Origin: an uncultured Eubacteriales bacterium
GTDB lineage: Bacteria; Bacillota; Clostridia; Christensenellales; Aristaeellaceae
Reading direction: 5' to 3'
Assembly: GCA_902790525.1 (NCBI GenBank)
Contig: CADASI010000002.1
Coordinates: 22,546 to 86,545 of the forward strand
Length of the DNA stretch: 64,000 bases
Shown here: positions 1 to 64,000 of the stretch, in pieces
Numbering within the stretch: the stretch's first letter is position 1
Layout of the letters: each line of letters opens with the position of its first letter
Program-made: the position numbers and the translations under genes
The notes under the pieces: generated by a model
What the model was told of the DNA's origin: nothing
The model's database searches: none
Seen by the model: the letters and a program-made list of their open reading frames with translations, nothing else

Positions 1-1224
1 CGCCTGTTCGAGCACGCCCAGCACGCCGTCCCGGATCTCGGAGACGACATCCTCGTCGAAAATATCGCCGTTGTATTCAAAATCTAGGCGCTGCACGCCG
101 CCGCGGTTGCGTTTATTGATATTGACGCGCACGTGGAAGGGCACGTCCGTCTCCCCGCCCGCGTCGGCCGCGGCGTCGAACCCGGCGGCGTCGCCGGACA
201 TCCCGTTGTCCACGGCGGAGAAGGAGGTCAGCGCCCGCAGGTCCACGCCCCGTTTTTGAAGCTCGGGGAAGTACTCGTTGCCGCTGGTCTTCGCGTGGGA
301 CAGCCCGGCCTTCATCACCGATTTGACGCTTTGAAGCATCCCGGAGAAGGACAAACCGCCATCCCACGTAAGCCGCAGGGGCAGCGTCTCCACGTACATG
401 CCGGGCTCGCGGGCGATGTCGTCGCCGAAATAGCGCCCGTTGACGCTGATCTCCCACACCATGTCGTCATGGCGCGCCCCCAGCTTTGCCCGCTGGCCCT
501 GCCAGTACGCGAACACAGCCCCCAGCGCCAGCACGAAGGGAGAGATGCGGTTTTCCGCCTGGAAGGGCAGCCACTTTGCGGTGAGCGCCTGCGGGATGTC
601 GCAGGAGAGCACGCCCTTGGTCAGCGCGCCCGCTTGATACCCCGCGCCCCGGAAGCCGCCCAGGTGATGAAGCCAGTATTCCCGGTCCGCCGCGGATTCC
701 GGGGAGGCGAGGTACGCCGTCACCCGGCGGAGGTATTCGTCATAGCTGGCCTTGGGCGCGGTCCATTCCCTCCCCTGCCTGAGCGCCGCCATGCAGTCGT
801 TCATACGCGCAGGCAGCACCGCGTTGAAGGTCGTGCCGTCGGCAATCAGGTGGTGGAATGCCCCGAAGAGCCACACGGCGTCGGGGGCGCGCAGCACGTA
901 CAGGCGGTAGAGCGGCGCGTCGAACAGCGGCGAAATGGGCGTCGTTTTGAGCGCCGCGACGGTCTCCTCAAGCGAATCGACGTCCATCACCTCATATGTC
1001 GCGGGCTGATCCGAATAATACTGCTCATAGCCCCTGTCCCCGCCCGCACGGACCCTCAGGCCGAAGTTCCCGCTGATCACCCTGGGGATCGCGCGGCACA
1101 GAAGCGCCTCGTCCGCGGGATCAAAGCGCATCCTGAAATAGATGTTGTAGGCCGATGTTCCGGGATGGTTGAGCTCCGCCAGCAGTATGCGGCTCTGGGA
1201 CGGGGAAAGCGAAAATGACATCAT
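1..1224 (-). CDS. NRPS-type condensation-domain protein, partial at left edge
   Basis: The minus-strand frame is open from an ATG at 1224 to the window edge (408 codons), so the C-terminal part is missing. The start is chosen because GGAGGA lies 5-6 bases upstream. The diagnostic condensation-domain motif HHxxxDG is present as HHLIADG at residues 124-130, followed by a typical C-domain body. The family joins aminoacyl or acyl units held on carrier proteins in nonribosomal peptide synthesis; the second His is the catalytic residue. Whether an adenylation or carrier domain follows cannot be seen. A stand-alone condensation-like or acyltransferase enzyme is the alternative. The long plus-strand frames over this gene are antisense shadows. 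Confidence 0.85.
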   Translation of the reverse strand, partial: MMSFSLSPSQSRILLAELNHPGTSAYNIYFRMRFDPADEALLCRAIPRVISGNFGLRVRAGGDRGYEQYYSDQPATYEVMDVDSLEETVAALKTTPISPLFDAPLYRLYVLRAPDAVWLFGAFHHLIADGTTFNAVLPARMNDCMAALRQGREWTAPKASYDEYLRRVTAYLASPESAADREYWLHHLGGFRGAGYQAGALTKGVLSCDIPQALTAKWLPFQAENRISPFVLALGAVFAYWQGQRAKLGARHDDMVWEISVNGRYFGDDIAREPGMYVETLPLRLTWDGGLSFSGMLQSVKSVMKAGLSHAKTSGNEYFPELQKRGVDLRALTSFSAVDNGMSGDAAGFDAAADAGGETDVPFHVRVNINKRNRGGVQRLDFEYNGDIFDEDVVSEIRDGVLGVLEQA

Positions 1225-1345
1225 AGATTCCTCCATGGCCTGACCGGGGCCCTGTGCGGCCGATTATCTTCAATAGAAACACTACGGTTTCATGTCCAAT
1301 TATATATGGATATGAGGGATTCGTCAATCCCTTCCCGGGAGATTG

Positions 1346-1467
1346 CCACGGCTCACGCATGAATGACAGAACACTGTTCCCGATACCGCGAACCCAACGT
1401 AGGGACGCCCCATGGGGCGTCCGCGGACGCGCCGTGGCGCGTCCCTTCATTCATGCGTGAGCCGTGG
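1346..1467. repeat. Palindromic MITE-like element with 21-bp terminal inverted repeats
   Basis: A perfect 21-bp inverted repeat (1346-1366 and 1447-1467) encloses a GC-rich centre that holds a smaller palindrome, GGACGCCCCATGGGGCGTCC, and related GACGCGCC/GGCGCGTC arms. The 122-bp unit has no coding capacity and would fold into a long hairpin. Size and structure fit a MITE or a large REP-type element. No target duplication could be identified. The rest of the 1225-1653 intergenic region holds only the promoter of the next gene. Confidence 0.6.
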
Positions 1468-1583
1468 GGAGATTGCCGCCATTGTCTCCAGGGAGGCGTT
1501 CCGTCAATCCGTCAAGCGCCCTCCCGAACAGGTCAATATCGGAACAGTGCGCCGCCTTCCAATGTGAAATTCATGAAAACCCA

Positions 1584-1612
1584 TTGACAGCCAAGCGGAG
1601 TTAGTGTATCAT
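1584..1612 (+). promoter_or_regulatory. Sigma-A promoter for the GLUG-protein gene
   Basis: TTGACA (1584-1589), a 17-base spacer and TATCAT (1607-1612) lie about 40 bases upstream of the 1654 start codon. The short palindrome TTAGCTAA (about 1624-1631) and GTTAGT/ACTAAC arms flank the expected transcription start and could bind a regulator; that role is inference. Confidence 0.6.
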
Positions 1613-1653
1613 AACTTTGCGATTAGCTAAAACTAACACAAGGAGGGAATCCC

Positions 1654-3306
1654 ATGAAGAGACTGACTTGCCTGATGCTGGTGCTGGTGATGATGCTGGG
1701 CGCGATGGCGCTGGCGGAGGGCGACGCGCCCATCGAGATCGCCACCGCAGAGGCGCTCGCGGCCATCAACGACAACCTGTCCGGCCACTACATACTGACC
1801 GCCGACATCGACCTCGAGGGCGCTGAGTGGACGCTCATAGGCGCCTACGCGCCCTCCGGCAAGAGCGAGGAGGAGCAGGAGATCCCCGCCGTGGAGACGG
1901 CCTTTACGGGCACGTTTGACGGCCAGGGACACACGATCCGCAACCTGGTGATCAACCAGCCCGAGGGCTGGGCGATGGGCCTGTTCGGCTGCGCGAACAA
2001 CGCGCAGATCGGCAACTTCACCTTGGAGAATGCCAGCGTGGACGCCGCGCTGATGAGCGCGGACGTGGTGGGTTACGCCTACTGCTCCACCGTGTCCGGC
2101 GTGATGCTGACGGGTGGCAAGGCGACCGCCCACGCCGGCGAGATGTCGGCAGAGGGCATGTACGGCGGCATCGTCGGCGCGGGCATGGGCTCGATGATCG
2201 AGAACTGCTCTGCGCAGGCGGATATCGCGCTTCCCGACGGCACCGCGAACGCCGGTATAATTGGCGGCGGCTTGGAGATGACCAGCGTCGTGGGCTGCAC
2301 CGCGACGGGCACCGTCACCGCGGGGAATAACTGCTACGGCCTGGGCGGCATTTCCGGCTGCGGCTTCGCCGCGGAGCAGTTCACCGACGATGTGGCGGAG
2401 AACGTGGCCATCACCGCTGGCGACGACTGCTTCTGGATCGGCGGCATCACCGGCTACGCGGGCGGCTTTGCCGATGAGGGCTTCGGCATGCCCGTGACCG
2501 TGTTCAAAAACTGCGCGGTGAAGAACGTCTCGGTGACGACGGGCGAGAATGCGGACGGCGTGGGCGACATCGTGGGCGCGGGCTTCTATAACGAGGAGGT
2601 TGCCGCCGCGAACGGCGCGCCCTTCGACCAGCCGACCCAATTCGAGCTGGTGGACTGCACCGTGGAGAATGACGATGCGGCTGCCGCGCAGCTGCTGGAG
2701 GACCTGAAGGGCACCTATGTGGCGCTGTTCCCGGTAATCACCGCGCCGGAGTACGACCAACTCTGGCTCACCCCCTGCGCCGCGGTCGTCGGCGAGGAGG
2801 CCGCGCCCGGGGTCGCGGAGATGCTCAAGGCCGCCTGCAGCGGCACGCTCTACGGCCAGGAGGCCGTCGACGCCTACGGCGACGGCTCGAACGGCACACA
2901 GTTCGACTGCGCCTTCATCAACGGCGTCGATCAGATCACCTTCGACGGCGCGACCATCAGCGGCACGCTCGACGGCAGCGAGGTTTTCCGCCACGAATAC
3001 AGCTACGTCGGCCCACTGTCGCTCAGTGGCATGATGGACGGCACGCTCTACGAGACCGCCGACGAAGACGCGGGCGAGTTCCGCTACTTCTTCATGATGC
3101 CCGATACCCCCTCGACCACCTACCACCTCGAGTTCCGCTACGGCAGCGACGTGGACGCGCTGACCCAGTACAACGAGGGCCCCTACGCCTACTGGCTGGC
3201 GGCGGGCCTCCCGGTGGACGCCGACGAGGCGATGATCGAGAACGTCATCACGCTGTTCTGCGAGGAAAACCTGGCGGAGATGGCGGAGGAAGCACCCGCG
3301 GCATAG
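1654..3306 (+). CDS. Secreted GLUG-repeat-like beta-helix protein
   Basis: This 550-residue protein has a classic signal peptide (MKR, then a hydrophobic core of about 16 residues, cut near ALA-EG). An acidic N-terminal region (IEIATAEALAAIN, TFDGQGHTI) matches the start of GLUG/BspA-like surface proteins. Glycine-rich short repeats follow (GGIVGAGMGS, GIIGGGLEM, GGISGCGF, GGITGYAGG), each paired with a Cys- or Asn-containing turn, which suggests a parallel beta-helix. There is no LPXTG or transmembrane anchor, so it is probably secreted or loosely wall-bound. AAGGAGG precedes the ATG at good spacing. The C-terminal 200 residues are not recognised. Function is probably adhesion or polysaccharide contact, by family analogy only. 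Confidence 0.75.
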   Translation: MKRLTCLMLVLVMMLGAMALAEGDAPIEIATAEALAAINDNLSGHYILTADIDLEGAEWTLIGAYAPSGKSEEEQEIPAVETAFTGTFDGQGHTIRNLVINQPEGWAMGLFGCANNAQIGNFTLENASVDAALMSADVVGYAYCSTVSGVMLTGGKATAHAGEMSAEGMYGGIVGAGMGSMIENCSAQADIALPDGTANAGIIGGGLEMTSVVGCTATGTVTAGNNCYGLGGISGCGFAAEQFTDDVAENVAITAGDDCFWIGGITGYAGGFADEGFGMPVTVFKNCAVKNVSVTTGENADGVGDIVGAGFYNEEVAAANGAPFDQPTQFELVDCTVENDDAAAAQLLEDLKGTYVALFPVITAPEYDQLWLTPCAAVVGEEAAPGVAEMLKAACSGTLYGQEAVDAYGDGSNGTQFDCAFINGVDQITFDGATISGTLDGSEVFRHEYSYVGPLSLSGMMDGTLYETADEDAGEFRYFFMMPDTPSTTYHLEFRYGSDVDALTQYNEGPYAYWLAAGLPVDADEAMIENVITLFCEENLAEMAEEAPAA

Positions 3307-3328
3307 CCGCCGACGAAGCAGGAAATCA

Positions 3329-3367
3329 GCCGCCCGGCGACAGCCCACCGCACTGCCGCCGGGCGGC
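3329..3367 (+). terminator. Rho-independent-like terminator of the GLUG gene
   Basis: A perfect 11-bp GC-rich stem (GCCGCCCGGCG with CGCCGGGCGGC) starts 23 bases after the stop codon and is followed by TTTAAA. The U tract is short, so termination may be partial. Confidence 0.6.
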
Positions 3368-3401
3368 TTTAAACCTGCCGTGAAATTTACATTCCACGGT
3401 A

Positions 3402-3430
3402 TTGCATTCTCAACCGAGTTGTGCTATAAT
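3402..3430 (+). promoter_or_regulatory. Promoter of the tRNA-Ala and tRNA-like repeat transcript
   Basis: TTGCAT (3402-3407), 17 bases, then a consensus TATAAT (3425-3430). It lies 26 bases upstream of the first tRNA-like repeat and is the only good promoter before the tRNA, so the repeats and the tRNA should be co-transcribed. Confidence 0.65.
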
Positions 3431-3455
3431 ATCCCCGTTGCAAACAAATGGATAT

Positions 3456-3786
3456 GGGGCATTAGCACAGTTGGCTATAACGAACAGTTCTTACTATCAC
3501 CCAAGTGGCTGATAACCCAGAGGTAACAGTTTGTAGGTACTGCACAAAAACCTATGCCATAATTTGGGGCATTAGCACAGTTGGCTAGAACGAAGCAATC
3601 TTGTTCCATCCCAATAGGCTGATAACCCAGAGGAAACAGTTTGTAGGTTCTGTACAAAAATCTAAGCCATTATTTGGGGCATTAGCACAGTTGGCTAGAA
3701 CGAACCGTCGTTTCTACATCCCAATGACGCTGATAACACCCACGAAACAGTTTGTCGAAACTGTACAAAATTCGGCAGCATAATTA
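3456..3786 (+). repeat. Three tandem ~110-bp tRNA-Ala-like repeat units
   Basis: Units start at 3456, 3566 and 3676 (periods 110, 110 and 111 to the real tRNA at 3787). Each begins with the first 22 bases of the tRNA-Ala gene (GGGGCATTAGCACAGTTGGC and the next two bases). Each then diverges into a shared body containing CTGATAAC..CAGAGG-like and ACAGTTTGTA-like blocks that resemble an anticodon arm and a T-arm stem. None can form the tRNA-Ala T loop or acceptor 3' strand, so they are tRNA-like or decayed copies rather than functional tRNAs. Spurious short reading frames across them are not genes. Confidence 0.7.
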
Positions 3787-3863
3787 GGGGCATTAGCACA
3801 GTTGGCTAGCGCGCTACATTCGCATTGTAGAGGTCACCGGTTCGAATCCGGTATGCTCCACCA
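3787..3863 (+). tRNA. tRNA-Ala (anticodon CGC)
   Basis: The acceptor stem GGGGCAT pairs with ATGCTCC and contains the G3:U70 wobble that is the hallmark of tRNA-Ala. The anticodon arm CTACA-TTCGCAT-TGTAG gives anticodon CGC. The T arm contains GGTTCGAATCC and is normal. The discriminator is A and CCA is encoded. The D stem has one mispair, so tRNA-scoring tools may give it a modest score. Confidence 0.9.
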
Positions 3864-3927
3864 CAACACGCACATACGAACCCGGACAGGAATATTACTG
3901 CTTCGGGAACGTATTTGCCATCACAAT

Positions 3928-3965
3928 AAAGGCGCGGTACGAGTAATCGTCCGCGTCTTTGTTGT
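3928..3965 (+). terminator. Terminator of the tRNA-Ala transcript
   Basis: The stem AAAGGCGCGG / CCGCGTCTTT (10 bp with one G-U) encloses a 13-base loop and is followed by a T-rich run. It marks the end of the host tRNA unit before the prophage. Confidence 0.65.
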
Positions 3966-4001
3966 TTTGTTCTGTTTTTGAGGTCAAGAGTCGGTTCGGA
4001 A

Positions 4002-4014
4002 CAGGGTTCGGATG
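4002..4014. other. Candidate attL core (13-bp direct repeat)
   Basis: CAGGGTTCGGATG occurs here, immediately left of the first phage gene, and again at 58318-58330 at the 3' end of the serine integrase gene. The pair exactly brackets the phage gene set. Serine integrases cross over at short identical cores next to their own gene, which fits. The crossover dinucleotide cannot be fixed from one sequence. Confidence 0.65.
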
Positions 4015-4028
4015 GAAGTATGCCTCTG

Positions 4029-5054
4029 TTATGCGCTTGTAAATGCCGCGTCATACAGCTCCCCGGCCATCTTCAGGATCACGTCGGACAGCTCCAGCCT
4101 ATCCACGTAGGCCGCCGGGATGCTCGTAAAGCCCAGATGCGCCCCGAGGATATTCCCACACACAGCGCCGGTGGAGTCGCTGTCGCCATTGTGATTGACG
4201 GATGCAGCCAGAGCCGCGTTCCAGTCCTCAGAATACTTGACGGCGCAATATACGGCAATCGCCAGAGCCTCCTCGCCTACCCAACCTTCACCGAGAATGT
4301 GGATCGCCTGAAGGACAGGCACGTTTTTTCTCTGTGCCAGATACAGCGCGTCCTCCATCAGCTTGATAAATTCACCCAGGTGCTCGTCGTTTTCGTACAG
4401 ATGCTCCACCAGCGTCAAGGCGTGATTCACCGCTGTATAGATCGGGTCATCACGATACACCAGATCGCTCACGATGACCGCCAGGGCCGCCGCAGGCATG
4501 TGGCCGAGCGAATGGCCGTGTGTCACGGCAGCCGCTTCAGCGGCCACCTGCGCGGCCTGCATGGGGTCACTGAAGAACAGGCCGATGGGCGCGACGCGCA
4601 TGACGCCGCCACACCCTTTGCTGTCGTTGATGGGATGATGCACCGTGCCAAACTTCCCGGAATGCAGCGCTGACAGGCAGGTGCCGCCGGGGGCGCGTCG
4701 GCTGTACAGGCCGGGTACATCGAGTAGCCAGCTCGTGCTCCAGGCGGGATGTCGCTCGGCAGGCGACGCGGTTTGCGTGTAAAGCCATTCCAGATACGCC
4801 ATGCCGATGCGATCCCGATAATCCTCGGCGCTCTTCGCTCCGCCCCGTGTAGCCGTCAGCAGCCCCGCCGCCGTGAACAGCGTCATCTGCGTATCGTCGG
4901 AAATGTACCCTTTTGTCAGGCGGGCCGGGGTGATTCCGTTTTTCCCGAATTTGCTGAAAATATCGTGTTCAGGCCAAAACTCCACAACATAGCCCAGCGC
5001 GTCGCCCGCGCCGCCGCCGATCAGACAACCCCGAAACTTATCAATCTTGTTCAT
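4029..5054 (-). CDS. ADP-ribosylglycohydrolase family protein
   Basis: The 341-residue protein matches the DraG/ADP-ribosylglycohydrolase fold: GGGAGDALG near residue 13, SDDTQMT at 52-58 and HNGDSDSTGAVCGN near residue 290, the Asp clusters that hold the two metal ions. The family removes ADP-ribose from proteins (Arg-linked) or from small molecules. The start is placed at ATG 5054 because GGAG sits six bases upstream; longer in-frame starts overlap that site. It is the last gene of the left accessory operon and the first inside attL. With an ADP-ribosyltransferase at 38268-38897 in the same phage, it may protect the host or reverse that modification; this link is inference. Confidence 0.85.
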   Translation of the reverse strand: MNKIDKFRGCLIGGGAGDALGYVVEFWPEHDIFSKFGKNGITPARLTKGYISDDTQMTLFTAAGLLTATRGGAKSAEDYRDRIGMAYLEWLYTQTASPAERHPAWSTSWLLDVPGLYSRRAPGGTCLSALHSGKFGTVHHPINDSKGCGGVMRVAPIGLFFSDPMQAAQVAAEAAAVTHGHSLGHMPAAALAVIVSDLVYRDDPIYTAVNHALTLVEHLYENDEHLGEFIKLMEDALYLAQRKNVPVLQAIHILGEGWVGEEALAIAVYCAVKYSEDWNAALAASVNHNGDSDSTGAVCGNILGAHLGFTSIPAAYVDRLELSDVILKMAGELYDAAFTSA

Positions 5055-5102
5055 TCGCATTCTCCTTTTCATCGTTCAGTTTACAGCTCAAAACCCGGAA
5101 TG

Positions 5103-5288
5103 TCAATCACTCCGGGTAATCTGTCCAGTCGCAAACACAAAACCAACCTTGCCGCATCCAGGGCATTCCAGCTCCTTCAGCAGCGTGACGACGGGGTGAA
5201 CGCTGATCCACCGCCGCCCGCAAGCCCAGCACATCACCTCATGAACCAGGTGGGGCATATTCGTTTCAATCGGAATGACCTTATCCAC
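5103..5288 (-). CDS. Small zinc-ribbon protein
   Basis: This 61-residue protein has two CxxC knuckles (C20/C23 and C42/C45), which would bind one zinc ion. It starts at GTG with GAGGAGG upstream and overlaps the preceding gene by eight bases, so it is translationally coupled within the left operon. The function is not recognised. Such phage proteins are often RNA-polymerase or nucleic-acid binding. Confidence 0.6.
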   Translation of the reverse strand: MDKVIPIETNMPHLVHEVMCWACGRRWISVHPVVTLLKELECPGCGKVGFVFATGQITRSD

Positions 5289-5424
5289 AGATCATATCCT
5301 CCTCCGTTTCGTAAACTTTGCCGTTTTTATACACGGCGGGGCATGTATCACAACAGCCCTCGTCCCAGCCAGCGTCTATGAAGATGGTGCCGCCGCAAAA
5401 CGGGCAAATCATAAAGTCACCCAT
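5281..5424 (-). CDS. Small CPxCG zinc-ribbon protein
   Basis: A 47-residue protein starting at ATG 5424 after GGAGG. It carries CPFCGG (C7/C10) and a second cluster CCDTC (C24, C25, C28), the layout of a CPxCG-type rubredoxin-like zinc ribbon. It overlaps both neighbours by a few bases. The role is unknown. Confidence 0.6.
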   Translation of the reverse strand: MGDFMICPFCGGTIFIDAGWDEGCCDTCPAVYKNGKVYETEEDMICG

Positions 5425-5728
5425 CGCCCAGCCTCCCCTCCCTGAAAGCCTTTGCCCGTTCATATCCTTCACGGACAGCAGCCAACCAGTCTGTTGCGTC
5501 CACCGGCGGCCTGAGCTGATACGCGATCACGCAGATGCCGCTATACGTCGAACCGATATGCTTGATCCCGTACTCGCCGAAATCCAGCAGCGCGGGGCCG
5601 CATTCCCGGCCAAACTTCTTTGCGCCTTCCGGCCCGGAGAAAATGTTCCCCTGGCCGAAACAGTGCCGTGACGCCGCCATAGCCGTGCGGTGCATCCAGT
5701 TGTTGAACTCCATAGCCAGCTTATCCAC
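5417..5728 (-). CDS. Hypothetical phage protein
   Basis: 103 residues, starting at GTG with an exact AAGGAGG upstream. There is no recognised domain; the sequence is soluble and mixed alpha/beta in composition with one central Gly/Tyr-rich stretch. It sits between DUF2786 and the zinc-ribbon genes with overlapping ends. Confidence 0.5.
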   Translation of the reverse strand: MDKLAMEFNNWMHRTAMAASRHCFGQGNIFSGPEGAKKFGRECGPALLDFGEYGIKHIGSTYSGICVIAYQLRPPVDATDWLAAVREGYERAKAFREGRLGDG

Positions 5729-5731
5729 GGA

Positions 5732-6439
5732 TCACGCCTCCTTGATCTGCTTTGTCGGGTTGAAGTTGTACCCGGCTTTATATCCGTCGGCCCGCGCCTC
5801 GGCGTTATCGTCATTCTGCCGGAACCGCAGCTTGCATTTCTTCAGACCGTCCTGCCACTCTTTGACCTCGACGGGCTGAACCAGGACAAGCGCGGTTTCG
5901 GTGACTTCGCCGTTCTTTTCGATAAACTGTTCCCGGTACTTCGCCGCCAGGCCCGCCGTGAATCCCTCTGCGTAGCTTTGCGTATACGCCCGATCCAAAG
6001 CGTTCTTTGCTTTCCGATTGGTCATCCAGCCGAGGTGAATCCTGCGGTTCCGTTCGGACATATGCAGAATGTGCTGAACGGCGTAATCAAACAGCACCAT
6101 TGCCACCTGGGGATCATCGTCAAGGCCGGTAATCCGAATGTGCTTGACCTTGCTGCCGCGCCTGAAGTCGAAACAGGCGCAACAACAATGGTTTTCTGCA
6201 ATGACCTTGGCGAGCTGGAGCATCCAGGTATTCACCAAATCGCTGAAGGAATGGGCGCGGTACACTTCATGAGCCAGCTTGCCGGGCTTTTTCGCGTCGG
6301 CAACGTCGCGCTCGGTCAGCTTATACTCGGCCATCAGCTTGCGGGCGAAGAGAAGCGCGTTCTCCGCTTCGCCCGCATTGTCACTCTGCGCCAGGGCAAG
6401 CAACTTCCTGATCTTGTCAATCGCCTTTTCAGTGTCCAC
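5732..6439 (-). CDS. DUF2786 domain protein
   Basis: The 235-residue protein begins with the DUF2786 signature (a DKIRKLLALAQS helix followed by EAENALLFARKLMAEY), found in many phage and Gram-positive proteins of unknown function. GTG 6439 is preferred because GAAGGGGG is seven bases upstream and it follows the previous stop by two bases. The middle has a CCCACFDF cysteine cluster and the C-terminus is charged. A nucleic-acid-related role is likely but unproven. Confidence 0.7.
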   Translation of the reverse strand: MDTEKAIDKIRKLLALAQSDNAGEAENALLFARKLMAEYKLTERDVADAKKPGKLAHEVYRAHSFSDLVNTWMLQLAKVIAENHCCCACFDFRRGSKVKHIRITGLDDDPQVAMVLFDYAVQHILHMSERNRRIHLGWMTNRKAKNALDRAYTQSYAEGFTAGLAAKYREQFIEKNGEVTETALVLVQPVEVKEWQDGLKKCKLRFRQNDDNAEARADGYKAGYNFNPTKQIKEA

Positions 6440-6441
6440 AA

Positions 6442-7350
6442 TTACGCCCCCTTCAGCTTTTTCAGCACTTGCTCGGCGGCCCATTTGCCGCTTTCATTCA
6501 GATGCCGCTGCCATGCGTTCTGCGACGGTGCCCAGCGGAAACCGTTGTCCTTCAGAACCGCCCGGACACTCGCGTCGGGCTTTTGCTCGAAAATGAGCTG
6601 AATGCGCATCGCCTCGGCGTTTTCCACGATCTTCAGACCTTCGATGCCCTCGACCTCGCGTTCACTGGTTCCGGCGTCCTTGATCGCCTGAAGCTCCTTT
6701 ACGCGCTGCTCCATCCGGCGAATGTTCGCGCTATTGTTGGTCAGCGCAAAGCTCTCATAGGGCTTGGAGTCGGTTCGCCAGGATCGGCCCATTTCGGCTT
6801 TCAACTCCTCCAACTGTTCGGGGGATAGCAGGTCGCAGCCGTCAAGCGTCCCGTGCCAGCGGTAAAAGGCGTTCACGCCCTTCATGCGTTCTTGAAGCTC
6901 TTTTGCCGCGTCGATTTTCTGCTGGAGCTTGTAAATCGCCTTTTCATCGCTGGACTTGATGCCGCCGGTGCCGATGCTCTTCATTTGCTGGAGAATCCCG
7001 TTGATCTGTTCCAGCTTTTGCGCCAGGGCGTCCCGGCGGGCGTTCTGCTTGGCCTTCTTACCGGCCTGGATGCCAGCGCCGCCCGCAACCAGAATCGACG
7101 GACACATGGAGTCAACGCGGGAGGTTTCGTTGTACCAGTCGGCCAGCTTGCGGGCGTACCGATTCAGCATGTCCTCGATCTCCTCCCGATAATCCGGCTT
7201 CTTTTCGATCTGCTCCTCGGCCAGCATCGCCGCCCGGTCAACATCCCGGCGATAGGCCGCCGTGGTCGATCCGTCCTTATAGTCGAACATGCTGTTCATG
7301 TCGTGGGCGGCCTTGGCCGCCCGTTCGTCGATGGTGTAATAATTAGTCAT
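6442..7350 (-). CDS. Phage protein, coiled-coil with helicase-associated-like C-terminus
   Basis: 302 residues from ATG 7350 (GAGGAG at seven bases). Long heptad-rich helices fill residues 30-220. The last 60 residues contain DNGFRWAPSQNAWQRHLN, a motif common at the C-terminus of phage and plasmid antirestriction- or methylase-associated proteins. No enzyme motif is visible. It overlaps the zinc-ribbon gene upstream by eight bases and is part of the same operon. Confidence 0.55.
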   Translation of the reverse strand: MTNYYTIDERAAKAAHDMNSMFDYKDGSTTAAYRRDVDRAAMLAEEQIEKKPDYREEIEDMLNRYARKLADWYNETSRVDSMCPSILVAGGAGIQAGKKAKQNARRDALAQKLEQINGILQQMKSIGTGGIKSSDEKAIYKLQQKIDAAKELQERMKGVNAFYRWHGTLDGCDLLSPEQLEELKAEMGRSWRTDSKPYESFALTNNSANIRRMEQRVKELQAIKDAGTSEREVEGIEGLKIVENAEAMRIQLIFEQKPDASVRAVLKDNGFRWAPSQNAWQRHLNESGKWAAEQVLKKLKGA

Positions 7351-7612
7351 TGCTATTCTCCTCTCTGATTTCCCATTTTTCGCCGTTCCAGCGATGCCGT
7401 AAACGGTAAGGATTGTGCTCACACGATACGCAAGGCTCTGTGTGCCAGGTGCCGCCCGTGGACGCCAGCTTGCATTTACGCATACAGTAGGCTCCGCACG
7501 TCGGGCAATGACACCAGTCGCCATTCCCGACGCTTTTTGGCCCGCCGCAGAATTTGCAAACCTTCGAGGACTGTTCGCTGTTATCCGTTTTCGTTCTCCT
7601 CCTCGATCTCAA
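7343..7612 (-). CDS. Cys-rich zinc-ribbon protein
   Basis: 89 residues with CKFCGG, WCHCPTCGAYC and a third CVSC pair, enough for two zinc sites. The start is uncertain: the only start codon in frame upstream is TTG 7612, which lies before a GAGGAG that would suit a slightly later start, and no ATG follows until residue about 44. It overlaps the upstream gene by 32 bases. Confidence 0.5.
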   Translation of the reverse strand: MRSRRRTKTDNSEQSSKVCKFCGGPKSVGNGDWCHCPTCGAYCMRKCKLASTGGTWHTEPCVSCEHNPYRLRHRWNGEKWEIREENSND

Positions 7613-7874
7613 AGTATTCGCCCTTCAGGGTGAAGTCGGTGGGAACAGTTGCCCGGCGGTTCCCTATCGTTTCCGGGAAATACTCCTCGCACTTGTAGCG
7701 CCAGGGGCAGCCGTGGCAATCCTTATCGGCATTGTCTTTGCAGGCATTCCAAACAGCGAGACGATCCTGCGTTGCGGGGAGGCGGTAAATGCGCTTCTCT
7801 CGCCATTCGCGCTCGTGTTCAGCGTTCGCGGCCTCGGCCTTTTTCACGGCCTCCAGTTTATCCTTGATGTTCAT
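7581..7874 (-). CDS. Small Cys-containing phage protein
   Basis: 97 residues. The N-terminal helix is charged (KLEAVKKAEAANAEHE) and a four-cysteine patch (NACKDN..DCHGCPWRYKC) may bind metal; the tail is acidic (EIEEENENG). A similar Cys pattern occurs in small phage proteins with iron-sulfur or zinc sites. The function is unknown. Confidence 0.55.
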   Translation of the reverse strand: MNIKDKLEAVKKAEAANAEHEREWREKRIYRLPATQDRLAVWNACKDNADKDCHGCPWRYKCEEYFPETIGNRRATVPTDFTLKGEYFEIEEENENG

Positions 7875-7958
7875 TACAGCCTCCCCTTTCTGCCGGGATA
7901 AGGCTCCCGGCGGGCCGTCGGTCGTGCTTGCTAATGGATGCGTGCATTGTGGACTTGC

Positions 7959-8501
7959 TTAGTGGACGCCGATCTCCCAATGCGTCTCACCGGGGAACAG
8001 CTTTTCGTTGCCGTCGGTCTTGGTCGGTTCCATCGTGATCTCCACGCTCGGCCACTTCATGAACAGCTCGGTAATGTTCGGGAACACCGTCACCTCGTCG
8101 GTGTTGGCGTCAATGGCCGCCACGGGCAGCCCGGAACGGTTGATCTCAAGATACTGTCGCAGCTCCGATTTGGTCAGGCCGCCGCGCCCGGCGGCTTCGA
8201 TCTCGGCTTTCAGCGCGTTCAGGTCGGGATCGTCAAAGTCGATCCACTTGAAATCGTCGCCGTGAATGACGATGGGCTCGCCATCGACGGCCAGGCCGCG
8301 CACCTTGTCACGCTTCACGCGGAGCATCGTCTTTCCCGACGCGCCCAGCAGGACGATGTGCTCATAGCCAACAGCGTACTTGGCGACGCCCTCCAGCTCG
8401 TAATCATCCAGGGGCAGGGCCGCCGGGCTCAGCTTCGTGTAGGTTTCAACATCGGCCTTGTTGGTGAACTTGATAGCGGTGGAAATGATGACGGTTTTCA
8501 T
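7959..8501 (-). CDS. Hypothetical phage protein
   Basis: 180 residues from ATG 8501, preceded by AAGGAGGT. It begins with a beta-rich segment (KTVIISTAIKF) and ends with short beta strands; there is a conserved-looking DDFKWIDFDDPDL acidic patch. No domain is recognised. Confidence 0.5.
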   Translation of the reverse strand: MKTVIISTAIKFTNKADVETYTKLSPAALPLDDYELEGVAKYAVGYEHIVLLGASGKTMLRVKRDKVRGLAVDGEPIVIHGDDFKWIDFDDPDLNALKAEIEAAGRGGLTKSELRQYLEINRSGLPVAAIDANTDEVTVFPNITELFMKWPSVEITMEPTKTDGNEKLFPGETHWEIGVH

Positions 8502-8604
8502 GGTATGTACCTCCTTAAAAATGATCGTTGTTGTGCTGACGTGACCTGCCATCGTCAGGCCGGGTAAGTCATTTCCCGGCGACGCCCTCGCGGGCGTTTC
8601 GGCT

Positions 8605-8799
8605 TTACTTCAGCAGCTTAACCTTGATTCGGAAAGCGTGAGGCCAATGACGCCCCATGATGGATGATGCCTCCTTGTCGAACTGCCAATCGTCAAAGGC
8701 TTGGCGGGCAGCTTTGGCGTTCTCTGCTTCGATGATCTTCTCGTGCTCCTCTTCCCGACGGTTCCGTTTTGTGATCCAGGTTACTTGATACTTTTTCAT
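8605..8799 (-). CDS. Small basic phage protein
   Basis: 64 residues from ATG 8799 with AAGGAGGT upstream. It starts with a beta strand (KYQVTWITKRNRR) and has an alpha-helical Ala/Glu segment. The following 53-base hairpin-rich spacer (about 8552-8604) separates it from the next gene. Confidence 0.5.
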   Translation of the reverse strand: MKKYQVTWITKRNRREEEHEKIIEAENAKAARQAFDDWQFDKEASSIMGRHWPHAFRIKVKLLK

Positions 8800-8812
8800 G
8801 GTGTGTACCTCC

Positions 8813-9043
8813 TTACTTGACTGATACTTCTGCAATGACCTTCGGTTCGCCGGTGGCGTAAATCCGAATGACGTGCGCCCCGTCACCGAAAATCTCTGAA
8901 CCGTTCGTGGTCTTATAGGGGTTGCTCTTCGTTCCCCGGAAATATCCACGGGACAAATCCCGTTCGGAAATGCTGTTGCTCCCGGTAAGCCTGGTAAACC
9001 ACCAGGTCTTACCGTTGTACCCTCTCCAGAACCGCTTAGTCAT
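8813..9043 (-). CDS. Small phage protein
   Basis: 76 residues from ATG 9043 (GAAGGTGAG upstream). It is basic, with Trp- and Tyr-rich beta segments and a C-terminal strand pair. Unrecognised. It overlaps the stop of the upstream gene by eight bases. Confidence 0.5.
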   Translation of the reverse strand: MTKRFWRGYNGKTWWFTRLTGSNSISERDLSRGYFRGTKSNPYKTTNGSEIFGDGAHVIRIYATGEPKVIAEVSVK

Positions 9044-9221
9044 TCTGCTCACCTTCTTTCAAAAACCTGTCGGCGATTATGCTTGCGGCGGCTTGAAACG
9101 CCTCCAGCGTGATCTTGCCCTCTTTGAGCATCCTGTGATTCGCGTCGCTCGTGACCTTGACGCCCTCCTTGTCCAGCATCCAGCCGATTGCCGTCAAGTA
9201 ATCCTGAATGGTGCCGTTCAT
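9036..9221 (-). CDS. Small helical phage protein
   Basis: 61 residues from ATG 9221 after GGGAGGG. Mostly helical, charged and soluble. No family is recognised. Confidence 0.5.
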   Translation of the reverse strand: MNGTIQDYLTAIGWMLDKEGVKVTSDANHRMLKEGKITLEAFQAAASIIADRFLKEGEQND

Positions 9222-9235
9222 TGCTTTGCCCTCCC

Positions 9236-9505
9236 TTAAGCCCGGTAGCTTTCGCCGAGGCTATATTCGTAAACCACCTTGTCGTCGTTGCGGGTGTCGA
9301 TCACCTTGTCGCCTTCGATGACCCAGCCTGCGCAGGCGTCATAGAAACGGTTCCAGAGGTCGGGGCTGATGAATCCGAGCACTTCCATCTCGTGAAACAT
9401 GTCCCAAATCTTGTTCAGCTCTTCCTGCGTGCCCGAGTAGTTGATAAGCGCCTCTTTCATGTTCTTCAGGTTCAGGGTTTTCTGGAATCCGCTCATCCGC
9501 TTCAT
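9236..9505 (-). CDS. First gene of the left accessory operon, hypothetical
   Basis: 89 residues from ATG 9505 with AAGGAGG ten bases upstream. The protein is helical in its first half (EELNKIWDMFHEMEVLGF). It is the first gene after the strong operator-covered promoter at 9556-9584 and so heads the operon that runs to 4029. Confidence 0.5.
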   Translation of the reverse strand: MKRMSGFQKTLNLKNMKEALINYSGTQEELNKIWDMFHEMEVLGFISPDLWNRFYDACAGWVIEGDKVIDTRNDDKVVYEYSLGESYRA

Positions 9506-9555
9506 TGTGGTGGCCTCCTTATAAGATTTCGTTCACTTTTCCGTTCGACAAGTAT

Positions 9556-9584
9556 AGTATAGTACAATTTTATATACTTGTCAA
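9556..9584 (-). promoter_or_regulatory. Strong promoter with repressor-type operator, left operon
   Basis: On the minus strand: TTGACA (9584-9579), exactly 17 bases, then TATACT (9561-9556). The spacer contains GTACAATTTT on the plus strand (9562-9571), the same box found repeatedly around the repressor promoter at 56.1-56.3 kb. It should drive the 9505-4029 operon and be shut off in the lysogen. Confidence 0.7.
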
Positions 9585-9628
9585 CCCCTAAAATACAATT
9601 TTTTGAACTTCTTTTTTTGCGAGGCACC

Positions 9629-9884
9629 TTACACTCACGCGCACGCGCGCGTATATACACCCGTAAACGCGGGTTTTACGTGCGTTTGTATGCGTCTATA
9701 CGTCATATAGACAAGTCAATTAAAATAGAATGTAAGTTTGTAAGGATAAGCCAGAACCATTGAAAATACGGGCGTTTTCAGCCTTACAGACAATGTAAGG
9801 GCTTTGTAAGATGTAAGGCCGATTTCCTTACATTGATTCTTTGTAAGGTAGAATGTAAGGCGAATGTAAGAGCCTTTGTAAGCC
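9629..9884. repeat. Iteron-rich noncoding element, copy A
   Basis: About 255 bases without a gene. It begins with CTCACGCGCACGCGCGCG and a CCCGTAAACGCGGG palindrome, then carries nine direct TGTAAG hexamers and two inverted ones, mostly as TTTGTAAGG or GAATGTAAG pairs. An element with the same order and counts is at 41996-42253. Layout resembles a replication-origin iteron array or a multi-site regulatory region. Positions 9506-9555 and 9585-9628 hold only the promoter region of the left operon. Confidence 0.7.
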
Positions 9885-9889
9885 CAAAA

Positions 9890-9921
9890 CAAAAAAAAAC
9901 GCGGACGCCGAAGCGCCCGCG
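9890..9921 (-). terminator. Terminator after the lysis genes
   Basis: On the minus strand a 9-bp GC stem with a TTCG tetraloop is followed by nine T residues. It lies 12 bases past the holin stop and separates the lysis unit from the iteron element. Confidence 0.85.
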
Positions 9922-9932
9922 CAGCCTTATGG

Positions 9933-10382
9933 TTACTTACTATCGGGAGGGTGATCTTCCCCGTCCTTGTCGCTCTTCTCACGCATCGTTTCCAGGGCCT
10001 TCAGGATGAAGGCAGGATAGGGCACGTCCATCAACGCAGTATTTTCAAGGATGGAAATGCCTTCGTTCGCAGTATAGTACATCGCGGCGGCCAGCCGGAA
10101 AGCGTGATTTGTGTTGCCCAGGGCCGCGTCAAGCAGCGCCGCGATCAGCACCATGCAGCAGATAAAGCCCTTGCGGACGAGCCCGTCAAAGCCTGCTTTG
10201 CTGGACACAGCGCCGGTTTCGGATTTCGGCGATCTTCCTCGCCAGGCAACGGCCAGGCCGGTCAGATAGTCGATCACCATAAGGCACGCCAGTACGGTCA
10301 GCATCACGTCCCACTCTCCCAAAAAGCCCGCAACGGCACCAGCGATGCCAGCGAGCCATTTTACGATTTTATCCCACGTCAT
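9933..10382 (-). CDS. Phage holin
   Basis: 149 residues with hydrophobic segments at about 8-24, 28-48 and 72-95, a charged intersegment loop and a hydrophilic acidic tail (DKDGEDHPPDSK). It matches the toxin-secretion/phage-lysis holin family (Holin_4_1 type). The start ATG has AAGGAGG upstream. Holins form membrane holes that release the endolysin. It is the last gene of the late region and directly follows the endolysin gene. Confidence 0.85.
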   Translation of the reverse strand: MTWDKIVKWLAGIAGAVAGFLGEWDVMLTVLACLMVIDYLTGLAVAWRGRSPKSETGAVSSKAGFDGLVRKGFICCMVLIAALLDAALGNTNHAFRLAAAMYYTANEGISILENTALMDVPYPAFILKALETMREKSDKDGEDHPPDSK

Positions 10383-10398
10383 CTTGATACCCTCCTTC

Positions 10399-11430
10399 TT
10401 AGACCAGCCGGGAATATTTCCCGGACACCCAGGCGCTCACGCCCTTATGCTCGACGCGGTGCCAGCCGTTCTCGGCGGTCTGGCCCTGGTACGGCAGCCT
10501 GTCGCCGCTGTGCGCCACGCCCACATCCTTGTAATCCGTGCCGGGACCCAGGCGTATGAAGCACTTTTTCCCGGTCTGGATCTCGACGAACTTTGCCACC
10601 GAAGGATCAGCCGCCGGGGACTTCCCCGCCAGCGCATCGGACAGCGCCCGGTGTGTAGCCGCGTCGTACTTGCCGGTCACGGTTACGCCGTGATCTTCCT
10701 GGAACTTCCGAACCGCCATTTCGGTGCAATCACCGAACTCGCCGTCCGCGCCATAGCTGCCCAGATCATAGCCCAGGGAGATGAGCGCCGACTGCATCGC
10801 CTTGACATCATCGCCCTCGGTATAGTTGGACAGCTCACGATCCCCCAGATTCACCGTCGCCGGGGCGGGCGCTTCGCCGGTGCCGGTCACGACGGAATAA
10901 TCCACGGAGCCGTAGCCGTCAATATAGGTGCTGGACAGGCTGTAAGACTTGCGCTTGACGCCGCCACCGTTGGTGACAAGGCTGGATGCGCCGGAGGTAT
11001 TACCCTCGATGGTGTAAACCTTGGAGCTGTCCACCTTGTAGACGATTCCCACATGCCCGATCCGACCCTTTGCGGAGCTGTAAAAATAAATTACGTCTCC
11101 GCGCTTCGGCTTGCCCTTGCCCCTCTTGATGTACCTGTTCCGCTTCTTGAAGGCGCTGGAACCGGTGGGGGTGTAATTCGTCCAGGTGTAAATCAGCTTC
11201 TTGGCCGTTTCCAGGCCAAACGCCTTGATGAACACCCAATCCACGAACGCCTGACACCACTGTGCGCTGATCGAGCCGACGCCCGTCCAGGCTTTCAGAT
11301 CGCGGTTATACTTGGTATAATTCGCGCTGCCTGCGTTCGCGGTCTTGTTGTCGAGGTCTTTGTTGGATTTCTTCTCAAGATAACCCAGCTCGGCCTCTGC
11401 CGTAGAAATGAGCTTATCTACCGCGTTCAT
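10399..11430 (-). CDS. Endolysin: CHAP, peptidoglycan-binding and SH3 domains
   Basis: 343 residues. The N-terminal catalytic CHAP-type domain has Cys59 (WCQAFV), His126 (GHVGIV) and the EGN segment at 142-144. A PG_binding_1 domain spans about 195-260 (helical, LxxLGY, FG..T..AVxxFQ pattern) and an SH3-like wall-binding domain about 280-343 (IRLGPGTDYKDVG). No signal peptide is present, so release depends on the holin. It probably cleaves an amide or peptide bond in the cell wall to lyse the host. AGGAG precedes the start. Confidence 0.9.
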   Translation of the reverse strand: MNAVDKLISTAEAELGYLEKKSNKDLDNKTANAGSANYTKYNRDLKAWTGVGSISAQWCQAFVDWVFIKAFGLETAKKLIYTWTNYTPTGSSAFKKRNRYIKRGKGKPKRGDVIYFYSSAKGRIGHVGIVYKVDSSKVYTIEGNTSGASSLVTNGGGVKRKSYSLSSTYIDGYGSVDYSVVTGTGEAPAPATVNLGDRELSNYTEGDDVKAMQSALISLGYDLGSYGADGEFGDCTEMAVRKFQEDHGVTVTGKYDAATHRALSDALAGKSPAADPSVAKFVEIQTGKKCFIRLGPGTDYKDVGVAHSGDRLPYQGQTAENGWHRVEHKGVSAWVSGKYSRLV

Positions 11431-11457
11431 CCGTTGATACTCCTTTCGCGTAATATA

Positions 11458-11489
11458 AAAAAGCCCATGACATTTGTCATAGACTTTTT
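11458..11489 (-). terminator. Terminator between reverse transcriptase and endolysin
   Basis: On the minus strand a 14-bp stem (with G-U pairs) AAAAAGTCTATGAC / GTCATGGGCTTTTT closes an AAAT loop and continues into T-rich sequence. It can also act on the other strand. It ends the DGR transcript. Confidence 0.65.
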
Positions 11490-11501
11490 CACGATATTCA
11501 G

Positions 11502-12638
11502 TTATGCCGTTTCCGGCGGCGGTGCCCAGATGAACAACCAGTCGTATAAAGCGCCCAGGCGCTTGATTGTTCGGTGGGCGTTGAAGTTTCGGGCGTAAGC
11601 CCGCCAGCTCTGCCAGGATTGGTAAACATCCGCGATTGTCAGCTTACCGGCGTAATACATCTTTTGAAACCGCTTCAGCTTTCGGCGCATCCTCACGATG
11701 CTCCGCCGGTGTAGCTTCTTGACGACCTTCCCACTTGGGAGCAGATAGAACCTGACCTTCAGGAAGGTAAACCCGTGGGACAGTTTTATGATCTGCGTCT
11801 TTTTCTCGTTCAGCGTGATCTCCAGATCGTCACAGATGGCCCGTATGCCGTCCAGAATGGCCTGTAAGACGGCTTTGTCGCGGTGGATGACATATCCATC
11901 ATCCATATACCGGCCATAGCCACGGACGCCCCAAACGTCCTTGATGTAATGGTCAAGTCGGTTCGCCGACGCGAGGGCGAAAATCTGACTGATCTGACTG
12001 CCCAGGCCGACGCCCACGTCGCCGAAGGCGTCAATGAAATGCTCGGTGAGTCGGATGATCCTTTCGTCAGTGAACTCCCGGCGCAAAATGCCCTTTATCA
12101 GTCTGTGGGAAACCCGGTCAAAGAATTTGGAAAAGTCAAAGGTGAGGACATATCCCTCCTGACCGTGTTTCCGATAATGCTCATGAAGGTGCTGAGTCAG
12201 TCGATTCGCCGCGAATGTGTAACCCTTGTTCTCCATACTCGCGCCGTTGTCATAGACAAAGGTTCGCGTCAACAGGGGAACCAGGGCGAAATCACAAAGG
12301 CAACGCTGCACCACGCGCTCCTCTATGACAACGCTTCGGATGTGGCGTTGCTTGCCGCGCTCCATGATGTCAAATTCATAGAAGCCCTTGCTCTTAAACT
12401 TGCCCGCGTGGAGCTGCTTGTAGGTCTGAAGCACGTTCAGCGGTGCCTGAGTGATGTACTTTTGCACAGACGCTTTCCACGCGACATTGCGCCTGCACTT
12501 CTTATAGGCTTGATAGAGGTGGGTATAAGAAAATACCCAATCAAAGGAATCATGGCAAGCAAAGCGCCGGGCCTTTTTCTCGGCCCTGCGCTGTTTACGC
12601 CGTTGGAATCGTGCCTCCCGGCGCTCTTCGCTTGTCAT
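11502..12638 (-). CDS. Diversity-generating retroelement reverse transcriptase
   Basis: 378 residues from ATG 12638 (GAAGGTGA upstream). The RT fold motifs are clear: VLTFDFSKFFDRVSH in motif A, the active-site box GRYMDDGY near residue 243, and GLGSQISQ near residues 211-218 in motif 4. The SQ in that position, in place of the usual SP, is the mark of DGR-type RTs. The N-terminus is very basic. It copies the template RNA with adenine errors and, with Avd, drives mutagenic homing into the variable repeats. The template repeat is 240 bases upstream and avd just beyond, the canonical order. Confidence 0.95.
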   Translation of the reverse strand: MTSEERREARFQRRKQRRAEKKARRFACHDSFDWVFSYTHLYQAYKKCRRNVAWKASVQKYITQAPLNVLQTYKQLHAGKFKSKGFYEFDIMERGKQRHIRSVVIEERVVQRCLCDFALVPLLTRTFVYDNGASMENKGYTFAANRLTQHLHEHYRKHGQEGYVLTFDFSKFFDRVSHRLIKGILRREFTDERIIRLTEHFIDAFGDVGVGLGSQISQIFALASANRLDHYIKDVWGVRGYGRYMDDGYVIHRDKAVLQAILDGIRAICDDLEITLNEKKTQIIKLSHGFTFLKVRFYLLPSGKVVKKLHRRSIVRMRRKLKRFQKMYYAGKLTIADVYQSWQSWRAYARNFNAHRTIKRLGALYDWLFIWAPPPETA

Positions 12639-12879
12639 GTGTTCACCTTCGATCAAAGAACACTAATGCTCCGTCCGGCTGTCGGGTGGTTACATATAGC
12701 CGTATAAGGTCACTGAGCATGAAATAGCGGATTACCACCAACCGCTACCATGCAAGCAGCGTCCGCTCAGACCTATCAGAACATCTATTTACCCGCTTTT
12801 CCGCAGGAAGGTCATGCGCTCCTTCTCTCCACTTTGCGCTGATTTCGCCGTATAGGTTACTTTGTCGGACAAGAGAGGA
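12639..12879 (-). ncRNA. DGR spacer RNA region between template repeat and RT
   Basis: 240 bases without a credible gene, transcribed between the template repeat and the RT start. In studied DGRs this spacer is part of the template RNA and is needed for cDNA priming. A 77-codon frame across template and spacer is just the translation of the AAC-rich template and is not a gene. Confidence 0.6.
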
Positions 12880-12999
12880 GCCGAGGGCCACCCCGCCGCT
12901 GTTGTTCGCATTGTTGTTGTTGTTACTGCCGTCAGAATTGACATTGTTGAAATTGTTATTGTTGTTGGCAGAGCGCAACCACCACCAGGCAGCGGAGCC
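12880..12999 (-). repeat. DGR template repeat (TR)
   Basis: The 120-bp repeat is rich in AAC/AAT codons on the minus strand. Alignment to 13639-13758 and 49653-49763 shows that all differences (20 and 16) fall on template A positions (plus-strand T); every C, G and T of the template is conserved. Conserved ends encode WWWLRS and SGGVALG. It is noncoding itself and supplies the RNA for mutagenic retrohoming. Confidence 0.97.
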
Positions 13000-13015
13000 T
13001 CTTACAGCACATAAC

Positions 13016-13423
13016 CTAAGAGGGTAAGTCCTTATACCGTTCTCTATCCTTCTTCAGCGTGCCCTTTACGAGACGGATCTCCTTTTCCACGATGTCCAGC
13101 CAGAATTTCATCTTGTCGCCTTCGATGCCAAAGAGCTCGTTGGCGACTTCGATTTGAGAAACCATGCTGTTCAGCTCCGCGTTCGCCCGCAACAGGTAAT
13201 CCCGCCGCATCTGAACTTCGTGCTGATTCACTGGATAGACGGAGTTGGCGCACTTCACATACTCATGCACCCGTGTAGCCATCTCCGCCAGCGGTTGGCT
13301 CACATAGAAGGTGTACCTCTTCGGAAAGCCGACGCATTTCTGGATCGTGTGGATTTGGAGTTGCCGCGCCGTGTGGATGAACTCCATTTCGGATTCACCA
13401 CGCTTGCTTTTGATGACAGACAT
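13016..13423 (-). CDS. avd: DGR accessory variability determinant (Avd, four-helix bundle)
   Basis: 135 residues beginning MSVIKSKR..SEMEF. The pattern K-S-K-R followed by MEFxHTA is, from memory, the start of the Avd-like four-helix-bundle proteins found with DGRs of gut bacteria. The rest is helical and basic, ending in a charged helix (EKEIRLVKGTLKKDRERYK). Avd forms a barrel-shaped pentamer that binds RT and template RNA. It lies between the target gene and the TR. An alternative start at MEFIHTARQ (13387) is possible. A run of ten G residues lies just upstream of the start. Confidence 0.9.
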   Translation of the reverse strand: MSVIKSKRGESEMEFIHTARQLQIHTIQKCVGFPKRYTFYVSQPLAEMATRVHEYVKCANSVYPVNQHEVQMRRDYLLRANAELNSMVSQIEVANELFGIEGDKMKFWLDIVEKEIRLVKGTLKKDRERYKDLPS

Positions 13424-13431
13424 CCGGCATA

Positions 13432-13441
13432 CCCCCCCCCC
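13432..13441 (-). promoter_or_regulatory. Ten-G homopolymer upstream of avd
   Basis: Ten consecutive C on the plus strand (G on the coding strand) end eight bases before the avd start and occupy the place where the ribosome binding site should be. An out-of-frame ATG lies between. Length changes here would alter initiation efficiency but not the avd frame. Confidence 0.5.
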
Positions 13442-13586
13442 GTATCGGTTCGCAGACGCTATTATATCACACGAATATTGAGGATAATAGCGTAAGGTCA
13501 AAAATCTCAAAAAATTTTCGCCGCTTACGCGGCGAATGGGCGGGCCTTCGGCCCGATTGGGCTGACGCTCGGCATATCTTTGTCCT

Positions 13587-13609
13587 TCCGGCCCCACAAG
13601 GGGGCCGGA
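13587..13609. other. Hairpin downstream of variable repeat 1
   Basis: A perfect 9-bp stem TCCGGCCCC / GGGGCCGGA with a 5-base loop lies 30 bases past the 3' end of VR1 and 18 bases past the stop of the target gene. Several DGRs need a hairpin or cruciform at this place for efficient homing. It could also be a terminator, but no U run follows. Confidence 0.55.
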
Positions 13610-13626
13610 TTGTTAAGATATTGGGA

Positions 13627-16600
13627 TTATAAACAGAAGCCGAGGGCCACCCCGCCGCTGCTGGACGCACCGCTGCTGGTGTAACTGCCGCCAGAATAGA
13701 CATCGAGGAAATTGGCAAGGTTGGCGGCAGAGCGCAACCACCACCAGGCAGCGGAGCCGGAGCCGACCTTCTTCTTGATCCGACTGGTGTTATCCGGGAA
13801 AGCCGTGGAATAGCGCGGGCCCTGCGTCTCGTAATACTGAGACGTTCCATCAAACATCTCATGGCGAGACGGAATCCAGACATCTTCAGTCGTAGCCACA
13901 TCGTTTACAGCCTGCTCGGGCGACGCCTGATAGATGCGCGTGTACTTCGTGACTTCCTTAATCGCGTTGCGCACGTTGGCGGGAATCAAAGGCTTGATAG
14001 TTTCTTTCAGGTAAGACCGCATCTCGCACTTTTCCCAGCCGCCCAGCGAGCCGGTGCCCTCGGTGCCCGCCGAATAACTCGGATTCATACGATGGTCGGT
14101 TGCGAGGAGCTCCTTGCTGACGAGGGAATACTTGGCCGTTCCACCACCTGCTGCAAGTGCATCCACTTCCTGCCCGACGATCTGCATGTTCACGATGCCC
14201 TGAGCGCCCAGGTCAAGCGGCTTGTAATTGCCGGGCTTGTATGCGGCGGTGCCGTTTGCGATCTTTGTGAGAATCGTGTCCCAGCTATCCGTGATCTCCT
14301 CGTCAAACCAGGTTTGCGGAGCCTGGAATACCGCCGTATAGGTTGTGTTCGCCTGAATGCCCGACAGGGCGGGGCTCCACCCGGTAAAGGTGTAATCGTT
14401 ACCCCTGGACGAAACGGGCGTAGCGCCGCCATAGGTCGGCGTGGTGCCCTGCGGAACGTTGTTCTGGGTGTAGAGGGTCGTTCCACCGTCTGCGGCAGCC
14501 AGCACGAACGTCGCCGTATAGGTCGGGATGTACGTTGCCGTATAGGTAGCGTTGCCCGTGACCGTGGTGATTGCGGGTGTCCAGCCGGTCGCCGTCTGCC
14601 CGTCCTTCGTCGGCATCGCCTGTCCCCAGGAAGGCGTCGCACCGTAGGCCAGGGTATCAGTCCTCAGCGTGGTGCTCGCATCGTTCTTCCAGGTGATCGT
14701 GTACGTCCGCACCGTCCGGCTGTACGCCGCATAAACCGTCTTATCGACGGTCACATTGTCGGTGCATCCACTCGTCGCCGTCTGCGCGTCGGTACTCGTC
14801 GCCCAGCCCGCCGCCGTGTAGCTATACTGCGCCGTGCTCGTTCTGGACGGCACGGACGGGAGGGCCGATTGCGCCACGCCGTCAACATAGGTCACAGTGC
14901 CCACGGTGGAGCCGCCGTCCCACGTTTTCAGCGTCAAAACCGCAGAGGTATGATCCGCGACGACGCTCAAATAGGGGTAATTTGCCACCCTTTCGCCGAT
15001 AGCGGCGCTCTCCTGGCCGGACAGCGTGGCCGTGTGGATGGTGCCCGAAATCTGCGCCTTTTCCATGTTGTTGCCGAACTCGTCCAGGCCACGCATGGAA
15101 TCCAGCTTATCGAAGATGGCAAGGATCTCGGCGGCGTTTGTCGCTTCCCAGGCGACACCGATCAACCGCACGCGGGAGGCCGCCGGGATCGCGTTCAGAA
15201 TCGTCTTGCTGTTCACGGCGGCGCTGACATTCTCCAGCCAAAGCGTCGAAATGCTGGCATAGGAGGGGATCGTCAAAGCGGTAATCGCTTTCTGATTGCG
15301 AATGGTCAGGTTGGTCACGCTGGCGGGCAGACTCAGCGTTTTCAGAATGCCGCCGTTGGGCAGCTCCAGGCCGGTGATCGCCGTGCCGTCAAAGTAGACG
15401 TGCTCGATGTTGACGCAGCCGGAAATATCAACGCTCTTCATGTCGCCCGTGCCGAGGCCGGAACAGTTGCGGACATCCAGTGTCCGAAGGAGAACGTTGT
15501 TGCCCAGGTACAGCTCCTTCAGGTTGCCGTTGTCGTAGCTGACAGAATTGTCGCCGAGCTTGATGCTGGACAGCTTCGTCGCCTTGCTGAAGTCGGCGAA
15601 ACCGACCTTCAAGCCGGACAGATCGCCCACGGAGGCCAACTGCGACGCCGAGTAAATGTAAATCTCGGTATCGTTTACGCTATCCAGGGGGCAGATCAGC
15701 GTGTAAGCCGTGTTCCGCGTGCCCCTTGTCTGAAGCAGATAGGAGCCGTACTTCACCGAGGCATACACGTCGGCGTAGGGCGTGACGGTCACGTTGTCCT
15801 TGGCGTAACCGCGAAGCTGGATCACGTCGCTCAGGGCGTCACCGGCGTTATACTTGCTGTCCATATACCTGAACCGATTATACAGCCACCATTTGCGCTG
15901 TTCGGCCTTGCTACCCTGAAGCATGGCAAGGTAAGCGCCGGAGCCGTCATCAATCAGCGGGGCCAGATACTTGAACCAGGCGTCCTCGTTGAAGATCGCC
16001 TCGCCCCACTTGTCCTGGTGGGCTTCAAACGCGGCCTCCACCCGCGTATAGGACAGAACGCCCCTGCTCCGCAAAGTCTGATACATGGACTTGATCTCCG
16101 CGCCGAAAGCGTCCCGGAGATTGATCCACATGACGCTCTGCTGGCCGTTGAACACGTCCGCGCCGCTGGAAAGGGTATCGGTATCCTCCAGATTGTAGGA
16201 GAACACCAACGCGCCCTCATTGTTGATGCCCAGAGCGGTATCGAAGTCGTAAGGCAGCCAGCACCACTTGTCGCCGCCGATCTGCGACGGGAAAGCATTC
16301 TTCGCCCTGCTATCCACCATCAGGAACAACTCCGTGAAGAGGTAATAGAACATGGCGCTGTTCATTTCAAAGTGGTCAGGCGCTTCGGTCTTGAACTTTG
16401 CCAGGCGATAGGCGGCGTTGTCCACGGTATGCGTGGTGCCGTCCACGTCTGTGTAGCCCTCACTCAGCGCATCGCCGGTGGCGGCGCTCTGGTCGGTGGA
16501 CTTCAGCCAGGCGGCCAGCGCCGCGAGCTTCGTCGAATCCGTATAGGCCGGGTCGGTATCAGGGTAACGGGCCTCAAAGTCGTTCAGCCAACCGTCGCCG

Positions 16601-19470
16601 GTAAAATCGTCGCTCTTCCACAGCACCCGGTCACTGGTGTTGTTTTTGATTTCCCACGATTCATCTCCGGCGGTAAAGCCGAACACCTCCTCGGTGCCCT
16701 TGTCGTTGTTGAAATTGTACTTGCCCAGGAACGTCGTGTTCGTGCCGTCATTCCAGAAAATCACGCAGGGGAAACCGTCGATGCCCTGACGGACGGCGCT
16801 GTTTTCCTCCTGGGGAGGCGTCTGGTACGGGCAAGCATCATTGTACAGGATCGCCAGCTCCACGTTGTTTGCGCCCTCGGAGGATGCCACGTCAGCTTTC
16901 ATGCAGAAAGTCTTGGTGGGAATGGCTCCGGCTCTCAGCGCGTAGGTGCTGGCCTGCGTGCCGTTGTTCAGGATGAAGCCATCCTTATACTTCATCTTGT
17001 AGTTTTTCCGGGCGTAGTATTGGGAGGATGTGCCCTGTACGTCGATCTGTACGTTGTAGGCAGTAAAGCTCTTGGAAGGCGTCACCGGGTCAACATAAGT
17101 GACGGTACAGGTTTTCTTGTCGCCCTTGTACTGCGGCAACTCGGGGCAATCGCTGATAATCATATAGGGCAGGCTGCCCGGCAGATTGGCGATGATGATA
17201 TTGCCGTAGGCGTCATATATGTTGTTCCGATTGTACCGCTCGATCAGGTCATCCACGTTCTGAGAATCGGCGATCCAGTTTTCGAGAATCTGGTGCCGGG
17301 TCAGATCGTTGTCATACACGCGGATGCGGTAAATATCCATCGTGCAACTGTTGGAGCCGATGCTGATATTGACCGGCGTGGTCTGCTGGAAGTCGTCAGA
17401 GGCCGGGTACTGCACGACGCCGGACATGATACCGTTCACATAGACATAGAGCAGACGGTTCTCCGAGGTCTTTTCCGCGACAAAGGCAATGCGAACGTGC
17501 TCGCCTTCCTTGTACTGCATACTGATCTCCGACTGCTCCGAGGTCAGTGTAGCTTTCTGCGCCGTCATGTTCAGGCCGCGCCCCACGGACAGGCAGGACA
17601 GGATCACCGCGTCATAGTCCATGACATCCCGCGTGGCAAATTCAACCTCGATGGTCTTGCCGGTGGATCGGAAATCGGACGCGAAAATCTTGTAGGGGAT
17701 CTCCACTCTCGCGTCGCCTGCCACGCGCAGCACGGTAACGCCGTCCTCGTCGAGCTGCCAGCCGTCCGAGGTAAAGTTGAAATCGGTCATCGTGGCGTTG
17801 ATGTGGTTGTCGGCGTCCGTCCAGGTGTCGGGATGCTCTTCATTATTGCTCCGCCCGGCGGTGGACAGATGCAGAGACAGGTTTTGGGTTTCCGCTTCAA
17901 CGTGGATGTCCGATTCGCTCACCGTCACGGTGATGGTCTTGGACGCGCCGCCCGACGCGATTACCACGGTCAGGGTGCCGGTGGATTCGGCGCGATAGGC
18001 GAATACGTGCTCCGTGCGATCCACGGTCTGCGTCGAGGCCAGCGTGCCGTTCACGCGGATAGTGACCTCCGCCGTCAGCGAGGTCGGATCGTACACGGTG
18101 AACGGAATGTTCAGCGTCGCATACTGCACCGCCGTATTGCTGTTGAACGGGGACACGATGATAGGCGTTGTGCTCAGCGGGTCGATGCAGATGAGCTCGA
18201 AATACAGCTCATTGGAACGCACGGTCTGGCCGTTGATCTCCGCCTCAAAATAGACGCGGAAGGTATGCGCCCCGTGGCTCTGCTGGGGGATCGTGAAAGT
18301 CTGCTGACGGCCCGAAACGCTGGTGTTCTGCGTGCCGATCTGCGTGCCGTCCAGGATAAAGTGAACGGTCTTGCTCACGCTGCCCACGGGCGTATAGGGA
18401 AAGCTGATCGCGCCGGTATAGGGCGAAGAGGCGTCAAAGGTGCTGGACAGGGAAAGCTCCACCACAGTCACCGTCATGCGAATGGTGCGGTTGTTTCCGT
18501 ACAGGTCGGTGACGGTCAGCGCGACGGTGTTTGCGCCGGTTGCCAGGTAGGGCGCAACGTTCACCGTGACCGCGCCTTGTGTGACCTCCAGCGTGGCCTT
18601 GGTGACGCCGGAAACCATAACGCGCAGGGAGCCGTTGCCGGTGGGAATGTCGTTTTCCAGGCTCGACCAGGAAAAGGAAACGGGGCAAGTATCATCCTGG
18701 GCAATAGTCTTGGAAACCCAGCCAGACGTATTGCTCATGGTAACTACGGCGTTGTTTCCGCTGTCGCCGCCACCGCTGCCGCCTCCGCCGCCACCTTTGA
18801 GCACCCGGAACAGCTCGGTATCGTCATGGACAAAGACGTTATAGTCACCATCTTCATAGCAACCGTTGACGTAAGTGTCCATCTGCAAGGCGATAGCCTG
18901 CTGATTGCGTTCAACCGATTCAAGGCCGACGGCAACCTCAGCGACCTCGTTCTCCGCGTTGCCAGCTCGTTCAATCGCCTGTGTAGCCGCGGTGTTGGCT
19001 CCCTGGGCAACCGCCACGCAGTTTTCCAGGAGCTCGTTATAGCCAGCGGCCATGTCGCGCATTTCCTGCGCATAGTCCTCCATCGTCCCGATACCCGCCT
19101 CAATCTGATCGAGCAGGCTGGGCGAGGGTTCAATGGACTCCGACGCAACGCTGGTATATGCGCCTTCCACGACCTTGTACGTCACCTTTACGGTAACGAT
19201 CCGCTTTGCGCCGTTGGTGCCATAGACGCCGAATTTGATCTTGCCAGGATCGGCCATCGCTTCATGCGGAACGATGGTCTTTCCGTTGACGATCTGGGCG
19301 ATATACACCTCGTCATCGACGCCCCAGAAAAGCGCAGTCCTGCCGAAACCGTCCCAGGCGTCGTCAAACTGGAACAGGATTTGCACCGTCTCGACAGACT
19401 TGCTTGCCAGTAACGGAGAGGCCAGCAGCTCGATATTCTCGCCTGTGACCTTCGCACTAATCGTAATCAA
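13627..19470 (-). CDS. Giant tail receptor-binding protein, DGR target 1
   Basis: 1947 residues. Order of parts: a BppU-like baseplate domain (1-110) close to the product of the next upstream gene; a coiled linker; a Gly/Ser hinge near 225-240; beta-sandwich repeats (240-560); a LamG/concanavalin-like domain (about 590-710); a CotH-kinase-like domain (about 800-1200, with VQGTSS, then WLPYDFDTALG near 1075); leucine-rich repeats (about 1290-1450); InlB-type B repeats (about 1490-1720, TYTITWKND..); and a C-terminal DUF6273 C-type-lectin-like domain (1725-1947). Its last 40 residues hold the variable repeat, WWWLRS to GGVALGFCL. It sits at the end of the tail operon and probably sets host adsorption. 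The long opposite-strand frame is a shadow. Confidence 0.93.
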   Translation of the reverse strand: MITISAKVTGENIELLASPLLASKSVETVQILFQFDDAWDGFGRTALFWGVDDEVYIAQIVNGKTIVPHEAMADPGKIKFGVYGTNGAKRIVTVKVTYKVVEGAYTSVASESIEPSPSLLDQIEAGIGTMEDYAQEMRDMAAGYNELLENCVAVAQGANTAATQAIERAGNAENEVAEVAVGLESVERNQQAIALQMDTYVNGCYEDGDYNVFVHDDTELFRVLKGGGGGGSGGGDSGNNAVVTMSNTSGWVSKTIAQDDTCPVSFSWSSLENDIPTGNGSLRVMVSGVTKATLEVTQGAVTVNVAPYLATGANTVALTVTDLYGNNRTIRMTVTVVELSLSSTFDASSPYTGAISFPYTPVGSVSKTVHFILDGTQIGTQNTSVSGRQQTFTIPQQSHGAHTFRVYFEAEINGQTVRSNELYFELICIDPLSTTPIIVSPFNSNTAVQYATLNIPFTVYDPTSLTAEVTIRVNGTLASTQTVDRTEHVFAYRAESTGTLTVVIASGGASKTITVTVSESDIHVEAETQNLSLHLSTAGRSNNEEHPDTWTDADNHINATMTDFNFTSDGWQLDEDGVTVLRVAGDARVEIPYKIFASDFRSTGKTIEVEFATRDVMDYDAVILSCLSVGRGLNMTAQKATLTSEQSEISMQYKEGEHVRIAFVAEKTSENRLLYVYVNGIMSGVVQYPASDDFQQTTPVNISIGSNSCTMDIYRIRVYDNDLTRHQILENWIADSQNVDDLIERYNRNNIYDAYGNIIIANLPGSLPYMIISDCPELPQYKGDKKTCTVTYVDPVTPSKSFTAYNVQIDVQGTSSQYYARKNYKMKYKDGFILNNGTQASTYALRAGAIPTKTFCMKADVASSEGANNVELAILYNDACPYQTPPQEENSAVRQGIDGFPCVIFWNDGTNTTFLGKYNFNNDKGTEEVFGFTAGDESWEIKNNTSDRVLWKSDDFTGDGWLNDFEARYPDTDPAYTDSTKLAALAAWLKSTDQSAATGDALSEGYTDVDGTTHTVDNAAYRLAKFKTEAPDHFEMNSAMFYYLFTELFLMVDSRAKNAFPSQIGGDKWCWLPYDFDTALGINNEGALVFSYNLEDTDTLSSGADVFNGQQSVMWINLRDAFGAEIKSMYQTLRSRGVLSYTRVEAAFEAHQDKWGEAIFNEDAWFKYLAPLIDDGSGAYLAMLQGSKAEQRKWWLYNRFRYMDSKYNAGDALSDVIQLRGYAKDNVTVTPYADVYASVKYGSYLLQTRGTRNTAYTLICPLDSVNDTEIYIYSASQLASVGDLSGLKVGFADFSKATKLSSIKLGDNSVSYDNGNLKELYLGNNVLLRTLDVRNCSGLGTGDMKSVDISGCVNIEHVYFDGTAITGLELPNGGILKTLSLPASVTNLTIRNQKAITALTIPSYASISTLWLENVSAAVNSKTILNAIPAASRVRLIGVAWEATNAAEILAIFDKLDSMRGLDEFGNNMEKAQISGTIHTATLSGQESAAIGERVANYPYLSVVADHTSAVLTLKTWDGGSTVGTVTYVDGVAQSALPSVPSRTSTAQYSYTAAGWATSTDAQTATSGCTDNVTVDKTVYAAYSRTVRTYTITWKNDASTTLRTDTLAYGATPSWGQAMPTKDGQTATGWTPAITTVTGNATYTATYIPTYTATFVLAAADGGTTLYTQNNVPQGTTPTYGGATPVSSRGNDYTFTGWSPALSGIQANTTYTAVFQAPQTWFDEEITDSWDTILTKIANGTAAYKPGNYKPLDLGAQGIVNMQIVGQEVDALAAGGGTAKYSLVSKELLATDHRMNPSYSAGTEGTGSLGGWEKCEMRSYLKETIKPLIPANVRNAIKEVTKYTRIYQASPEQAVNDVATTEDVWIPSRHEMFDGTSQYYETQGPRYSTAFPDNTSRIKKKVGSGSAAWWWLRSAANLANFLDVYSGGSYTSSGASSSGGVALGFCL
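13639..13758 (-). repeat. DGR variable repeat 1 (VR1)
   Basis: A 120-bp copy of the template at the 3' end of the receptor gene. It has 20 substitutions, all at template-A positions. The 3' end AGCGGCGGGGTGGCCCTCGG is unchanged and is the expected initiation-of-mutagenic-homing segment. Variable codons are mostly AAC or AAT in the template and now read Ala, Leu, Asp, Tyr, Gly, Thr and Ser. Confidence 0.97.
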
Positions 19471-19491
19471 ACCTATACCCCCAATCCTTAT

Positions 19492-19824
19492 TTAGTTGCG
19501 ATTGACGACGTAAGCGCCCTCCGCGATGCGATAAAGCGTTTTCGCCGTGACGAGCCGCTTACTGCCGTTGGTGCCATAGACGCCGAATTTCATCTTCCCG
19601 GCTTCGGCCATCGCTTCGCGGGGAATGATCGCCTTGTTGTCGATGACCTCGACGGAGTGTTCCTCGTCATCCGCGCCCCAGAACATCGCGGTTTTGGTGA
19701 AACCGTCCCATTCTTCGTCAAAAGTGAACTCCACCTCTGCGGTTTCGACGGTATTCGTTGCAAGGGTCGGCGATTGCAGCAGCACGACGGACTCGCCGAA
19801 AACTTGTGCTTTGATGGTCAGCAT
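19492..19824 (-). CDS. BppU-like baseplate protein, duplicate of receptor N-terminus
   Basis: 110 residues strikingly similar to residues 1-100 of the 1947-residue protein (both have VETxxxxFxFDxxWDGF, ALFWG or AMFWG, then KxKFGVYGTNG and a V-E-G-A-Y or A-E-G-A-Y ending). The fold is that of phage baseplate upper protein N-termini, which plug into the tail tip. It may build an adaptor layer to which the receptor docks. It is separated by 21 bases from its large partner. Confidence 0.75.
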   Translation of the reverse strand: MLTIKAQVFGESVVLLQSPTLATNTVETAEVEFTFDEEWDGFTKTAMFWGADDEEHSVEVIDNKAIIPREAMAEAGKMKFGVYGTNGSKRLVTAKTLYRIAEGAYVVNRN

Positions 19825-19840
19825 ATTCGCCCCTCCTGCC

Positions 19841-20254
19841 TTACTGCGTCACGACGCCGAACGCGATGTAGCTGAAACCGGGAATCCGGCTGGACACGTC
19901 GCCGTTGTAGAAACGGATCGTGAAACCCTCGTGGTTGACGGAACCCTCCAGAACCGCGCAGGAGCAGACGCCGAACCGCGCAGCCGTGGAACTGGAAACG
20001 AGGCCGACAACGACAGTCGGCACGGTGCCCTCGTCGAAAGGCCGGGGGAATCGCACGGGATAATCGGCGCAGTTGCCGGTGGAAACCTTGGACTTGGCCT
20101 GAATGTTGCCCGCCTGCACGGTGTCAACCGGGACGGGAACAGGTTCAACCTCGGCGGGTTCCGGCTGTGTAGCCTCTTCCTGAACGGATTCAGGGATGAT
20201 GATTTCGGGTTCCTTCGACTCCATCTCGATAGTCGCTTTGGTCTTTCTCGCCAT
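19841..20254 (-). CDS. Tail fibre-type protein with C-terminal beta domain
   Basis: 137 residues from ATG 20254 (GGAGTGATTTTC upstream). The N-terminus is basic then Glu/Pro-rich and flexible. The C-terminal 80 residues (CADYPVRFPRPF.., EGFTIRFYNGD, FSYIAFGV) form a compact beta domain typical of phage tail-fibre knobs, often sugar-binding. The identity is inferred from position and composition. Confidence 0.6.
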   Translation of the reverse strand: MARKTKATIEMESKEPEIIIPESVQEEATQPEPAEVEPVPVPVDTVQAGNIQAKSKVSTGNCADYPVRFPRPFDEGTVPTVVVGLVSSSTAARFGVCSCAVLEGSVNHEGFTIRFYNGDVSSRIPGFSYIAFGVVTQ

Positions 20255-20259
20255 GAAAA

Positions 20260-20496
20260 TCACTCCTTTTCATCATGGTCAGTCGGTTCGGCTTGTTCTT
20301 CCTTCTCCTTTTGCTGTGCTGCCCGCCAGGTTGCCTCGGCTCTCTTCAGCTCCGCGTCCATCAACGGGCGCAATTCACGAGCAGTCTGTTCCAGCACCTC
20401 GACCATCACAAAAGCGGGCAAACCCGATCTGTTGGTCAGGTTGACGATGCCCTGCATGTAATCATGACGGGCGAGGGTTATGGGCTTCATGGTCAT
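20260..20496 (-). CDS. Small tail-region protein
   Basis: 78 residues from ATG 20496 with AAGGAGG upstream. The first half has a short conserved-looking segment (ARHDYMQGIVNLTNRSGLPAF); the second is a charged helix. Genes of this size between Tal and fibre proteins often encode chaperones for fibre assembly; that is inference. Confidence 0.5.
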   Translation of the reverse strand: MTMKPITLARHDYMQGIVNLTNRSGLPAFVMVEVLEQTARELRPLMDAELKRAEATWRAAQQKEKEEQAEPTDHDEKE

Positions 20497-20514
20497 GTGA
20501 TCTCCTCCTTACGA

Positions 20515-22251
20515 TCAATTCAGCATCAAGCCATTTTCTATACGGTAATCAGTCCACGTCCACCTGATTGAACCGTTTCCGTTATCCCAGATATTCGTGA
20601 TAAACCGACGGGTGCCTGAATACGTCTTGTATAGAACCCATTGCGAATTATCAAAATCATAGGCATTTGTGTACAGACCATAACAGTCAAGGAATATGTT
20701 ATAGCCGTCCAAATATAAACCGCCTGATGCGCCAGAAACATAACTGCCAAACAGAATGCGTCCATCCTCATAACCGGCGCTGTCACCGCCGCGAATGATG
20801 CCGTTTTCAATTTCAACCCATTGGACTCCGAGGTCATTTGTTGATGCAGCATACAGCGATCCGTTAATGTCGGCTCCCGTACAGGTCAAATGACCGTCCT
20901 CCGTCATGGAGGAATAGGTGGAACTCCAGGATATTTTATCGGCCTTCAGGCGAATACTGCCGGCTTTCTGCTCAATGATAGACTCGACCTGACCGCTGGT
21001 GACTTTCGTCGTAATAGCATTTGCGTTCTGCGTGATTCGGGAGGATAATGAGCTTTCCGCGCCGGTTGCCCTCGTCACTTCGGTGGATATTGCATCGGCA
21101 GTCTGCGTGATTCGGGAGGATAATGAGCTTTCCGCGCCGGTTGCCCTCGTCACTTCGGTTGTTATAGCCGTCTGCGTTTGGGTGATCCTTGACGATAAAA
21201 CCTCGTCATTTCGTTTCAGCTCAACCGTGGATTGCTGAAGGCGAAGGATCTCGGAGGGGTAGGGGTACTCATCCTCCAATTCATCCTTTCCGGGGGCTTC
21301 AGCGTCGGCGCTGAAATTGATGTCATAGGTTCGCGTTTCTGCAATCAACGTGGAGGAGATGCTGCCAACCGTAACCGCGTCGCCCAGCTCTGCCACCGGG
21401 TTGTATATGGCCCCGGATATGGCGAAAGGGTGATAGGTCAGTCCATTAAGGGCCGTAAGCAGATTGTTGGCGATGGTTTGCGAGGCGTAAGGGTTGGGAT
21501 TGATGGTCAGCACATACCCCGAATTGTTGCCCGCCGAATAGACGTGATCCTCGTCAACGACCATCGTCACTCCCGACACTGTGTAGCTTTTCGCCTCCGT
21601 GATCTGACTGAGCACCACGGGCACGTTTACCGTGCTGCCGCTGCCGGTCAGCGGAACGAGGCGGAGCTTATTCTCAGGCGTGATGATCCAGTTACCGCCC
21701 TGGCAAGCCCCGATATATCCCAGCACCTCCAATAATGTCAGATCGCCGGGATATTCGCATTTATAGACGCTGGAGTCAGACCTGATACTGTTGCGGCTGT
21801 CAAGCGACACGCCCATGCGCGAGGCAATGGTGTTTACAACCGTCTGCATCGGCTTGGGCCAATTCATCGCGTCATTGGAACCGCCATAGGCTTGATTCCC
21901 TTTGAGCATCGCGTCGTAGCATTCCAGCGTCACCAGATCGTCGTCAACCTCGCGCTTTGCTACCCAGAACGTGCCGAACTCATACCAGCTCGTGGAAGTC
22001 GAACCGTCTTTCAAGCGGCATTTTATGACCACCTTCGCCGACTTGGGTATGGTGTTGGTGGTCATAACCGTAAACGTCAGAGACGCCGAAATGCAGTTGC
22101 CGACGGTCAGCGTATCGGAGGACAAAAGGTTCTGATGCACCACGGGGGCGGTAATGGTCGAGTATTCGACGTTATTGATTACCGCCACTGTTTCCAGAAT
22201 GGCGGTATCACTGGCAAACAGTGTGTTCCACGTGCTGCCTAAATTGCGCAT
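20515..22251 (-). CDS. Tail tip / Tal-like protein
   Basis: 578 residues. The first 340 residues form beta-rich hub-like domains (TLECYDAML, a motif of siphophage tail-associated proteins). Two perfect-frame 25-residue repeats (SSRITQTADAISTEVTRATG and five more residues) near 385-435 build a triple coiled coil, and a beta-rich tail with Trp and Gly follows. It is located right after the distal tail gene, as tail-tip proteins are. No peptidase or lysozyme motif is seen, so a structural hub is more likely than a lysin. Confidence 0.7.
   Translation of the reverse strand: MRNLGSTWNTLFASDTAILETVAVINNVEYSTITAPVVHQNLLSSDTLTVGNCISASLTFTVMTTNTIPKSAKVVIKCRLKDGSTSTSWYEFGTFWVAKREVDDDLVTLECYDAMLKGNQAYGGSNDAMNWPKPMQTVVNTIASRMGVSLDSRNSIRSDSSVYKCEYPGDLTLLEVLGYIGACQGGNWIITPENKLRLVPLTGSGSTVNVPVVLSQITEAKSYTVSGVTMVVDEDHVYSAGNNSGYVLTINPNPYASQTIANNLLTALNGLTYHPFAISGAIYNPVAELGDAVTVGSISSTLIAETRTYDINFSADAEAPGKDELEDEYPYPSEILRLQQSTVELKRNDEVLSSRITQTQTAITTEVTRATGAESSLSSRITQTADAISTEVTRATGAESSLSSRITQNANAITTKVTSGQVESIIEQKAGSIRLKADKISWSSTYSSMTEDGHLTCTGADINGSLYAASTNDLGVQWVEIENGIIRGGDSAGYEDGRILFGSYVSGASGGLYLDGYNIFLDCYGLYTNAYDFDNSQWVLYKTYSGTRRFITNIWDNGNGSIRWTWTDYRIENGLMLN
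21028..21159. repeat. Two-copy 75-bp direct repeat inside the tail-tip gene
   Basis: The repeat units begin at 21028 and 21103 and differ only at a few bases near their ends; each codes for 25 residues of coiled coil. It is an in-frame tandem duplication that can change length by slippage or recombination. Confidence 0.8.
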
Positions 22252-22257
22252 ACTCCA

Positions 22258-22623
22258 TCACCTCTCTGTAATATCAAAGGACGCGCCATCATAGACGGTA
22301 TGGCCGCCCTCGTATCGTTGAATCCCCTCGTTTATGGTGGAACTGTAACCCGTTTTCGTAGTCCAGGTATTCGTTAATGAATCCAGTATCGTGAAGCTCA
22401 CATACTGATTATTCATGTCGCTCCTGAGCTGCTGCATGAGGCTTTCGCTTAACGAAAGAAACGTCACAGACCATTTGCCCTTTGTGGTGATCTTCTTGCG
22501 GTACATCAAACCGTTAAGAAGATTTCGCCCCGCGCCGTCTTTGTCGATGTCGTTTGCGGAGGGTTTCAGGCTCTCAACGTATTCCGTATAATCGTGATTG
22601 CCCACCTTGAATATGGGTCGCAC
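22258..22623 (-). CDS. Tail protein of the distal-tail region
   Basis: 121 residues starting at GTG 22623 with AAGGAGG at good spacing. Sequence blocks (FKVGNHDYTEYVESLKPS, KGKWSVTFLSLS) resemble small tail proteins that precede the Tal gene in clostridial siphophages. It may be a short distal-tail or tail-completion protein. Context is the main support. Confidence 0.6.
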   Translation of the reverse strand: MRPIFKVGNHDYTEYVESLKPSANDIDKDGAGRNLLNGLMYRKKITTKGKWSVTFLSLSESLMQQLRSDMNNQYVSFTILDSLTNTWTTKTGYSSTINEGIQRYEGGHTVYDGASFDITER

Positions 22624-22635
22624 TTGCCCACCTCC

Positions 22636-25600
22636 TTAGATCAACAGCGGCGATTTGCCGGTCATGCGCGTTCGGCGGTTTATCTCGTCAACAATCGCAT
22701 CGGTGAGACTGCGCTTATCCAGATTGATCTGCGTCGTGCAATACTGCTCTATCGCTCGGACAACGGCCAAAGTCTGATTGTTGAACATCTGAATCAGCTC
22801 ATCCGTCTGCTTTTCCGTAGACGCTTCCAGCGCCCCGGCAAGGGCGTCAGCGCCGTCGCCAGATTTACCCGACACGTTGTAAGGCAATACGCCGCCGTCG
22901 GCCACAGCGGGCGTCCTGAAGGTCACAGACGCGGCTATGGCTTCAAGCCTGTCAATCAGGCTGGAGAAGCTGTCGCTCACCTTATCAGAGAAGGTGGACA
23001 ACACCTCGTCAAGGCCGTTCACAAGGCCATCGCCGTTTGCGCCCATCTTCGTGCTGTTCATTTCGGCGGCCATAGCATCGGCCACGTCGGAAACAGTATC
23101 GAGAATCGCGGGTTGCGAATCTTCCATACCCTCTGCCACGCCGAGGCCCAGCATCGCGCCCACGCCGTCACGGAACAGGCGGGAAGGGCTGTGAATGCCC
23201 AGGGCGTTACGAGCTGTGTTATATAGGCTGATAGCAAGGTCCCAAACGGTATTCTGAAGCCAACCCCAACCGTTGTTGATGCCTCTGGAAATGCCGTTTA
23301 TGATATTGGAACCGATAATGCTCCAGTCAATAGAATTAGCGCGATTCAGGGTATTGGAAAGATTAGTCACGACGGTATTCTGAATATTCTGGAATCCGCG
23401 CGAGGTAATTGACTCGATGTTATTGATTTTGGTTGTCACCGTGGTTGTGATCTGCGCCAGTTTTTCAGTAACGCTCGCGTTGATATTAGAAAACGCTGTT
23501 TTTGCAGCGGTTTCCATTTCACCGAGCTTATTCTCAAAAGTGGTTTTGACCGTCGCCATACCAACGGAAACAATCAGATTCATTGCTACCATCGCAAAGG
23601 TAACATCGGTAATGGTCGAAAACGCCGATTTTATGGAAGATGTGGTATTCTGTTTTTCATCGTCAACGCCGCCGCTGAAGCCTTTCAGGAAATCCTCGCC
23701 GTACTTGGCGGCACGCTTAGACGGAGAATGCTCATCCAAACCGTCAGAATCAGTCCGCACTTTTTCGAGAACGTTGTCGATGATGTCTATGAGCTTTACG
23801 CTCGTTTCCCCGCTGGAATCCCACATGCCTCTGACAAGGCCGCGCATGAAGTCGTTCGCGTCTACCTTGCCTTCTTCGAGGGTTTCCACGGAACCGAACA
23901 TGCTTTCAACAACATCTTTGAACTCAGGCTTGACGTGATAGCTTTCGTCCATTACAGCTCCCATAAAGGAGTTGAAATAGTCGAAAGCAATAATGTCGCC
24001 GTAGCCGTTCGCGTCAATGCCGCTCATAATATCATTGAAAGCGCCCTCGACTGCGTTCTCCGCGTCCGGCTGTCTGAGCAGCGCTTCAAGGATAAACGAC
24101 GAGAATGTTCTCCCCGCAACGCTTCTACCGGCAGTTTCGGCGGTTTCGGTAGGCGCGTCCAGAATGCCTTGCACGATGGATAGCAGAGATTCGGTTGCTT
24201 CGCCCTGCGCGTTGATGCCGCCGAAACCCAGACCGTTATAGAACTGAATAACGGTCATATCGCCGCGTTCAAACGCCTCAATTTCGGATTCACTGAACAT
24301 TTCGCCCATGCGTCCGCGAAACTCTTCTTTCACATGTCCGCTTTCGTCCAGAACCTTTTTCCGAAAACCGTCATAGAAATTCTCACCTATGAGCCCGCCT
24401 TGAACGTTGCCGTAAGCCGCAACCTGTTCCATCGCTTCGCCGAGAGAACTGCGTATCGCGCTTGCAATATCTTCCGCAGAAAGCTCGGATTCAACCTTGT
24501 TGATAAGCTCGCCGACAAGGGGGGTTGATTTTGCCAGTGCAATAAATCCGTCCTTTATTGCAAGCCAGATTTTTCTTGCAATAGCGTCCCAATCGACACG
24601 CCCGAGCGCCTCTTCCAGCTTCTCCCTAAACTCGTCCGGGTCAAAATTTTTGACAAGGGAAACCGCAAAATCAAGCACGCCGTTCAAAGCCTTATCCAGC
24701 GCGTCGCCGATCTCGCTCGCGGGGAGTTTTGCTATTCCGGCATTGATCGCTTTTGCCAGTTTTTCGCCGATTTTGGTGCCCAGGCTTTTGCTGTTCATCT
24801 TGTCAGCATATGCCGACCAATAGGCTGATCCGTCGGCGCGTTTCTTGGCCTCTTCGGAGGATTCATCCCCGAACAGAACATCAAGGAAATTCCCGGCTTT
24901 GGCGAAAACGGTCTTTATCAGGCTCCAGGTATCGCTTGCAATCCCCGGCCAGTCAACCTCGGCAAACAGGGCTTTGATGTCCTCCGCAAGCTGCTTTTCA
25001 TCAAATGTGATGACAAGATTCTTTGTGAAATCCAGTAGTCCCTTGATAGATTTGTCGATGGTTTTGCCCGCCAGTGTCCAGTTTTCCTTTTTGACAAAAA
25101 AGGCGTTCAGGGCGTTAGAGAACTTCACCCCAGCATTACCCCACTCCAGCTTAGAAACAGCGTTATACAGGAATGTAAGCGCCTGTTTCATCGCGTCGGC
25201 CAGTAGCGTACCGAGGACGTCCCAATCAACCTCATCAACGAGTTTATTGACGCCTTTCGCAAAATCAGTGCCGTATGAACCCCACTCAAAATAGCCGACA
25301 AATTCCTGAAGCATCGTAATAACGCCATTTATCGCGTCAACGATGTCTTGCATGAGCAGGTTCCAGTCAACCTCATCGACCAAACCTTCGACGGCTTGCC
25401 CGAACGCAATACCGGCTTTGCCCCACTCGAACGTAGTAACAAAACCGTGGATCGTGCGAATCAGCGCGTTTATTCTCGCGCCGAACATCTTACCGACCAT
25501 CGTCCAGTCAACCCTTTTCACGAGGCTGTTAAAGCCGCGTGCAAGTCCCTGGCCGATTTTTACCCAATCTATTTTTGTGAAAAACAGATATATGGTGTTT

Positions 25601-27168
25601 ACTATGGTATTGATTCCGCTGCCAAACGTGCGTCCGATCTTTTCCCAATTAAGACGATTGACAAAACCATTGATACCGTCGGTGATCGCCGTGACAATTC
25701 GCGTGATCGTCGCACCGATATTCTCCCAACTTATCAGTTGATCCAGGCGGTTAAAAATATCGTTGATCTTATCCGCGATAATACCGCCGATTTCGGCAAA
25801 ATCGCCTTTCTTGAAAAGGTCTTTCAGCCGAGCCATGAATGCCGCGATGCTGGATTCAACGGGGATTCTCTCAAAATCGCTGGTCGGCGTGGTCGTGCTA
25901 TCGTCTTTACTGTTATCCTGAAGGATATTCAGATCATCGAACTTTGCAAGCTGGTTTTCGGCTTTTTTCGCCGACTGCGCGGTTTTGTCAAGGCTCTTGG
26001 CATAGTCGATCTGCGATTTTGTGGCACGATAAACGTACTGTTGCCCGGTCAACGCGGCAAAGAACATGCCAACCTTTGTCAAGGCTTCAGACAGCACGTC
26101 CATAAACTGCGTAAGGTACGGGGCGACTATCGTGAGAATCGGTTGAAATGCTGTTCCGAGGGAATTTTTCAAACGATCCAGAGAGGATGACAGCGCAGAA
26201 AGCGTCTTATTGACTTCGGGAATTTTCTTCGCCATATTCCCGAATGCGCCCTTTACAGCGTTGCGGAGCCGGTTAAACAGCACATAAAGCGAACGGATGC
26301 CCAACCCATATTTCAGGATCGTTCTCAGATTGATCTGTAAGCCCGTATTCGCTTTTTTGCTATGACGAAACAGAGAAAGGAGCCCGCGTGCGGCGCTGCC
26401 GATTGCGGAGCCCAGCCTTCTAAAGCCTGATACGATAGCACCGCCGGTAACGCGGGCAAGGTTTCGTGCAGCGTTCAAAGCATGACCGGCCACGCTTCTC
26501 AGGCCACTCACGGCAATGCGCAGACCACCGCCGACCGTGTGTAGCACGCTGCCGAGCGCGGCGAAAACACCCCGAAGGAGGTTTGCGCCGTTCCCCGTGT
26601 TGTTCAGCCGGTTTTCCAGCTTTGCGGCCTGGGCTTCGGTTTGTCTGAACCGTTCGGCGAGCCGTTCATACTCAACGGTTTCGCCGCCCGTCTTATATGC
26701 GGTTCCTTCGGCTTCGTATTTCCTTTTCTCTTCGTTGAGCTCTTCGTATCTCTTTGCAGTTGTTTCAATATCATCCTGAAGGGACTTCCATTGCGCGGAT
26801 TTATGGGACACTCCGAGCCTGTCCATCTTTTCCTGACGATCCAATAACTGCTGAAATTTCGCGTCAACTTTTTCAAGCTCCGCAAGCGTTTTCGCGTAAT
26901 CGGCGCTTAAAATCTTGACGCGGGAGAAGGCTTCTAATTTGTTGCGAAGGGTTTCAGCCTGGGTCTGGGATTCCGCGAATTTCTGATTCAGCGTTTCCAA
27001 TGCAGCCGTATTATTCTTGGCAATCGCGGTTTTCATCTGCTGGCCTATCCGCGTAAACTGCATAGACAGAGATGAGAGTGCCTGATTCAGCTTCTTGGAA
27101 TCCTTTAGAAAACCCTCGGTGTCTATTTCAGTATCAACGACGATAGAGCCGTCAGAATACTCAGCCAT
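22636..27168 (-). CDS. Tail tape measure protein
   Basis: 1510 residues from ATG 27168 (AAGGTGG upstream), mainly helical. A coiled-coil N-terminus (about 1-170) is followed by glycine/alanine hydrophobic stretches (170-330), then a long series of near-repeats of about 50 residues with WxxxG and LVDEVDW-type motifs (420-900), and a C-terminal coiled region. Length predicts a tail of the order of 200 nm by the usual rule (about 0.15 nm per residue). It has no visible lytic domain. It follows the Gp15-like chaperone gene as expected. Confidence 0.9.
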   Translation of the reverse strand: MAEYSDGSIVVDTEIDTEGFLKDSKKLNQALSSLSMQFTRIGQQMKTAIAKNNTAALETLNQKFAESQTQAETLRNKLEAFSRVKILSADYAKTLAELEKVDAKFQQLLDRQEKMDRLGVSHKSAQWKSLQDDIETTAKRYEELNEEKRKYEAEGTAYKTGGETVEYERLAERFRQTEAQAAKLENRLNNTGNGANLLRGVFAALGSVLHTVGGGLRIAVSGLRSVAGHALNAARNLARVTGGAIVSGFRRLGSAIGSAARGLLSLFRHSKKANTGLQINLRTILKYGLGIRSLYVLFNRLRNAVKGAFGNMAKKIPEVNKTLSALSSSLDRLKNSLGTAFQPILTIVAPYLTQFMDVLSEALTKVGMFFAALTGQQYVYRATKSQIDYAKSLDKTAQSAKKAENQLAKFDDLNILQDNSKDDSTTTPTSDFERIPVESSIAAFMARLKDLFKKGDFAEIGGIIADKINDIFNRLDQLISWENIGATITRIVTAITDGINGFVNRLNWEKIGRTFGSGINTIVNTIYLFFTKIDWVKIGQGLARGFNSLVKRVDWTMVGKMFGARINALIRTIHGFVTTFEWGKAGIAFGQAVEGLVDEVDWNLLMQDIVDAINGVITMLQEFVGYFEWGSYGTDFAKGVNKLVDEVDWDVLGTLLADAMKQALTFLYNAVSKLEWGNAGVKFSNALNAFFVKKENWTLAGKTIDKSIKGLLDFTKNLVITFDEKQLAEDIKALFAEVDWPGIASDTWSLIKTVFAKAGNFLDVLFGDESSEEAKKRADGSAYWSAYADKMNSKSLGTKIGEKLAKAINAGIAKLPASEIGDALDKALNGVLDFAVSLVKNFDPDEFREKLEEALGRVDWDAIARKIWLAIKDGFIALAKSTPLVGELINKVESELSAEDIASAIRSSLGEAMEQVAAYGNVQGGLIGENFYDGFRKKVLDESGHVKEEFRGRMGEMFSESEIEAFERGDMTVIQFYNGLGFGGINAQGEATESLLSIVQGILDAPTETAETAGRSVAGRTFSSFILEALLRQPDAENAVEGAFNDIMSGIDANGYGDIIAFDYFNSFMGAVMDESYHVKPEFKDVVESMFGSVETLEEGKVDANDFMRGLVRGMWDSSGETSVKLIDIIDNVLEKVRTDSDGLDEHSPSKRAAKYGEDFLKGFSGGVDDEKQNTTSSIKSAFSTITDVTFAMVAMNLIVSVGMATVKTTFENKLGEMETAAKTAFSNINASVTEKLAQITTTVTTKINNIESITSRGFQNIQNTVVTNLSNTLNRANSIDWSIIGSNIINGISRGINNGWGWLQNTVWDLAISLYNTARNALGIHSPSRLFRDGVGAMLGLGVAEGMEDSQPAILDTVSDVADAMAAEMNSTKMGANGDGLVNGLDEVLSTFSDKVSDSFSSLIDRLEAIAASVTFRTPAVADGGVLPYNVSGKSGDGADALAGALEASTEKQTDELIQMFNNQTLAVVRAIEQYCTTQINLDKRSLTDAIVDEINRRTRMTGKSPLLI

Positions 27169-27188
27169 GCGTTTCACCACCTTATGAA

Positions 27189-27755
27189 TTAGCTGTACAT
27201 TTCGAGAATCTTCTTCTGCGCGGCCTTTTCCTTTTCGGTGTACTTCGGCTTCAATTCGCAGATGTCTTTATTCGCGTTCCAGTATTCGCGCTCCCATTTT
27301 TCAAGGCTCTTACCCTTGGCCTTCTTACTGCGCAAGCTCAGAATATTGGAATATACGCCGTCGCTGATTTCCATGAACCAGCCCATGAACGTCCACCAAT
27401 GCACGTATTTCATGGATCGGACTTCACGGCCCGCCACCTTATTGATCGCAGGGAAGATGAGGCTTTCGTCCTGTTCCCAATCCATCGTGCGCGGGGATCT
27501 CTTTTTCTTCTTTTTCCCCGGCTCTGCGCCACAGTCAATGAATTTTAAGGCCGCTGTAAAAGCGGCCTCTAAATCATTCCTGGGGATGCTGTCAAAGTCT
27601 CTGAACAGAATAAACAGGCACACATACACCTTTTCGTTATCCTTGAGCTCTGGATCGCCGAAAGCGGCAATAATCTTGAGAATATCGCGGTAGTTTGTGC
27701 GGATGCCGTATTTTCGCCCATTGACTTCAAGGCTCCGGGGCAGGTTGCCGATCAT
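27189..27755 (-). CDS. Gp15-family tail assembly protein
   Basis: 188 residues. Blocks LEVNGRKYGIRTNYRDILKI, a KKKKKR-basic patch and MKYVHWWTFMGWFMEISDG are those of the Bacteriophage Gp15 family, which always lies between the tail chaperone and tape measure. Its ATG overlaps the stop of the upstream gene by four bases (ATGA), so translation is coupled. Confidence 0.8.
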   Translation of the reverse strand: MIGNLPRSLEVNGRKYGIRTNYRDILKIIAAFGDPELKDNEKVYVCLFILFRDFDSIPRNDLEAAFTAALKFIDCGAEPGKKKKKRSPRTMDWEQDESLIFPAINKVAGREVRSMKYVHWWTFMGWFMEISDGVYSNILSLRSKKAKGKSLEKWEREYWNANKDICELKPKYTEKEKAAQKKILEMYS

Positions 27756-28267
27756 CTGCGACGGTTATTGTGGCGTCTCTGCGCCCTGTTCGGCTTGCCG
27801 CCGTACCCCTGCGTATACTGGCTCATGCGCTTGGACACTCTGCGGGTTTCCTGGTCAAACTGCGCGGCGATGAACTTACCGACAGATTCCAGGGCACGCT
27901 CGAAATAGAACATGCCGCCGACGGGGGAGAAGGGATGTACCTGACCGAAAAACGCCTCGGACATATTGCCCCCGAACAGATAATCGCACAGGTCATAAAG
28001 GCGCTGTTTCGCCTCGTTGATCGTTGCGATGTCGGCGGGGTTATCCCCTTCAGGCGTGCCGTCGGGCTTGATGCTTACATGCTCCAGGGGAGCCGTGATT
28101 TCATTCACCTTGTCGGCCACTTCGTTGAAGCGTTCCACCATGCCGACGTCTGTCGGCTGGAAGTAGAACAGGCCCACCTCATCGCCATGCCGGTTACGGA
28201 CAGGAACCTTGACACGACCATCGTCAACAATGATCTCGGGAACGAAAGACTTGATCTTATCCTCCAT
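27752..28267 (-). CDS. Tail assembly chaperone
   Basis: 171 residues, acidic N-terminal half and a basic C-terminus (YGGKPNRAQRRHNNRRR). The position between the tail-tube and Gp15/tape-measure genes, and the overlap with Gp15, fit the G part of a G/GT pair. I see no obvious slippery heptamer at the overlap, so Gp15 may stand alone. Confidence 0.65.
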   Translation of the reverse strand: MEDKIKSFVPEIIVDDGRVKVPVRNRHGDEVGLFYFQPTDVGMVERFNEVADKVNEITAPLEHVSIKPDGTPEGDNPADIATINEAKQRLYDLCDYLFGGNMSEAFFGQVHPFSPVGGMFYFERALESVGKFIAAQFDQETRRVSKRMSQYTQGYGGKPNRAQRRHNNRRR

Positions 28268-28289
28268 GATGCTACCTCCTTAAAAATTC

Positions 28290-28316
28290 GGGGGGCGTGG
28301 CTGTGTAGCCATGCCC
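28290..28316 (-). terminator. Hairpin terminator after the tail tube gene
   Basis: On the minus strand GGGGGCATGGCT, an ACAC loop and AGCCACGCCCCC form a 12-bp stem (one G-U), then CGAATTTTT. It is a likely partial terminator that keeps downstream tail genes lower than the tube protein. The loop contains the GCTACAC motif discussed in the findings. Confidence 0.65.
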
Positions 28317-28327
28317 CCGTCAGTTGC

Positions 28328-28801
28328 TTATGCGTTGGTCGGGTTGAACGTCTTGGTGGAGGCGTTCCAGGTTCCCGGCGTGCGGTGCCCGGCGTGATGG
28401 ATCGTAAACGGAATCTGTACGCCGGAGGTATCGCCGCCGATGGAAGTCGGGATAACCATGACATCCTCGCGGTAAGCCCAAATCTGGGTGCCGTCCTCGT
28501 CCACCAGCACGTCAACCTGAGTGGTCTTGCAGGCGTCCCCGGTCTTGCGCTCGTTGGCGATGGCGGCCAGCTTCGGGAACAGGGGCTCGTCCTCGTAGGC
28601 GTAGAAGGGCTCAACGTTGGACTGAACCTGCCAACCGCTGTGCTTCACGCGTTGCTCGCCCAGAATGTTCTGCTTGGTTTCAACCTGGGGGTTCAGCTCT
28701 TCGTTGAACTCCTCCAAATCCTCACCGAGCCTGACATAGTTGGTTTCGCCGCTGCCGAAATTGGCGTCGAGAAAGTGCATCAGATACTTGCGTTCCATCA
28801 T
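28328..28801 (-). CDS. Major tail (tube) protein
   Basis: 157 residues, beta-rich with an N-terminal acidic segment (LGEDLEEFNEELNP) and a C-terminal IPFTIHHAGHRTPGTWN.. tail. Size, position before the terminator and the chaperone gene, and the two-Met start after GGAG support the tube protein. Confidence 0.75.
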   Translation of the reverse strand: MMERKYLMHFLDANFGSGETNYVRLGEDLEEFNEELNPQVETKQNILGEQRVKHSGWQVQSNVEPFYAYEDEPLFPKLAAIANERKTGDACKTTQVDVLVDEDGTQIWAYREDVMVIPTSIGGDTSGVQIPFTIHHAGHRTPGTWNASTKTFNPTNA

Positions 28802-28816
28802 GAGATGCTCACTCCT

Positions 28817-29323
28817 TTATTTGTAATAGTCTGCTTCATAACTGAGGGTCAGTCGGATCGTCCAATCTTCGATGCTATCCGCATAGGCCCGTTCAAGAAA
28901 AGCCGGGGTGGAGCGCGTGATGCTCTTGATCTTTCGGCCCTTTTCCAGCGCGGGGTAGGCGTTCAGCCTATACTCCTCGTCCTTTAAAGTGACGGGCTGC
29001 CGTTCCAGCCAGCGGCCCAGGGCGTCCAGAAACTCTTTCACGCGCATTTTCTGTTTTTCAGTTTTCAACGCGGCGCGATAGACGATGTTGAACGGATATG
29101 CGCATGTTTGCCGGACGTGGCCGGTAATGCTTTCCTTGTTGGTCAGCAGAACCGCGCCGGATGTCGGGAAAAAGCCTATGCCGGACGTTTCGGCGAGTGT
29201 GGAAAACGCGATTTTCCGCTTGCCCAATCCGGGGAAAGTGTTCAGCAGAGTAATCAACGCCGTGCTGACAATATCCGTTCCCTCAACGTCGATAACCGGC
29301 TCTTTCTTTGCAGGAATCGGCAT
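28817..29323 (-). CDS. Tail terminator / completion protein
   Basis: 168 residues of mixed alpha/beta (IVSTALITLLNTFPG, then RAYADSIEDWTIRLTLSYEADYY at the end), a pattern of siphophage tail terminators and of the minor-capsid protein just before the tube gene. The order with neighbours matches the conserved head-tail module. Confidence 0.65.
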   Translation of the reverse strand: MPIPAKKEPVIDVEGTDIVSTALITLLNTFPGLGKRKIAFSTLAETSGIGFFPTSGAVLLTNKESITGHVRQTCAYPFNIVYRAALKTEKQKMRVKEFLDALGRWLERQPVTLKDEEYRLNAYPALEKGRKIKSITRSTPAFLERAYADSIEDWTIRLTLSYEADYYK

Positions 29324-29326
29324 AGC

Positions 29327-29755
29327 TTATCTCCTCCCAATCATGCGTCTCAATTCGTCGATCCATTCAGTCCCGTATTCTGCCTTTGCCGCCTCAAACC
29401 AGTGGTCGGTTGCGGCGGGGTCAGAATACTTGAGGGGTCTGTTGGTCAGCACCTTTTTCACGCCTTGACGCGCCCACGGGCTGCCGGTATCAGGATCGAC
29501 CATCACCTTGCCGCCATACTGAAAGCGCCCATAAGGGCCGGGGAATACGACTTTTCTGCCGCCCTCTTCGACGTGGGAGCGCTGACGCAGGCTGCCGGTC
29601 TGAATGGGCATTCGCGCTTGACAGTCCTGAAGCACGCGCCACCCAAACCATTCTTGCGCCTCGGCGAACCGTTCAACGTAAGAATCAAGATCAATCTCGA
29701 TCCTGACGCTGGACGAAACAACGGAGAATTTCGGGAAATGCTGTATGTTGGCCAT
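29327..29755 (-). CDS. HK97 gp10-like / minor capsid protein
   Basis: 142 residues from ATG 29755, one base after the stop of the upstream gene. The motif VLQDCQARMPIQTGSLRQRS is typical of HK97-gp10 and minor-capsid families that join head and tail. The C-terminal half, with WFEAAKAEYG and IDELRR, also fits. Confidence 0.75.
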   Translation of the reverse strand: MANIQHFPKFSVVSSSVRIEIDLDSYVERFAEAQEWFGWRVLQDCQARMPIQTGSLRQRSHVEEGGRKVVFPGPYGRFQYGGKVMVDPDTGSPWARQGVKKVLTNRPLKYSDPAATDHWFEAAKAEYGTEWIDELRRMIGRR

Positions 29756-29756
29756 T

Positions 29757-30179
29757 TTACCGCCCCCCGATCTCAAAATGCGGGAGAAGGCCAAACCACG
29801 TTGCGGATGTAATCATATACACCCCGTCGTTGGCATCGTTCATAGCCTGATACAGCCCTTCGTCGTAATCATCCTCCACAATGGGCGCGTCGGAGGTTTC
29901 TTCGCCCATAACGACGAAATCAACCTCCGGCGTCAACGTGAAATAGCCTGTCGCATCTTCCAGTGCTTGATAGGCTTTGGGCGGCACATACTGAAGCTCA
30001 CCAACCATTTGACCGGGAGAGGCGTTCAGCAGAATCTCCACCGCGTCGCCGTTGTTGGTGCCCTGCGTGGTCTGGTCGCTTGCCTTTGGCGCGATGACAT
30101 TGACGCCGTGAAAAACGGTCAATTTCCAGGAATTATCTGCTTTTCGATGGTTGAAAAGCGTAATGGTCTGGTCGAACAT
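29757..30179 (-). CDS. Head-tail joining / minor capsid protein
   Basis: 140 residues. It begins with a beta strand (QTITLFNHR) and a Trp, as in the DUF6751-type family of clostridial phages, and holds GDAVEILLN and YVPPKAYQ. It sits between the connector and gp10-like genes. A stopper role is inferred from gene order. Confidence 0.65.
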   Translation of the reverse strand: MFDQTITLFNHRKADNSWKLTVFHGVNVIAPKASDQTTQGTNNGDAVEILLNASPGQMVGELQYVPPKAYQALEDATGYFTLTPEVDFVVMGEETSDAPIVEDDYDEGLYQAMNDANDGVYMITSATWFGLLPHFEIGGR

Positions 30180-30634
30180 TACTCCACCCCCGCGTAAAGC
30201 AGATTGACGCCGGTGCTGTCAGGTACGTCCGCAAGGTACAGCGCCGCAATGTCGCTCAACAGGCGACGCGCCTCCGCTTGATCCGTTGCCGCTTTCGCGT
30301 ATGCGGAGCCGTTGGCGTTCTGCATATACGAAATGGATTCCCGGCCAGACGAAATAGACGCGACGGCAGTACGGAGGACACCCTGCGCGTCCACGTTCGC
30401 TTGTGTAGCTTTTGCCTGCGTGTCGATCAGGTATTGGGCCTCCGCTATGGCGCAGACCGCTTTTCGCACCTTGATGGCGTCCGCTTCATCCTCTGGAAAC
30501 GCATTCTCGGTTCTGCGGAAAGTGATAGCGTCCACGAAATCGCTTGCCCGCGCTAGCCACTTGTCTGCGTTGTCGCCGGTCAGCGTATCGCCATAGAAGG
30601 TATTGGCATAGAAATTAAAATCTGCATAGGCCAT
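30179..30634 (-). CDS. Head-tail connector (Gp6-like adaptor)
   Basis: 151 residues from ATG 30634 (AAGGAG). The start MAYADFNFYANTFYG and the helical body with FVDAITFRR.., AIKVRKAVCAIAEAQY match phage adaptor proteins that follow the capsid gene. The upstream in-frame extension overlaps the preceding gene and is rejected. Confidence 0.75.
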   Translation of the reverse strand: MAYADFNFYANTFYGDTLTGDNADKWLARASDFVDAITFRRTENAFPEDEADAIKVRKAVCAIAEAQYLIDTQAKATQANVDAQGVLRTAVASISSGRESISYMQNANGSAYAKAATDQAEARRLLSDIAALYLADVPDSTGVNLLYAGVE

Positions 30635-30647
30635 AGCGAATATCTCC

Positions 30648-30848
30648 TTACTTGGCGGCCTTGGCGGGCCGTCCTGCCCGTTTCTGCGCGGGCTTGACCG
30701 TTTCCCCGCCCTCCGGCGCAACAGGCGTAGGGGGCTTTTCCGGGGCTCTGTGAACGCGCTCGTAGTAGGACGAGCTGGAGATAAGCTCCAGCGCGTCCTT
30801 GCTGTTCACTTCGATCAGATTCCCGGATGTCAGATTGCGAAAAAGCAT
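30648..30848 (-). CDS. Small phage protein after the capsid gene
   Basis: 66 residues. The first half is a short beta/helix unit (NLTSGNLIEVNSKDALEL) and the second is Pro/Lys/Ala-rich and basic. Small proteins of this type (often Ish1-like or head-fibre) sit between capsid and connector genes. Unrecognised. Confidence 0.55.
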   Translation of the reverse strand: MLFRNLTSGNLIEVNSKDALELISSSSYYERVHRAPEKPPTPVAPEGGETVKPAQKRAGRPAKAAK

Positions 30849-30866
30849 GACAACCTCCTGACCGGC

Positions 30867-31832
30867 TTACGCCATAGTGTAGTAGGTGACGCCCTCCGCA
30901 AAGGCCACAATCTCGGCCACGGTGTACACACCATCGGAGAGGGTGTAATACGTCTTGGTGGCGTCGAAAGTCGTGCCAGCGGCCACGGCGGTGAAGGTGC
31001 CCGGCTTGAAGATCAGATCGGGCGTGACGACCTTGGTGCCGTAGTGGTAGAAGATGCTCACGCCGTAAGCCTCGGACAGAGGAATCTTTTCGGCGGTGTA
31101 CGGGTTGGACATCACGGGCTGGGCCACAGCGCCGTCAACCAGCAGCAGGCAGTCACAGCCGACAGGCAGATGCACGCAGGACTGAGTGCGGACGCCGTGC
31201 CAGGTGTAGAACTCCTCCGCAGCGGTGTTGATGTTGGCATTGTTGGTCTGCTTGTCCAGGTAGTCGCGGACTTCGCCGTAATACTTCGGGGACAGCACCA
31301 GGTTCATCATGGAGCGCGGCACGCCGTCCACGAACTGATTCTTGGTGGTTTCGCACTCCTGGATGATGGCCTCCAGCTTCTTTTCGATGCTGGAATAGGC
31401 AGACAGGTTGACGGCCACGGCGTCGGTAGCAGCAGCGGTGAAGAAAGCGTTGTCCAGCTCAGCCTCCATGCGCTGCACATGGTTACGGGCGCGACGCTCC
31501 ATCACGCCGTCCACGCCGTAGAGCTTGATGTCCTTCTCCTCCAGCTCTTCGACGATTTCCTTGTCAACGTCGATGGCGACGGTGACGGCCAGCTCCTTGA
31601 CCTTGTTGCCAGCACCGGCGGCACGGGCGGTGCCGTAAGCCTGGGAGGTCGCGTTGGCGAACCGCTTCGCCTCAACGGAACCGGCTTCGGGATCGCCGGA
31701 CAGGTCGCGGTTCTTCATGGGGCCGGAAATGAGGGACATTTCAACGTTTTCGATGACCTTGCCATACAGCTCGGCCAGATACGCCTTACCCTCAGCGGTG
31801 GTCAGAATAGACAAAGACTGAATACGCGGCAT
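30867..31832 (-). CDS. Major capsid protein
   Basis: 321 residues, starting MPRIQSLSIL. The body has an E-loop-like segment, a central helix (EELEEKDIKLYGVDGVMERRA) and a spine and A-domain with beta-strand pattern, as in HK97-fold capsids; the C-terminal 50 residues are beta-rich and may add a small surface domain. It follows the scaffold gene by 27 bases. No protease gene is near, so maturation cleavage is not evident. Confidence 0.85.
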   Translation of the reverse strand: MPRIQSLSILTTAEGKAYLAELYGKVIENVEMSLISGPMKNRDLSGDPEAGSVEAKRFANATSQAYGTARAAGAGNKVKELAVTVAIDVDKEIVEELEEKDIKLYGVDGVMERRARNHVQRMEAELDNAFFTAAATDAVAVNLSAYSSIEKKLEAIIQECETTKNQFVDGVPRSMMNLVLSPKYYGEVRDYLDKQTNNANINTAAEEFYTWHGVRTQSCVHLPVGCDCLLLVDGAVAQPVMSNPYTAEKIPLSEAYGVSIFYHYGTKVVTPDLIFKPGTFTAVAAGTTFDATKTYYTLSDGVYTVAEIVAFAEGVTYYTMA

Positions 31833-31859
31833 ATTTCATTCTCCTTCCTGTGATTCAGA

Positions 31860-32462
31860 TTAGAAAAGTTTGGGGGGCGTGTATTTCTGCCCGCCCTGTG
31901 CGCCATTGTTGGAGGCACCCACGAAAGACGGCTGTTTGCCGCCCTGTTCCTGCTTCTTGGCCTCCGCCTCTTTTTCTTCGGCGGTCTGATACAGGCCGTT
32001 ATCCTTCTCCTTGGCGGCCTTCATGAAATCATCAAAGCCGAAATAGGAGCCGTCCTTCCAGGAAAGGCCGCTGTTCTCCGCCATAGCGTCGGAGATGAGC
32101 TGCCGACGGGCATACGGGGAAACAACGCCATATTCGTCCAGCTTCTTGCCCAGCCAATCACGCTGATCGCGCTCCCTGATCTGCGCCGTGTAGCGTTCCT
32201 CGGCTGCCTTCGCCGCCTTCTGGTACTTCTCGACCTCACCCTTGATGGCGTCGGGGTCGATGCCCTCAAAGCGGCCCAAAGTCTCGTTGGCGGTGGTGAG
32301 CCGGGTGTTCAGATCATCGCGTTCGGTGGTCAGGCTGTTCACCTGGCCCTCAAGCTCGCCGATCCGCTTCTTACCGGCTTCGACATCCAGACCGTTCAGC
32401 TTGAATACGCCGTCGATCTGTTCCTGGTTCAGTCCCAAAGCAGTCAATTCCTCAGTTTTCAT
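31860..32462 (-). CDS. Scaffold protein (phage GP20 minor-structural type)
   Basis: 200 residues from ATG 32462 with GGAG upstream. A central coiled coil (KKRIGELEGQVNSLTTERDD..) and a C-terminal helix rich in Lys/Glu, followed by a Gly/Asn tail ending YTPPKLF, match the GP20 scaffold family that lies before the capsid gene. It should guide procapsid assembly. Confidence 0.8.
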   Translation of the reverse strand: MKTEELTALGLNQEQIDGVFKLNGLDVEAGKKRIGELEGQVNSLTTERDDLNTRLTTANETLGRFEGIDPDAIKGEVEKYQKAAKAAEERYTAQIRERDQRDWLGKKLDEYGVVSPYARRQLISDAMAENSGLSWKDGSYFGFDDFMKAAKEKDNGLYQTAEEKEAEAKKQEQGGKQPSFVGASNNGAQGGQKYTPPKLF

Positions 32463-32594
32463 GGTGCTACTCCTCTCCACGGTTAGGCTTTTTAAGTCGT
32501 TGCCATGACTTACCGTTCCGGCTCTCATAGGCTGGCCGGTACGCCGATTTGCGCCCTTCGCCGGAGCTGCCCCGGCATATCTACAAAGGGCATG

Positions 32595-32671
32595 AAAAAG
32601 CGGGAGCGCCGCCGTCGCTGTCCCGGCGGCTCTCCCTTGACAAACTGCCGTCGGGAGGTGAGCAACGGCAG
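32595..32671 (-). promoter_or_regulatory. Structured leader with terminator-like hairpin before the scaffold gene
   Basis: In the 233-base gap 32463-32695, the minus strand has first a CTGCCGT / ACGGCAG hairpin (32645-32671) and then a strong 13-bp stem (32602-32636, one mismatch, nine-base loop) followed by TTTTT. Two smaller hairpins follow before the scaffold start. It resembles an attenuator or partial terminator between MuF and capsid genes. Confidence 0.55.
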
Positions 32672-32695
32672 ATCGCCCCAAATATATAAAGCGCC

Positions 32696-33904
32696 CTATT
32701 TTGCGGCGCGTTTTGCGGCTGCCGTTGCTTTCGCGGCTTGCGAACGGTTCCATTGCGCAACGGTAAGCCGATCAGATAGTTTCTTGAGATTGTTTCCGTC
32801 ACAAAAAGCGCCGTATGCCTTGTTCTGGTTTTGCAGTTTCAGGGCTTCGGCGTCATACGCGGATTGAAGCTCTCGCCGGGTCGCTTCATCGGTGCAATTA
32901 TCAATCGCCTCTTTATAGGCAATCAGTTTATGCTTTGATTTGCGAATCCCGCGCTCCATTTTGCGCTGTTGCTGTGACAGATCATAGGCTCGCTTGTTTT
33001 CTTCGGAGTCATACTGCGTCCACGGATTATGCTTTCCGTCGCCGGGGCCGAAAGAATGCCGGCAATTCCAACCGCACAAGCCTTCGCCGGTTCCGTAACC
33101 TGTGGACTCCTCGAAAAGTGGGAGATCCGGCGTTTTGCCGGTTCTGCTGAAGAAACGGCCTTGCCACCAAAAATGATTCCCCGGATTTTCCCCGCCGTCG
33201 CCGTAACGTGCGCCGAAATGCGCGGAGGTCAGCACAATATCCCAATCATACCGATTCATCGTTTCAAGGGACATGTTACCGCTTGCCTGCGCGGTGCCCG
33301 TGCGCACGGCACGCAAAACCGCTGTTTCCAGCGTGTCAACGTGCCCGGTGGGGTAAATGACGTTTGCTTGGCCCTTAGACAGCTCCTCCACGGCCTCCTT
33401 GACGGCTGTCGTGTACGATGTCGCCCCGGACATAACCTTGATGTGGGCCGCGTCCAGGGCCTTTATAAGCCGTTTCTGGCTTTCATGCGCGGTTGTGCGC
33501 GTGAAGTTATAGAGCTCTGAATGCGTGCGCTGGTAGGTGTCCGCAAGGATTTGAAGCATCTGCGGGGACTGTTGCAAAGGCGCAACGGTCACTCCGCCGG
33601 AACCCAGGATCGCCGCATCTGCCTGATACGATGTCAGGCCCGCGTCCCGGAATATCGCCGCAACCTCGCTCTGTGACGCCTTCGTGAACATGACAAGCTG
33701 CTGTTGTAGGGCGTCCAGATGGCCCCCAGCGTCGGCGTATACTTGAGCCTGCCAAATATCCGTATTCGTCAATTCAAGCGGCTCTCCGCGCCCCAGACGC
33801 GCCATAACGCGCCGAATAATGTCTTTCGTGATCCAGACGTTCAGATCGTCAAGGAGGGGCTGCATGGTTTCGACGATTTCCTGAAGCTGCTTAGGCGTCA
33901 GCAT
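32696..33904 (-). CDS. MuF-like minor capsid protein (Phage_min_cap2)
   Basis: 402 residues. Motifs at the C-terminal half, HFGARYGDGG.., GWNCRHSFGP and the KRAYDLSQQQRKMERGIRKSK helix, are those of the phage minor capsid protein 2 / MuF family. It follows the portal gene by six bases. The family is injected or packed in the head and may carry effector domains, but none is obvious here. Confidence 0.85.
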   Translation of the reverse strand: MLTPKQLQEIVETMQPLLDDLNVWITKDIIRRVMARLGRGEPLELTNTDIWQAQVYADAGGHLDALQQQLVMFTKASQSEVAAIFRDAGLTSYQADAAILGSGGVTVAPLQQSPQMLQILADTYQRTHSELYNFTRTTAHESQKRLIKALDAAHIKVMSGATSYTTAVKEAVEELSKGQANVIYPTGHVDTLETAVLRAVRTGTAQASGNMSLETMNRYDWDIVLTSAHFGARYGDGGENPGNHFWWQGRFFSRTGKTPDLPLFEESTGYGTGEGLCGWNCRHSFGPGDGKHNPWTQYDSEENKRAYDLSQQQRKMERGIRKSKHKLIAYKEAIDNCTDEATRRELQSAYDAEALKLQNQNKAYGAFCDGNNLKKLSDRLTVAQWNRSQAAKATAAAKRAAK

Positions 33905-33910
33905 CGTCCA

Positions 33911-35320
33911 TCACTCCTGTTGCGGGAAAAGGCTTGCCATGCTCAAACGTTCCTGCGCCACTTCCTGCGCGAGCGCCTTTGCGTCCTCTTCGGTCATCTT
34001 TTCAAACTTGACGAGGTATTTCCAAACAGGAACCCAGCCTTGCAAAACGTAGGATTTCCAGTTGGCCTTGTCCTCTTCGTAGTTATATGTGATGTCCCCG
34101 AAAGAAAACGCTATCTCGTATTCGCCCGCCGGTGCCAGATTCAGCAGGGTTGCCAGCGCGTCAGCGCCATACACAGCCTGCTCAATGGCCGCTTGCAGCG
34201 CGTCCCGGTCATCCTTGATCGTCTGGATCGTGTCACGGTCATCGGCCTCAACCTGTGTCGCGGTAATCATGCCGGTCTGCCCGTCAAGTACGAAAACGCC
34301 CTCGGAAAAACCGCATTTGACGCCTGCCAGAGACAGGTCAAAGTTGATGTCCTTTATACGCGCCTCGGTCTGAAGCGTCGGGACGTGTTCGCGGATCGCC
34401 GCGTTGCCGGTATCATCCACGTTCATGCCCAGACCCTTGACGAAACGGGGGAGCTTGAAGCGCTGATTCTGTGCGCCCTTTATAACGGCCTGCCCGACAA
34501 AGGTGACGTGCTTGCTGTCCTCAACCTCCGTGTCTTTGCGGCTGATCGCCATGTCGATAGCCTCCAGCTCCGTGATCGCGTTTGCGAACACAGAAAGGCC
34601 CAGGGGCGAGGATGGGTCTATGTGATTCACGCCGGGAACGCGGAAATAAGCGAACAGGGGCTTTTCCAAATTCTGGATTCGCGCCTCTTCCTGCATCTCC
34701 GCCCATTCGTCAACGCTATTCAGGGGAACCTCGGAGCCCAGCATAAAGGCGTCGTTGTTCAGCGTTGCCCGGTTCTTAAAGGCTCGGTTGGTGACGATAT
34801 ACAGATCACCCTCGAAACGGTGATACTCCAGGCGCGTGAAATGGTCGTTGCCTTGAATAATGTGCTGTGCGAATATCGCGCCGACGATTTCGCCGTTGCT
34901 GTCCATCTTCGTGATGCCAAAGTCACCGGGCAAGATAAAATCCCAGGTCTGCCCGTTATACTTCAGCATCATACCACCCATGCGCACAGCGTCTTTGACT
35001 CGATCCGGCAGGCGTTTCAAGAGATCATCACATATCTCCTGAAGATACTCGGCGCGGGCGCTGTTGCCCGAAACGGCGATTCCCAGGTCAAGCGTTATCA
35101 GCTTGGCGCGTGTGTCCGCGATATGCTTTGCCATGTTGACGGTTTTCACCCCGTCCTCGGGATTGAGCCACGCCGGTTTACCCGTCGAAATATCATCCCA
35201 TTTCTGCAAGGCGGTTTCCATCTTCGGGGATTGAATGAGATGCACATGAAACGCCCTGCCGACTTCCGCGTTATTGAACATTCCTTTCAACCTCCCCCAC
35301 ATTCGGGAAAATATATTCAC
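33911..35320 (-). CDS. Portal protein
   Basis: 469 residues. It has the SPP1-gp6-like portal layout: an N-terminal stem region, a DAVRMGGMMLKYNGQTW strand, FITKMDSN, and a long central helix (LDGQTGMITATQVEADDRDTIQ) near residue 350. It lies between the terminase and MuF genes with 6-13-base spacers. It forms the DNA-entry ring of the head. Confidence 0.9.
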   Translation of the reverse strand: MNIFSRMWGRLKGMFNNAEVGRAFHVHLIQSPKMETALQKWDDISTGKPAWLNPEDGVKTVNMAKHIADTRAKLITLDLGIAVSGNSARAEYLQEICDDLLKRLPDRVKDAVRMGGMMLKYNGQTWDFILPGDFGITKMDSNGEIVGAIFAQHIIQGNDHFTRLEYHRFEGDLYIVTNRAFKNRATLNNDAFMLGSEVPLNSVDEWAEMQEEARIQNLEKPLFAYFRVPGVNHIDPSSPLGLSVFANAITELEAIDMAISRKDTEVEDSKHVTFVGQAVIKGAQNQRFKLPRFVKGLGMNVDDTGNAAIREHVPTLQTEARIKDINFDLSLAGVKCGFSEGVFVLDGQTGMITATQVEADDRDTIQTIKDDRDALQAAIEQAVYGADALATLLNLAPAGEYEIAFSFGDITYNYEEDKANWKSYVLQGWVPVWKYLVKFEKMTEEDAKALAQEVAQERLSMASLFPQQE

Positions 35321-35333
35321 GGTCGATCACCCC

Positions 35334-36569
35334 TCACACGATCCACTGTAATTCAGTGCGGAGTGCTGTTCGGCAGAAATATCGGAGCTGATCCATGCTG
35401 TGATCGTTTTCTTTGATAACCTCGTCGCGGAGTGACTTCTCATTCCACGCATAGGTTTCAAATTCTTCAAAGGTCGATTTACAGCTTTCATGGAAATACA
35501 GGCAACCGGCATTCAGGAATTTCGTCACATCCTGAATGCCGTTCAAAACATCGTTGTCGGCTTTTATGACGATGTACTTTCCGTATTTCTGGATAGTTTC
35601 AATGAACGAGCTTGCCGACGGGTCGATCACAATGTACTGGATCGGAACCTCGCCAATCAGCTCGTGTAGCATTTTGTAATAGGCTTCGTTGTCCACGCGG
35701 TTCTCGCTGCCGCCCTTATAGTACAGCTCCTTAACCATCGTGGCTCGTTGCTGCGCCGGGTCAAAATCCCACAATCCCGCCGCAAAGGGATTGACGGTTC
35801 CATAGTCCACGGCAACGTAATAGCGGTGAGATGCCTGATATTCAACCGGCCCAAAAACACGGTGAATATCCCGATTGAACATCGGGTAAACCAGGCCCTC
35901 CGCCTTAACCCACAACCCCAGAATATACCGGCGATAGAACACGCCGGAATACATGTTCTCGTAACGCCGCCTGATCTTATCGGACAGGCTCAAGTTATCG
36001 GCCATCGTGAAATGCAGATACAGCATATTGCGCTTGACGCATTGCTTGATCCACTCCACATAGAACCAGTGTGACGGGTTTTCGGGGTTGCAGTTGAACC
36101 AGAATTTCGAGCCATCCACCGAACAGCGGCCCATTGTCTGCTCGACGAAAGACCGGGGCATAAGGGCAACCTCGTCGAACAGCACGCCCGCCAGGGTGAC
36201 GCCCTGAACCAGCTTTGCGCTCGATTCATCCTTGCCGCCGAACATATAATAGACGTTCGTGACGCCGTTTGCGGTCACGATCAACTTGTTCTCCGTGCGC
36301 CGTTCGACGATACTGTATATACCCTCCAGCCATTCAGGAAGATGGTTTGTCACGTTACGCCGCAAGGCTTCTATGGTCTTGCCGCATATAGCAAAATACT
36401 GGCCGTTGAAATTGCTCATGCTCCACATGAGAAATCCCACGGCCATTGAAACGGTTTTGCCTGATCGGATAGAGCCGTCGCAGATAATCCCATCAAAATG
36501 CCTATACTGTTCCCTGATCCACCACGTCAGCGTCAGGTTTTGCCGCGTGCTGAAGTTCTGGTATATCAT
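35334..36569 (-). CDS. Terminase large subunit (PBSX-type)
   Basis: 411 residues. The Walker A motif GSIRSGKT is near residue 33, Walker B GVLFDEVALM near 131 and the motif III NCNPENP near 160; a nuclease-like domain with YVAVDYGT follows near 250. The protein packages DNA into the portal. It overlaps the small-subunit gene by 68 bases. Confidence 0.92.
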   Translation of the reverse strand: MIYQNFSTRQNLTLTWWIREQYRHFDGIICDGSIRSGKTVSMAVGFLMWSMSNFNGQYFAICGKTIEALRRNVTNHLPEWLEGIYSIVERRTENKLIVTANGVTNVYYMFGGKDESSAKLVQGVTLAGVLFDEVALMPRSFVEQTMGRCSVDGSKFWFNCNPENPSHWFYVEWIKQCVKRNMLYLHFTMADNLSLSDKIRRRYENMYSGVFYRRYILGLWVKAEGLVYPMFNRDIHRVFGPVEYQASHRYYVAVDYGTVNPFAAGLWDFDPAQQRATMVKELYYKGGSENRVDNEAYYKMLHELIGEVPIQYIVIDPSASSFIETIQKYGKYIVIKADNDVLNGIQDVTKFLNAGCLYFHESCKSTFEEFETYAWNEKSLRDEVIKENDHSMDQLRYFCRTALRTELQWIV

Positions 36570-36960
36570 CCGTGTTCACCTTCCCGGCGGCCACGTTCAA
36601 AAGCGCCTCAATCAAGTTGTTTTCCTTGCTTGCCGCGCTCATGCCGCCCTCGCCCAGCAGCTCAAGCACCTTGTCAAAGGCGTACACATTGCCCGCCTGC
36701 GCCAGCTTGCCGATTGCGACGATCATTTGCATTTTGTTGGTCATATCGTCCGACTCGATGCCGAGACGCTTCAGCCTGTTTTTCGTCCTGCCGTCCACGA
36801 CAGGCAGGTCGCAAAACATCTGCATCATTTCAGCGGCGGCCTTTTTCTGAGCACGCCGCTCCGCGCAAACCTTACCGCCCTTGGAGCCGATAGCCTTGCG
36901 CTCTTCCATTGTGCGCTGATTCATCGGAATCAGGTTCTTGTTCTGTGGCCTGTCACTCAT
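36502..36960 (-). CDS. Terminase small subunit-like protein
   Basis: 152 residues from ATG 36960 (GGAGGTGG upstream). The sequence is helical with a KAIGSKGGK motif, then a DNA-binding-like segment and an acidic tail that overlaps the large-subunit start. It matches the GSKGG-type small terminase family common in Clostridia phages. Confidence 0.75.
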   Translation of the reverse strand: MSDRPQNKNLIPMNQRTMEERKAIGSKGGKVCAERRAQKKAAAEMMQMFCDLPVVDGRTKNRLKRLGIESDDMTNKMQMIVAIGKLAQAGNVYAFDKVLELLGEGGMSAASKENNLIEALLNVAAGKVNTDDIPELQHAAKPDADVVDQGTV

Positions 36961-37023
36961 TGCCGCCACCTCCTTTCAGGCATGAAAATACCCTCCGCCG
37001 TGATCCGTGCGGAGGGTTGATGC

Positions 37024-37191
37024 TTACTTTTTCTTCTTGGCCGGTGTCTTCTTGGTCGCCGTGGGCTTCTCCTTTTTCGGCGCGGGTTTATCCGCAAAGA
37101 ACAGCCCCCGGCTCTTGGCGTCAGTTGCCCGGTCATCCGAACCGAAACGATCATAGGGACTGTATTCGGGCTTTTTCGTCTTGGTCGCCAT
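37024..37191 (-). CDS. Small Lys-rich protein, K-tail 1
   Basis: A 55-residue frame from ATG 37191 (GGAGG upstream), MATKTKKPEYSPYDRFG.., ending in TKKTPAKKKK. It is very basic and could bind DNA. A second small gene at 38094 ends in nearly the same tail. No family is recognised. Confidence 0.6.
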   Translation of the reverse strand: MATKTKKPEYSPYDRFGSDDRATDAKSRGLFFADKPAPKKEKPTATKKTPAKKKK

Positions 37192-37204
37192 AGCGTTGAA
37201 CCTC

Positions 37205-38023
37205 CTATTGCTTGGTCACATGCACCACGAGCTCAATCTGATTCAAGTGCATGTTGGTTCCCTTCATACTGCCCTTGGGATGCGCTTTCGCGCCGGACAG
37301 CTTCACGTCGAGTATTTCGTAATTCGGCTTGCCCTTGCTCGGGGCCATAATCATCTCGCCCAGGGCGTTGGTCTTGCCAGATAACGGGTCTTTCTTGGGG
37401 CTGTTGCCCGGCATGACCGACTGAACGTTCGCGTCAACCTTATAGGTGATCTTGACGAAACGCTCCTTGAATGTGGCCTTATCCCACTTGCTGCCAGCGC
37501 CGGGGGCATTCGCAAAGTCATTATACGATCCAGTGACGTACTTGTTCTCGCCATACTGCTTGCCAACGAGCGCCTGTTTCAGCGCATCGACGCTCATTTT
37601 CGTCGCGTCGCCATGTATGCCGTTGGCTTTCAGAATGTCGTTCACAAAATCAGCGTGATCGTACCTGGTCAGGTTGATATTGTGGCCGGTATTGTGCATC
37701 GAACCCATGAGCGCGTCGTGCATTTCCTGCTGCTTCGCGCTCAGGGGGAGTCCCTGCGACAACGCCCAATTCAAATCCTGCGAGGGACTGTGTAGCCCAT
37801 CCGCGCTCGGGGCGGCGTATGCAGGCTCCGGGTCAGGGTCGGTATAGAAGGTCATCGCGCCTTTTTCGGCAGGCGTGAGGTTCTGCTGCTGGTAATACGC
37901 CGCGCCCGCGTAAAGGTCATGATGTTCCTGCGGATCAAAAGCCGCAAAGCCCTTCTCGTCCTTTTCGGGCGGCCCTTGTTCCTTCGGCGCGGTTGTTCCC
38001 AGGCTGGATTTGCCTTTAGCCAT
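37205..38023 (-). CDS. Putative ADP-ribosyltransferase-like phage protein, divergent
   Basis: 272 residues with a disordered N-terminal half starting MAKGKSSLG and a C-terminal globular part. The order Arg (LTRYDHADF, R120), then TGS (164-166), then GEMIMAP (E223) resembles the R-S-E layout of toxin-like ADP-ribosyltransferases, but only one Glu is present in the last motif, so activity is uncertain. The N-terminus shares MAKGKS with the 38268 gene. It could be a virion-packed effector. The identification is tentative. Confidence 0.45.
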   Translation of the reverse strand: MAKGKSSLGTTAPKEQGPPEKDEKGFAAFDPQEHHDLYAGAAYYQQQNLTPAEKGAMTFYTDPDPEPAYAAPSADGLHSPSQDLNWALSQGLPLSAKQQEMHDALMGSMHNTGHNINLTRYDHADFVNDILKANGIHGDATKMSVDALKQALVGKQYGENKYVTGSYNDFANAPGAGSKWDKATFKERFVKITYKVDANVQSVMPGNSPKKDPLSGKTNALGEMIMAPSKGKPNYEILDVKLSGAKAHPKGSMKGTNMHLNQIELVVHVTKQ

Positions 38024-38040
38024 ATATTACACCTCATGCA

Positions 38041-38077
38041 AAAGAAAAGCAACAGGGAACCTGTGTTCTCTGTTGCT
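38041..38077 (-). terminator. Terminator between 38094 gene and ART-like gene
   Basis: On the minus strand GCAACAGAGAAC / GTTCCCTGTTGC forms a 12-bp stem with one mismatch and a four-base loop, followed by TTTTCTTTT. It is a good factor-independent terminator within the head operon, so it may be partial. Confidence 0.65.
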
Positions 38078-38093
38078 CTTCGGGGATCGTGGT

Positions 38094-38255
38094 TTACTTT
38101 TTCTTCTTGGCCGGTGCCTTCTTCGCGGCGGCCTCATTCTTCTTGATGCGGGCTTTCAGCTCCGCCATAGAAGGCAGGCCCTCCATGTCGGCTTTCTGCC
38201 GCATTTCGATCAGTTTCTTGTGTTCCGGGGTTCCCGGTTTAATATCCCTTGCCAT
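38094..38255 (-). CDS. Small Lys-rich protein, K-tail 2
   Basis: A 53-residue frame from ATG 38255 with AAGGAGGG upstream; MARDIKPGTPEHKKL.. and the tail KKAPAKKKK. It shares the tail with the 37024 gene. It is helical in the middle. No family is recognised. Confidence 0.6.
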   Translation of the reverse strand: MARDIKPGTPEHKKLIEMRQKADMEGLPSMAELKARIKKNEAAAKKAPAKKKK

Positions 38256-38267
38256 GATGCGCCCTCC

Positions 38268-38897
38268 TTAATCATCAACGTCGATAAACAGCTCGGTCTT
38301 GGACTTATTCCAATACGCTTTTGTGATCTTCTTGCCCTTCATCATGTCGGTTTGCGAATGGAGAACCTCGTTCTCGGAGCTGAGCTTGGAAATGTGCTTG
38401 AAGGGCATTCCCGTCTTGCCGCCCTTATAGGTGACAAGCACAGACACATTATCCTTGTCAGAATATCCGAAATTACCAAAGTTCATCGCGGTTTTCTTGG
38501 TCGCCGAGAAACTGGTTGCACCGTCCTCTTTCCAAACGCCGCTCTGCACGATGGTATCAAGATATTCCTGGACTGATCCCGCGCCTTTATTCTTCGCAAA
38601 GCCGAGGCTCACGTGAATACCACGATACTGTTTCCCGCTGTAAACGGGTGTTTTCGGGCTGTCAATGACCTTGTTTATCAGGTCATTCGCCGCCTGATCG
38701 CTGCCATTGTGAATGCTGTGGTAGCCGCTGCCCGAGTATGATTCCATCGTGGAAACCGCTTTCTGCGCCTCTTTATGATCCATGCCCGTGTACATCTTTA
38801 CCCACGCGACCTTTTTGGACTTGGGTATGTTCGCACCGAACATGTCAATGTCGTTCACCTGCGGATGCGACACGACATTAGATTTTCCCTTAGCCAT
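38268..38897 (-). CDS. ADP-ribosyltransferase (R-S-E class)
   Basis: 209 residues. The key motifs of C3/VIP2-type ADP-ribosyltransferases are in order: YRG at 91-93, the TSFSA segment at 128-132 (the S-T-S motif) and ENEVL at 175-179 (E-x-E, E175 and E177). These would bind NAD and transfer ADP-ribose to an Arg or Asn. The N-terminal 30 residues (MAKGKSNVV..) are basic and lack a signal peptide, so the enzyme acts in the cell or is packed and injected. It lies between DUF4417 and the terminase genes. The target is unknown. Compare the glycohydrolase at 4029. Confidence 0.75.
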   Translation of the reverse strand: MAKGKSNVVSHPQVNDIDMFGANIPKSKKVAWVKMYTGMDHKEAQKAVSTMESYSGSGYHSIHNGSDQAANDLINKVIDSPKTPVYSGKQYRGIHVSLGFAKNKGAGSVQEYLDTIVQSGVWKEDGATSFSATKKTAMNFGNFGYSDKDNVSVLVTYKGGKTGMPFKHISKLSSENEVLHSQTDMMKGKKITKAYWNKSKTELFIDVDD

Positions 38898-38906
38898 AAT
38901 TATACC

Positions 38907-39566
38907 TCACTGACCGCGCTCGGTCAAGCCGCCGTGCCACTTATCCGTAAACGACGGAATTTGATATATCAGGCCGCTTTCCTGATCGCCCTTCAAGGCG
39001 TCAGGGACGCGGCCTTTCCAGATGATTTGCGTAGGCTTCAGACGCTCCAGCATCGCCTTATAGCCGGTCAGGAGCCACTCGCGGTTTTCCTTCGCCGTGA
39101 CCATGCCAACGCTTGACATCGCCACCACGCCGCCCACGGGCTCGCCATCAAAGCACCATTCCAGCGTGTCAGGGCTTGACCATGTAATCGTCGGTATGAC
39201 GGTCAGGCCATGCGCCTGCCAGTATGCGGCGCACCAGTGCTTACGGTAATGGTTATAGAGCTGTATCACCTTCGGGAAATCCGAATAAGGCGAAAAGTCA
39301 GGCGAACAGACCGCTTGGAACCTCGCCAGAATAGGCGTGTACACGTCCGGCTGTTTCCAGACGCGCTCAAACTGGTAATCGTCGATGAAGAAATGAACGC
39401 CGTGACGCTCAGGCTCTTCACAGCCCTTGAAATAATTAAAGCCGATCCAGTTTTCAACCTGAATCGACTTTACCGGCGATATAACCGGGATCTCATACGG
39501 GCCAGCGCCCCAAAAGTAGGCTTTTTGCAGATTTTCATAATTCCGCGTCGCCCGATATGTGTTCAT
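38907..39566 (-). CDS. DUF4417 domain protein
   Basis: 219 residues. The beta/alpha layout, Trp-rich strands (VENWIGFNYFKG, GVHFFIDDYQFERVW) and the segment TLEWCFDGEPVGGVVAMSSVG match the DUF4417 family, found near phage packaging genes. No enzymatic motif is recognised. It is the first late gene after the terminator at 39581. Confidence 0.75.
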   Translation of the reverse strand: MNTYRATRNYENLQKAYFWGAGPYEIPVISPVKSIQVENWIGFNYFKGCEEPERHGVHFFIDDYQFERVWKQPDVYTPILARFQAVCSPDFSPYSDFPKVIQLYNHYRKHWCAAYWQAHGLTVIPTITWSSPDTLEWCFDGEPVGGVVAMSSVGMVTAKENREWLLTGYKAMLERLKPTQIIWKGRVPDALKGDQESGLIYQIPSFTDKWHGGLTERGQ

Positions 39567-39580
39567 GCTGATACCTCACA

Positions 39581-39619
39581 AAAACGGGCCGTAACGTAAA
39601 CCGCCATACGTTACGGCCC
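39581..39619 (-). terminator. Terminator before DUF4417
   Basis: On the minus strand a perfect 12-bp stem GGGCCGTAACGT / ACGTTACGGCCC with a 10-base loop is followed by GTTTTT. It separates the sigma-like gene from the late structural operon, so read-through or antitermination may control late expression. Confidence 0.75.
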
Positions 39620-39701
39620 TTGGCTGCCGATGCCAGAGAAAGGAGGAAAGATCACCGGCAAAAGAACGGGGGCCTCCCGTGTCCGGGAAACCCACGATAC
39701 C

Positions 39702-39707
39702 AGTATA
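39702..39707 (-). promoter_or_regulatory. Candidate late-promoter -10 box
   Basis: TATACT on the minus strand in the gap 39620-39755 between the late regulator and the structural operon. There is no good -35 hexamer at 17 bases, so it may need the upstream-encoded activator. Note that the terminator at 39581 lies downstream of it. Confidence 0.35.
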
Positions 39708-39755
39708 GCACAGACGAACCGAACAGAACGAACAGGATCACGATTTAATCAGCTT

Positions 39756-40160
39756 TTAACAGTCCCGCGAACGCTCCAGATAGCGCGTGCATGTCATGCG
39801 CACGCTATCGGCGGTGCAATCGCCACCGATGCAGCAGGCCACTTGATGCCAGGTCAGGCCACTCACAAAACGGTATGTAAATATCTGCCGGGTCAGCGCG
39901 TCGCCAATATCGGCGATATACCTCTCAAGGCGATTGCGCTCATACAGACATTGCATGTGTTTGGCCTCAATGATGCTTTTCAGGTCGGCGATTTCAGCCG
40001 CGTAACGCCCCGTCCGATCCGACGGAATGCCGCTCCCGGGCATACCTGTCAGCACTTGCGCCCCCGGCTGCATCTTTGCCTCCAGCTCCGCCAGTCGGCG
40101 CTTATCCATCTCGATTTCACGATTCAAGTAATACAGTTGCGATAATTCCCGAATAGTCAT
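39756..40160 (-). CDS. Phage late transcription regulator (sigma-70 r4-like, ArpU/DUF1492 type)
   Basis: 134 residues. The N-terminal helix (MTIRELSQLYYLNREIEMD) and the C-terminal sigma-like HTH (RQIFTYRFVSGLTWHQVA..) fit the ArpU/RinA-like proteins that switch on late genes in Gram-positive phages. It sits just upstream of the packaging genes, as in those phages. Confidence 0.75.
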   Translation of the reverse strand: MTIRELSQLYYLNREIEMDKRRLAELEAKMQPGAQVLTGMPGSGIPSDRTGRYAAEIADLKSIIEAKHMQCLYERNRLERYIADIGDALTRQIFTYRFVSGLTWHQVACCIGGDCTADSVRMTCTRYLERSRDC

Positions 40161-40266
40161 CCTCTGCTCCTTCCCGCGTCAGGTCGCCGGAAACGGCCAT
40201 ACAGCCGCCCCCGCGCCCGCTGTGATAAATTCCCCGCCGTAACGCGCGGGGACGGCGAGACGGGCT

Positions 40267-41715
40267 TCACCGGCCCGCCCGCGCCGCTTTCGCGCTTTCC
40301 AGACGAACACGCAGGGAGGCGAGGAGGCTTTCCTGCACATTCTCGTTTGACGCCAGGGCTTTCATAACATCCTCGTCCCGTCCACCCTGCACAATTAGGT
40401 GATGCACCACGACGGGGTGACGCTGCCCCTGCCGGTATAGTCGCCGGTTTGCCTGAATGTACTGCTCAAGGCTCCATATCAGACCAAACCAAATCACGTG
40501 ATGCCCGCCCGCCTGAAGGTTCAGCCCATACGAACAGCTTTGCGGTTGGGCCAATAGAAGATCAACCTCGCCCGCGTTCCAGGCGTCCGCGTCGTCCGCG
40601 CCCTTGTACACGCGCACGCGCAAATGAGCCGGGTCGTAAGTGCTGCCCTTAAAGTTACCGATTCGCGCCCCGTGTTCCAACAGCGTCTTTTCCAGCCGGG
40701 ACAAATCATGCTGGAAGTTGTAATATACGATTGCGTGTTGCCCGTTCAGGGCCTCCACAAGCTCCAGAAACGCCTCCAGCTTGCATGTATGGATCGACGT
40801 AAACATGCCATCCTCGCCGTACACAGCCCCGTTGCAAAGCTGTAACAGCTTGCCGGTGAGGGTCGCCTGCGTGCTGGCCGTGATCGTCGTGTCCGCGTCG
40901 ATTTTCAGCAGCATCTCGCGCTCCAGACGGTCATAGGCGCGTTTTGCCGCCGGGTCAAGCACCACGGGAATATCATCATACACCAGCTCCGGCATGGTCA
41001 GATAATCCTCGGCTTTCATCGAAATGCAAATGTCGCTTATCAAGCGACGGATCTCCTCCGGGGCTCCTTCCTTCGGCGCATAGCTGTAAATCATATCCCG
41101 GCTCCGCTTATCCGGGACGAAATACAGATCGCGGTAAACGCTGATCGTCCGTCCGAGACGCTGCCCGCCATCCAGCAGATAAACCTGCGCCCACAGATCG
41201 GTCAATCCATGCGGGGACGGCGTGCCGGTCAGCTCCACCAGGCGACGGATGTGAGGGCGAACAGACTTCAGCGCCCGAAACCGTCGCGCCCGGTGATTCT
41301 TGAAGGAGCTGGATTCATCGAGCACCACCATGTCAAAGGGCCATTTGTTGCGGTAGTAGTCCACAAGCCATTGCACGTTTTCGCGGTTGATGACGTAAAT
41401 ATCCGCCGGTTTATGCAAAGCGGTGATGCGCTGGGCCGCCGAACCGAGCACCGTGGAGAACGTCAGCGGCGCTAATTCGATCCACAAACTCGCTTCTTTC
41501 TGCCATGTGGCCTCCGCAACCTTCTTCGGCGCAACGATTAAAACACGCCCCACAGACCAACGATGATAGCGCAGCTCCAGAATCGCCGACAGAGTGATTG
41601 CCGTTTTCCCCATGCCGGGGTCAAGGAAAATCCCGACGCTGGGCAACTCCAGAATCTTGTCCACGCAATACTCCTGGTAGCTGTGTAGCTTTAGAGACTT
41701 CGCTCCCTGCACCAT
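40267..41715 (-). CDS. SNF2-family DEAD/DEAH helicase
   Basis: 482 residues. The helicase motifs are I GPGMGKT-like (DPGMGKTAI near residue 32), II DESS (VVLDESSSF near 130), III TGTP (near 165), then GLNLQAGG, and VI QANRRLYRQGQ near 440. SNF2-type helicases of this size are common in phage replication modules, often beside VRR-NUC nucleases as here. Its ATG overlaps the nuclease stop by 25 bases. Confidence 0.9.
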   Translation of the reverse strand: MVQGAKSLKLHSYQEYCVDKILELPSVGIFLDPGMGKTAITLSAILELRYHRWSVGRVLIVAPKKVAEATWQKEASLWIELAPLTFSTVLGSAAQRITALHKPADIYVINRENVQWLVDYYRNKWPFDMVVLDESSSFKNHRARRFRALKSVRPHIRRLVELTGTPSPHGLTDLWAQVYLLDGGQRLGRTISVYRDLYFVPDKRSRDMIYSYAPKEGAPEEIRRLISDICISMKAEDYLTMPELVYDDIPVVLDPAAKRAYDRLEREMLLKIDADTTITASTQATLTGKLLQLCNGAVYGEDGMFTSIHTCKLEAFLELVEALNGQHAIVYYNFQHDLSRLEKTLLEHGARIGNFKGSTYDPAHLRVRVYKGADDADAWNAGEVDLLLAQPQSCSYGLNLQAGGHHVIWFGLIWSLEQYIQANRRLYRQGQRHPVVVHHLIVQGGRDEDVMKALASNENVQESLLASLRVRLESAKAARAGR

Positions 41716-41981
41716 GCGAACACGCCCTCCACTTTCTCGTAGCTGTCAATCGCCGAAAACACTGTGAACCCCAATCGCCGCAAAACCGATTGAACGAAAA
41801 GCTGTCTCTGCCGTTCCCGCTTTCCCGGCGCTTTCAATTCTGCAAATGCCATCGTGCCGCCGGGGAGGAGTATGATCCTGTCCGGCACACCTGTGAACCC
41901 CGGCGTGATGAACTTCAGGCATAAGCCGCCGACGGATTTGACGCGATCTCGCAGCCGACGCTCTATATCCCGTTCCAGCAT
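41691..41981 (-). CDS. VRR-NUC domain nuclease
   Basis: 96 residues from ATG 41981 (AGGAGG upstream). The motif set is that of VRR-NUC: LKFITPGFTGVPDRIIL with the catalytic Asp and GTMAFAELKAPG with E-x-K. The family acts as a Holliday-junction-type or flap nuclease. It is operonic with the SNF2 helicase. Confidence 0.9.
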   Translation of the reverse strand: MLERDIERRLRDRVKSVGGLCLKFITPGFTGVPDRIILLPGGTMAFAELKAPGKRERQRQLFVQSVLRRLGFTVFSAIDSYEKVEGVFAWCRERSL

Positions 41982-41995
41982 AAAAACCTCCTGTG

Positions 41996-42253
41996 TTACA
42001 TTCTCACGCGCACGCGCGCGTATATACACCCATAAACGCGGGTTATGTATGCGTTTATATACCTATATCTCTACTTTTAATAAGTCTATTAAAAGAGAAT
42101 GTAAGTTTGTAAGGAACACTGTAAAAGCCTTATAACGCGGGCGTTTTCGGCCTTACAAACGAATGTAAGAGCTTTGTAAGGTGTAAGGCAGATTCCTTAC
42201 AAAGCTCCAGTTTGTAAGGCGAATGTAAGCCGAATGTAAGCCGCTTTGTAAGG
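41996..42253. repeat. Iteron-rich noncoding element, copy B
   Basis: Same build as copy A at 9629-9884: CTCACGCGCACGCGCGCG at the left, a CCCATAAACGCGGG-like near-palindrome, then nine direct TGTAAG hexamers and two inverted ones in the same order. It ends at the stop codon of 42256. No gene lies inside. An origin-like or regulatory role is inferred. Confidence 0.7.
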
Positions 42254-42255
42254 CG

Positions 42256-42477
42256 TTACAGCCGTTCCCGCATCAGCAGCCGACGCGCCGTCTTGATATT
42301 GTCGTTGACCACGGCTTTGCACGGCAACGGCGAATATCTGTTCTCGATATTGCCCCTCAACTTCCAGTAATCAGGGCTACCGCTTATCTTGTCGATCTCG
42401 GCGTTCATACTCTTCAGCCGGGCCTTTTCCTTCTGCGCCTCGCGGAGCAGGGCAATCGCCACGTCGAAATTATCCAT
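42256..42477 (-). CDS. Small phage protein
   Basis: 73 residues. The first half is a coiled helix (ALLREAQKEKARLKSMNAEIDKI) and the second is basic. ATG 42477. It is a hypothetical early gene. Confidence 0.5.
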   Translation of the reverse strand: MDNFDVAIALLREAQKEKARLKSMNAEIDKISGSPDYWKLRGNIENRYSPLPCKAVVNDNIKTARRLLMRERL

Positions 42478-42489
42478 GTTGGCACCTCC

Positions 42490-42879
42490 TCAGTCATTCG
42501 CCGTGAATGTGATCGGGACAATCATTTCGGGCAGGAAATTGACCTCGTAATGGTATTTATCAACGAACGCGCCGGACACATCCTCCACGACGTAAGTTGT
42601 CCACCCGTTCAGGTTGATAAAGTGTTTCTTGTACTGGCCGGGGCCGACCTCTACGATCAAATCAATGTCGCCGCTGGATGACTGAACCGACAGATTCCCG
42701 ATAACCTCCAGCAGTATCTTATCTGTGCGGGTATTGTAGACGGTCACGCGGCGCGTGACGTTGAATTGATCCGCTTCTTTGCTCAGGTTGTATGACACTC
42801 GATTCGCTTCTCGCTGACACCCGGTCAGCAGAACCGCCAGCAGCGCCAGGGACAAAACCACCATGATAATCTTTTTCAT
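42490..42879 (-). CDS. Phage-encoded lipoprotein
   Basis: 129 residues from ATG 42879 (AGGAGG upstream). A signal peptide of about 20 residues ends in the lipobox LLTGC, so the mature protein should be lipid-anchored at the outer face of the membrane. The rest is beta-rich with a beta-sandwich look (SVQSSSGDIDLIVEVGPG). Prophage lipoproteins of this kind often block superinfection; here that is inference. It overlaps the membrane-protein gene upstream by one base. Confidence 0.75.
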   Translation of the reverse strand: MKKIIMVVLSLALLAVLLTGCQREANRVSYNLSKEADQFNVTRRVTVYNTRTDKILLEVIGNLSVQSSSGDIDLIVEVGPGQYKKHFINLNGWTTYVVEDVSGAFVDKYHYEVNFLPEMIVPITFTAND

Positions 42880-43025
42880 CACCTTGTCCTCCTGTTCCAG
42901 AAATAAACGACGGCGAGCAGGGCCACCGCCCAGCCGACAATCGTAGGAAGGGCACGGATAAACCCAGAAACGATGATGTCAGCCCGTGCCACGCCGATCA
43001 AAATTCTCTGCGTCACTTCGTCCAC
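42879..43025 (-). CDS. Small membrane protein
   Basis: A 48-residue frame from GTG 43025, two bases after the upstream stop. The last 30 residues form one transmembrane segment (TIVGWAVALLAVVYFW) with a basic tail (NRRTR). It is coupled to the lipoprotein start by overlap. A partner for the lipoprotein is possible. Confidence 0.55.
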   Translation of the reverse strand: MDEVTQRILIGVARADIIVSGFIRALPTIVGWAVALLAVVYFWNRRTR

Positions 43026-43027
43026 GT

Positions 43028-43294
43028 TTACGCCTCCATTTCCATTTCAGCCCCGCACCGATAGCAAAACCGCCTGTCATTCGGCGGGGCGTACTGTACG
43101 CCGTGGCCGCAGACGCCGCACACCCAGCGCCCACGGCCCGCCTCATCCGTTCGGTAAATCCAGAAACCGCGCTTCACGATCCTGGCATCCTCCGCCGGAG
43201 CGCGTTCGATCAACTCCCGCGCCTTGCCCGGCGGCCCTTCATGCGCCGCGTCATACTCGGCCAGCAGCTTGTTCCGGGAGATGAGCTCATCCAC
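43028..43294 (-). CDS. Small zinc-ribbon protein
   Basis: 88 residues from GTG 43294 after GGAGGG. The C-terminal half holds CGVCG and CYRCG (VCGVCGHGV / FCYRCGAEME), a zinc ribbon. The function is unknown. Confidence 0.6.
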   Translation of the reverse strand: MDELISRNKLLAEYDAAHEGPPGKARELIERAPAEDARIVKRGFWIYRTDEAGRGRWVCGVCGHGVQYAPPNDRRFCYRCGAEMEMEA

Positions 43295-43306
43295 CGTGTA
43301 GCCCTC

Positions 43307-43525
43307 CTATCGAACCAGCGGCGTCGGGCGATCCTTCATCTCGTCCCACACGTCCTTTTGAATGTCGCTCACATCGACTTTGCAGGATTCGCATTCGCCG
43401 TCGGAATCGTCGCCCAGGATGCTCATAAGCACCAGCAGATTCTCGTTCGCCTGATCCAGCCCTGCCTTAATCTTGTCGAGCTGATCCTTCATTGCCTCAC
43501 GTTCCAATTCGCTCAGTTTCGCCAT
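43307..43525 (-). CDS. Small helical phage protein
   Basis: 72 residues. An N-terminal coiled helix (ELEREAMKDQLDKIKAGLDQANE) is followed by a CESC pair and an acidic helix. Unrecognised; it is next to the VapE-like gene. Confidence 0.5.
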   Translation of the reverse strand: MAKLSELEREAMKDQLDKIKAGLDQANENLLVLMSILGDDSDGECESCKVDVSDIQKDVWDEMKDRPTPLVR

Positions 43526-43526
43526 G

Positions 43527-45956
43527 TCAGATTACCCCTTTCGTGTTTTTAGTGAAGCCCCATTGTGTGTTATACTCCGACCCGATCCAGACGTGTTTCC
43601 GCGTCCATCCGGGCAAGCGTCCCAGAACAGAGTTGATTTCCAGGGCGTCGGCGCGTTTAATGTCGGCCTTGTCCTTGCCGAACAGCTCGCACCAGATCTC
43701 CAGAGCGCAGATGCGGTCACGATCCACCAGCGCACCCTCGTCCCCGTGTGTAGCCCCATTCCACCAGTCGCACCGCTGATTGATGCTCCATTTCGGCCAG
43801 TCGGCGGGAACCTGACGTTCGATGAACTCCAGAATCAGGCCCTCGCGCGGTGAGGATTCCCGGTGTTCTTCCTGAATCGCCTGCGCGGTCTTTTCGATCT
43901 CGCCGGTCAGGAACAAATCCTCGCCCAGCATGTTGTAAAACTTCGCTTCGCCCCACAGTTGCCCGATAACCTCGTCCGTCAGGTCTGTCCAAACGGTTTT
44001 CTCATGCGGTCGAATGCCCACATCTACCGGCCAGAAACGCCGGTTGCCGGTGGTGTCCTGAAGAAACTCGGCGTTGTTGGTCGTTCCGAAAAAGACACAG
44101 CACCTCGGAACCTCCTTGACATTGCGGCCATAAGCGGCGCGGAAACGGTCATAGCGCAGGCTCAGGAATTGCTTGATGCGCGAGACATCTGTGCGCCTGA
44201 AGGCGTCCAGCTCGGATATTTCAACCAGCCAAACCCCCTGAAGCAGCTCCGACGCCTCCTTGCCTTCAAATGACCGAATACTGTCGTTGAACCAGCCCCG
44301 GCTCATCTTATCCAGCAGCGTTGACTTACCGATTCCCTGCGGCCCGCACAGTATCGTCATGGCGTCAAACTTGCATCCGGGATTCATCGCTCTCCGAACC
44401 GCTGCCGTAAACGCCTTACGGCATACAGCGCGGTTATAGGGCGTGTCCTCCGCGCCCAGGTAGTCGATGAACAGGGTGTCAAGGCGCGGCGTCCCATCCC
44501 ACGCAAGGCCGTTCAGATAGTCCTGAACCTCGTTGAAAGCGTGCTGTGCCGCGTGAAGGTCGAGAGCGCTGTCGATGTTGTTGCGCCCGGTGAGGCCGTA
44601 TTGCTTCTCCATGTACCAATACACCCCGTTGCTGTCCGTGTCGCTCCACAGGCGACGTTTCCCGTTCATGTCCCAGGGCAACGCGCCGAATACCTCGCCC
44701 CGGTTGGCGAAAAGGTTATGGGCGAATTTACCCTTGACTGCCGCGTCGTTCTCCAGGATCACACACACGTTATTGATAGTCGGCTTGATCCTGCCGGACT
44801 TGTCCGTTTCCAGCTTGCTCTCCTGTATGGCCTTGAGCATCCAGGATTCGCCGTCATCGGCGGCCACGACGCCCTCGAAGGCCACCGCTGCCGCCTCATA
44901 GCGTTCTTTTGCCATAAGACCCACGACGGCTTTATCTTCAGCGGCGAAATCGCACATTGCCTTATAGGAGGGGAGCTTGTTTATCGCGGTGTCGGAGTCA
45001 ACGTCATCGTCCTTCTCCCCGAACTTGTGTAGCCTCACCATGTCGAACGCATTGACCAACCTGCCGGAGCAGGGGTCGGTTGCATGATGACTGAACAGGA
45101 ACTTGCCGTTGTCGTAGACAATCGCGCCGCCGGTGGTGCTGCCGCCCAGGTAGGTGTAACGATCCTGCTGACCGTCCACGGGAGAATACAGCCCCGGCAG
45201 AATGTTGGTCAAAACATCGTAGATGTCGTGCGTGCGGCAGAACGCGCCAACGATACCGGGTTTCGTCTCGGGGTCGCCCTGCTTTGCCGCCAATTTCTGA
45301 TAGCTTGTCGCGCCCGGCACGACGGGCCACGACGCGAGGTCATGCCAATCTTGATACGTGGCAAGCAGCGCGTCAGCGCCCGCGAGAGGGGCATCCACGG
45401 CCTTGTAGACGTATTCGCTGTCAGAGCTGACCGAGGGCCAGTACATGAGGCGGTTCACGTCAAAGGTCGTAGGATCAGCCATTGAAATGCCTATGTAGTC
45501 GGCGACACGGCGAGCGCAAGGCTCGTACTCGTCCGGCGTCATCGTCCGATCCGTCGGCACGATGATACGCAGACGCGGAGCCTGCGCCATGTGCTTGCGC
45601 GTAGAATACACGCAGTAGCTCCAGCCCAGGCCGTTCAGCGTTTCTATGATCTTGTCCGTCCCATAGGGAGGGATTGTGTCAAAGTCCAGCGTTATCAGGT
45701 CGCGCCCGGTGACGTTGCTGGCCTTGCGCTGCCCACCGTTCAGGGAACCGCCCACGAAGCCGCCCACGTCCTTCAGCGCGTCCTGCTTGGACTTGGGAAG
45801 GGCCAAATACTGGCCCAGCGTTTCGGGGCTCTTGACCGGCTTGTCCAGCCGGTCATAAAGCTCCTCCACGGTCATAATCTGCGGTTTCCAGTTGGTTTCC
45901 TTCCTGTTGCCGCCGATTGAAAGCGTTATCTGTCTGTTGTGCTCGGATTGAAACAT
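43527..45956 (-). CDS. VapE-like primase-helicase
   Basis: 809 residues. An N-terminal primase-like part (DFDTIPPYGTDKI.. and GFVGG..) and a virulence-associated E helicase domain with Walker A GPQGIGKST near residue 537 and VEISELDAF near 580. In phages of this group VapE supplies the replicative helicase and primase. It follows the ParB-like gene by 24 bases, with AAGGAG upstream. Confidence 0.85.
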   Translation of the reverse strand: MFQSEHNRQITLSIGGNRKETNWKPQIMTVEELYDRLDKPVKSPETLGQYLALPKSKQDALKDVGGFVGGSLNGGQRKASNVTGRDLITLDFDTIPPYGTDKIIETLNGLGWSYCVYSTRKHMAQAPRLRIIVPTDRTMTPDEYEPCARRVADYIGISMADPTTFDVNRLMYWPSVSSDSEYVYKAVDAPLAGADALLATYQDWHDLASWPVVPGATSYQKLAAKQGDPETKPGIVGAFCRTHDIYDVLTNILPGLYSPVDGQQDRYTYLGGSTTGGAIVYDNGKFLFSHHATDPCSGRLVNAFDMVRLHKFGEKDDDVDSDTAINKLPSYKAMCDFAAEDKAVVGLMAKERYEAAAVAFEGVVAADDGESWMLKAIQESKLETDKSGRIKPTINNVCVILENDAAVKGKFAHNLFANRGEVFGALPWDMNGKRRLWSDTDSNGVYWYMEKQYGLTGRNNIDSALDLHAAQHAFNEVQDYLNGLAWDGTPRLDTLFIDYLGAEDTPYNRAVCRKAFTAAVRRAMNPGCKFDAMTILCGPQGIGKSTLLDKMSRGWFNDSIRSFEGKEASELLQGVWLVEISELDAFRRTDVSRIKQFLSLRYDRFRAAYGRNVKEVPRCCVFFGTTNNAEFLQDTTGNRRFWPVDVGIRPHEKTVWTDLTDEVIGQLWGEAKFYNMLGEDLFLTGEIEKTAQAIQEEHRESSPREGLILEFIERQVPADWPKWSINQRCDWWNGATHGDEGALVDRDRICALEIWCELFGKDKADIKRADALEINSVLGRLPGWTRKHVWIGSEYNTQWGFTKNTKGVI

Positions 45957-45980
45957 AGCCGTTGACTCCTTTTTTTTTTG

Positions 45981-46784
45981 TCAGGCGTCCATTGAGGCGA
46001 TGTACGGATAACAGTTATCCCTCACGTGAAGGGATGCGCGGTTGTTACAGAAAGCGTAAATGGAGCTCTCACAGCGGTTATAAACATCCGTGCTGTACTT
46101 GTGATCGCGCACGTAATCGCGGACGTTCAGGGCGTGACGCGGGTTGTAGGCTTCGCAACCGACAACATCGTTGCGACGAAACACCTCACAAAAACGGAAC
46201 AGCGCGTTTTCGTTCTCGCCGCGATAGATGGCCGCCAGGATCGCCGCGCCCATCAAAGCGGGCATTTTGTTGATCCGGGCGCTGCCGCCGGAAATGTCGG
46301 GGCGGGTCAGCTCATAGCACTTCTTGACATCTGCGTAATGACGCTCGATATAGGCGATGATCTCAACCGGCTCGGCCTTGCGTCCGTGCGGAACCTTCCA
46401 GCGCAGATAACAGGCGATATAGGCGCTCATGCTCTTATACACGGGATCGTCGATACCACTTATCTGCATGATGTTCAGCGTTGTGCGGCGCTGCCCGTTG
46501 TCGATGGTAAAAGCCTCGCCGTCATGATGCTCGACGCCGTAAGTAACCATCATTCTGATCGGCACGTTTGCCTGAACGATGGCGTTCAGACGGTGCTGCC
46601 CGTCAATGAGGTCGCCCTTTTCATCGAACGCAATGCCCTGGTGCGTCAGATTCCACCCGCCCGCGTGCATGATGCGGGCATAGCGCCGAACCGTCTCACC
46701 GTTCAAGCGGCGATTGTTCTTCATGTTGCGCTCCAACATGCTCCTTGCCATTTCAGGCGTGATGGTTACGATCTCAGTCCTCAT
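45981..46784 (-). CDS. ParB/sulfiredoxin-like nuclease domain protein
   Basis: 267 residues from ATG 46784. The DGQHRLNAIVQANVPI motif near residue 70 is a ParB-type nucleotide-binding box, preceded by MLERNMKNNRRL and followed by a helical body. The N-terminal extension in the same frame is rejected because it runs over the next gene. A partition or DNA-modification role is uncertain. Confidence 0.7.
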   Translation of the reverse strand: MRTEIVTITPEMARSMLERNMKNNRRLNGETVRRYARIMHAGGWNLTHQGIAFDEKGDLIDGQHRLNAIVQANVPIRMMVTYGVEHHDGEAFTIDNGQRRTTLNIMQISGIDDPVYKSMSAYIACYLRWKVPHGRKAEPVEIIAYIERHYADVKKCYELTRPDISGGSARINKMPALMGAAILAAIYRGENENALFRFCEVFRRNDVVGCEAYNPRHALNVRDYVRDHKYSTDVYNRCESSIYAFCNNRASLHVRDNCYPYIASMDA

Positions 46785-46800
46785 GGTTTCCCGTCCCCCC

Positions 46801-46941
46801 CTATCTCGTCCGTGTGTAGCTGCTGGCCTTGCTGGAGTCCTCGCGGCCTTCGCGGTAGCTTCTCCAGATGCGGCGGTTATAGTATTCGCTGGCACACACG
46901 CCCAGCAGCATAAACCCGATTGCTTTGATTACCTCGATCAC
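46801..46941 (-). CDS. Very small membrane-anchored protein
   Basis: A 46-residue frame from GTG 46941 with GGGAGG ten bases upstream. It has one hydrophobic N-terminal segment (VIKAIGFMLLGVCAS) and a basic Arg/Ser-rich tail. No family is recognised. Confidence 0.5.
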   Translation of the reverse strand: MIEVIKAIGFMLLGVCASEYYNRRIWRSYREGREDSSKASSYTRTR

Positions 46942-46955
46942 GGCTCTTTCCTCCC

Positions 46956-47252
46956 TTAGCCTTTGTCCCGGTTCATGCGGTATTCCAGACGGTTGATCTT
47001 ACCGGCCTTCCAGGTTTCGACCTTGGTATAGTTGTGGTAAATCTGCTTGAGCTGATCCAGCATGATTTCCACGTCGGCGATCTCCTCGGCAATGGCATTT
47101 CGGTCGCCGATGCCGCGCAGGTCTTTGCACAGCGCCTTTTGCAGCTCGGACAGCTCTTCGATAGCGACGTGAAGCTGGTTCACCTTACCGTAATGCTTGA
47201 CTGCCCGCCGAGTAACCTCGGCCTGTCTCTGTGATCCTTTCACTGTGTTCAT
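46956..47252 (-). CDS. MazG-like nucleotide pyrophosphohydrolase
   Basis: 98 residues. The motif EELSELQKALCK followed by EEIADVEIMLDQL is the E-x-x-E / E-x-x-D metal site of MazG and dUTPase-like all-alpha NTP pyrophosphatases. It overlaps the Dam-gene stop by four bases. It probably hydrolyses non-canonical or signal nucleotides during infection. Confidence 0.75.
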   Translation of the reverse strand: MNTVKGSQRQAEVTRRAVKHYGKVNQLHVAIEELSELQKALCKDLRGIGDRNAIAEEIADVEIMLDQLKQIYHNYTKVETWKAGKINRLEYRMNRDKG

Positions 47253-48003
47253 CCTCCATACATGAACAGTTTTTCAGTAACCTTGAATTGATTGTCCTTA
47301 TTGCGATCCAGTGTTCGGGTGAAAGGCTTCTCCCAAACGGCGGTAAAATCGGCGGGCGCGGTCTGCTCGCTGATAAAGACGGTGTGCCCCGTTTGGGCGA
47401 GGAGCCTCATGCAGAACCAGAAAGCATCTGAATCGAATACCTCGCCGCCGTAACCCGTCGTGTTGCGGTACGGAGGATCGGCGTATATTACAGCGCCTTC
47501 AGGGATGCACACTTGCCGGTAATCACCGCACACAAACTCCGCGTCACGGAGCCCCTCCATATCCTTCAGCAGCGATTTCTTGCTCTGTTGCGCGTAGTTG
47601 GTGCCTCCGGCGTTACGGGCATAACCGCCGAACCATTTCCCGCCGAAACTGCATCCAAACCCCACAAACCCGGTCAGAACAGGATCGGCGTCTTTGTTGG
47701 CCTTGATGCGCTGATAGTCGCCTTCGCTGATATGCTCCGGCAGATTATAGCCGTCTTGGACGCCGCGCAGCATGGCAATCAAATACTCGTGCTTGTCGTT
47801 CAGGATGTAACGGGAAAAGCCCTTGACCTTGCTTTCAACGGCGCAGGAACCGCAGAAAAGACTGACAAAGCATGACCCCCCCCCTCATCGCTGAAATAGC
47901 CGCCGCAACTTGTGGGGCTATTCTGGATTTGCCGCCCTGGTATCGCATTGATGATTTCGGCAATGTGCTTGGCGATCCTGGACTTACCGCCCTGATACTG
48001 CAC
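47249..48003 (-). pseudogene. Frameshifted Dam-type DNA adenine methyltransferase
   Basis: Two frames join to a D12-class N6-adenine methylase. The first (GTG 48003, GGGAGG upstream) gives VQYQGGKSRIAKHIAEII with the SAM-binding start. It runs into a 9-G tract (47876-47884) and then continues in the wrong frame to 47800. The second frame holds FVSLFCGSCAVESK, the rest of motif I, and the catalytic DPPY (YADPPYRNT). Adding one G (or removing two) restores one 252-residue reading frame with no stop. This is either a phase-variable gene in the off state or a homopolymer sequencing error. A neighbouring MazG-like gene follows. Confidence 0.85.
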
Positions 48004-48007
48004 CGCC

Positions 48008-48226
48008 TCAGACCTCCCTTTGCCTTTTGTACGCGACCAAATGGCCGTCGCCCATCCTGACCATGATGGTCACGGGATAGCCGGTGTTGTCGTTGGCAAT
48101 GCTAAGATAGCGAACGGCCTTGATGTCCACGGGGCATTTGTGATTGAGCTCACATTTCAGCGCCGCGTCACGATCCGCGTACTGCGTCTTACAGCAGCCG
48201 CATTCGTACCTGGTCAGAATGTTCAT
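48008..48226 (-). CDS. Small zinc-finger-like protein
   Basis: 72 residues. CGCCKTQYADRDAALKCELNHKC has the C-x-x-C..C-x-x-x-x-x-C/H layout of a zinc finger. The function is unknown. It is located between the methylase and DUF6378 genes. Confidence 0.6.
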   Translation of the reverse strand: MNILTRYECGCCKTQYADRDAALKCELNHKCPVDIKAVRYLSIANDNTGYPVTIMVRMGDGHLVAYKRQREV

Positions 48227-48229
48227 GGT

Positions 48230-48505
48230 CTACCTCCTCGATGTCATGATCTCGCCCGCACAGGCGGCGTAACCGGCAAGATCGACGAAATTGTCAGGCG
48301 CGGGGGAATCGGTGTTTCCCTTGATCCGCGCAACCTTCAACAGTCCCATCATTACGGCCACGTCACCGCCGGTAACGGGGCGGCCCAGATACCATGACCA
48401 AAGCACGGCGATGTCGTTGAAACTGTTTTCAGGTTTGCCGTAGTCTATTGTTCGCTTGCCGCTTACGCATTCGGCGGCCTTTTGAAGAACCTCAGTCCTT
48501 GTCAC
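48230..48505 (-). CDS. DUF6378 domain protein
   Basis: 91 residues with YGKPENSFNDIAVLWSWYLG and MMGLLKVARI.., a short-family signature seen in many siphophages (DUF6378). Helical, cytoplasmic. The function is unknown. Confidence 0.65.
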   Translation of the reverse strand: MTRTEVLQKAAECVSGKRTIDYGKPENSFNDIAVLWSWYLGRPVTGGDVAVMMGLLKVARIKGNTDSPAPDNFVDLAGYAACAGEIMTSRR

Positions 48506-48517
48506 GATCCCTGCCTC

Positions 48518-49171
48518 CTATTCGATGTCGTCAAAGATCACGGGCACGACATCCTTGAACGCCGGGAGCATTATGTCGGTCAGCTCGCGCATTTGCGGGT
48601 GGGCGTCCGGCGCGTGGCGCAGCTTGAAGAAATGCCTCCATTCCCGCATGTTCATGGTCGTCGAAACGGCGGTTTTCGTGCTGTGATTCAGCACAGACCG
48701 GGCGATTTGAGGGGTTGCGCCCAGCGCGATCATGCGCATGTAATGGCGCTCCGCGTCCTCGCAAGCCTGCATCCACTCAATGAGAATCGCGTCGATCTGC
48801 TCCCTGGGCAGCTTTGAAACAATCGCGTCGTGTTCAATGCCGCCCGACAGGTCGATGTATGCGATCTCGCCGCCGAGCCGATCCCCGGCGTAGTTGCAGA
48901 ACCTCGTGCTCTCCTGCGTGTAGCTTGCGATCCGGTGCCGCACCTCCTCGTGGGAAACGCCACGGTCACAGATAATGGTCACGGACAGAATAGCGTGCTC
49001 CAGAACGGACTCATGCCCACGCTGAATCAAGCGCCGCACAAAGTCAGCATCTTCACCTTTGGGCTCGGATAAATAGGCGGTTCGGCCCGCGCGGGCGATT
49101 CTCGCCAGAATCGCAAGGCCGTCGGGCGTCTTATCGCCCAACCAGGAAAACGACGGGCAAACAATCTTCAC
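48518..49171 (-). CDS. thyX: Flavin-dependent thymidylate synthase ThyX
   Basis: 217 residues from GTG 49171 (GAGGAGG upstream). The ThyX signature RHRxxSxTxxSxRF is at 78-91, with the canonical N and Y changed to T and F, and it also has a preceding VRRLIQRGHESVLEHA. The enzyme makes dTMP from dUMP with FAD and NADPH and supports phage DNA synthesis. Confidence 0.9.
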   Translation of the reverse strand: MKIVCPSFSWLGDKTPDGLAILARIARAGRTAYLSEPKGEDADFVRRLIQRGHESVLEHAILSVTIICDRGVSHEEVRHRIASYTQESTRFCNYAGDRLGGEIAYIDLSGGIEHDAIVSKLPREQIDAILIEWMQACEDAERHYMRMIALGATPQIARSVLNHSTKTAVSTTMNMREWRHFFKLRHAPDAHPQMRELTDIMLPAFKDVVPVIFDDIE

Positions 49172-49560
49172 GGTATAGCCTCCTCTGCATCGTTGATGCG
49201 GTCGAATGGTTCATCGAAATCAAGGGTCAAGCCGATTTTCTGGAACACCTCGTCGATGATTTCAGCCGAGGCCAGGGTGTCCAGCACAAACTCGTCAGCC
49301 CGCTTCAGAACGCGCTTGACGCGAGCGTGACCGAATCCCAGCTCCTCTTTCATGGCAAGGCAGAACGCGGCGTAACAGGTCTTTACGGCGGGCTCAGTGG
49401 CCGCTGCAAAGCCAGCTTTGAAACCCTTGTTGTATTCTTCCGTCAGGTCTTTCGGGGTGATCCCGTTCTGTATCAGCGCTTTCATTCGCTGATCCTTTGT
49501 CTGGGGCATCCAGCGCGGGGTTTTCTTCGCTGCCGCCCTTCTCTGTGCCCGGTTGCTCAT
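49168..49560 (-). CDS. Phage protein with N-terminal basic region
   Basis: 130 residues from ATG 49560 with AAGGAG upstream. The first 25 residues are basic (MSNRAQRRAAAKK), the remainder helical and acidic. It overlaps the ThyX start by four bases. No family is known, although phages often encode such a short basic-start protein beside ThyX. Confidence 0.5.
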   Translation of the reverse strand: MSNRAQRRAAAKKTPRWMPQTKDQRMKALIQNGITPKDLTEEYNKGFKAGFAAATEPAVKTCYAAFCLAMKEELGFGHARVKRVLKRADEFVLDTLASAEIIDEVFQKIGLTLDFDEPFDRINDAEEAIP

Positions 49561-49640
49561 ATGCCCAGCTCCTTCTTGTGTGTCCTGAATCGGTCTTGAA
49601 GGGGCCCACGATGGAGCCCCGATTCGCAACGATGATTGGA

Positions 49641-50270
49641 TTACAATTTGAAGCCGAGGGCCACCCCGCCGCTGGCGTACGCACTGGTGCCGCTGATACT
49701 GCCGTCAGAATCGACATAGTTGAAACGGTAATTGCCGTTGGCAGAGCGCAACCACCACCAGGCCGTCACACCGTCGCGCTCCTTGACGCGGGAACGCTCA
49801 GTCCTGAAGATGTCCAGGGGGTGATCTTCGGGTTCGCGTTCATTCATCCACGACCAGTCTTTGCCGAAAACCTGCGTATAGGACAGGCAGAACAGCTTAT
49901 CCTCGCACTCGATGCGCTCTCCGTTGATGATCTGCACGATCTTGGTCGGCGCAATGACGGCCTGAAGCTCATCCGGGAACAGGGGCAGGATCTCCTCGTG
50001 GATATACTTGCGCATGTCTGTGGTCGCCCAGCCGCCTTTTGCGCTGCCGTTCTCGTTCATGCAATGCTTGACGGCGCAGAGGTCATGGAACACAAAGAAG
50101 ATTTCGCCTGTCGCATCGCGGGCGACATCCAGCAGCAGCTCCTTGTTGTTCTTCAGGATGACGGGGATCATGTCCCCGCTGTGTAGCCAGTCCGCGTTTC
50201 CGCTCCGAATGGCGTTCTTGATCTCAGACCAGCTTGAGACTTTCTGGGTCTTGGTGATGATGTCCAACAT
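49641..50270 (-). CDS. Stand-alone DUF6273 protein, DGR target 2
   Basis: 209 residues. The N-terminal half (ITKTQKVSSWSEIKNAI..) is unlike the tail receptor, but the second half has the DUF6273 lectin-like layout (GGWATTDMRKYI, D-W..FRTERSRV, WWWLRS) and ends in a variable repeat, GGVALGFKL. It has no signal peptide or baseplate domain and sits in the DNA-replication module between ThyX and the polymerase. It may display a diversified ligand-binding site inside the cell, or be exported with virion parts. The role is unknown. Confidence 0.9.
   Translation of the reverse strand: MLDIITKTQKVSSWSEIKNAIRSGNADWLHSGDMIPVILKNNKELLLDVARDATGEIFFVFHDLCAVKHCMNENGSAKGGWATTDMRKYIHEEILPLFPDELQAVIAPTKIVQIINGERIECEDKLFCLSYTQVFGKDWSWMNEREPEDHPLDIFRTERSRVKERDGVTAWWWLRSANGNYRFNYVDSDGSISGTSAYASGGVALGFKL
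49653..49763 (-). repeat. DGR variable repeat 2 (VR2)
   Basis: 111 bp matching the TR at 12880-12990, with 16 substitutions, all at template A; identity stops sharply at the upstream end. The 3' end AGCGGCGGGGTGGCCCTCGG is identical to TR and VR1. It is 36 kb from the template. Confidence 0.95.
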
Positions 50271-50289
50271 GATTCTTTCCTCCTAAAAA

Positions 50290-52377
50290 TCAGTCTTTCT
50301 TGAAGAATTTCCCGACCCAACCATCAGCGCCCAGGGGGAGCCCCGGTGCCCACGGGATCGGGCGCGTCATGATGTCGGTGACTTGCTTGAGCATCGCGTC
50401 GGGTGTGTCGAATGGTTCAATGTCAATCACGCATTCGTCGTGAACATGGAACACAACAGGGAATCCGGCGGCCTCAAGGTGCTCTATCGCCTGTGACAGA
50501 CAATCGCGGGCGATGGCTTGAACGCAGTTTTCGACCAACTTACCTCCGTAGGTTTCTGTGAGCTGCCATTTGCCCGTTTTCTGGTTGACGCCCATATACT
50601 CGATGGACTTCTCGCCGAAACGGTTTTCACCGATAGACGGCTTGACATAGTACAGCTTTCGCCCTGACGGGAGCCGAATCGACATAACCGTGACATTCTG
50701 TGCCTTGTCGTATTCGCGCGTCAGCGTCACCGTCGCCCCGATGTTGAAATAGTCGCTGAAGCTGCCATACGGCCTGCGCATAGCAACTTCGTTTGCGCGT
50801 GCCCGTTGCGGATCGTACATCTGAACCTCGACATTCAGGGAGCCGCCGCGTTCGATGACACGCAATGCAGCGTCATTCATGCGATTCCACAAACCGACGA
50901 TCCGGGAATTTGCGTTGCGCCAGCGTTTCACGATGTCGGGCAATTCCTCCTCCGGGATGCCCATATCAAGAGCTCCCATGTTGATGAGCGCCCCGGCCCC
51001 GCCCTGATAGCCCAGGGCCAGCTCCGCAACCTTGCCTTTTTGCCGGAGCGCATATTCGGGATTGCCCTTCTTGATGCGCTCCAGGGGCACGCCGAACATC
51101 TGCGAGGCAGACGCTTCGTAAATCTTGCCGTGGGTTCTGAACACGTCCAGCCGCCAGTGTTCGCCCGCAAACCACGATATAACGCGGGCTTCAATCGCGC
51201 TGAAATCGGCGTCAATCAGTACGTGGCCGTCAGGGGCGATAAATGCTGTGCGGATCAGTTGACTCAAGGTGTCGGGGACGGAACCGTAGATCATGCGGAG
51301 GGCGTCAAGGTTTCTGCTCTTCACAAATTCCCGCGCCTCCTCCAGTGGCTCTGTGTAGGTTCTTGGGAGGTTCTGCACCTGCACCAGCCTCCCGGCCCAG
51401 CGCCCGGTTCTGTTCGCGCCGTAGAATTGCAGGAGCCCTCCCACGCGCCCGTCAGGGCAAACCGTCGCTTCGATTGCGTCATACTTCGATGTCGAAGTTT
51501 TGTTCAAATCGAGCCGGATTTCCAGCGCTCGGCGCACTTCGTCGGAAATGTCCTCGCGTTTCGCCAGCTTTGCCACGGTGTCTTTCCGCATATCCGGGAG
51601 CTCTTCGCCTATACGATCTTCCAGCCAACCCTTGAGCTGTACATTGCTGTTCGGGTTTTCCAGGCCGGTCAACTGTTCGGCTTCGCGCCGCAACTCCGTC
51701 ATGACGGTTTCACCCAGCTCCAGGGCACCGTGTACGAAATCCATATCGACGGCAACACCGCGACAGTTGATGCGGAGATCCGTTTCCCATTCCTTTTGAA
51801 GATCGCCGGGAACGGGAAATGCGGATAGACGACGCTCAATCTCCATTTCCGTCACAACGTCCTGAACGCAATATTCCTTGAACAGACTCCACTTGTCGGG
51901 ATCGTGCCGGGGGAAATTGCGCGTGCGCCCGCCGTTGACCTTCGTCGGCTTGCAGGGGACGCAGAAATAGCGGATCAGCGCCTTGCCCGTGGCGAGCTTT
52001 TGCTTATCTTCGGGCAGGCCCAGGGCCTTGCCTGTGGCGTCCAGACCGGCGGTATAGCCACAATACAGGCCGTGGAACATGGTGCAACGCCATTGATCGG
52101 CGGGGAGCTGAACGCCCAGCATCTTCGACAGACAAGCGTGCTCAAACGGGGCGTTATAGGCGTGCTTGATGTAATCAGCATCCAGCAGGGCGAACACCAG
52201 CCACGGGGGAAGGGTTTCACCGCTCGCCATATCAACGATTTCCACCGACGCCCCATCCAGCGAATACGCGAACAGCAGTATTTCAAAATCGTCGCTGGAA
52301 ACGTATTTGCGCACGCCTGCGTCACTGATCGGAACGCTGGAAAACGTTTCCAGGTCGATACTGAGATGGTGTGCCAT
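50290..52377 (-). CDS. PolA-family DNA polymerase
   Basis: 695 residues from ATG 52377 (GGAGGTAAG upstream). The exonuclease-like part starts with HHLSIDLETF, and the polymerase motifs are A, DADFSAIEARVISWFAG near residue 390, and C, HVHDECVIDIEP near 630. It is typical of phage replication modules. Because its exonuclease metal ligands are not all checked, proofreading is uncertain. Confidence 0.9.
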   Translation of the reverse strand: MAHHLSIDLETFSSVPISDAGVRKYVSSDDFEILLFAYSLDGASVEIVDMASGETLPPWLVFALLDADYIKHAYNAPFEHACLSKMLGVQLPADQWRCTMFHGLYCGYTAGLDATGKALGLPEDKQKLATGKALIRYFCVPCKPTKVNGGRTRNFPRHDPDKWSLFKEYCVQDVVTEMEIERRLSAFPVPGDLQKEWETDLRINCRGVAVDMDFVHGALELGETVMTELRREAEQLTGLENPNSNVQLKGWLEDRIGEELPDMRKDTVAKLAKREDISDEVRRALEIRLDLNKTSTSKYDAIEATVCPDGRVGGLLQFYGANRTGRWAGRLVQVQNLPRTYTEPLEEAREFVKSRNLDALRMIYGSVPDTLSQLIRTAFIAPDGHVLIDADFSAIEARVISWFAGEHWRLDVFRTHGKIYEASASQMFGVPLERIKKGNPEYALRQKGKVAELALGYQGGAGALINMGALDMGIPEEELPDIVKRWRNANSRIVGLWNRMNDAALRVIERGGSLNVEVQMYDPQRARANEVAMRRPYGSFSDYFNIGATVTLTREYDKAQNVTVMSIRLPSGRKLYYVKPSIGENRFGEKSIEYMGVNQKTGKWQLTETYGGKLVENCVQAIARDCLSQAIEHLEAAGFPVVFHVHDECVIDIEPFDTPDAMLKQVTDIMTRPIPWAPGLPLGADGWVGKFFKKD

Positions 52378-52394
52378 ACTTACCTCCCTAAATC

Positions 52395-52443
52395 GTGAAA
52401 AAAGGCCGGTTTCATTCGTTAGGAGCTTCACATGTGACCGGCC
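52395..52443 (-). terminator. Terminator before the polymerase gene
   Basis: On the minus strand a GGCCGGT / ACCGGCC stem with a 26-base loop is followed by TTTTTT. It lies in the 181-base gap 52378-52558, which holds no gene but has hairpins (ACCGC/GCGGT) and a TATAAT-like box. It may limit transcription into the polymerase. Confidence 0.5.
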
Positions 52444-52558
52444 AACGGTTGAAAACCGCTACTCCTTGCGGTACGGGGCATTCCGACGCCGCCGATTATA
52501 TCCCCATTGCATTTGATAAAGCGGTTTCGGTTCCGCTTATGGGATGCACCGATACCAA

Positions 52559-52837
52559 CTAAACGGGAATGACATCATGGGTCACGATGTTCTCCCATTT
52601 CTTGTAGGCATCGAAATACAGCTCATTCCGATCACCGTTATAAGTGATCTCATAGTACATGCCATCCGAAACGTTGGTGGACAGCAGCGCCTTGTTGTTC
52701 TGAAGCGTCTTGCACGCCCACACGACAAAGACATCCTCCAGGGTGAGCTTGCCGTTCTTGTCGGTGGCATCGGCGCGGCCATTGAAATAATCAACGACAG
52801 CCTGCTTTGCGATGCTGATAAACTTTCCGCTGTTCAT
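52559..52837 (-). CDS. DUF6275-type phage protein
   Basis: 92 residues, with KLTLEDVFVVWACKTLQNNKALL and a YYEITYNGDRNELYFDAYKKW end, matching the DUF6275 family in siphophage replication regions. ATG 52837 after GAGGAGG. Confidence 0.7.
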   Translation of the reverse strand: MNSGKFISIAKQAVVDYFNGRADATDKNGKLTLEDVFVVWACKTLQNNKALLSTNVSDGMYYEITYNGDRNELYFDAYKKWENIVTHDVIPV

Positions 52838-52852
52838 GACAGTAACCTCCTC

Positions 52853-53569
52853 TTACATCGGCCATCCCGTCGCCGGGTCGATCCTGGGCGCTCCGCCCGT
52901 GTAGCCGGGAGCCGTCGCCTGCGGAGCGACAGGGGGAACCGGCGCGGCATATCCGGGGGCCGTCGGCATCGGCGGGACGGCTTCGGCGACCATACCGGCG
53001 AAGGAATCCTCCGGGTTGACCGGCGCAATGCCGCTGAGAGCCTCGCCGTCACGGGTCTTGAAAATACCCTGGATGAAGCAGCTCACGCCACGGTTGCCGC
53101 TGTTGTCGTATGCGCCGAAACGCACCTGGGCCAGACCATACATGCCGCTATAAATGTCTCGCGGTTCCACCTGAACCAGCGGTTCATTGACAGCCCTGCG
53201 CGTGACCACGAACGGCTTGCCCTTGTCAGCCTTGGTCTTAGTCCTGACGACCCAATGACCGGCGCATTCCGGCCCCCAGGCTTTGCCCTTCGGCATCCTG
53301 CCGTCGCCGTCCATGATGCAGGCATAGGGATCATCGACGGGGACGCCACCCCAGCCGCCACGGGCAACGGGACGGTTCAGCGCGTAGGCAACCGCCGCGT
53401 CAATGGCCTGCCGGAACTCGGCGATGGTCTGCGTGTCGGACTTCGGGATCAGCAGCGTGGCCTGATACTCCAGACCGCCCTTATCGGTCTTGCGGGGTTC
53501 CACGAGGTTGACGTAGGAAAGGCGAACCTCACGGGTGATGACAACTTGCGGATCGTTCTGATAGATCAT
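52853..53569 (-). CDS. DUF2815 single-stranded-DNA-binding-type protein
   Basis: 238 residues. The N-terminal beta-rich region (VITREVRLSYVNLVEP) and central MYGLAQVRFGAYDN resemble the DUF2815 family (OB-fold-like). A proline-rich C-terminal tail is like that of SSB proteins that contact partners. ATG overlaps the upstream stop. Confidence 0.75.
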   Translation of the reverse strand: MIYQNDPQVVITREVRLSYVNLVEPRKTDKGGLEYQATLLIPKSDTQTIAEFRQAIDAAVAYALNRPVARGGWGGVPVDDPYACIMDGDGRMPKGKAWGPECAGHWVVRTKTKADKGKPFVVTRRAVNEPLVQVEPRDIYSGMYGLAQVRFGAYDNSGNRGVSCFIQGIFKTRDGEALSGIAPVNPEDSFAGMVAEAVPPMPTAPGYAAPVPPVAPQATAPGYTGGAPRIDPATGWPM

Positions 53570-54024
53570 GATTGAACCTCCTCTAAATAGTCTTGCAGTC
53601 TGAACTTTTCAAGCGTTTCAAAGAAAGCGTCCTGAATCTTGGTCATGCGCTCGTAAGCGCGTTTGGATCGCTTCACGGCGTTAAGCCATTTCGCGTTGTT
53701 GGACACGGTTTTCTTGTCATCGCCCAGGCGAAACTCGCATGTGTATGTAACAGAAACCATGTCCCATTCGGCGCGAAGCCGGTAAAGCAGCGACTTGATT
53801 TCGTCGCGGGTTTTGCGGATCGCATCACGGTTCCGCTCGTCCCTGTATTCCCAATAGCACATAGCCGGGAATACTTGTTTCTTCAGGTCAGTCACCGGCA
53901 AACGGAGCAGCGCTTCGGGATATACCAGCCGCATAAAGCTCTTGTCGGCGGTGGTGAACCTGATGTCGTATTGATAGGGCTCCATGTGATAGCCGCGCCA
54001 GGAACTCGCATTCACGTCAGGCAT
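53566..54024 (-). CDS. Hypothetical replication-module protein
   Basis: 152 residues from ATG 54024 (GGAG upstream), overlapping DUF2800 by eight bases. Strand-rich N-terminus, then a basic helix bundle (RLRAEWDMVSVTYTCEF..). A later start at 53985 is possible. Unrecognised. Confidence 0.5.
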   Translation of the reverse strand: MPDVNASSWRGYHMEPYQYDIRFTTADKSFMRLVYPEALLRLPVTDLKKQVFPAMCYWEYRDERNRDAIRKTRDEIKSLLYRLRAEWDMVSVTYTCEFRLGDDKKTVSNNAKWLNAVKRSKRAYERMTKIQDAFFETLEKFRLQDYLEEVQS

Positions 54025-55210
54025 CGGCCACCACTCCGTCAAAGGCATCCATGCCGGGTATATACGACGGGCGCTTATCGTCCACCGTTACCAGGGTCGG
54101 CTTGCCCGTGGGCTTGAAGATATACTCGCCAACGATCTCGGAGAACTTCTTCTTGCCCAGCACCTTCTCCAGCTCCGACAGGCTTTTCGGCTTATAGTCA
54201 TACAGCACAGCCTTGTCGTAACCGGCGGCCTCGATGGTCTGGAGTGCGGCGTCGGCGTCGGTGAACGTCCGAACCGAACGCCCTTCCACGGCCTTATAGC
54301 CGGGAATATCGTTGCCGTGGAGAATCGCTTCGAGGGCATACGCGGAAATGTCGTTGTACCACTGGATCAGGCCAGCGCCCCGCGTCAGAATGTCGCCGAT
54401 CTCCTCGTCGGTCAGGTCGTAGGTCACGCCCTCCTCAATCGGTGTAGCTTTTGCCGGGCGTCGGTCGGTCAGCGCCTCCAGCTCCAGCATGTACTTGGCG
54501 CGGGAACGGCAGACCTGACGCGCCTTGCAGAATCGGCAATGATCGCCGGGGGCGAATATCCCGTTGCCGTCGAAAGCGGCGCGAGCGGCAGGCTTGATAC
54601 TCTCGCCCCAGGCCACCAGCTCCTCGGCGGTCATGCTGTCCTCCTCCACCGTCGCGGAAAGGCGCGGCTGGCAAATCGCCATCGACACGCGCTTGATGTC
54701 ATAGAAGATGCTGAACATCTTCAAAGCGCCCAGCGCGTAGAGCTTCATCTGCGGATTATCCTTCGCGGAAACGGCGACGCCCTTGCCGTGCTTGTAGTCG
54801 GTAATGTGGAGCGTCTCGTCGCCGATCATGATGCAGTCGCAGGTGCCAAAGCACTCGGGCACATAGTCGGAAATATCGACGCGAACCTCTGCCGCCACAA
54901 CCGGCGGGGCCGAATAGCTGAGGGCCTTTTCGTCGAGGTAGTCCAGATACGTCTGCGCCGTGGTCAGCATCTCCTCGCTGAAAAGCTCGTTCGCCTTGAG
55001 CTTTTTCAACTCGGCGTTGAACTTGCGCGTGGTCATGCCCTGAAACTTGTGCTTGACGTACAGCTCGCAAATGCTGTGCGCCAGGGTGCCCTCTTCGGCG
55101 TAAACACTGGTTTCAAAGTCCGTGAACTGCCCCTCGAACTTGGGGGCTGCCGTACACTTTAACCAGCGATGCGCCGAGGACGGCGACAGTTTTGCATGGT
55201 CATTCGGCAT
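54017..55210 (-). CDS. DUF2800 (RecB-like nuclease) protein
   Basis: 397 residues from ATG 55210 (GGAGG upstream). It starts MPNDHAKLSPSSAHRWLKCTAAP, and carries a PD-(D/E)XK-like core GTCDCIMIGDETLHITDYKHGKG, with a CRFCKARQVCRSRA Cys cluster near 240. This is the DUF2800 family, a Cas4/RecB-like nuclease that lies next to DUF2815 in many Gram-positive phages. Confidence 0.85.
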   Translation of the reverse strand: MPNDHAKLSPSSAHRWLKCTAAPKFEGQFTDFETSVYAEEGTLAHSICELYVKHKFQGMTTRKFNAELKKLKANELFSEEMLTTAQTYLDYLDEKALSYSAPPVVAAEVRVDISDYVPECFGTCDCIMIGDETLHITDYKHGKGVAVSAKDNPQMKLYALGALKMFSIFYDIKRVSMAICQPRLSATVEEDSMTAEELVAWGESIKPAARAAFDGNGIFAPGDHCRFCKARQVCRSRAKYMLELEALTDRRPAKATPIEEGVTYDLTDEEIGDILTRGAGLIQWYNDISAYALEAILHGNDIPGYKAVEGRSVRTFTDADAALQTIEAAGYDKAVLYDYKPKSLSELEKVLGKKKFSEIVGEYIFKPTGKPTLVTVDDKRPSYIPGMDAFDGVVADA

Positions 55211-55223
55211 CTTGACGCCCTCC

Positions 55224-55703
55224 TTACAGCGCTGCGCCCAGGGCGCGGAGATCGACGGCGATTGCGTCAAACTGGAACGGCTGCAAGTCGAGAACGGACT
55301 TGACGCCATACTTGGCGATAAGGCCCATGAGCTGCGCGGTCTTACCCTGCGCGGCCAGGCCAGCACCGGCGGCCTTGATCTGATCCAGCGTAACCGACGG
55401 GGCGGCGGGCGCGGGCGCGGCGGGCTGTACGGGCGCTGCGGGGGCCGCAGGCGTGGGCGGCGTCACGGGCGCGGGATTGGTCGGGGGAACCGGCGCGGCG
55501 GGCTGTACGGGCGTCGCCGGGGCCGTAGGCGCGGACTGAACGGGAGCCGTCACCTTTTCCAGAGCGCCCATAGTCGCCTCCTCCAGATTCTTTGCGGCCT
55601 CAACCGCCGTGGCCTTGGTGCGCCCCGTATAGGCCAGCGCCAGCTCCTTCAGAACTTCGCAGATTTCCGGGGCGGTGATCTTGACATTCACATTGAGATC
55701 CAT
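55224..55703 (-). CDS. Ala/Pro-linker early phage protein
   Basis: 159 residues: a helical N-terminal domain (about 1-50), a 50-residue Ala/Pro/Thr linker, and a C-terminal helical domain ending FDAIAVDLRALGAAL. It may be a scaffold or partner for the DUF2800 nuclease. ATG 55703 after GAGGAGG. Confidence 0.55.
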   Translation of the reverse strand: MDLNVNVKITAPEICEVLKELALAYTGRTKATAVEAAKNLEEATMGALEKVTAPVQSAPTAPATPVQPAAPVPPTNPAPVTPPTPAAPAAPVQPAAPAPAAPSVTLDQIKAAGAGLAAQGKTAQLMGLIAKYGVKSVLDLQPFQFDAIAVDLRALGAAL

Positions 55704-55869
55704 TTATGTAAACCTCCTCTTTCTGTTCTTGGCTTTTCAGCCATTCCTGATACTTCCGCATGTTCTCCGGGTCTTGGAAATATCGTTTTGCATCTTCGAT
55801 GATCGCACGCGCAAGCATGCGAAACTCAATCTCAGGGATTTTGTCAGCATCAATCCTCACTTGCGCCAT
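55600..55869 (-). CDS. Small early phage protein
   Basis: 89 residues from ATG 55869 with GAGGTGA upstream. The first 57 residues are helical (KIPEIEFRMLARAIIEDAKRYF..EWLKSQEQ), but the last 32 lie over the next gene in another frame and look non-natural; the true end may have been lost or the overlap is real. It also overlaps the Cro-like gene by 20 bases. Confidence 0.5.
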   Translation of the reverse strand: MAQVRIDADKIPEIEFRMLARAIIEDAKRYFQDPENMRKYQEWLKSQEQKEEVYINGSQCECQDHRPGNLRSSEGAGAGLYGAHQGHGG

Positions 55870-56068
55870 CCGTATCACCTCGCGCTTTTGCCTCCAAACG
55901 GCCCAGCGCCTCCATGATGGTTTGTCGGGTTACGTCTGCACCCTTATCCCCGTGCAATGCGGCTGAAATATACGAATAGGAATAACCGCATTCGTCCGCA
56001 AGCTGTTGTCTGGAGATCCCAGCGACGTGCATACGCCCGACAACCTCACCAGTCCAATCAGGAATCAA
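55850..56068 (-). CDS. Cro-like helix-turn-helix regulator
   Basis: 72 residues starting at TTG 56068 with AAGGAGG seven bases upstream. The HTH (ISRQQLADECGYSYSYISAALHG, XRE type) is clear. It is the first gene after the minus-strand early promoter and probably acts as Cro or early activator against the repressor at 56317. Confidence 0.75.
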   Translation of the reverse strand: MIPDWTGEVVGRMHVAGISRQQLADECGYSYSYISAALHGDKGADVTRQTIMEALGRLEAKARGDTDGASED

Positions 56069-56110
56069 AATCTCGCCTCCTTTTCGTTAAAATTTTGTAC
56101 ACTGTCGGAG

Positions 56111-56139
56111 TTGAAATTTTTGTACTTCTGTGCTATGAT
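56111..56139 (+). promoter_or_regulatory. Plus-strand promoter for the repressor-integrase unit
   Basis: TTGAAA (56111-56116), 17 bases and TATGAT (56134-56139). The spacer holds the operator box TTTTTGTAC. It points towards the minus-strand promoter at 56240-56268, so the two transcripts overlap. Confidence 0.65.
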
Positions 56140-56162
56140 GTTTGTGTCAGGAACCTCATAGG

Positions 56163-56204
56163 GAAAACAGAAACTTGGTAGGGGATTTTACCAGGTCTGT
56201 TTTC
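56163..56204. other. Hairpin in the overlap of the two switch transcripts
   Basis: GAAAACAG..TTGGTA pairs with TACCAGGTCTGTTTTC as an imperfect stem around a seven-base loop. It lies between the two convergent promoters and in the leader of both transcripts. It may control termination or transcript interference. Confidence 0.5.
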
Positions 56205-56239
56205 ATCTGCAAAAGTACAATTTTCCGTCCAACACAGAT

Positions 56240-56268
56240 ATAATAGCACGGAAAATTGTACTTGTCAA
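56240..56268 (-). promoter_or_regulatory. Strong early promoter (minus strand)
   Basis: TTGACA (56268-56263), exactly 17 bases, TATTAT (56245-56240). The spacer holds AGTACAATTTT. It drives the Cro-like gene and early operon. The -35/-10 set is nearly the same as that of the promoter at 9556-9584. Confidence 0.75.
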
Positions 56269-56316
56269 GGGGAAAATACGAAAAAATGTACTTTTTTGAA
56301 AGGGGCGTTCTCTATC

Positions 56317-56769
56317 ATGTTCTGGGATCGGTTTATTGAACTCTGCGAGAAAAATGGCGTGCGCCCGACGCGAGTCGCTGTTGATTGCGGATTCAGTAAG
56401 GGAACAGTCAACAACTGGAAACAAAGTTATCTAAAGGGCGTCGATGCAAAGCCCGCTTCAAAGATCGTAGATCGCCTCGCTGCATACTTTGACGTGACGG
56501 TTGATTACCTGCTGGAGAGAACAAATTTCCCTGACGGATACGCCCCTGAAGCCGAAGCAGACGCATACGGGCCGCAGTTTGACGCCTGCGGGCGAGACAT
56601 GGAAAGATATAGACAATTCAAAGAAGCCGAGGCAAATGACGCCATTCAGCCGTCATTTTTGACTCAATACATGCGACTTGACGCCGCAGATCAGCGATAT
56701 GTTGACGGCGTGATTGCCGGTCTGCTTCAGCAGGATAAGTATAAGGGGACAGAGGCTAATCTTGCCTAA
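56317..56769 (+). CDS. CI-like repressor (XRE-family HTH)
   Basis: 150 residues from ATG 56317 (AAGGGG upstream). The HTH is near residues 15-55 (RVAVDCGFSKGTVNNWK, then a ..VDYLLERTN end typical of XRE repressors). The C-terminal half is helical and may dimerise; no peptidase LexA-type domain is visible, so induction by RecA cleavage is not supported. It sits directly before the integrase gene. Confidence 0.85.
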   Translation: MFWDRFIELCEKNGVRPTRVAVDCGFSKGTVNNWKQSYLKGVDAKPASKIVDRLAAYFDVTVDYLLERTNFPDGYAPEAEADAYGPQFDACGRDMERYRQFKEAEANDAIQPSFLTQYMRLDAADQRYVDGVIAGLLQQDKYKGTEANLA

Positions 56770-56819
56770 AGACACAAAAGCAATATCTATGATCTTTTCA
56801 CAGGCAGGAGGATCGACTA

Positions 56820-58367
56820 ATGGCTGTAAGGGTGAACACCATCGCCGACGAAGGCGCATTTGCAGTAGTTTACGCGCGTTATTCCAGCCATGCCCAGGGT
56901 GAACAATCCATCGAGGGCCAGTTGGAGAAGGCGCACGCCTACGCTGCCGCAAAAGGCTATAAGATTATTCACGAATACATTGACCGGGCACAGTCGGGCA
57001 AGAGCGACAACCGCGTCGAGTTTCAGAAAATGCTACACGACACGGGCAAGAAGAAATTTCAGGTCATTATTCTCTGGAAGGTTGACCGCTTTGGCCGGAA
57101 TCGTGAAGAGATCGCCATAAACAAATACAAGTGCAGAAAGAACGGCGTCCGAGTGGAATATGTCGCCGAACACATCCCCGACACCCCGGAGGGGGTGATC
57201 CTGGAAAGCGTGCTGGAAGGATTCGCGGAATATTACAGCCTCCAGCTCGCCCAGAACGTCAAGCGCGGTCTGAGAGTCAGCGCGGAGAAGTGCCAATGCA
57301 CGGGAGGGAACCGGCCACTCGGCTACACGACGGGGAAAGACAAGCGGTTTGAGATTGATCCGAAAACCGCGCCGACGGTCAAGCTGATTTTTGACATGTA
57401 TTCCAACGGCAGCTCTATGGCCGAGGTGATCCGTGAGCTGAACAGTCGCGGTCTGCGCACTCTGCGCGGGAAACCCTTCACGAAAAACAGCCTGGACACG
57501 ATCTTGAAGAATGAAAAGTATACCGGCGTGTACATCTACGAGGATATACGGGTTGAGGGCGGGATGCCCCGGATCATCGAGCCTGAAGTGTTTGCGAAGG
57601 TGCAAGAAATGCTGAAGATCAATAAACGCGCCCCGGCGCACACGTGGAACCGAGCTGACTACATCCTCACCGATAAACTGTTTTGCGGTCATTGCGGGTC
57701 GCAAATGGTCGGAGTAAGCGGGATCAGCCACACAGGGGCAAAGCACAGCTATTATATCTGCGCCAGGAAAAAGCGGGAAAGGACATGCGATAAAAAGGCG
57801 ATTCGGCAAGCCTGGATCGAGAGAATAGTCCTGCGCGAAGTTGAGAAAATAATAAACGACGATGATCTGTTGAAGATCATCGCCGCAAAGACTTACGCCT
57901 ATTATAAGGCGGAGCAGGAAGATGACGAGCAGCTCCAGCACCTTCAGGAACGGCGCAAAGACGTTCAGAAAGCCATAGACAACCTTGTCAAAGCCATCGA
58001 AGGGGGAATGTTCAACGCCGCGATAAAGGCCCGTATGGACGCCCTGGAAGCCCAGAAAAGCGAATTGGACGATGCCCTCGCAGGCGCGGAGCTTTCAAAG
58101 ACCCTTGAGCTGACAGAAAAGCAGATTCTATATTTCCTCATGCAATTCAGAAACATGGACTTGACGAAAATCGAATCGCAGAAACGGGTTATAGCAACCT
58201 TCGTCAATTCGGTCTTTGTTTACGACGATGGACGCATAACCATCACGTTCAATTACAGCAGCGACACAAACACCGTGACGCTCCACGAGCTCCCGAACAC
58301 CGACACAGCAGGGGTTTCAGGGTTCGGATGCTGCGCGGAGTGGCCCACCAACGACGGCAGGACTTGA
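56820..58367 (+). CDS. Large serine integrase
   Basis: 515 residues. The N-terminal resolvase domain has the catalytic Ser22 in YARYSSHAQ and DRFGRNREE, followed by a recombinase domain (about 165-290), a zinc ribbon with LFCGHCG..YYICARKK..TC, and a coiled-coil (375-440). It integrates and excises the phage at the att cores. The last 14 codons lie beyond the attR core and are host DNA. Downstream 50 bases hold a terminator. Confidence 0.95.
   Translation: MAVRVNTIADEGAFAVVYARYSSHAQGEQSIEGQLEKAHAYAAAKGYKIIHEYIDRAQSGKSDNRVEFQKMLHDTGKKKFQVIILWKVDRFGRNREEIAINKYKCRKNGVRVEYVAEHIPDTPEGVILESVLEGFAEYYSLQLAQNVKRGLRVSAEKCQCTGGNRPLGYTTGKDKRFEIDPKTAPTVKLIFDMYSNGSSMAEVIRELNSRGLRTLRGKPFTKNSLDTILKNEKYTGVYIYEDIRVEGGMPRIIEPEVFAKVQEMLKINKRAPAHTWNRADYILTDKLFCGHCGSQMVGVSGISHTGAKHSYYICARKKRERTCDKKAIRQAWIERIVLREVEKIINDDDLLKIIAAKTYAYYKAEQEDDEQLQHLQERRKDVQKAIDNLVKAIEGGMFNAAIKARMDALEAQKSELDDALAGAELSKTLELTEKQILYFLMQFRNMDLTKIESQKRVIATFVNSVFVYDDGRITITFNYSSDTNTVTLHELPNTDTAGVSGFGCCAEWPTNDGRT
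58318..58330. other. Candidate attR core (13-bp direct repeat)
   Basis: CAGGGTTCGGATG, identical to 4002-4014. It falls inside the 3' end of the integrase frame. Beyond it the sequence should be host DNA. Confidence 0.65.
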
Positions 58368-58391
58368 TTACAAGATCAGGTCCTGTTTTTT
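58359..58391 (+). terminator. Terminator after the integrase
   Basis: A 10-bp stem AGGACTTGAT / ATCAGGTCCT (one G-U) with a six-base loop is followed by G and seven T residues. It overlaps the integrase stop codon. If attR is right, this is a host terminator. Confidence 0.75.
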
Positions 58392-58536
58392 TATGTCAAT
58401 TTACGGTTCTCTTCTCTGCCCTACCAAACATTCCGAATGCTGTTGAAAACAGGCTTCAATTTTGCTATACTAAACATAACATACTATATCTGTATCAAGC
58501 AAAACAGTTTAGCCTAATAGGAATTTGGGAGGACAT

Positions 58537-60031
<1,495 letters not shown>

Positions 60032-60042
<11 letters not shown>

Positions 60043-61192
60043 GTGGGTTCAAACCACCATAGGCGCGATTACCGATTCATGCCTTGGCAAAATGCTTGAT
60101 GCGAAAAAGAATAAGGGCGAATACAAACCATATCTGGCAAATGTCAATGTCAGATGGGGTTCCTTTGATTTATCTGATTTGCGGGAAATGCGTTTTGAGG
60201 ATGAAGAGGAAGAAAGATATGGTGTTAAAAATGGCGACCTGATAATGTGTGAAGGTGGTGAACCAGGACGTTGCGCTCTTTGGATGCGGGATGATTACTC
60301 TATCCGAGTTCAAAAAGCGTTGCATAGAATACGAGCAAAAGAAGGAACCTCAATATCGTTTCTTTATTACTGGTTTCTATATGCCGGTCGTTTAGGGATG
60401 TTGGAGAGCTATTTTACGGGAACGACAATAAAACACTTGCCGGGCGATAAACTTCGCTCTATTAGCCTTCTCATTCCGACCTATGAAGAACAGTGTCGAA
60501 TTGCAGAGATTCTATACTCACTGGATAGAAAGATAGAGGGCAACAATCTGGTAAACGATAATTTACTGCAACAAGCGATGGCCATCTTCAATGATCGTTA
60601 TGATTCAGCCGAGGAGCAGTGTCCCTTTACTTCGTTGATTCATGTTTTGGGTGGCGGAACCCCTAAAACAGGTAATCCTGAGTTCTGGAATGGCGACATT
60701 CCTTTCTTTACTCCAAAGGATGTGGGAAGTCCGTACACCTTCCAAACGGAAAAGACGATAACACCCACTGGATTGGAGCACTGCAACAGTCGCCTCTATC
60801 CTAAAAACACCTCTTTCGTTACTGCGCGGGGAACTGTGGGCAAAGTCAGCCTTGCGGGAAAGCCCATGGCAATGAACCAATCATGCTACGCTCTGGCGAG
60901 CGACAGCATCGACCCGATTCTGGTTTACTTCTACACCCTACGCGCGGTCGATTCACTCAAACACAAGGCATCCGGCGCTGTTTTCGATGCCATAGTCACC
61001 CGTGACTTCGAAACAGAAGTCGTATCGGTAATCCCAGAAACGGAATCCAAGGCCATTCTTTCCCTGATCGCGCCAATGCTCGAGGGTATACACACAAACA
61101 CAGAAGAGAGCATCCGCCTTGCAGCGTTGCGTGATGCCCTTCTGCCTCGTCTGATGTCCGGCGAGATCGATGTTTCCAGCGTCAACCTCTAA
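60032..61192 (+). CDS. hsdS: Type I specificity subunit (expressed copy)
   Basis: 386 residues from ATG 60032. It has two target-recognition domains, about 1-165 and 190-360, each followed by a helical spacer (ILYSLDRKIEGNNLVNDNLLQQA near 170 and LRDALLPRLMSGEID at the end). It is in its intact state. The 12-bp site AAACGATAATTT falls in the first spacer (60553-60564), so the second half can be exchanged. Confidence 0.93.
60553..60564 (+). repeat. Recombination site 1 (AAACGATAATTT)
   Basis: Inside the central spacer of hsdS, in the frame AAC-GAT-AAT (Asn-Asp-Asn). Same orientation as site 3, inverted relative to sites 2 and 4. Confidence 0.85.
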
Positions 61193-61198
61193 GCTGCA

Positions 61199-61210
61199 AA
61201 ATTATCGTTT
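61199..61210 (-). repeat. Recombination site 2 (inverted)
   Basis: Inverted copy six bases after the hsdS stop codon. Flanks resemble those of site 3 (GC..GCTTAGAGG) rather than sites 1 and 4. Confidence 0.85.
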
Positions 61211-61303
61211 GTACGACTACGACCACTACCTCCTACCAGTGGCGGGAGGCAAATAGACAGGAACGCCACTGCCCGTCGTTCTCCCAGAAAAGGAGAATTG
61301 ACG

Positions 61304-62284
61304 ATGAAACAGGAATTGATCAATGCAGTGGTGTCGCAGATGATGCCGTACCTGAACAACGACCAGGCGGCACGACTGCAAGAGACGTTGGAACATGCGC
61401 TGTTCCATATGACGATCACACAGGAAGAAGCGCCTGCTGAGAACTCGGCTTTGCCGCTGGACGCCTTTCTCTCGGCAAAGAAAGTGGAGGGCTGTTCGGA
61501 AAAGACGCTGGCTTACTATCGTAAGACGGTGCAGGACATGCTGGACGGCATCGGTAAGACCGCACAGCAGGTCACAACAGATGATCTGCGCGGCTACCTG
61601 TCGGATTATCAGGAGCAGCGCGGCGCGGGCAAGGTGACCATCGACAACATTCGGCGCATCCTGAGCAGCTTCTTTTCCTGGCTGGAGGATGAAGATTACA
61701 TTCTGAAAAGCCCGGCGCGGAGGATTCACAAGGTCAGGACGGCCAAGGTGGTAAAGGATACCTACACTGACGAGGCGCTGGAACGTATGCGTGACGGTTG
61801 CGGAAATCTCCGCGATCTGGCGATTATCGACATGCTGGCCTCTACGGGAATGCGCGTGGGCGAACTGGTGCTGCTGAACCGGGAGGACATCAACTTCGAG
61901 GAGCGGGAATGTGTGGTGCTCGGCAAGGGCAACAAGGAGCGAGTCGTCTATTTTGACGCTCGAACCAAAATCCACCTGCTGAACTATCTTGATTCCCGGC
62001 AGGATGCCAGCCCCGCTCTGTTTGTCGGGCTTCGCGCCCCGCATGGGCGATTGACCATCGGCGGGGTGGAAACCATGCTGCGGACATTGGGACAGGCTCT
62101 CAACATTCCAAAGGTTCACCCGCACAAATTCCGGCGGACGCTGGCAACAACAGCCATCGACAAAGGGATGCCCATAGAACAGGTACAACAACTGCTCGGG
62201 CACCAGAAGATCGACACAACGCTTCATTACGCGATGGTGAAGCAGCAGAACGTAAAACAGGCACACAGGAAATATATAGGATAA
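61304..62284 (+). CDS. Tyrosine recombinase of the hsdS inversion system
   Basis: 326 residues from ATG 61304 (AAGGAG upstream). Core motifs: TGMRVGELVLL (catalytic Arg), HPHKFRRT (HxxR), LLGHQKIDTTLHYA (His and the nucleophilic Tyr). It has an N-terminal SAM-like arm domain. It is placed between hsdS and the silent halves, as in invertible type I loci of pneumococcus and others, and probably recombines the 12-bp sites. Confidence 0.93.
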   Translation: MKQELINAVVSQMMPYLNNDQAARLQETLEHALFHMTITQEEAPAENSALPLDAFLSAKKVEGCSEKTLAYYRKTVQDMLDGIGKTAQQVTTDDLRGYLSDYQEQRGAGKVTIDNIRRILSSFFSWLEDEDYILKSPARRIHKVRTAKVVKDTYTDEALERMRDGCGNLRDLAIIDMLASTGMRVGELVLLNREDINFEERECVVLGKGNKERVVYFDARTKIHLLNYLDSRQDASPALFVGLRAPHGRLTIGGVETMLRTLGQALNIPKVHPHKFRRTLATTAIDKGMPIEQVQQLLGHQKIDTTLHYAMVKQQNVKQAHRKYIG

Positions 62285-62294
62285 GGAGACCACA

Positions 62295-62765
62295 ATGAAC
62301 AACTGGCATGAGTGCGAACTTGGAAGTGTTGTAACGCTAAAGAGAGGATATGACCTCCCACAGCAGAAGCGCATAGATGGAAATGTTCCTATTTTCTCAT
62401 CATCCGGTATTTCAGGATACCACAACACACCGATGGTTTCTGCGCCAGGGGTTATTACTGGACGCTATGGAACTATAGGCCAAGTGTTCTTTTCAAGTAT
62501 TGATTACTGGCCGTTGAATACAACACTTTATGTTGAAGATTTTCATGGTAATGATCCATTGTTCATTTATTACTTTCTCAAAACCATTCAATGGGAAAAA
62601 TATCAGTCAGCAAGTGCGGTTCCAGGTATCAATAGAAATGCCGTGCATACTGAAATAGTGTCTATTCCTGACAAGGAAACCCAGGGCCAGATTGCTGACA
62701 TTCTCGCTGTGCTTGATAAAAAGATAAAGAACAGTCAGCAGATAAACGATAATTTAGCGGCTTAG
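62295..62765 (+). pseudogene. Silent/partial HsdS first half (TRD1b)
   Basis: 156 residues from ATG 62295 (AAGGAG upstream). It is the N-terminal half of another HsdS (MNNWHECELGSVV..) and ends at site 3 with NDNLAA and a stop that comes from the antisense 3' end of the neighbouring half. Inversion between sites 3 and 4 would join it in frame to TRD2b. Confidence 0.85.
62744..62755 (+). repeat. Recombination site 3 (AAACGATAATTT)
   Basis: At the 3' end of TRD1b, in the same frame as site 1. Direct relative to site 1, inverted relative to sites 2 and 4. Confidence 0.85.
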
Positions 62766-63415
62766 AGGGTGACGCTGGAGACGTCAATCTCGCCGGACAT
62801 CAGGCGTGGCAGGAGGGCATCTCTCAAAGATGCAAGCCTTCGATTCTCCAACATGTTGTTATACATACTCTCCATGAATGGAGAAACAGCTTCCTCAAAC
62901 GACAGGATTTGTTCCCGATCATACGGAAAAGTAAGCCTTTTGAGGTCAGCAGCAGTAACATGGCCAAGCCCAGTTGTCTGTTTATTCGAAGCAATCTGTG
63001 AAAACTGGGGTTTGAAACACTTGAGCATAAGGTAGATAAACCATCTCATTCCTTCTTTGCTTTTGACATTAAAGGTATGCTGGTTTAGAATTGCCTTGCC
63101 ACCACACCAAATAAAAATGTCAATGGAGGTATCAGGATTGCCTGACCAGGAAAAAAGGATGTCCTTATCATGGATTATGTATTTTTCACCCTTATCTCCA
63201 TTATAGCGCTGAGTTGAATCAGTGATGCCGTTCTTTAGTTCTGCGATCTTGATTATTGGCAAACCGTCTTCAGAATAATCCGCAGGTTTGAAAGCAGCAC
63301 CATTGATATAGTCAGCGAAATCGTAGAGGGGCGTTGGCTCGCCTTCAGAAGGATAGGTCAAAAATGTCTCTGCGAAAAGAGCCATTGCCTGTTGATACAA
63401 ATTATCGTTTACCAA
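62762..63415 (-). pseudogene. Silent inverted HsdS second half (TRD2b)
   Basis: 217 residues in inverted orientation, beginning with VNDNLYQQAMA and ending LRDALLPRLMSGEIDVSSVTL, which is nearly the same as the end of hsdS. It lacks a proper start (only TTG in the repeat) and is a donor cassette between sites 3 and 4. The TRD itself (residues about 20-180) differs from that of the active hsdS. Confidence 0.85.
63399..63410 (-). repeat. Recombination site 4 (inverted)
   Basis: Inverted copy at the 5' end of TRD2b; flanks match site 1 (GGT before, CAACA.GC.ATGGC after). Confidence 0.85.
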
Positions 63416-63452
63416 TGGGAAAAGACTATTTGAGATACTGGAGGGATTAGAT

Positions 63453-63959
63453 ATGGGAGAATATGATTTTACTTACGAACTGCCCTCAGACTTCTCTAAC
63501 CGTGTGTTTCAACTCTTGAAGCAGACCTATTCTGAGTCGCGTTTAGCTATGGCTTTTCAGCATTGCAAATTCGAGTATGAAGATTTAGGGCTTGCATATT
63601 ACGCTGGCCTCAAAGGAGACAACTGGGATAAGCATGCATTGGATTTCACCTTTGAGGGCAATAGTGCTGATATTGACATTCTTCGGAATGGCCAATCCGC
63701 TTTGAGGGATGCGTTAGTAAAAGGATTGCGTTCAAGTGTATCGGGCTTTGTGATCAAGAGTATTGCCTTTCTTGTTGTGGATGATAACTTGCTCCCTTCA
63801 ACTGATGAGGAAAGGTTGAATATCGATCTGGCAGCCTCAAACATGGTGCTAAACGATCTGTTAAAGATATTCGAACGCTTAAGCACAAATGCAACATACA
63901 ATACTTTCGTTGTAAAAAAACAGCGTTCGAGTTTGAAAACTTCCGGGTTCGATCCCTGA
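63453..63959 (+). CDS. Hypothetical protein in the type I locus
   Basis: 168 residues from ATG 63453 (GGAGGG upstream). Helical N-terminus, a central beta segment (DFTFEGNSADIDIL) and a helical end. There is no recognised domain. It lies outside the invertible segment. hsdR, if present, must lie beyond the right edge. The remaining 40 bases hold no gene. Confidence 0.55.
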   Translation: MGEYDFTYELPSDFSNRVFQLLKQTYSESRLAMAFQHCKFEYEDLGLAYYAGLKGDNWDKHALDFTFEGNSADIDILRNGQSALRDALVKGLRSSVSGFVIKSIAFLVVDDNLLPSTDEERLNIDLAASNMVLNDLLKIFERLSTNATYNTFVVKKQRSSLKTSGFDP

Positions 63960-64000
63960 AAGCCATCAACGCATTGAATTTCTATATGACGATTTGCATG

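Follow-up and report, generated by a model that had tools for sequence, protein, structure and literature searches.

What might a phage gain from directing a DGR at a small soluble protein encoded among its replication genes? The question is raised by the 64,000-nucleotide stretch of DNA analysed here (the window), which comes (as G000:C2:22546-86545) from an assembly that totals 3.75 Mb in 199 contigs and is 94.66% complete. Most of the window is filled by a prophage with minus-strand tail genes, portal, terminase and replication genes, and a serine recombinase (56820-58367) lies within it; the best direct repeat considered for its attachment sites was 13 nt long and not convincing. The DGR of this prophage is aimed at two proteins, one large and encoded in the tail region, the other small, soluble and of the DUF6273 family.

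The DGR core spans 11.5-13.75 kb and comprises a reverse transcriptase (RT), the template repeat (TR), an Avd-like ORF and the first variable repeat (VR1), all on the minus strand. The RT (11502..12656) carries the motifs GLGSQISQ and YMDD, the former of which we take to be the DGR form; a retron or defence RT was considered for this gene and ruled out by the DGR-type motif. TR (12879..12990) contains 33 adenines. The 193-aa ORF between TR and VR1 (13016..13597) has a PHROG of unknown function as its best match (E 1.2e-15), and is a probable Avd accessory protein by a weak match to PHROG 3206 Avd (E 1.2e-7); both the DGR-type RT and, by this weak match, Avd are encoded on the element itself. 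VR1 (13638..13749) differs from TR at 20 positions, all 20 at template A, and is followed by a hairpin (13587..13609) whose score was reached by none of 200 shuffles. It encodes the end of the first target (13627..19470), a 1947-aa protein with a CotH domain (E 1.1e-5) and a C-terminal DUF6273 domain (E 6.2e-12). A search of the whole assembly with TR found copies at TR, VR1 and VR2 only, with no third VR in this 94.66%-complete assembly. As a separate observation, a CotH-like kinase domain and DUF6273 are combined in the first target (13627-19470), and fusions in phages between CotH and hypervariable C-type lectin domains are mentioned, as unstudied, in a passage of PMC8008677.

The second variable repeat, VR2 (49652..49763, minus strand), lies at the end of a stand-alone DUF6273 gene (49641..50270, minus strand), whose 209-aa product matches DUF6273 (PF19789) with 65.1 bits, above the curated cut-off of 23.5 (Pfam E 9.5e-18). 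The initial annotation, made from the sequence alone, had seen here a real second DGR target far from its template, and this was borne out: TR and VR2 lie 36.8 kb apart on the same strand, and the 16 mismatches between them, as had been counted, all fall at template A (16/16, with 33 A in TR; p 1.4e-10). The identical 3′ homing end was also recovered, the final 22 bases of the 111-bp TR/VR2 core being the same (an IMH-like 3′ end). Read in the VR2 frame, the TR adenines occupy codon positions 1 and 2 (17 and 16, respectively) and never position 3. A GC-rich inverted repeat follows VR2 (49601..49620, minus strand; score 15, versus 9 for the TR flank), and is weak evidence for this locus on its own because a share of 0.09 of shuffles reaches its score. 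The host protein is indeed small and, in a hydropathy scan, has no hydrophobic segment, signal or membrane part. It has no PADLOC match to a defence family, and no solved homologue by sequence at E 0.01; the closest relatives found are approximately 50% identical or less, with very near records possibly missing from the searches.

The gene is not encoded with the tail genes. It sits in an operon with DNA polymerase A and ThyX, which upholds its assignment to the replication module. Its location between ThyX and DNA polymerase stands for the upstream side, where the DNA polymerase A gene (polA; 50290..52431, minus strand) adjoins it across a 19-nt gap containing AGGAGG; downstream, ThyX (48518..49171, minus strand; E 8.5e-42) is two genes away, beyond a 153-aa ORF with no family match (49168..49629, minus strand) that starts 11 nt after the target gene and overlaps ThyX by 4 nt. 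Ahead of this leftward early block is a promoter-like site (56240..56268, minus strand; 11/12 consensus bases), the best on the target gene's strand within 47.0-56.9 kb and only suggestive, because six sites were found in the region against 4.7 expected. No terminator-like site was reported on the target strand in the same interval, in a scan that is near chance level and likewise suggestive.

Whether this arrangement recurs was addressed with the window protein, single homologues or an alignment of five stand-alone proteins as queries, searched against contigs of viruses and of genomes, against phage records and within the window's own family; the retrieved contigs were tested for adenine-biased TR/VR pairs. 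The detector used for this gave no matches when run three times on locally shuffled sequence of each of six genomes (18 runs). In 18 loci, an adenine-biased VR2 lies in a stand-alone DUF6273 gene coding for 189-331 aa. These are the window, Dulem virus 34, Roseburia phage Shimadzu, Acutalibacter phage Fontainebleau, four IMG/VR contigs (G312, G314, G318, G322) and ten genomes (G340, G341, G342, G344, and G346-G351, where G350 is Lacrimispora defluvii). The label of an orphan gene was therefore wrong, because the gene is a member of a conserved family. Several of the loci are related to each other, so the 18 are not independent trials. We take 12 of the 18 to belong to Clostridia (the ten genomes and the hosts of Shimadzu and Fontainebleau), the other six having no named host. 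TR and VR2 are on separate contigs in three genomes (G340, G344, G351); in the 15 loci where they share a contig they are 14-63 kb apart, on the same strand in 14, and a VR near TR was measured at 0.6-1.1 kb in 14 of these 15. VR1 was flagged by the detector in 15 of the 18 loci, the exceptions being G312 (5/7 VR1 mismatches at A), G314 and G340 (8/11 at A). The window's own family was represented by 308 genomes, of which only the window's genome gave a close match and four others gave weak ones. VR2 is also present in more distant stand-alone DUF6273 proteins, those of nd4, nd12, Lelie and MT835491. These four were among seven further phage records, the other three of which have one VR near the RT; Taranis and Pioen likewise have a single VR, and in Aster the detector found none.

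The family also includes members without a detected VR2. A second scan covered 22 of 28 viral records and parts of 14 of 15 genomes, with stretches L152 and L153 left out of the detector run. DUF6273 ORFs of 331 aa or less with no detected VR2 are present in G001, G002, G003, G311, G313, G315, G316, G320, G325, G328, G333, G334, G335, G336, G339, G343, G345 and G347C17, and the same holds for the second gene copy in G341 and an 82-aa piece in G331. On 11 of these contigs (G311, G313, G315, G316, G320, G325, G328 and G333-G336), and in the genome of G343, there was no match to the DGR RT family. G339 has an RT and a TR on the contig of the stand-alone gene with no VR2 detected, the RT match containing three in-frame stops, and G001-G003 have a retron-type RT. 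As an aside, a retron II-A-like RT adjoins stand-alone DUF6273 homologues on two IMG/VR contigs (L001:6995-10660 and L003:6985-10636; PADLOC E 1.1e-42 and 4.2e-50, respectively), and L001 has a second, weakly DUF6273-like ORF (E 0.0051). These homologues are 48% and 41% identical to the window protein and group with it in the tree (support 98); no TR/VR pair was detected on either contig.

At a distance of at most two genes from the target, 17 of the 18 loci have a recognisable gene for DNA replication, recombination or methylation, G322 being the one without: a DNA polymerase in the window, G312, G314, G340 and Fontainebleau; Erf/SSB in Shimadzu, G350 and G351; a methyltransferase in Dulem 34, G318, G342, G344 and G348; a replication initiator in G341 and G346; RNase H in G347; and a resolvase and helicase in G349. 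Some of these names were given to a cluster in which one member was annotated. The usual hydropathy threshold for membrane segments is approximately 1.6; no membrane-like segment was found in any of the 18 stand-alone proteins, whose maximum 19-aa hydropathy is 0.70-1.48, versus 2.3-3.4 in seven neighbours with a membrane anchor. Proteins of the DUF4406 and DUF3310 families are regarded here as cytosolic. The stand-alone protein of G342 has an N-terminal DUF4406 fusion (E 8.6e-23), and the nd12 protein an N-terminal DUF3310 fusion (E 2.5e-16), the latter noted in a section of PMC10743442. A CxxC zinc-ribbon-like start is visible in the sequences of L038, G347C17 and G347C13 (Pfam matches weak at best), and the stand-alone protein of G348 begins with a segment resembling a small neighbouring protein of G342. 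Separately, a cell-wall hydrolase- or transglycosylase-like gene, defined as a single-linkage cluster, lies within six genes upstream in 13 of 27 loci (e.g. L125:17939-18805), and all seven such neighbours inspected have a membrane segment.

A tree was built on the protein body without the VR for 54 of 57 proteins, three with too short a body and the identical copies G002, G315, G333 and G335 being left out. Thirty stand-alone proteins split from the tail-region DUF6273 domains (support 71), and 23 of these form one clade apart from the tail domains (support 91), in an alignment made to a stand-alone-protein profile that may favour such a split. Among the tail domains are the stand-alone protein of G349, and the G328 and G334 proteins, in which no VR2 was detected. 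The AF2 model of the window protein (pLDDT 94.7, pTM 0.89) predicts that VR2 encodes strands and loops of the last fifth of the protein. With this model, Foldseek returned phage DUF6273 proteins and, against solved structures, a single match at E < 0.001, the IgA peptidase 9qa6 (E 5.2e-5). As this is the only solved match at that level, a DUF6273-like domain may also be present in the IgA peptidase of Thomasclavelia ramosa, going by the predicted model. C-type lectins were among the best 50 matches listed, weakly (E 0.62 or more); a C-lec fold of DUF6273 domains by DALI is given in part of PMC10743442.

Several lines of evidence bear on whether VR2 is still being diversified. An inverted repeat after the VR is required for efficient homing in BPP-1, according to the relevant section of PMC3240598. 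Comparison of the best hairpins within the 70 nt that follow each repeat gave VR2 a higher score than TR at every one of the 18 loci; no more than 5% of 200 base shuffles matched the VR2 score in 16 of 18 (the exceptions being the window at 0.09 and Dulem 34 at 0.065), a level also attained at VR1 in 16 of 17 loci and at TR in none of 18. The initial annotation had suggested comparing VR2 across strains, and in relatives of the window's phage this proved informative: G325, L042 and L045 are contigs with different IMG metagenome numbers, and in the pairs G325/L042 and G325/L045 all 506 of 506 body positions are identical and VR2 is different. Against G325, L042 differs at 16/28 A sites and 5/74 other sites, and L045, over a short overlap, at 3/9 and 0/35; these A sites are approximate because the G350 TR stands in for the unknown one. 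The L042 and L045 contigs end inside VR2, as assemblies may at hypervariable sites. In other pairs, the share of A sites that differ is 48-78% against 15-22% in the body for Dulem 34/G318, Dulem 34/G346, G318/G346 and Shimadzu/G350, 55% against 18% for G350/L042, and 54% against 11% for G313/G340, where non-A sites of VR2 are also in excess (29/84). An invariant VR2 beside a varying VR1 had been named as the mark of a frozen relic; this pattern was not seen in the relatives, where mutated TR-A sites number 217/433 in VR2 versus 214/433 in VR1 (15 loci).

Among 193 AAY-derived VR2 codons from 17 loci (G348 left out for a gap in VR2), Tyr occurs 50 times versus 16.5 and 31.0 expected, Gly 26 times versus 11.6 and 14.2, and Asp 8 times versus 22.0 and 19.0, under nulls in which letters were shuffled over A sites or within codon position, respectively; the Tyr and Gly values were reached by none of 400 shuffles in each null. 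VR1 follows the same trend (Tyr 33 versus 11.3 and 23.2 expected, 15 loci, with G312, G314 and G348 left out of the VR1 statistics). A mutational preference tied to codon context may be an alternative source of this bias, in loci that are partly related. Since contigs with identical bodies differ in VR2, and Tyr and Gly are enriched, VR2 in the relatives is best regarded as a live, selected binding surface and not a relic. The VR1 and VR2 variants of the same phage are nearly independent, with 178/433 sites shared versus 164 expected (reached by 110 of 2000 shuffles), in agreement with what PMC10743442 reports, in part, for nd4 and nd12. A shared ligand of VR1 and VR2 was considered and rejected on the weakness of this sharing.

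The window DGR matches a two-target kind with one TR, a tail-region VR1 and a distant VR2 outside the structural module. To call a second target of this sort unusual, as had been done, was an overstatement, as second non-structural or unassigned targets appear in print in parts of PMC8008677, PMC10743442 and PMC11792537, and such two-target phage DGRs are already known from Quimbyvirus, Shimadzu, nd4/nd12 and Lelie. No statement of small DUF6273 targets as an early-module lineage was found in the literature searched, outside which most subscription papers fall; a metagenome survey would, by the account given in a section of it, miss remote targets (PMC8144416). One of the nearest known counterparts is the DGR of Roseburia phage Shimadzu (LR596903), cited in a passage of PMC11792537, which has an annotated tail fibre with VR1 and a 209-aa orf43 in the early module, a VR2 with 15/15 mismatches at template A, and a place on the same side of the tree. 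Its orf43 differs in being only 28% identical and in having Erf and SSB as neighbours, where the window has polA and ThyX. Acutalibacter phage Fontainebleau (ON453893) is similar in that DNA polymerase I is immediately followed by a 189-aa gene, with VR2 mismatches at template A in 15/15 cases and VR1 mismatches in 16/19 (in gene 33554-34489), and departs from the window in a shorter TR match (88 bp) and a DUF6273 match below the Pfam cut-off. It is listed as an induced prophage of Acutalibacter muris in PMC10197239, and the terms DGR, retroelement, reverse transcriptase and hypervariable do not occur in the main text of that paper.

Further parallels come from other phages. The target2 proteins of nd4 and nd12 are, as in the window, DUF6273 proteins (234 and 294 aa), with VR2 located 11.7 and 14.1 kb from TR by the detector, and the nd4 gene lies directly before DNA polymerase III alpha. 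Two targets and a role in adsorption are described for these phages in sections of PMC10743442; unlike the window, the first target is a tentaclin, and the authors propose an Mtd-like role. The Faecalibacterium phages Lelie and CP11 have a large and a small DUF6273 target, with function left open and variation at both VRs in CP11, as described in a portion of PMC11792537; the small target of Lelie (40024-40671, 15.9 kb from TR) is more distant from the window protein, its DUF6273 match being below the Pfam cut-off. For the Quimbyvirus DGR, a role in phage-host conflicts is proposed in a part of PMC8008677, in a system that differs from the window in an RT encoded in overlapping frames and in hosts given as Bacteroides.

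Our best reading, which is tentative and falls a little short of an even chance, is that the small protein would be made early and act inside the cell by binding a host or rival factor that changes. By the known DGR mechanism, RT and Avd would copy the RNA of TR, making errors at A, and the resulting cDNA would be inserted at VR2 under the guidance of the 3′ end common to both repeats and of the hairpin that follows VR2. The DUF6273 protein would be made early with DNA polymerase and would remain in the cytoplasm, binding a partner that changes between hosts or rival phages, and some members of the phage population would carry a fitting VR2 variant. The most likely partner would be a host defence component, given that genes for replication and DNA modification surround the target gene, and that hypermutation would bring no reward against a self- or constant partner. 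The same consideration weighs on the distinctly improbable alternative that the protein regulates replication proteins encoded by the phage itself (DNA polymerase, SSB, methylases): its gene is close to polA, Erf/SSB or methyltransferase genes, but a self-partner needs no hypermutation, and the neighbours change between lineages while VR2 stays. That VR2 is the frozen remnant of a past retrohoming event is scarcely credible given the variation between contigs with identical bodies, the retained hairpins, the Tyr enrichment and the presence of VR2 in 18 loci, even though the strain comparison covered relatives of the window's phage, and some relatives, such as G339, have no detected VR2.

Two further alternatives would take the protein out of the cytoplasm, and the early-operon position may be compatible with either packaging into the virion or release at lysis. 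That it is a virion or tail accessory binding host receptors, as a part of PMC10743442 proposes for nd4/nd12, is suggested by the TR and DUF6273 domain held in common with the tail-region target, by the Tyr/Gly enrichment in both VR1 and VR2, and by the discussion in that paper; we nonetheless think it unlikely, in view of the replication, recombination or methylation genes adjoining in 17 of 18 loci, the fusions to DUF4406 and DUF3310, a lineage separate from most tail domains, and variants at VR1 and VR2 that are nearly independent (178/433 versus 164 expected). The anti-defence, inhibitor and decoy functions that the initial annotation had suggested are all candidates, and position and fusions together favour an intracellular role over a virion decoy. 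A role in inter-phage competition, in which the protein would either leave the cell at lysis or stay in the lysogen, and would bind rival phages or fragments of receptors (superinfection exclusion or decoy), is likewise doubtful. It would accord with 12 of the 18 loci coming from assemblies of bacterial genomes (Fontainebleau, an induced prophage, is counted among the 12) and with the hydrolase- or transglycosylase-like gene within six genes upstream in 13 of 27 loci; no export signal was seen, however, the operon looks lytic-early, and hydrolases may be common in these modules, Taranis having a 3D-domain protein there.

Returning to the early intracellular binder, a broader proposal, which is possible with the balance leaning somewhat against it, is that Clostridia phages possess antibody-like proteins, diversified by DGRs and acting inside the infected cell, which form a separate lineage of long standing. 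A single retroelement would then evolve both the tail tip, for entry, and a cytoplasmic binder made early, whose role would be to neutralise or sense a protein of host defence or of rival phages that keeps changing. The recurrence of a second target in the early operon, together with the signs that it is under selection and still diversifying, offers a handle on the question of what non-tail DGR targets bind; should the ligand prove to be a host defence protein, a virus would here be using targeted hypermutation inside the cell.

Other features of the prophage region were observed in passing. In the minus-strand prophage block, 38268-38897 weakly resembles an ADP-ribosyltransferase family, with a Pfam match (E 0.0027) that does not attain the curated cut-off. 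Type I R-M genes adjoin the serine recombinase (58525-63415), comprising hsdM and an hsdS at 59975-61192, and inverted repeats of 93 nt (86%) lie at 61118-61210 and 62744-62836, which may mark an invertible specificity gene.
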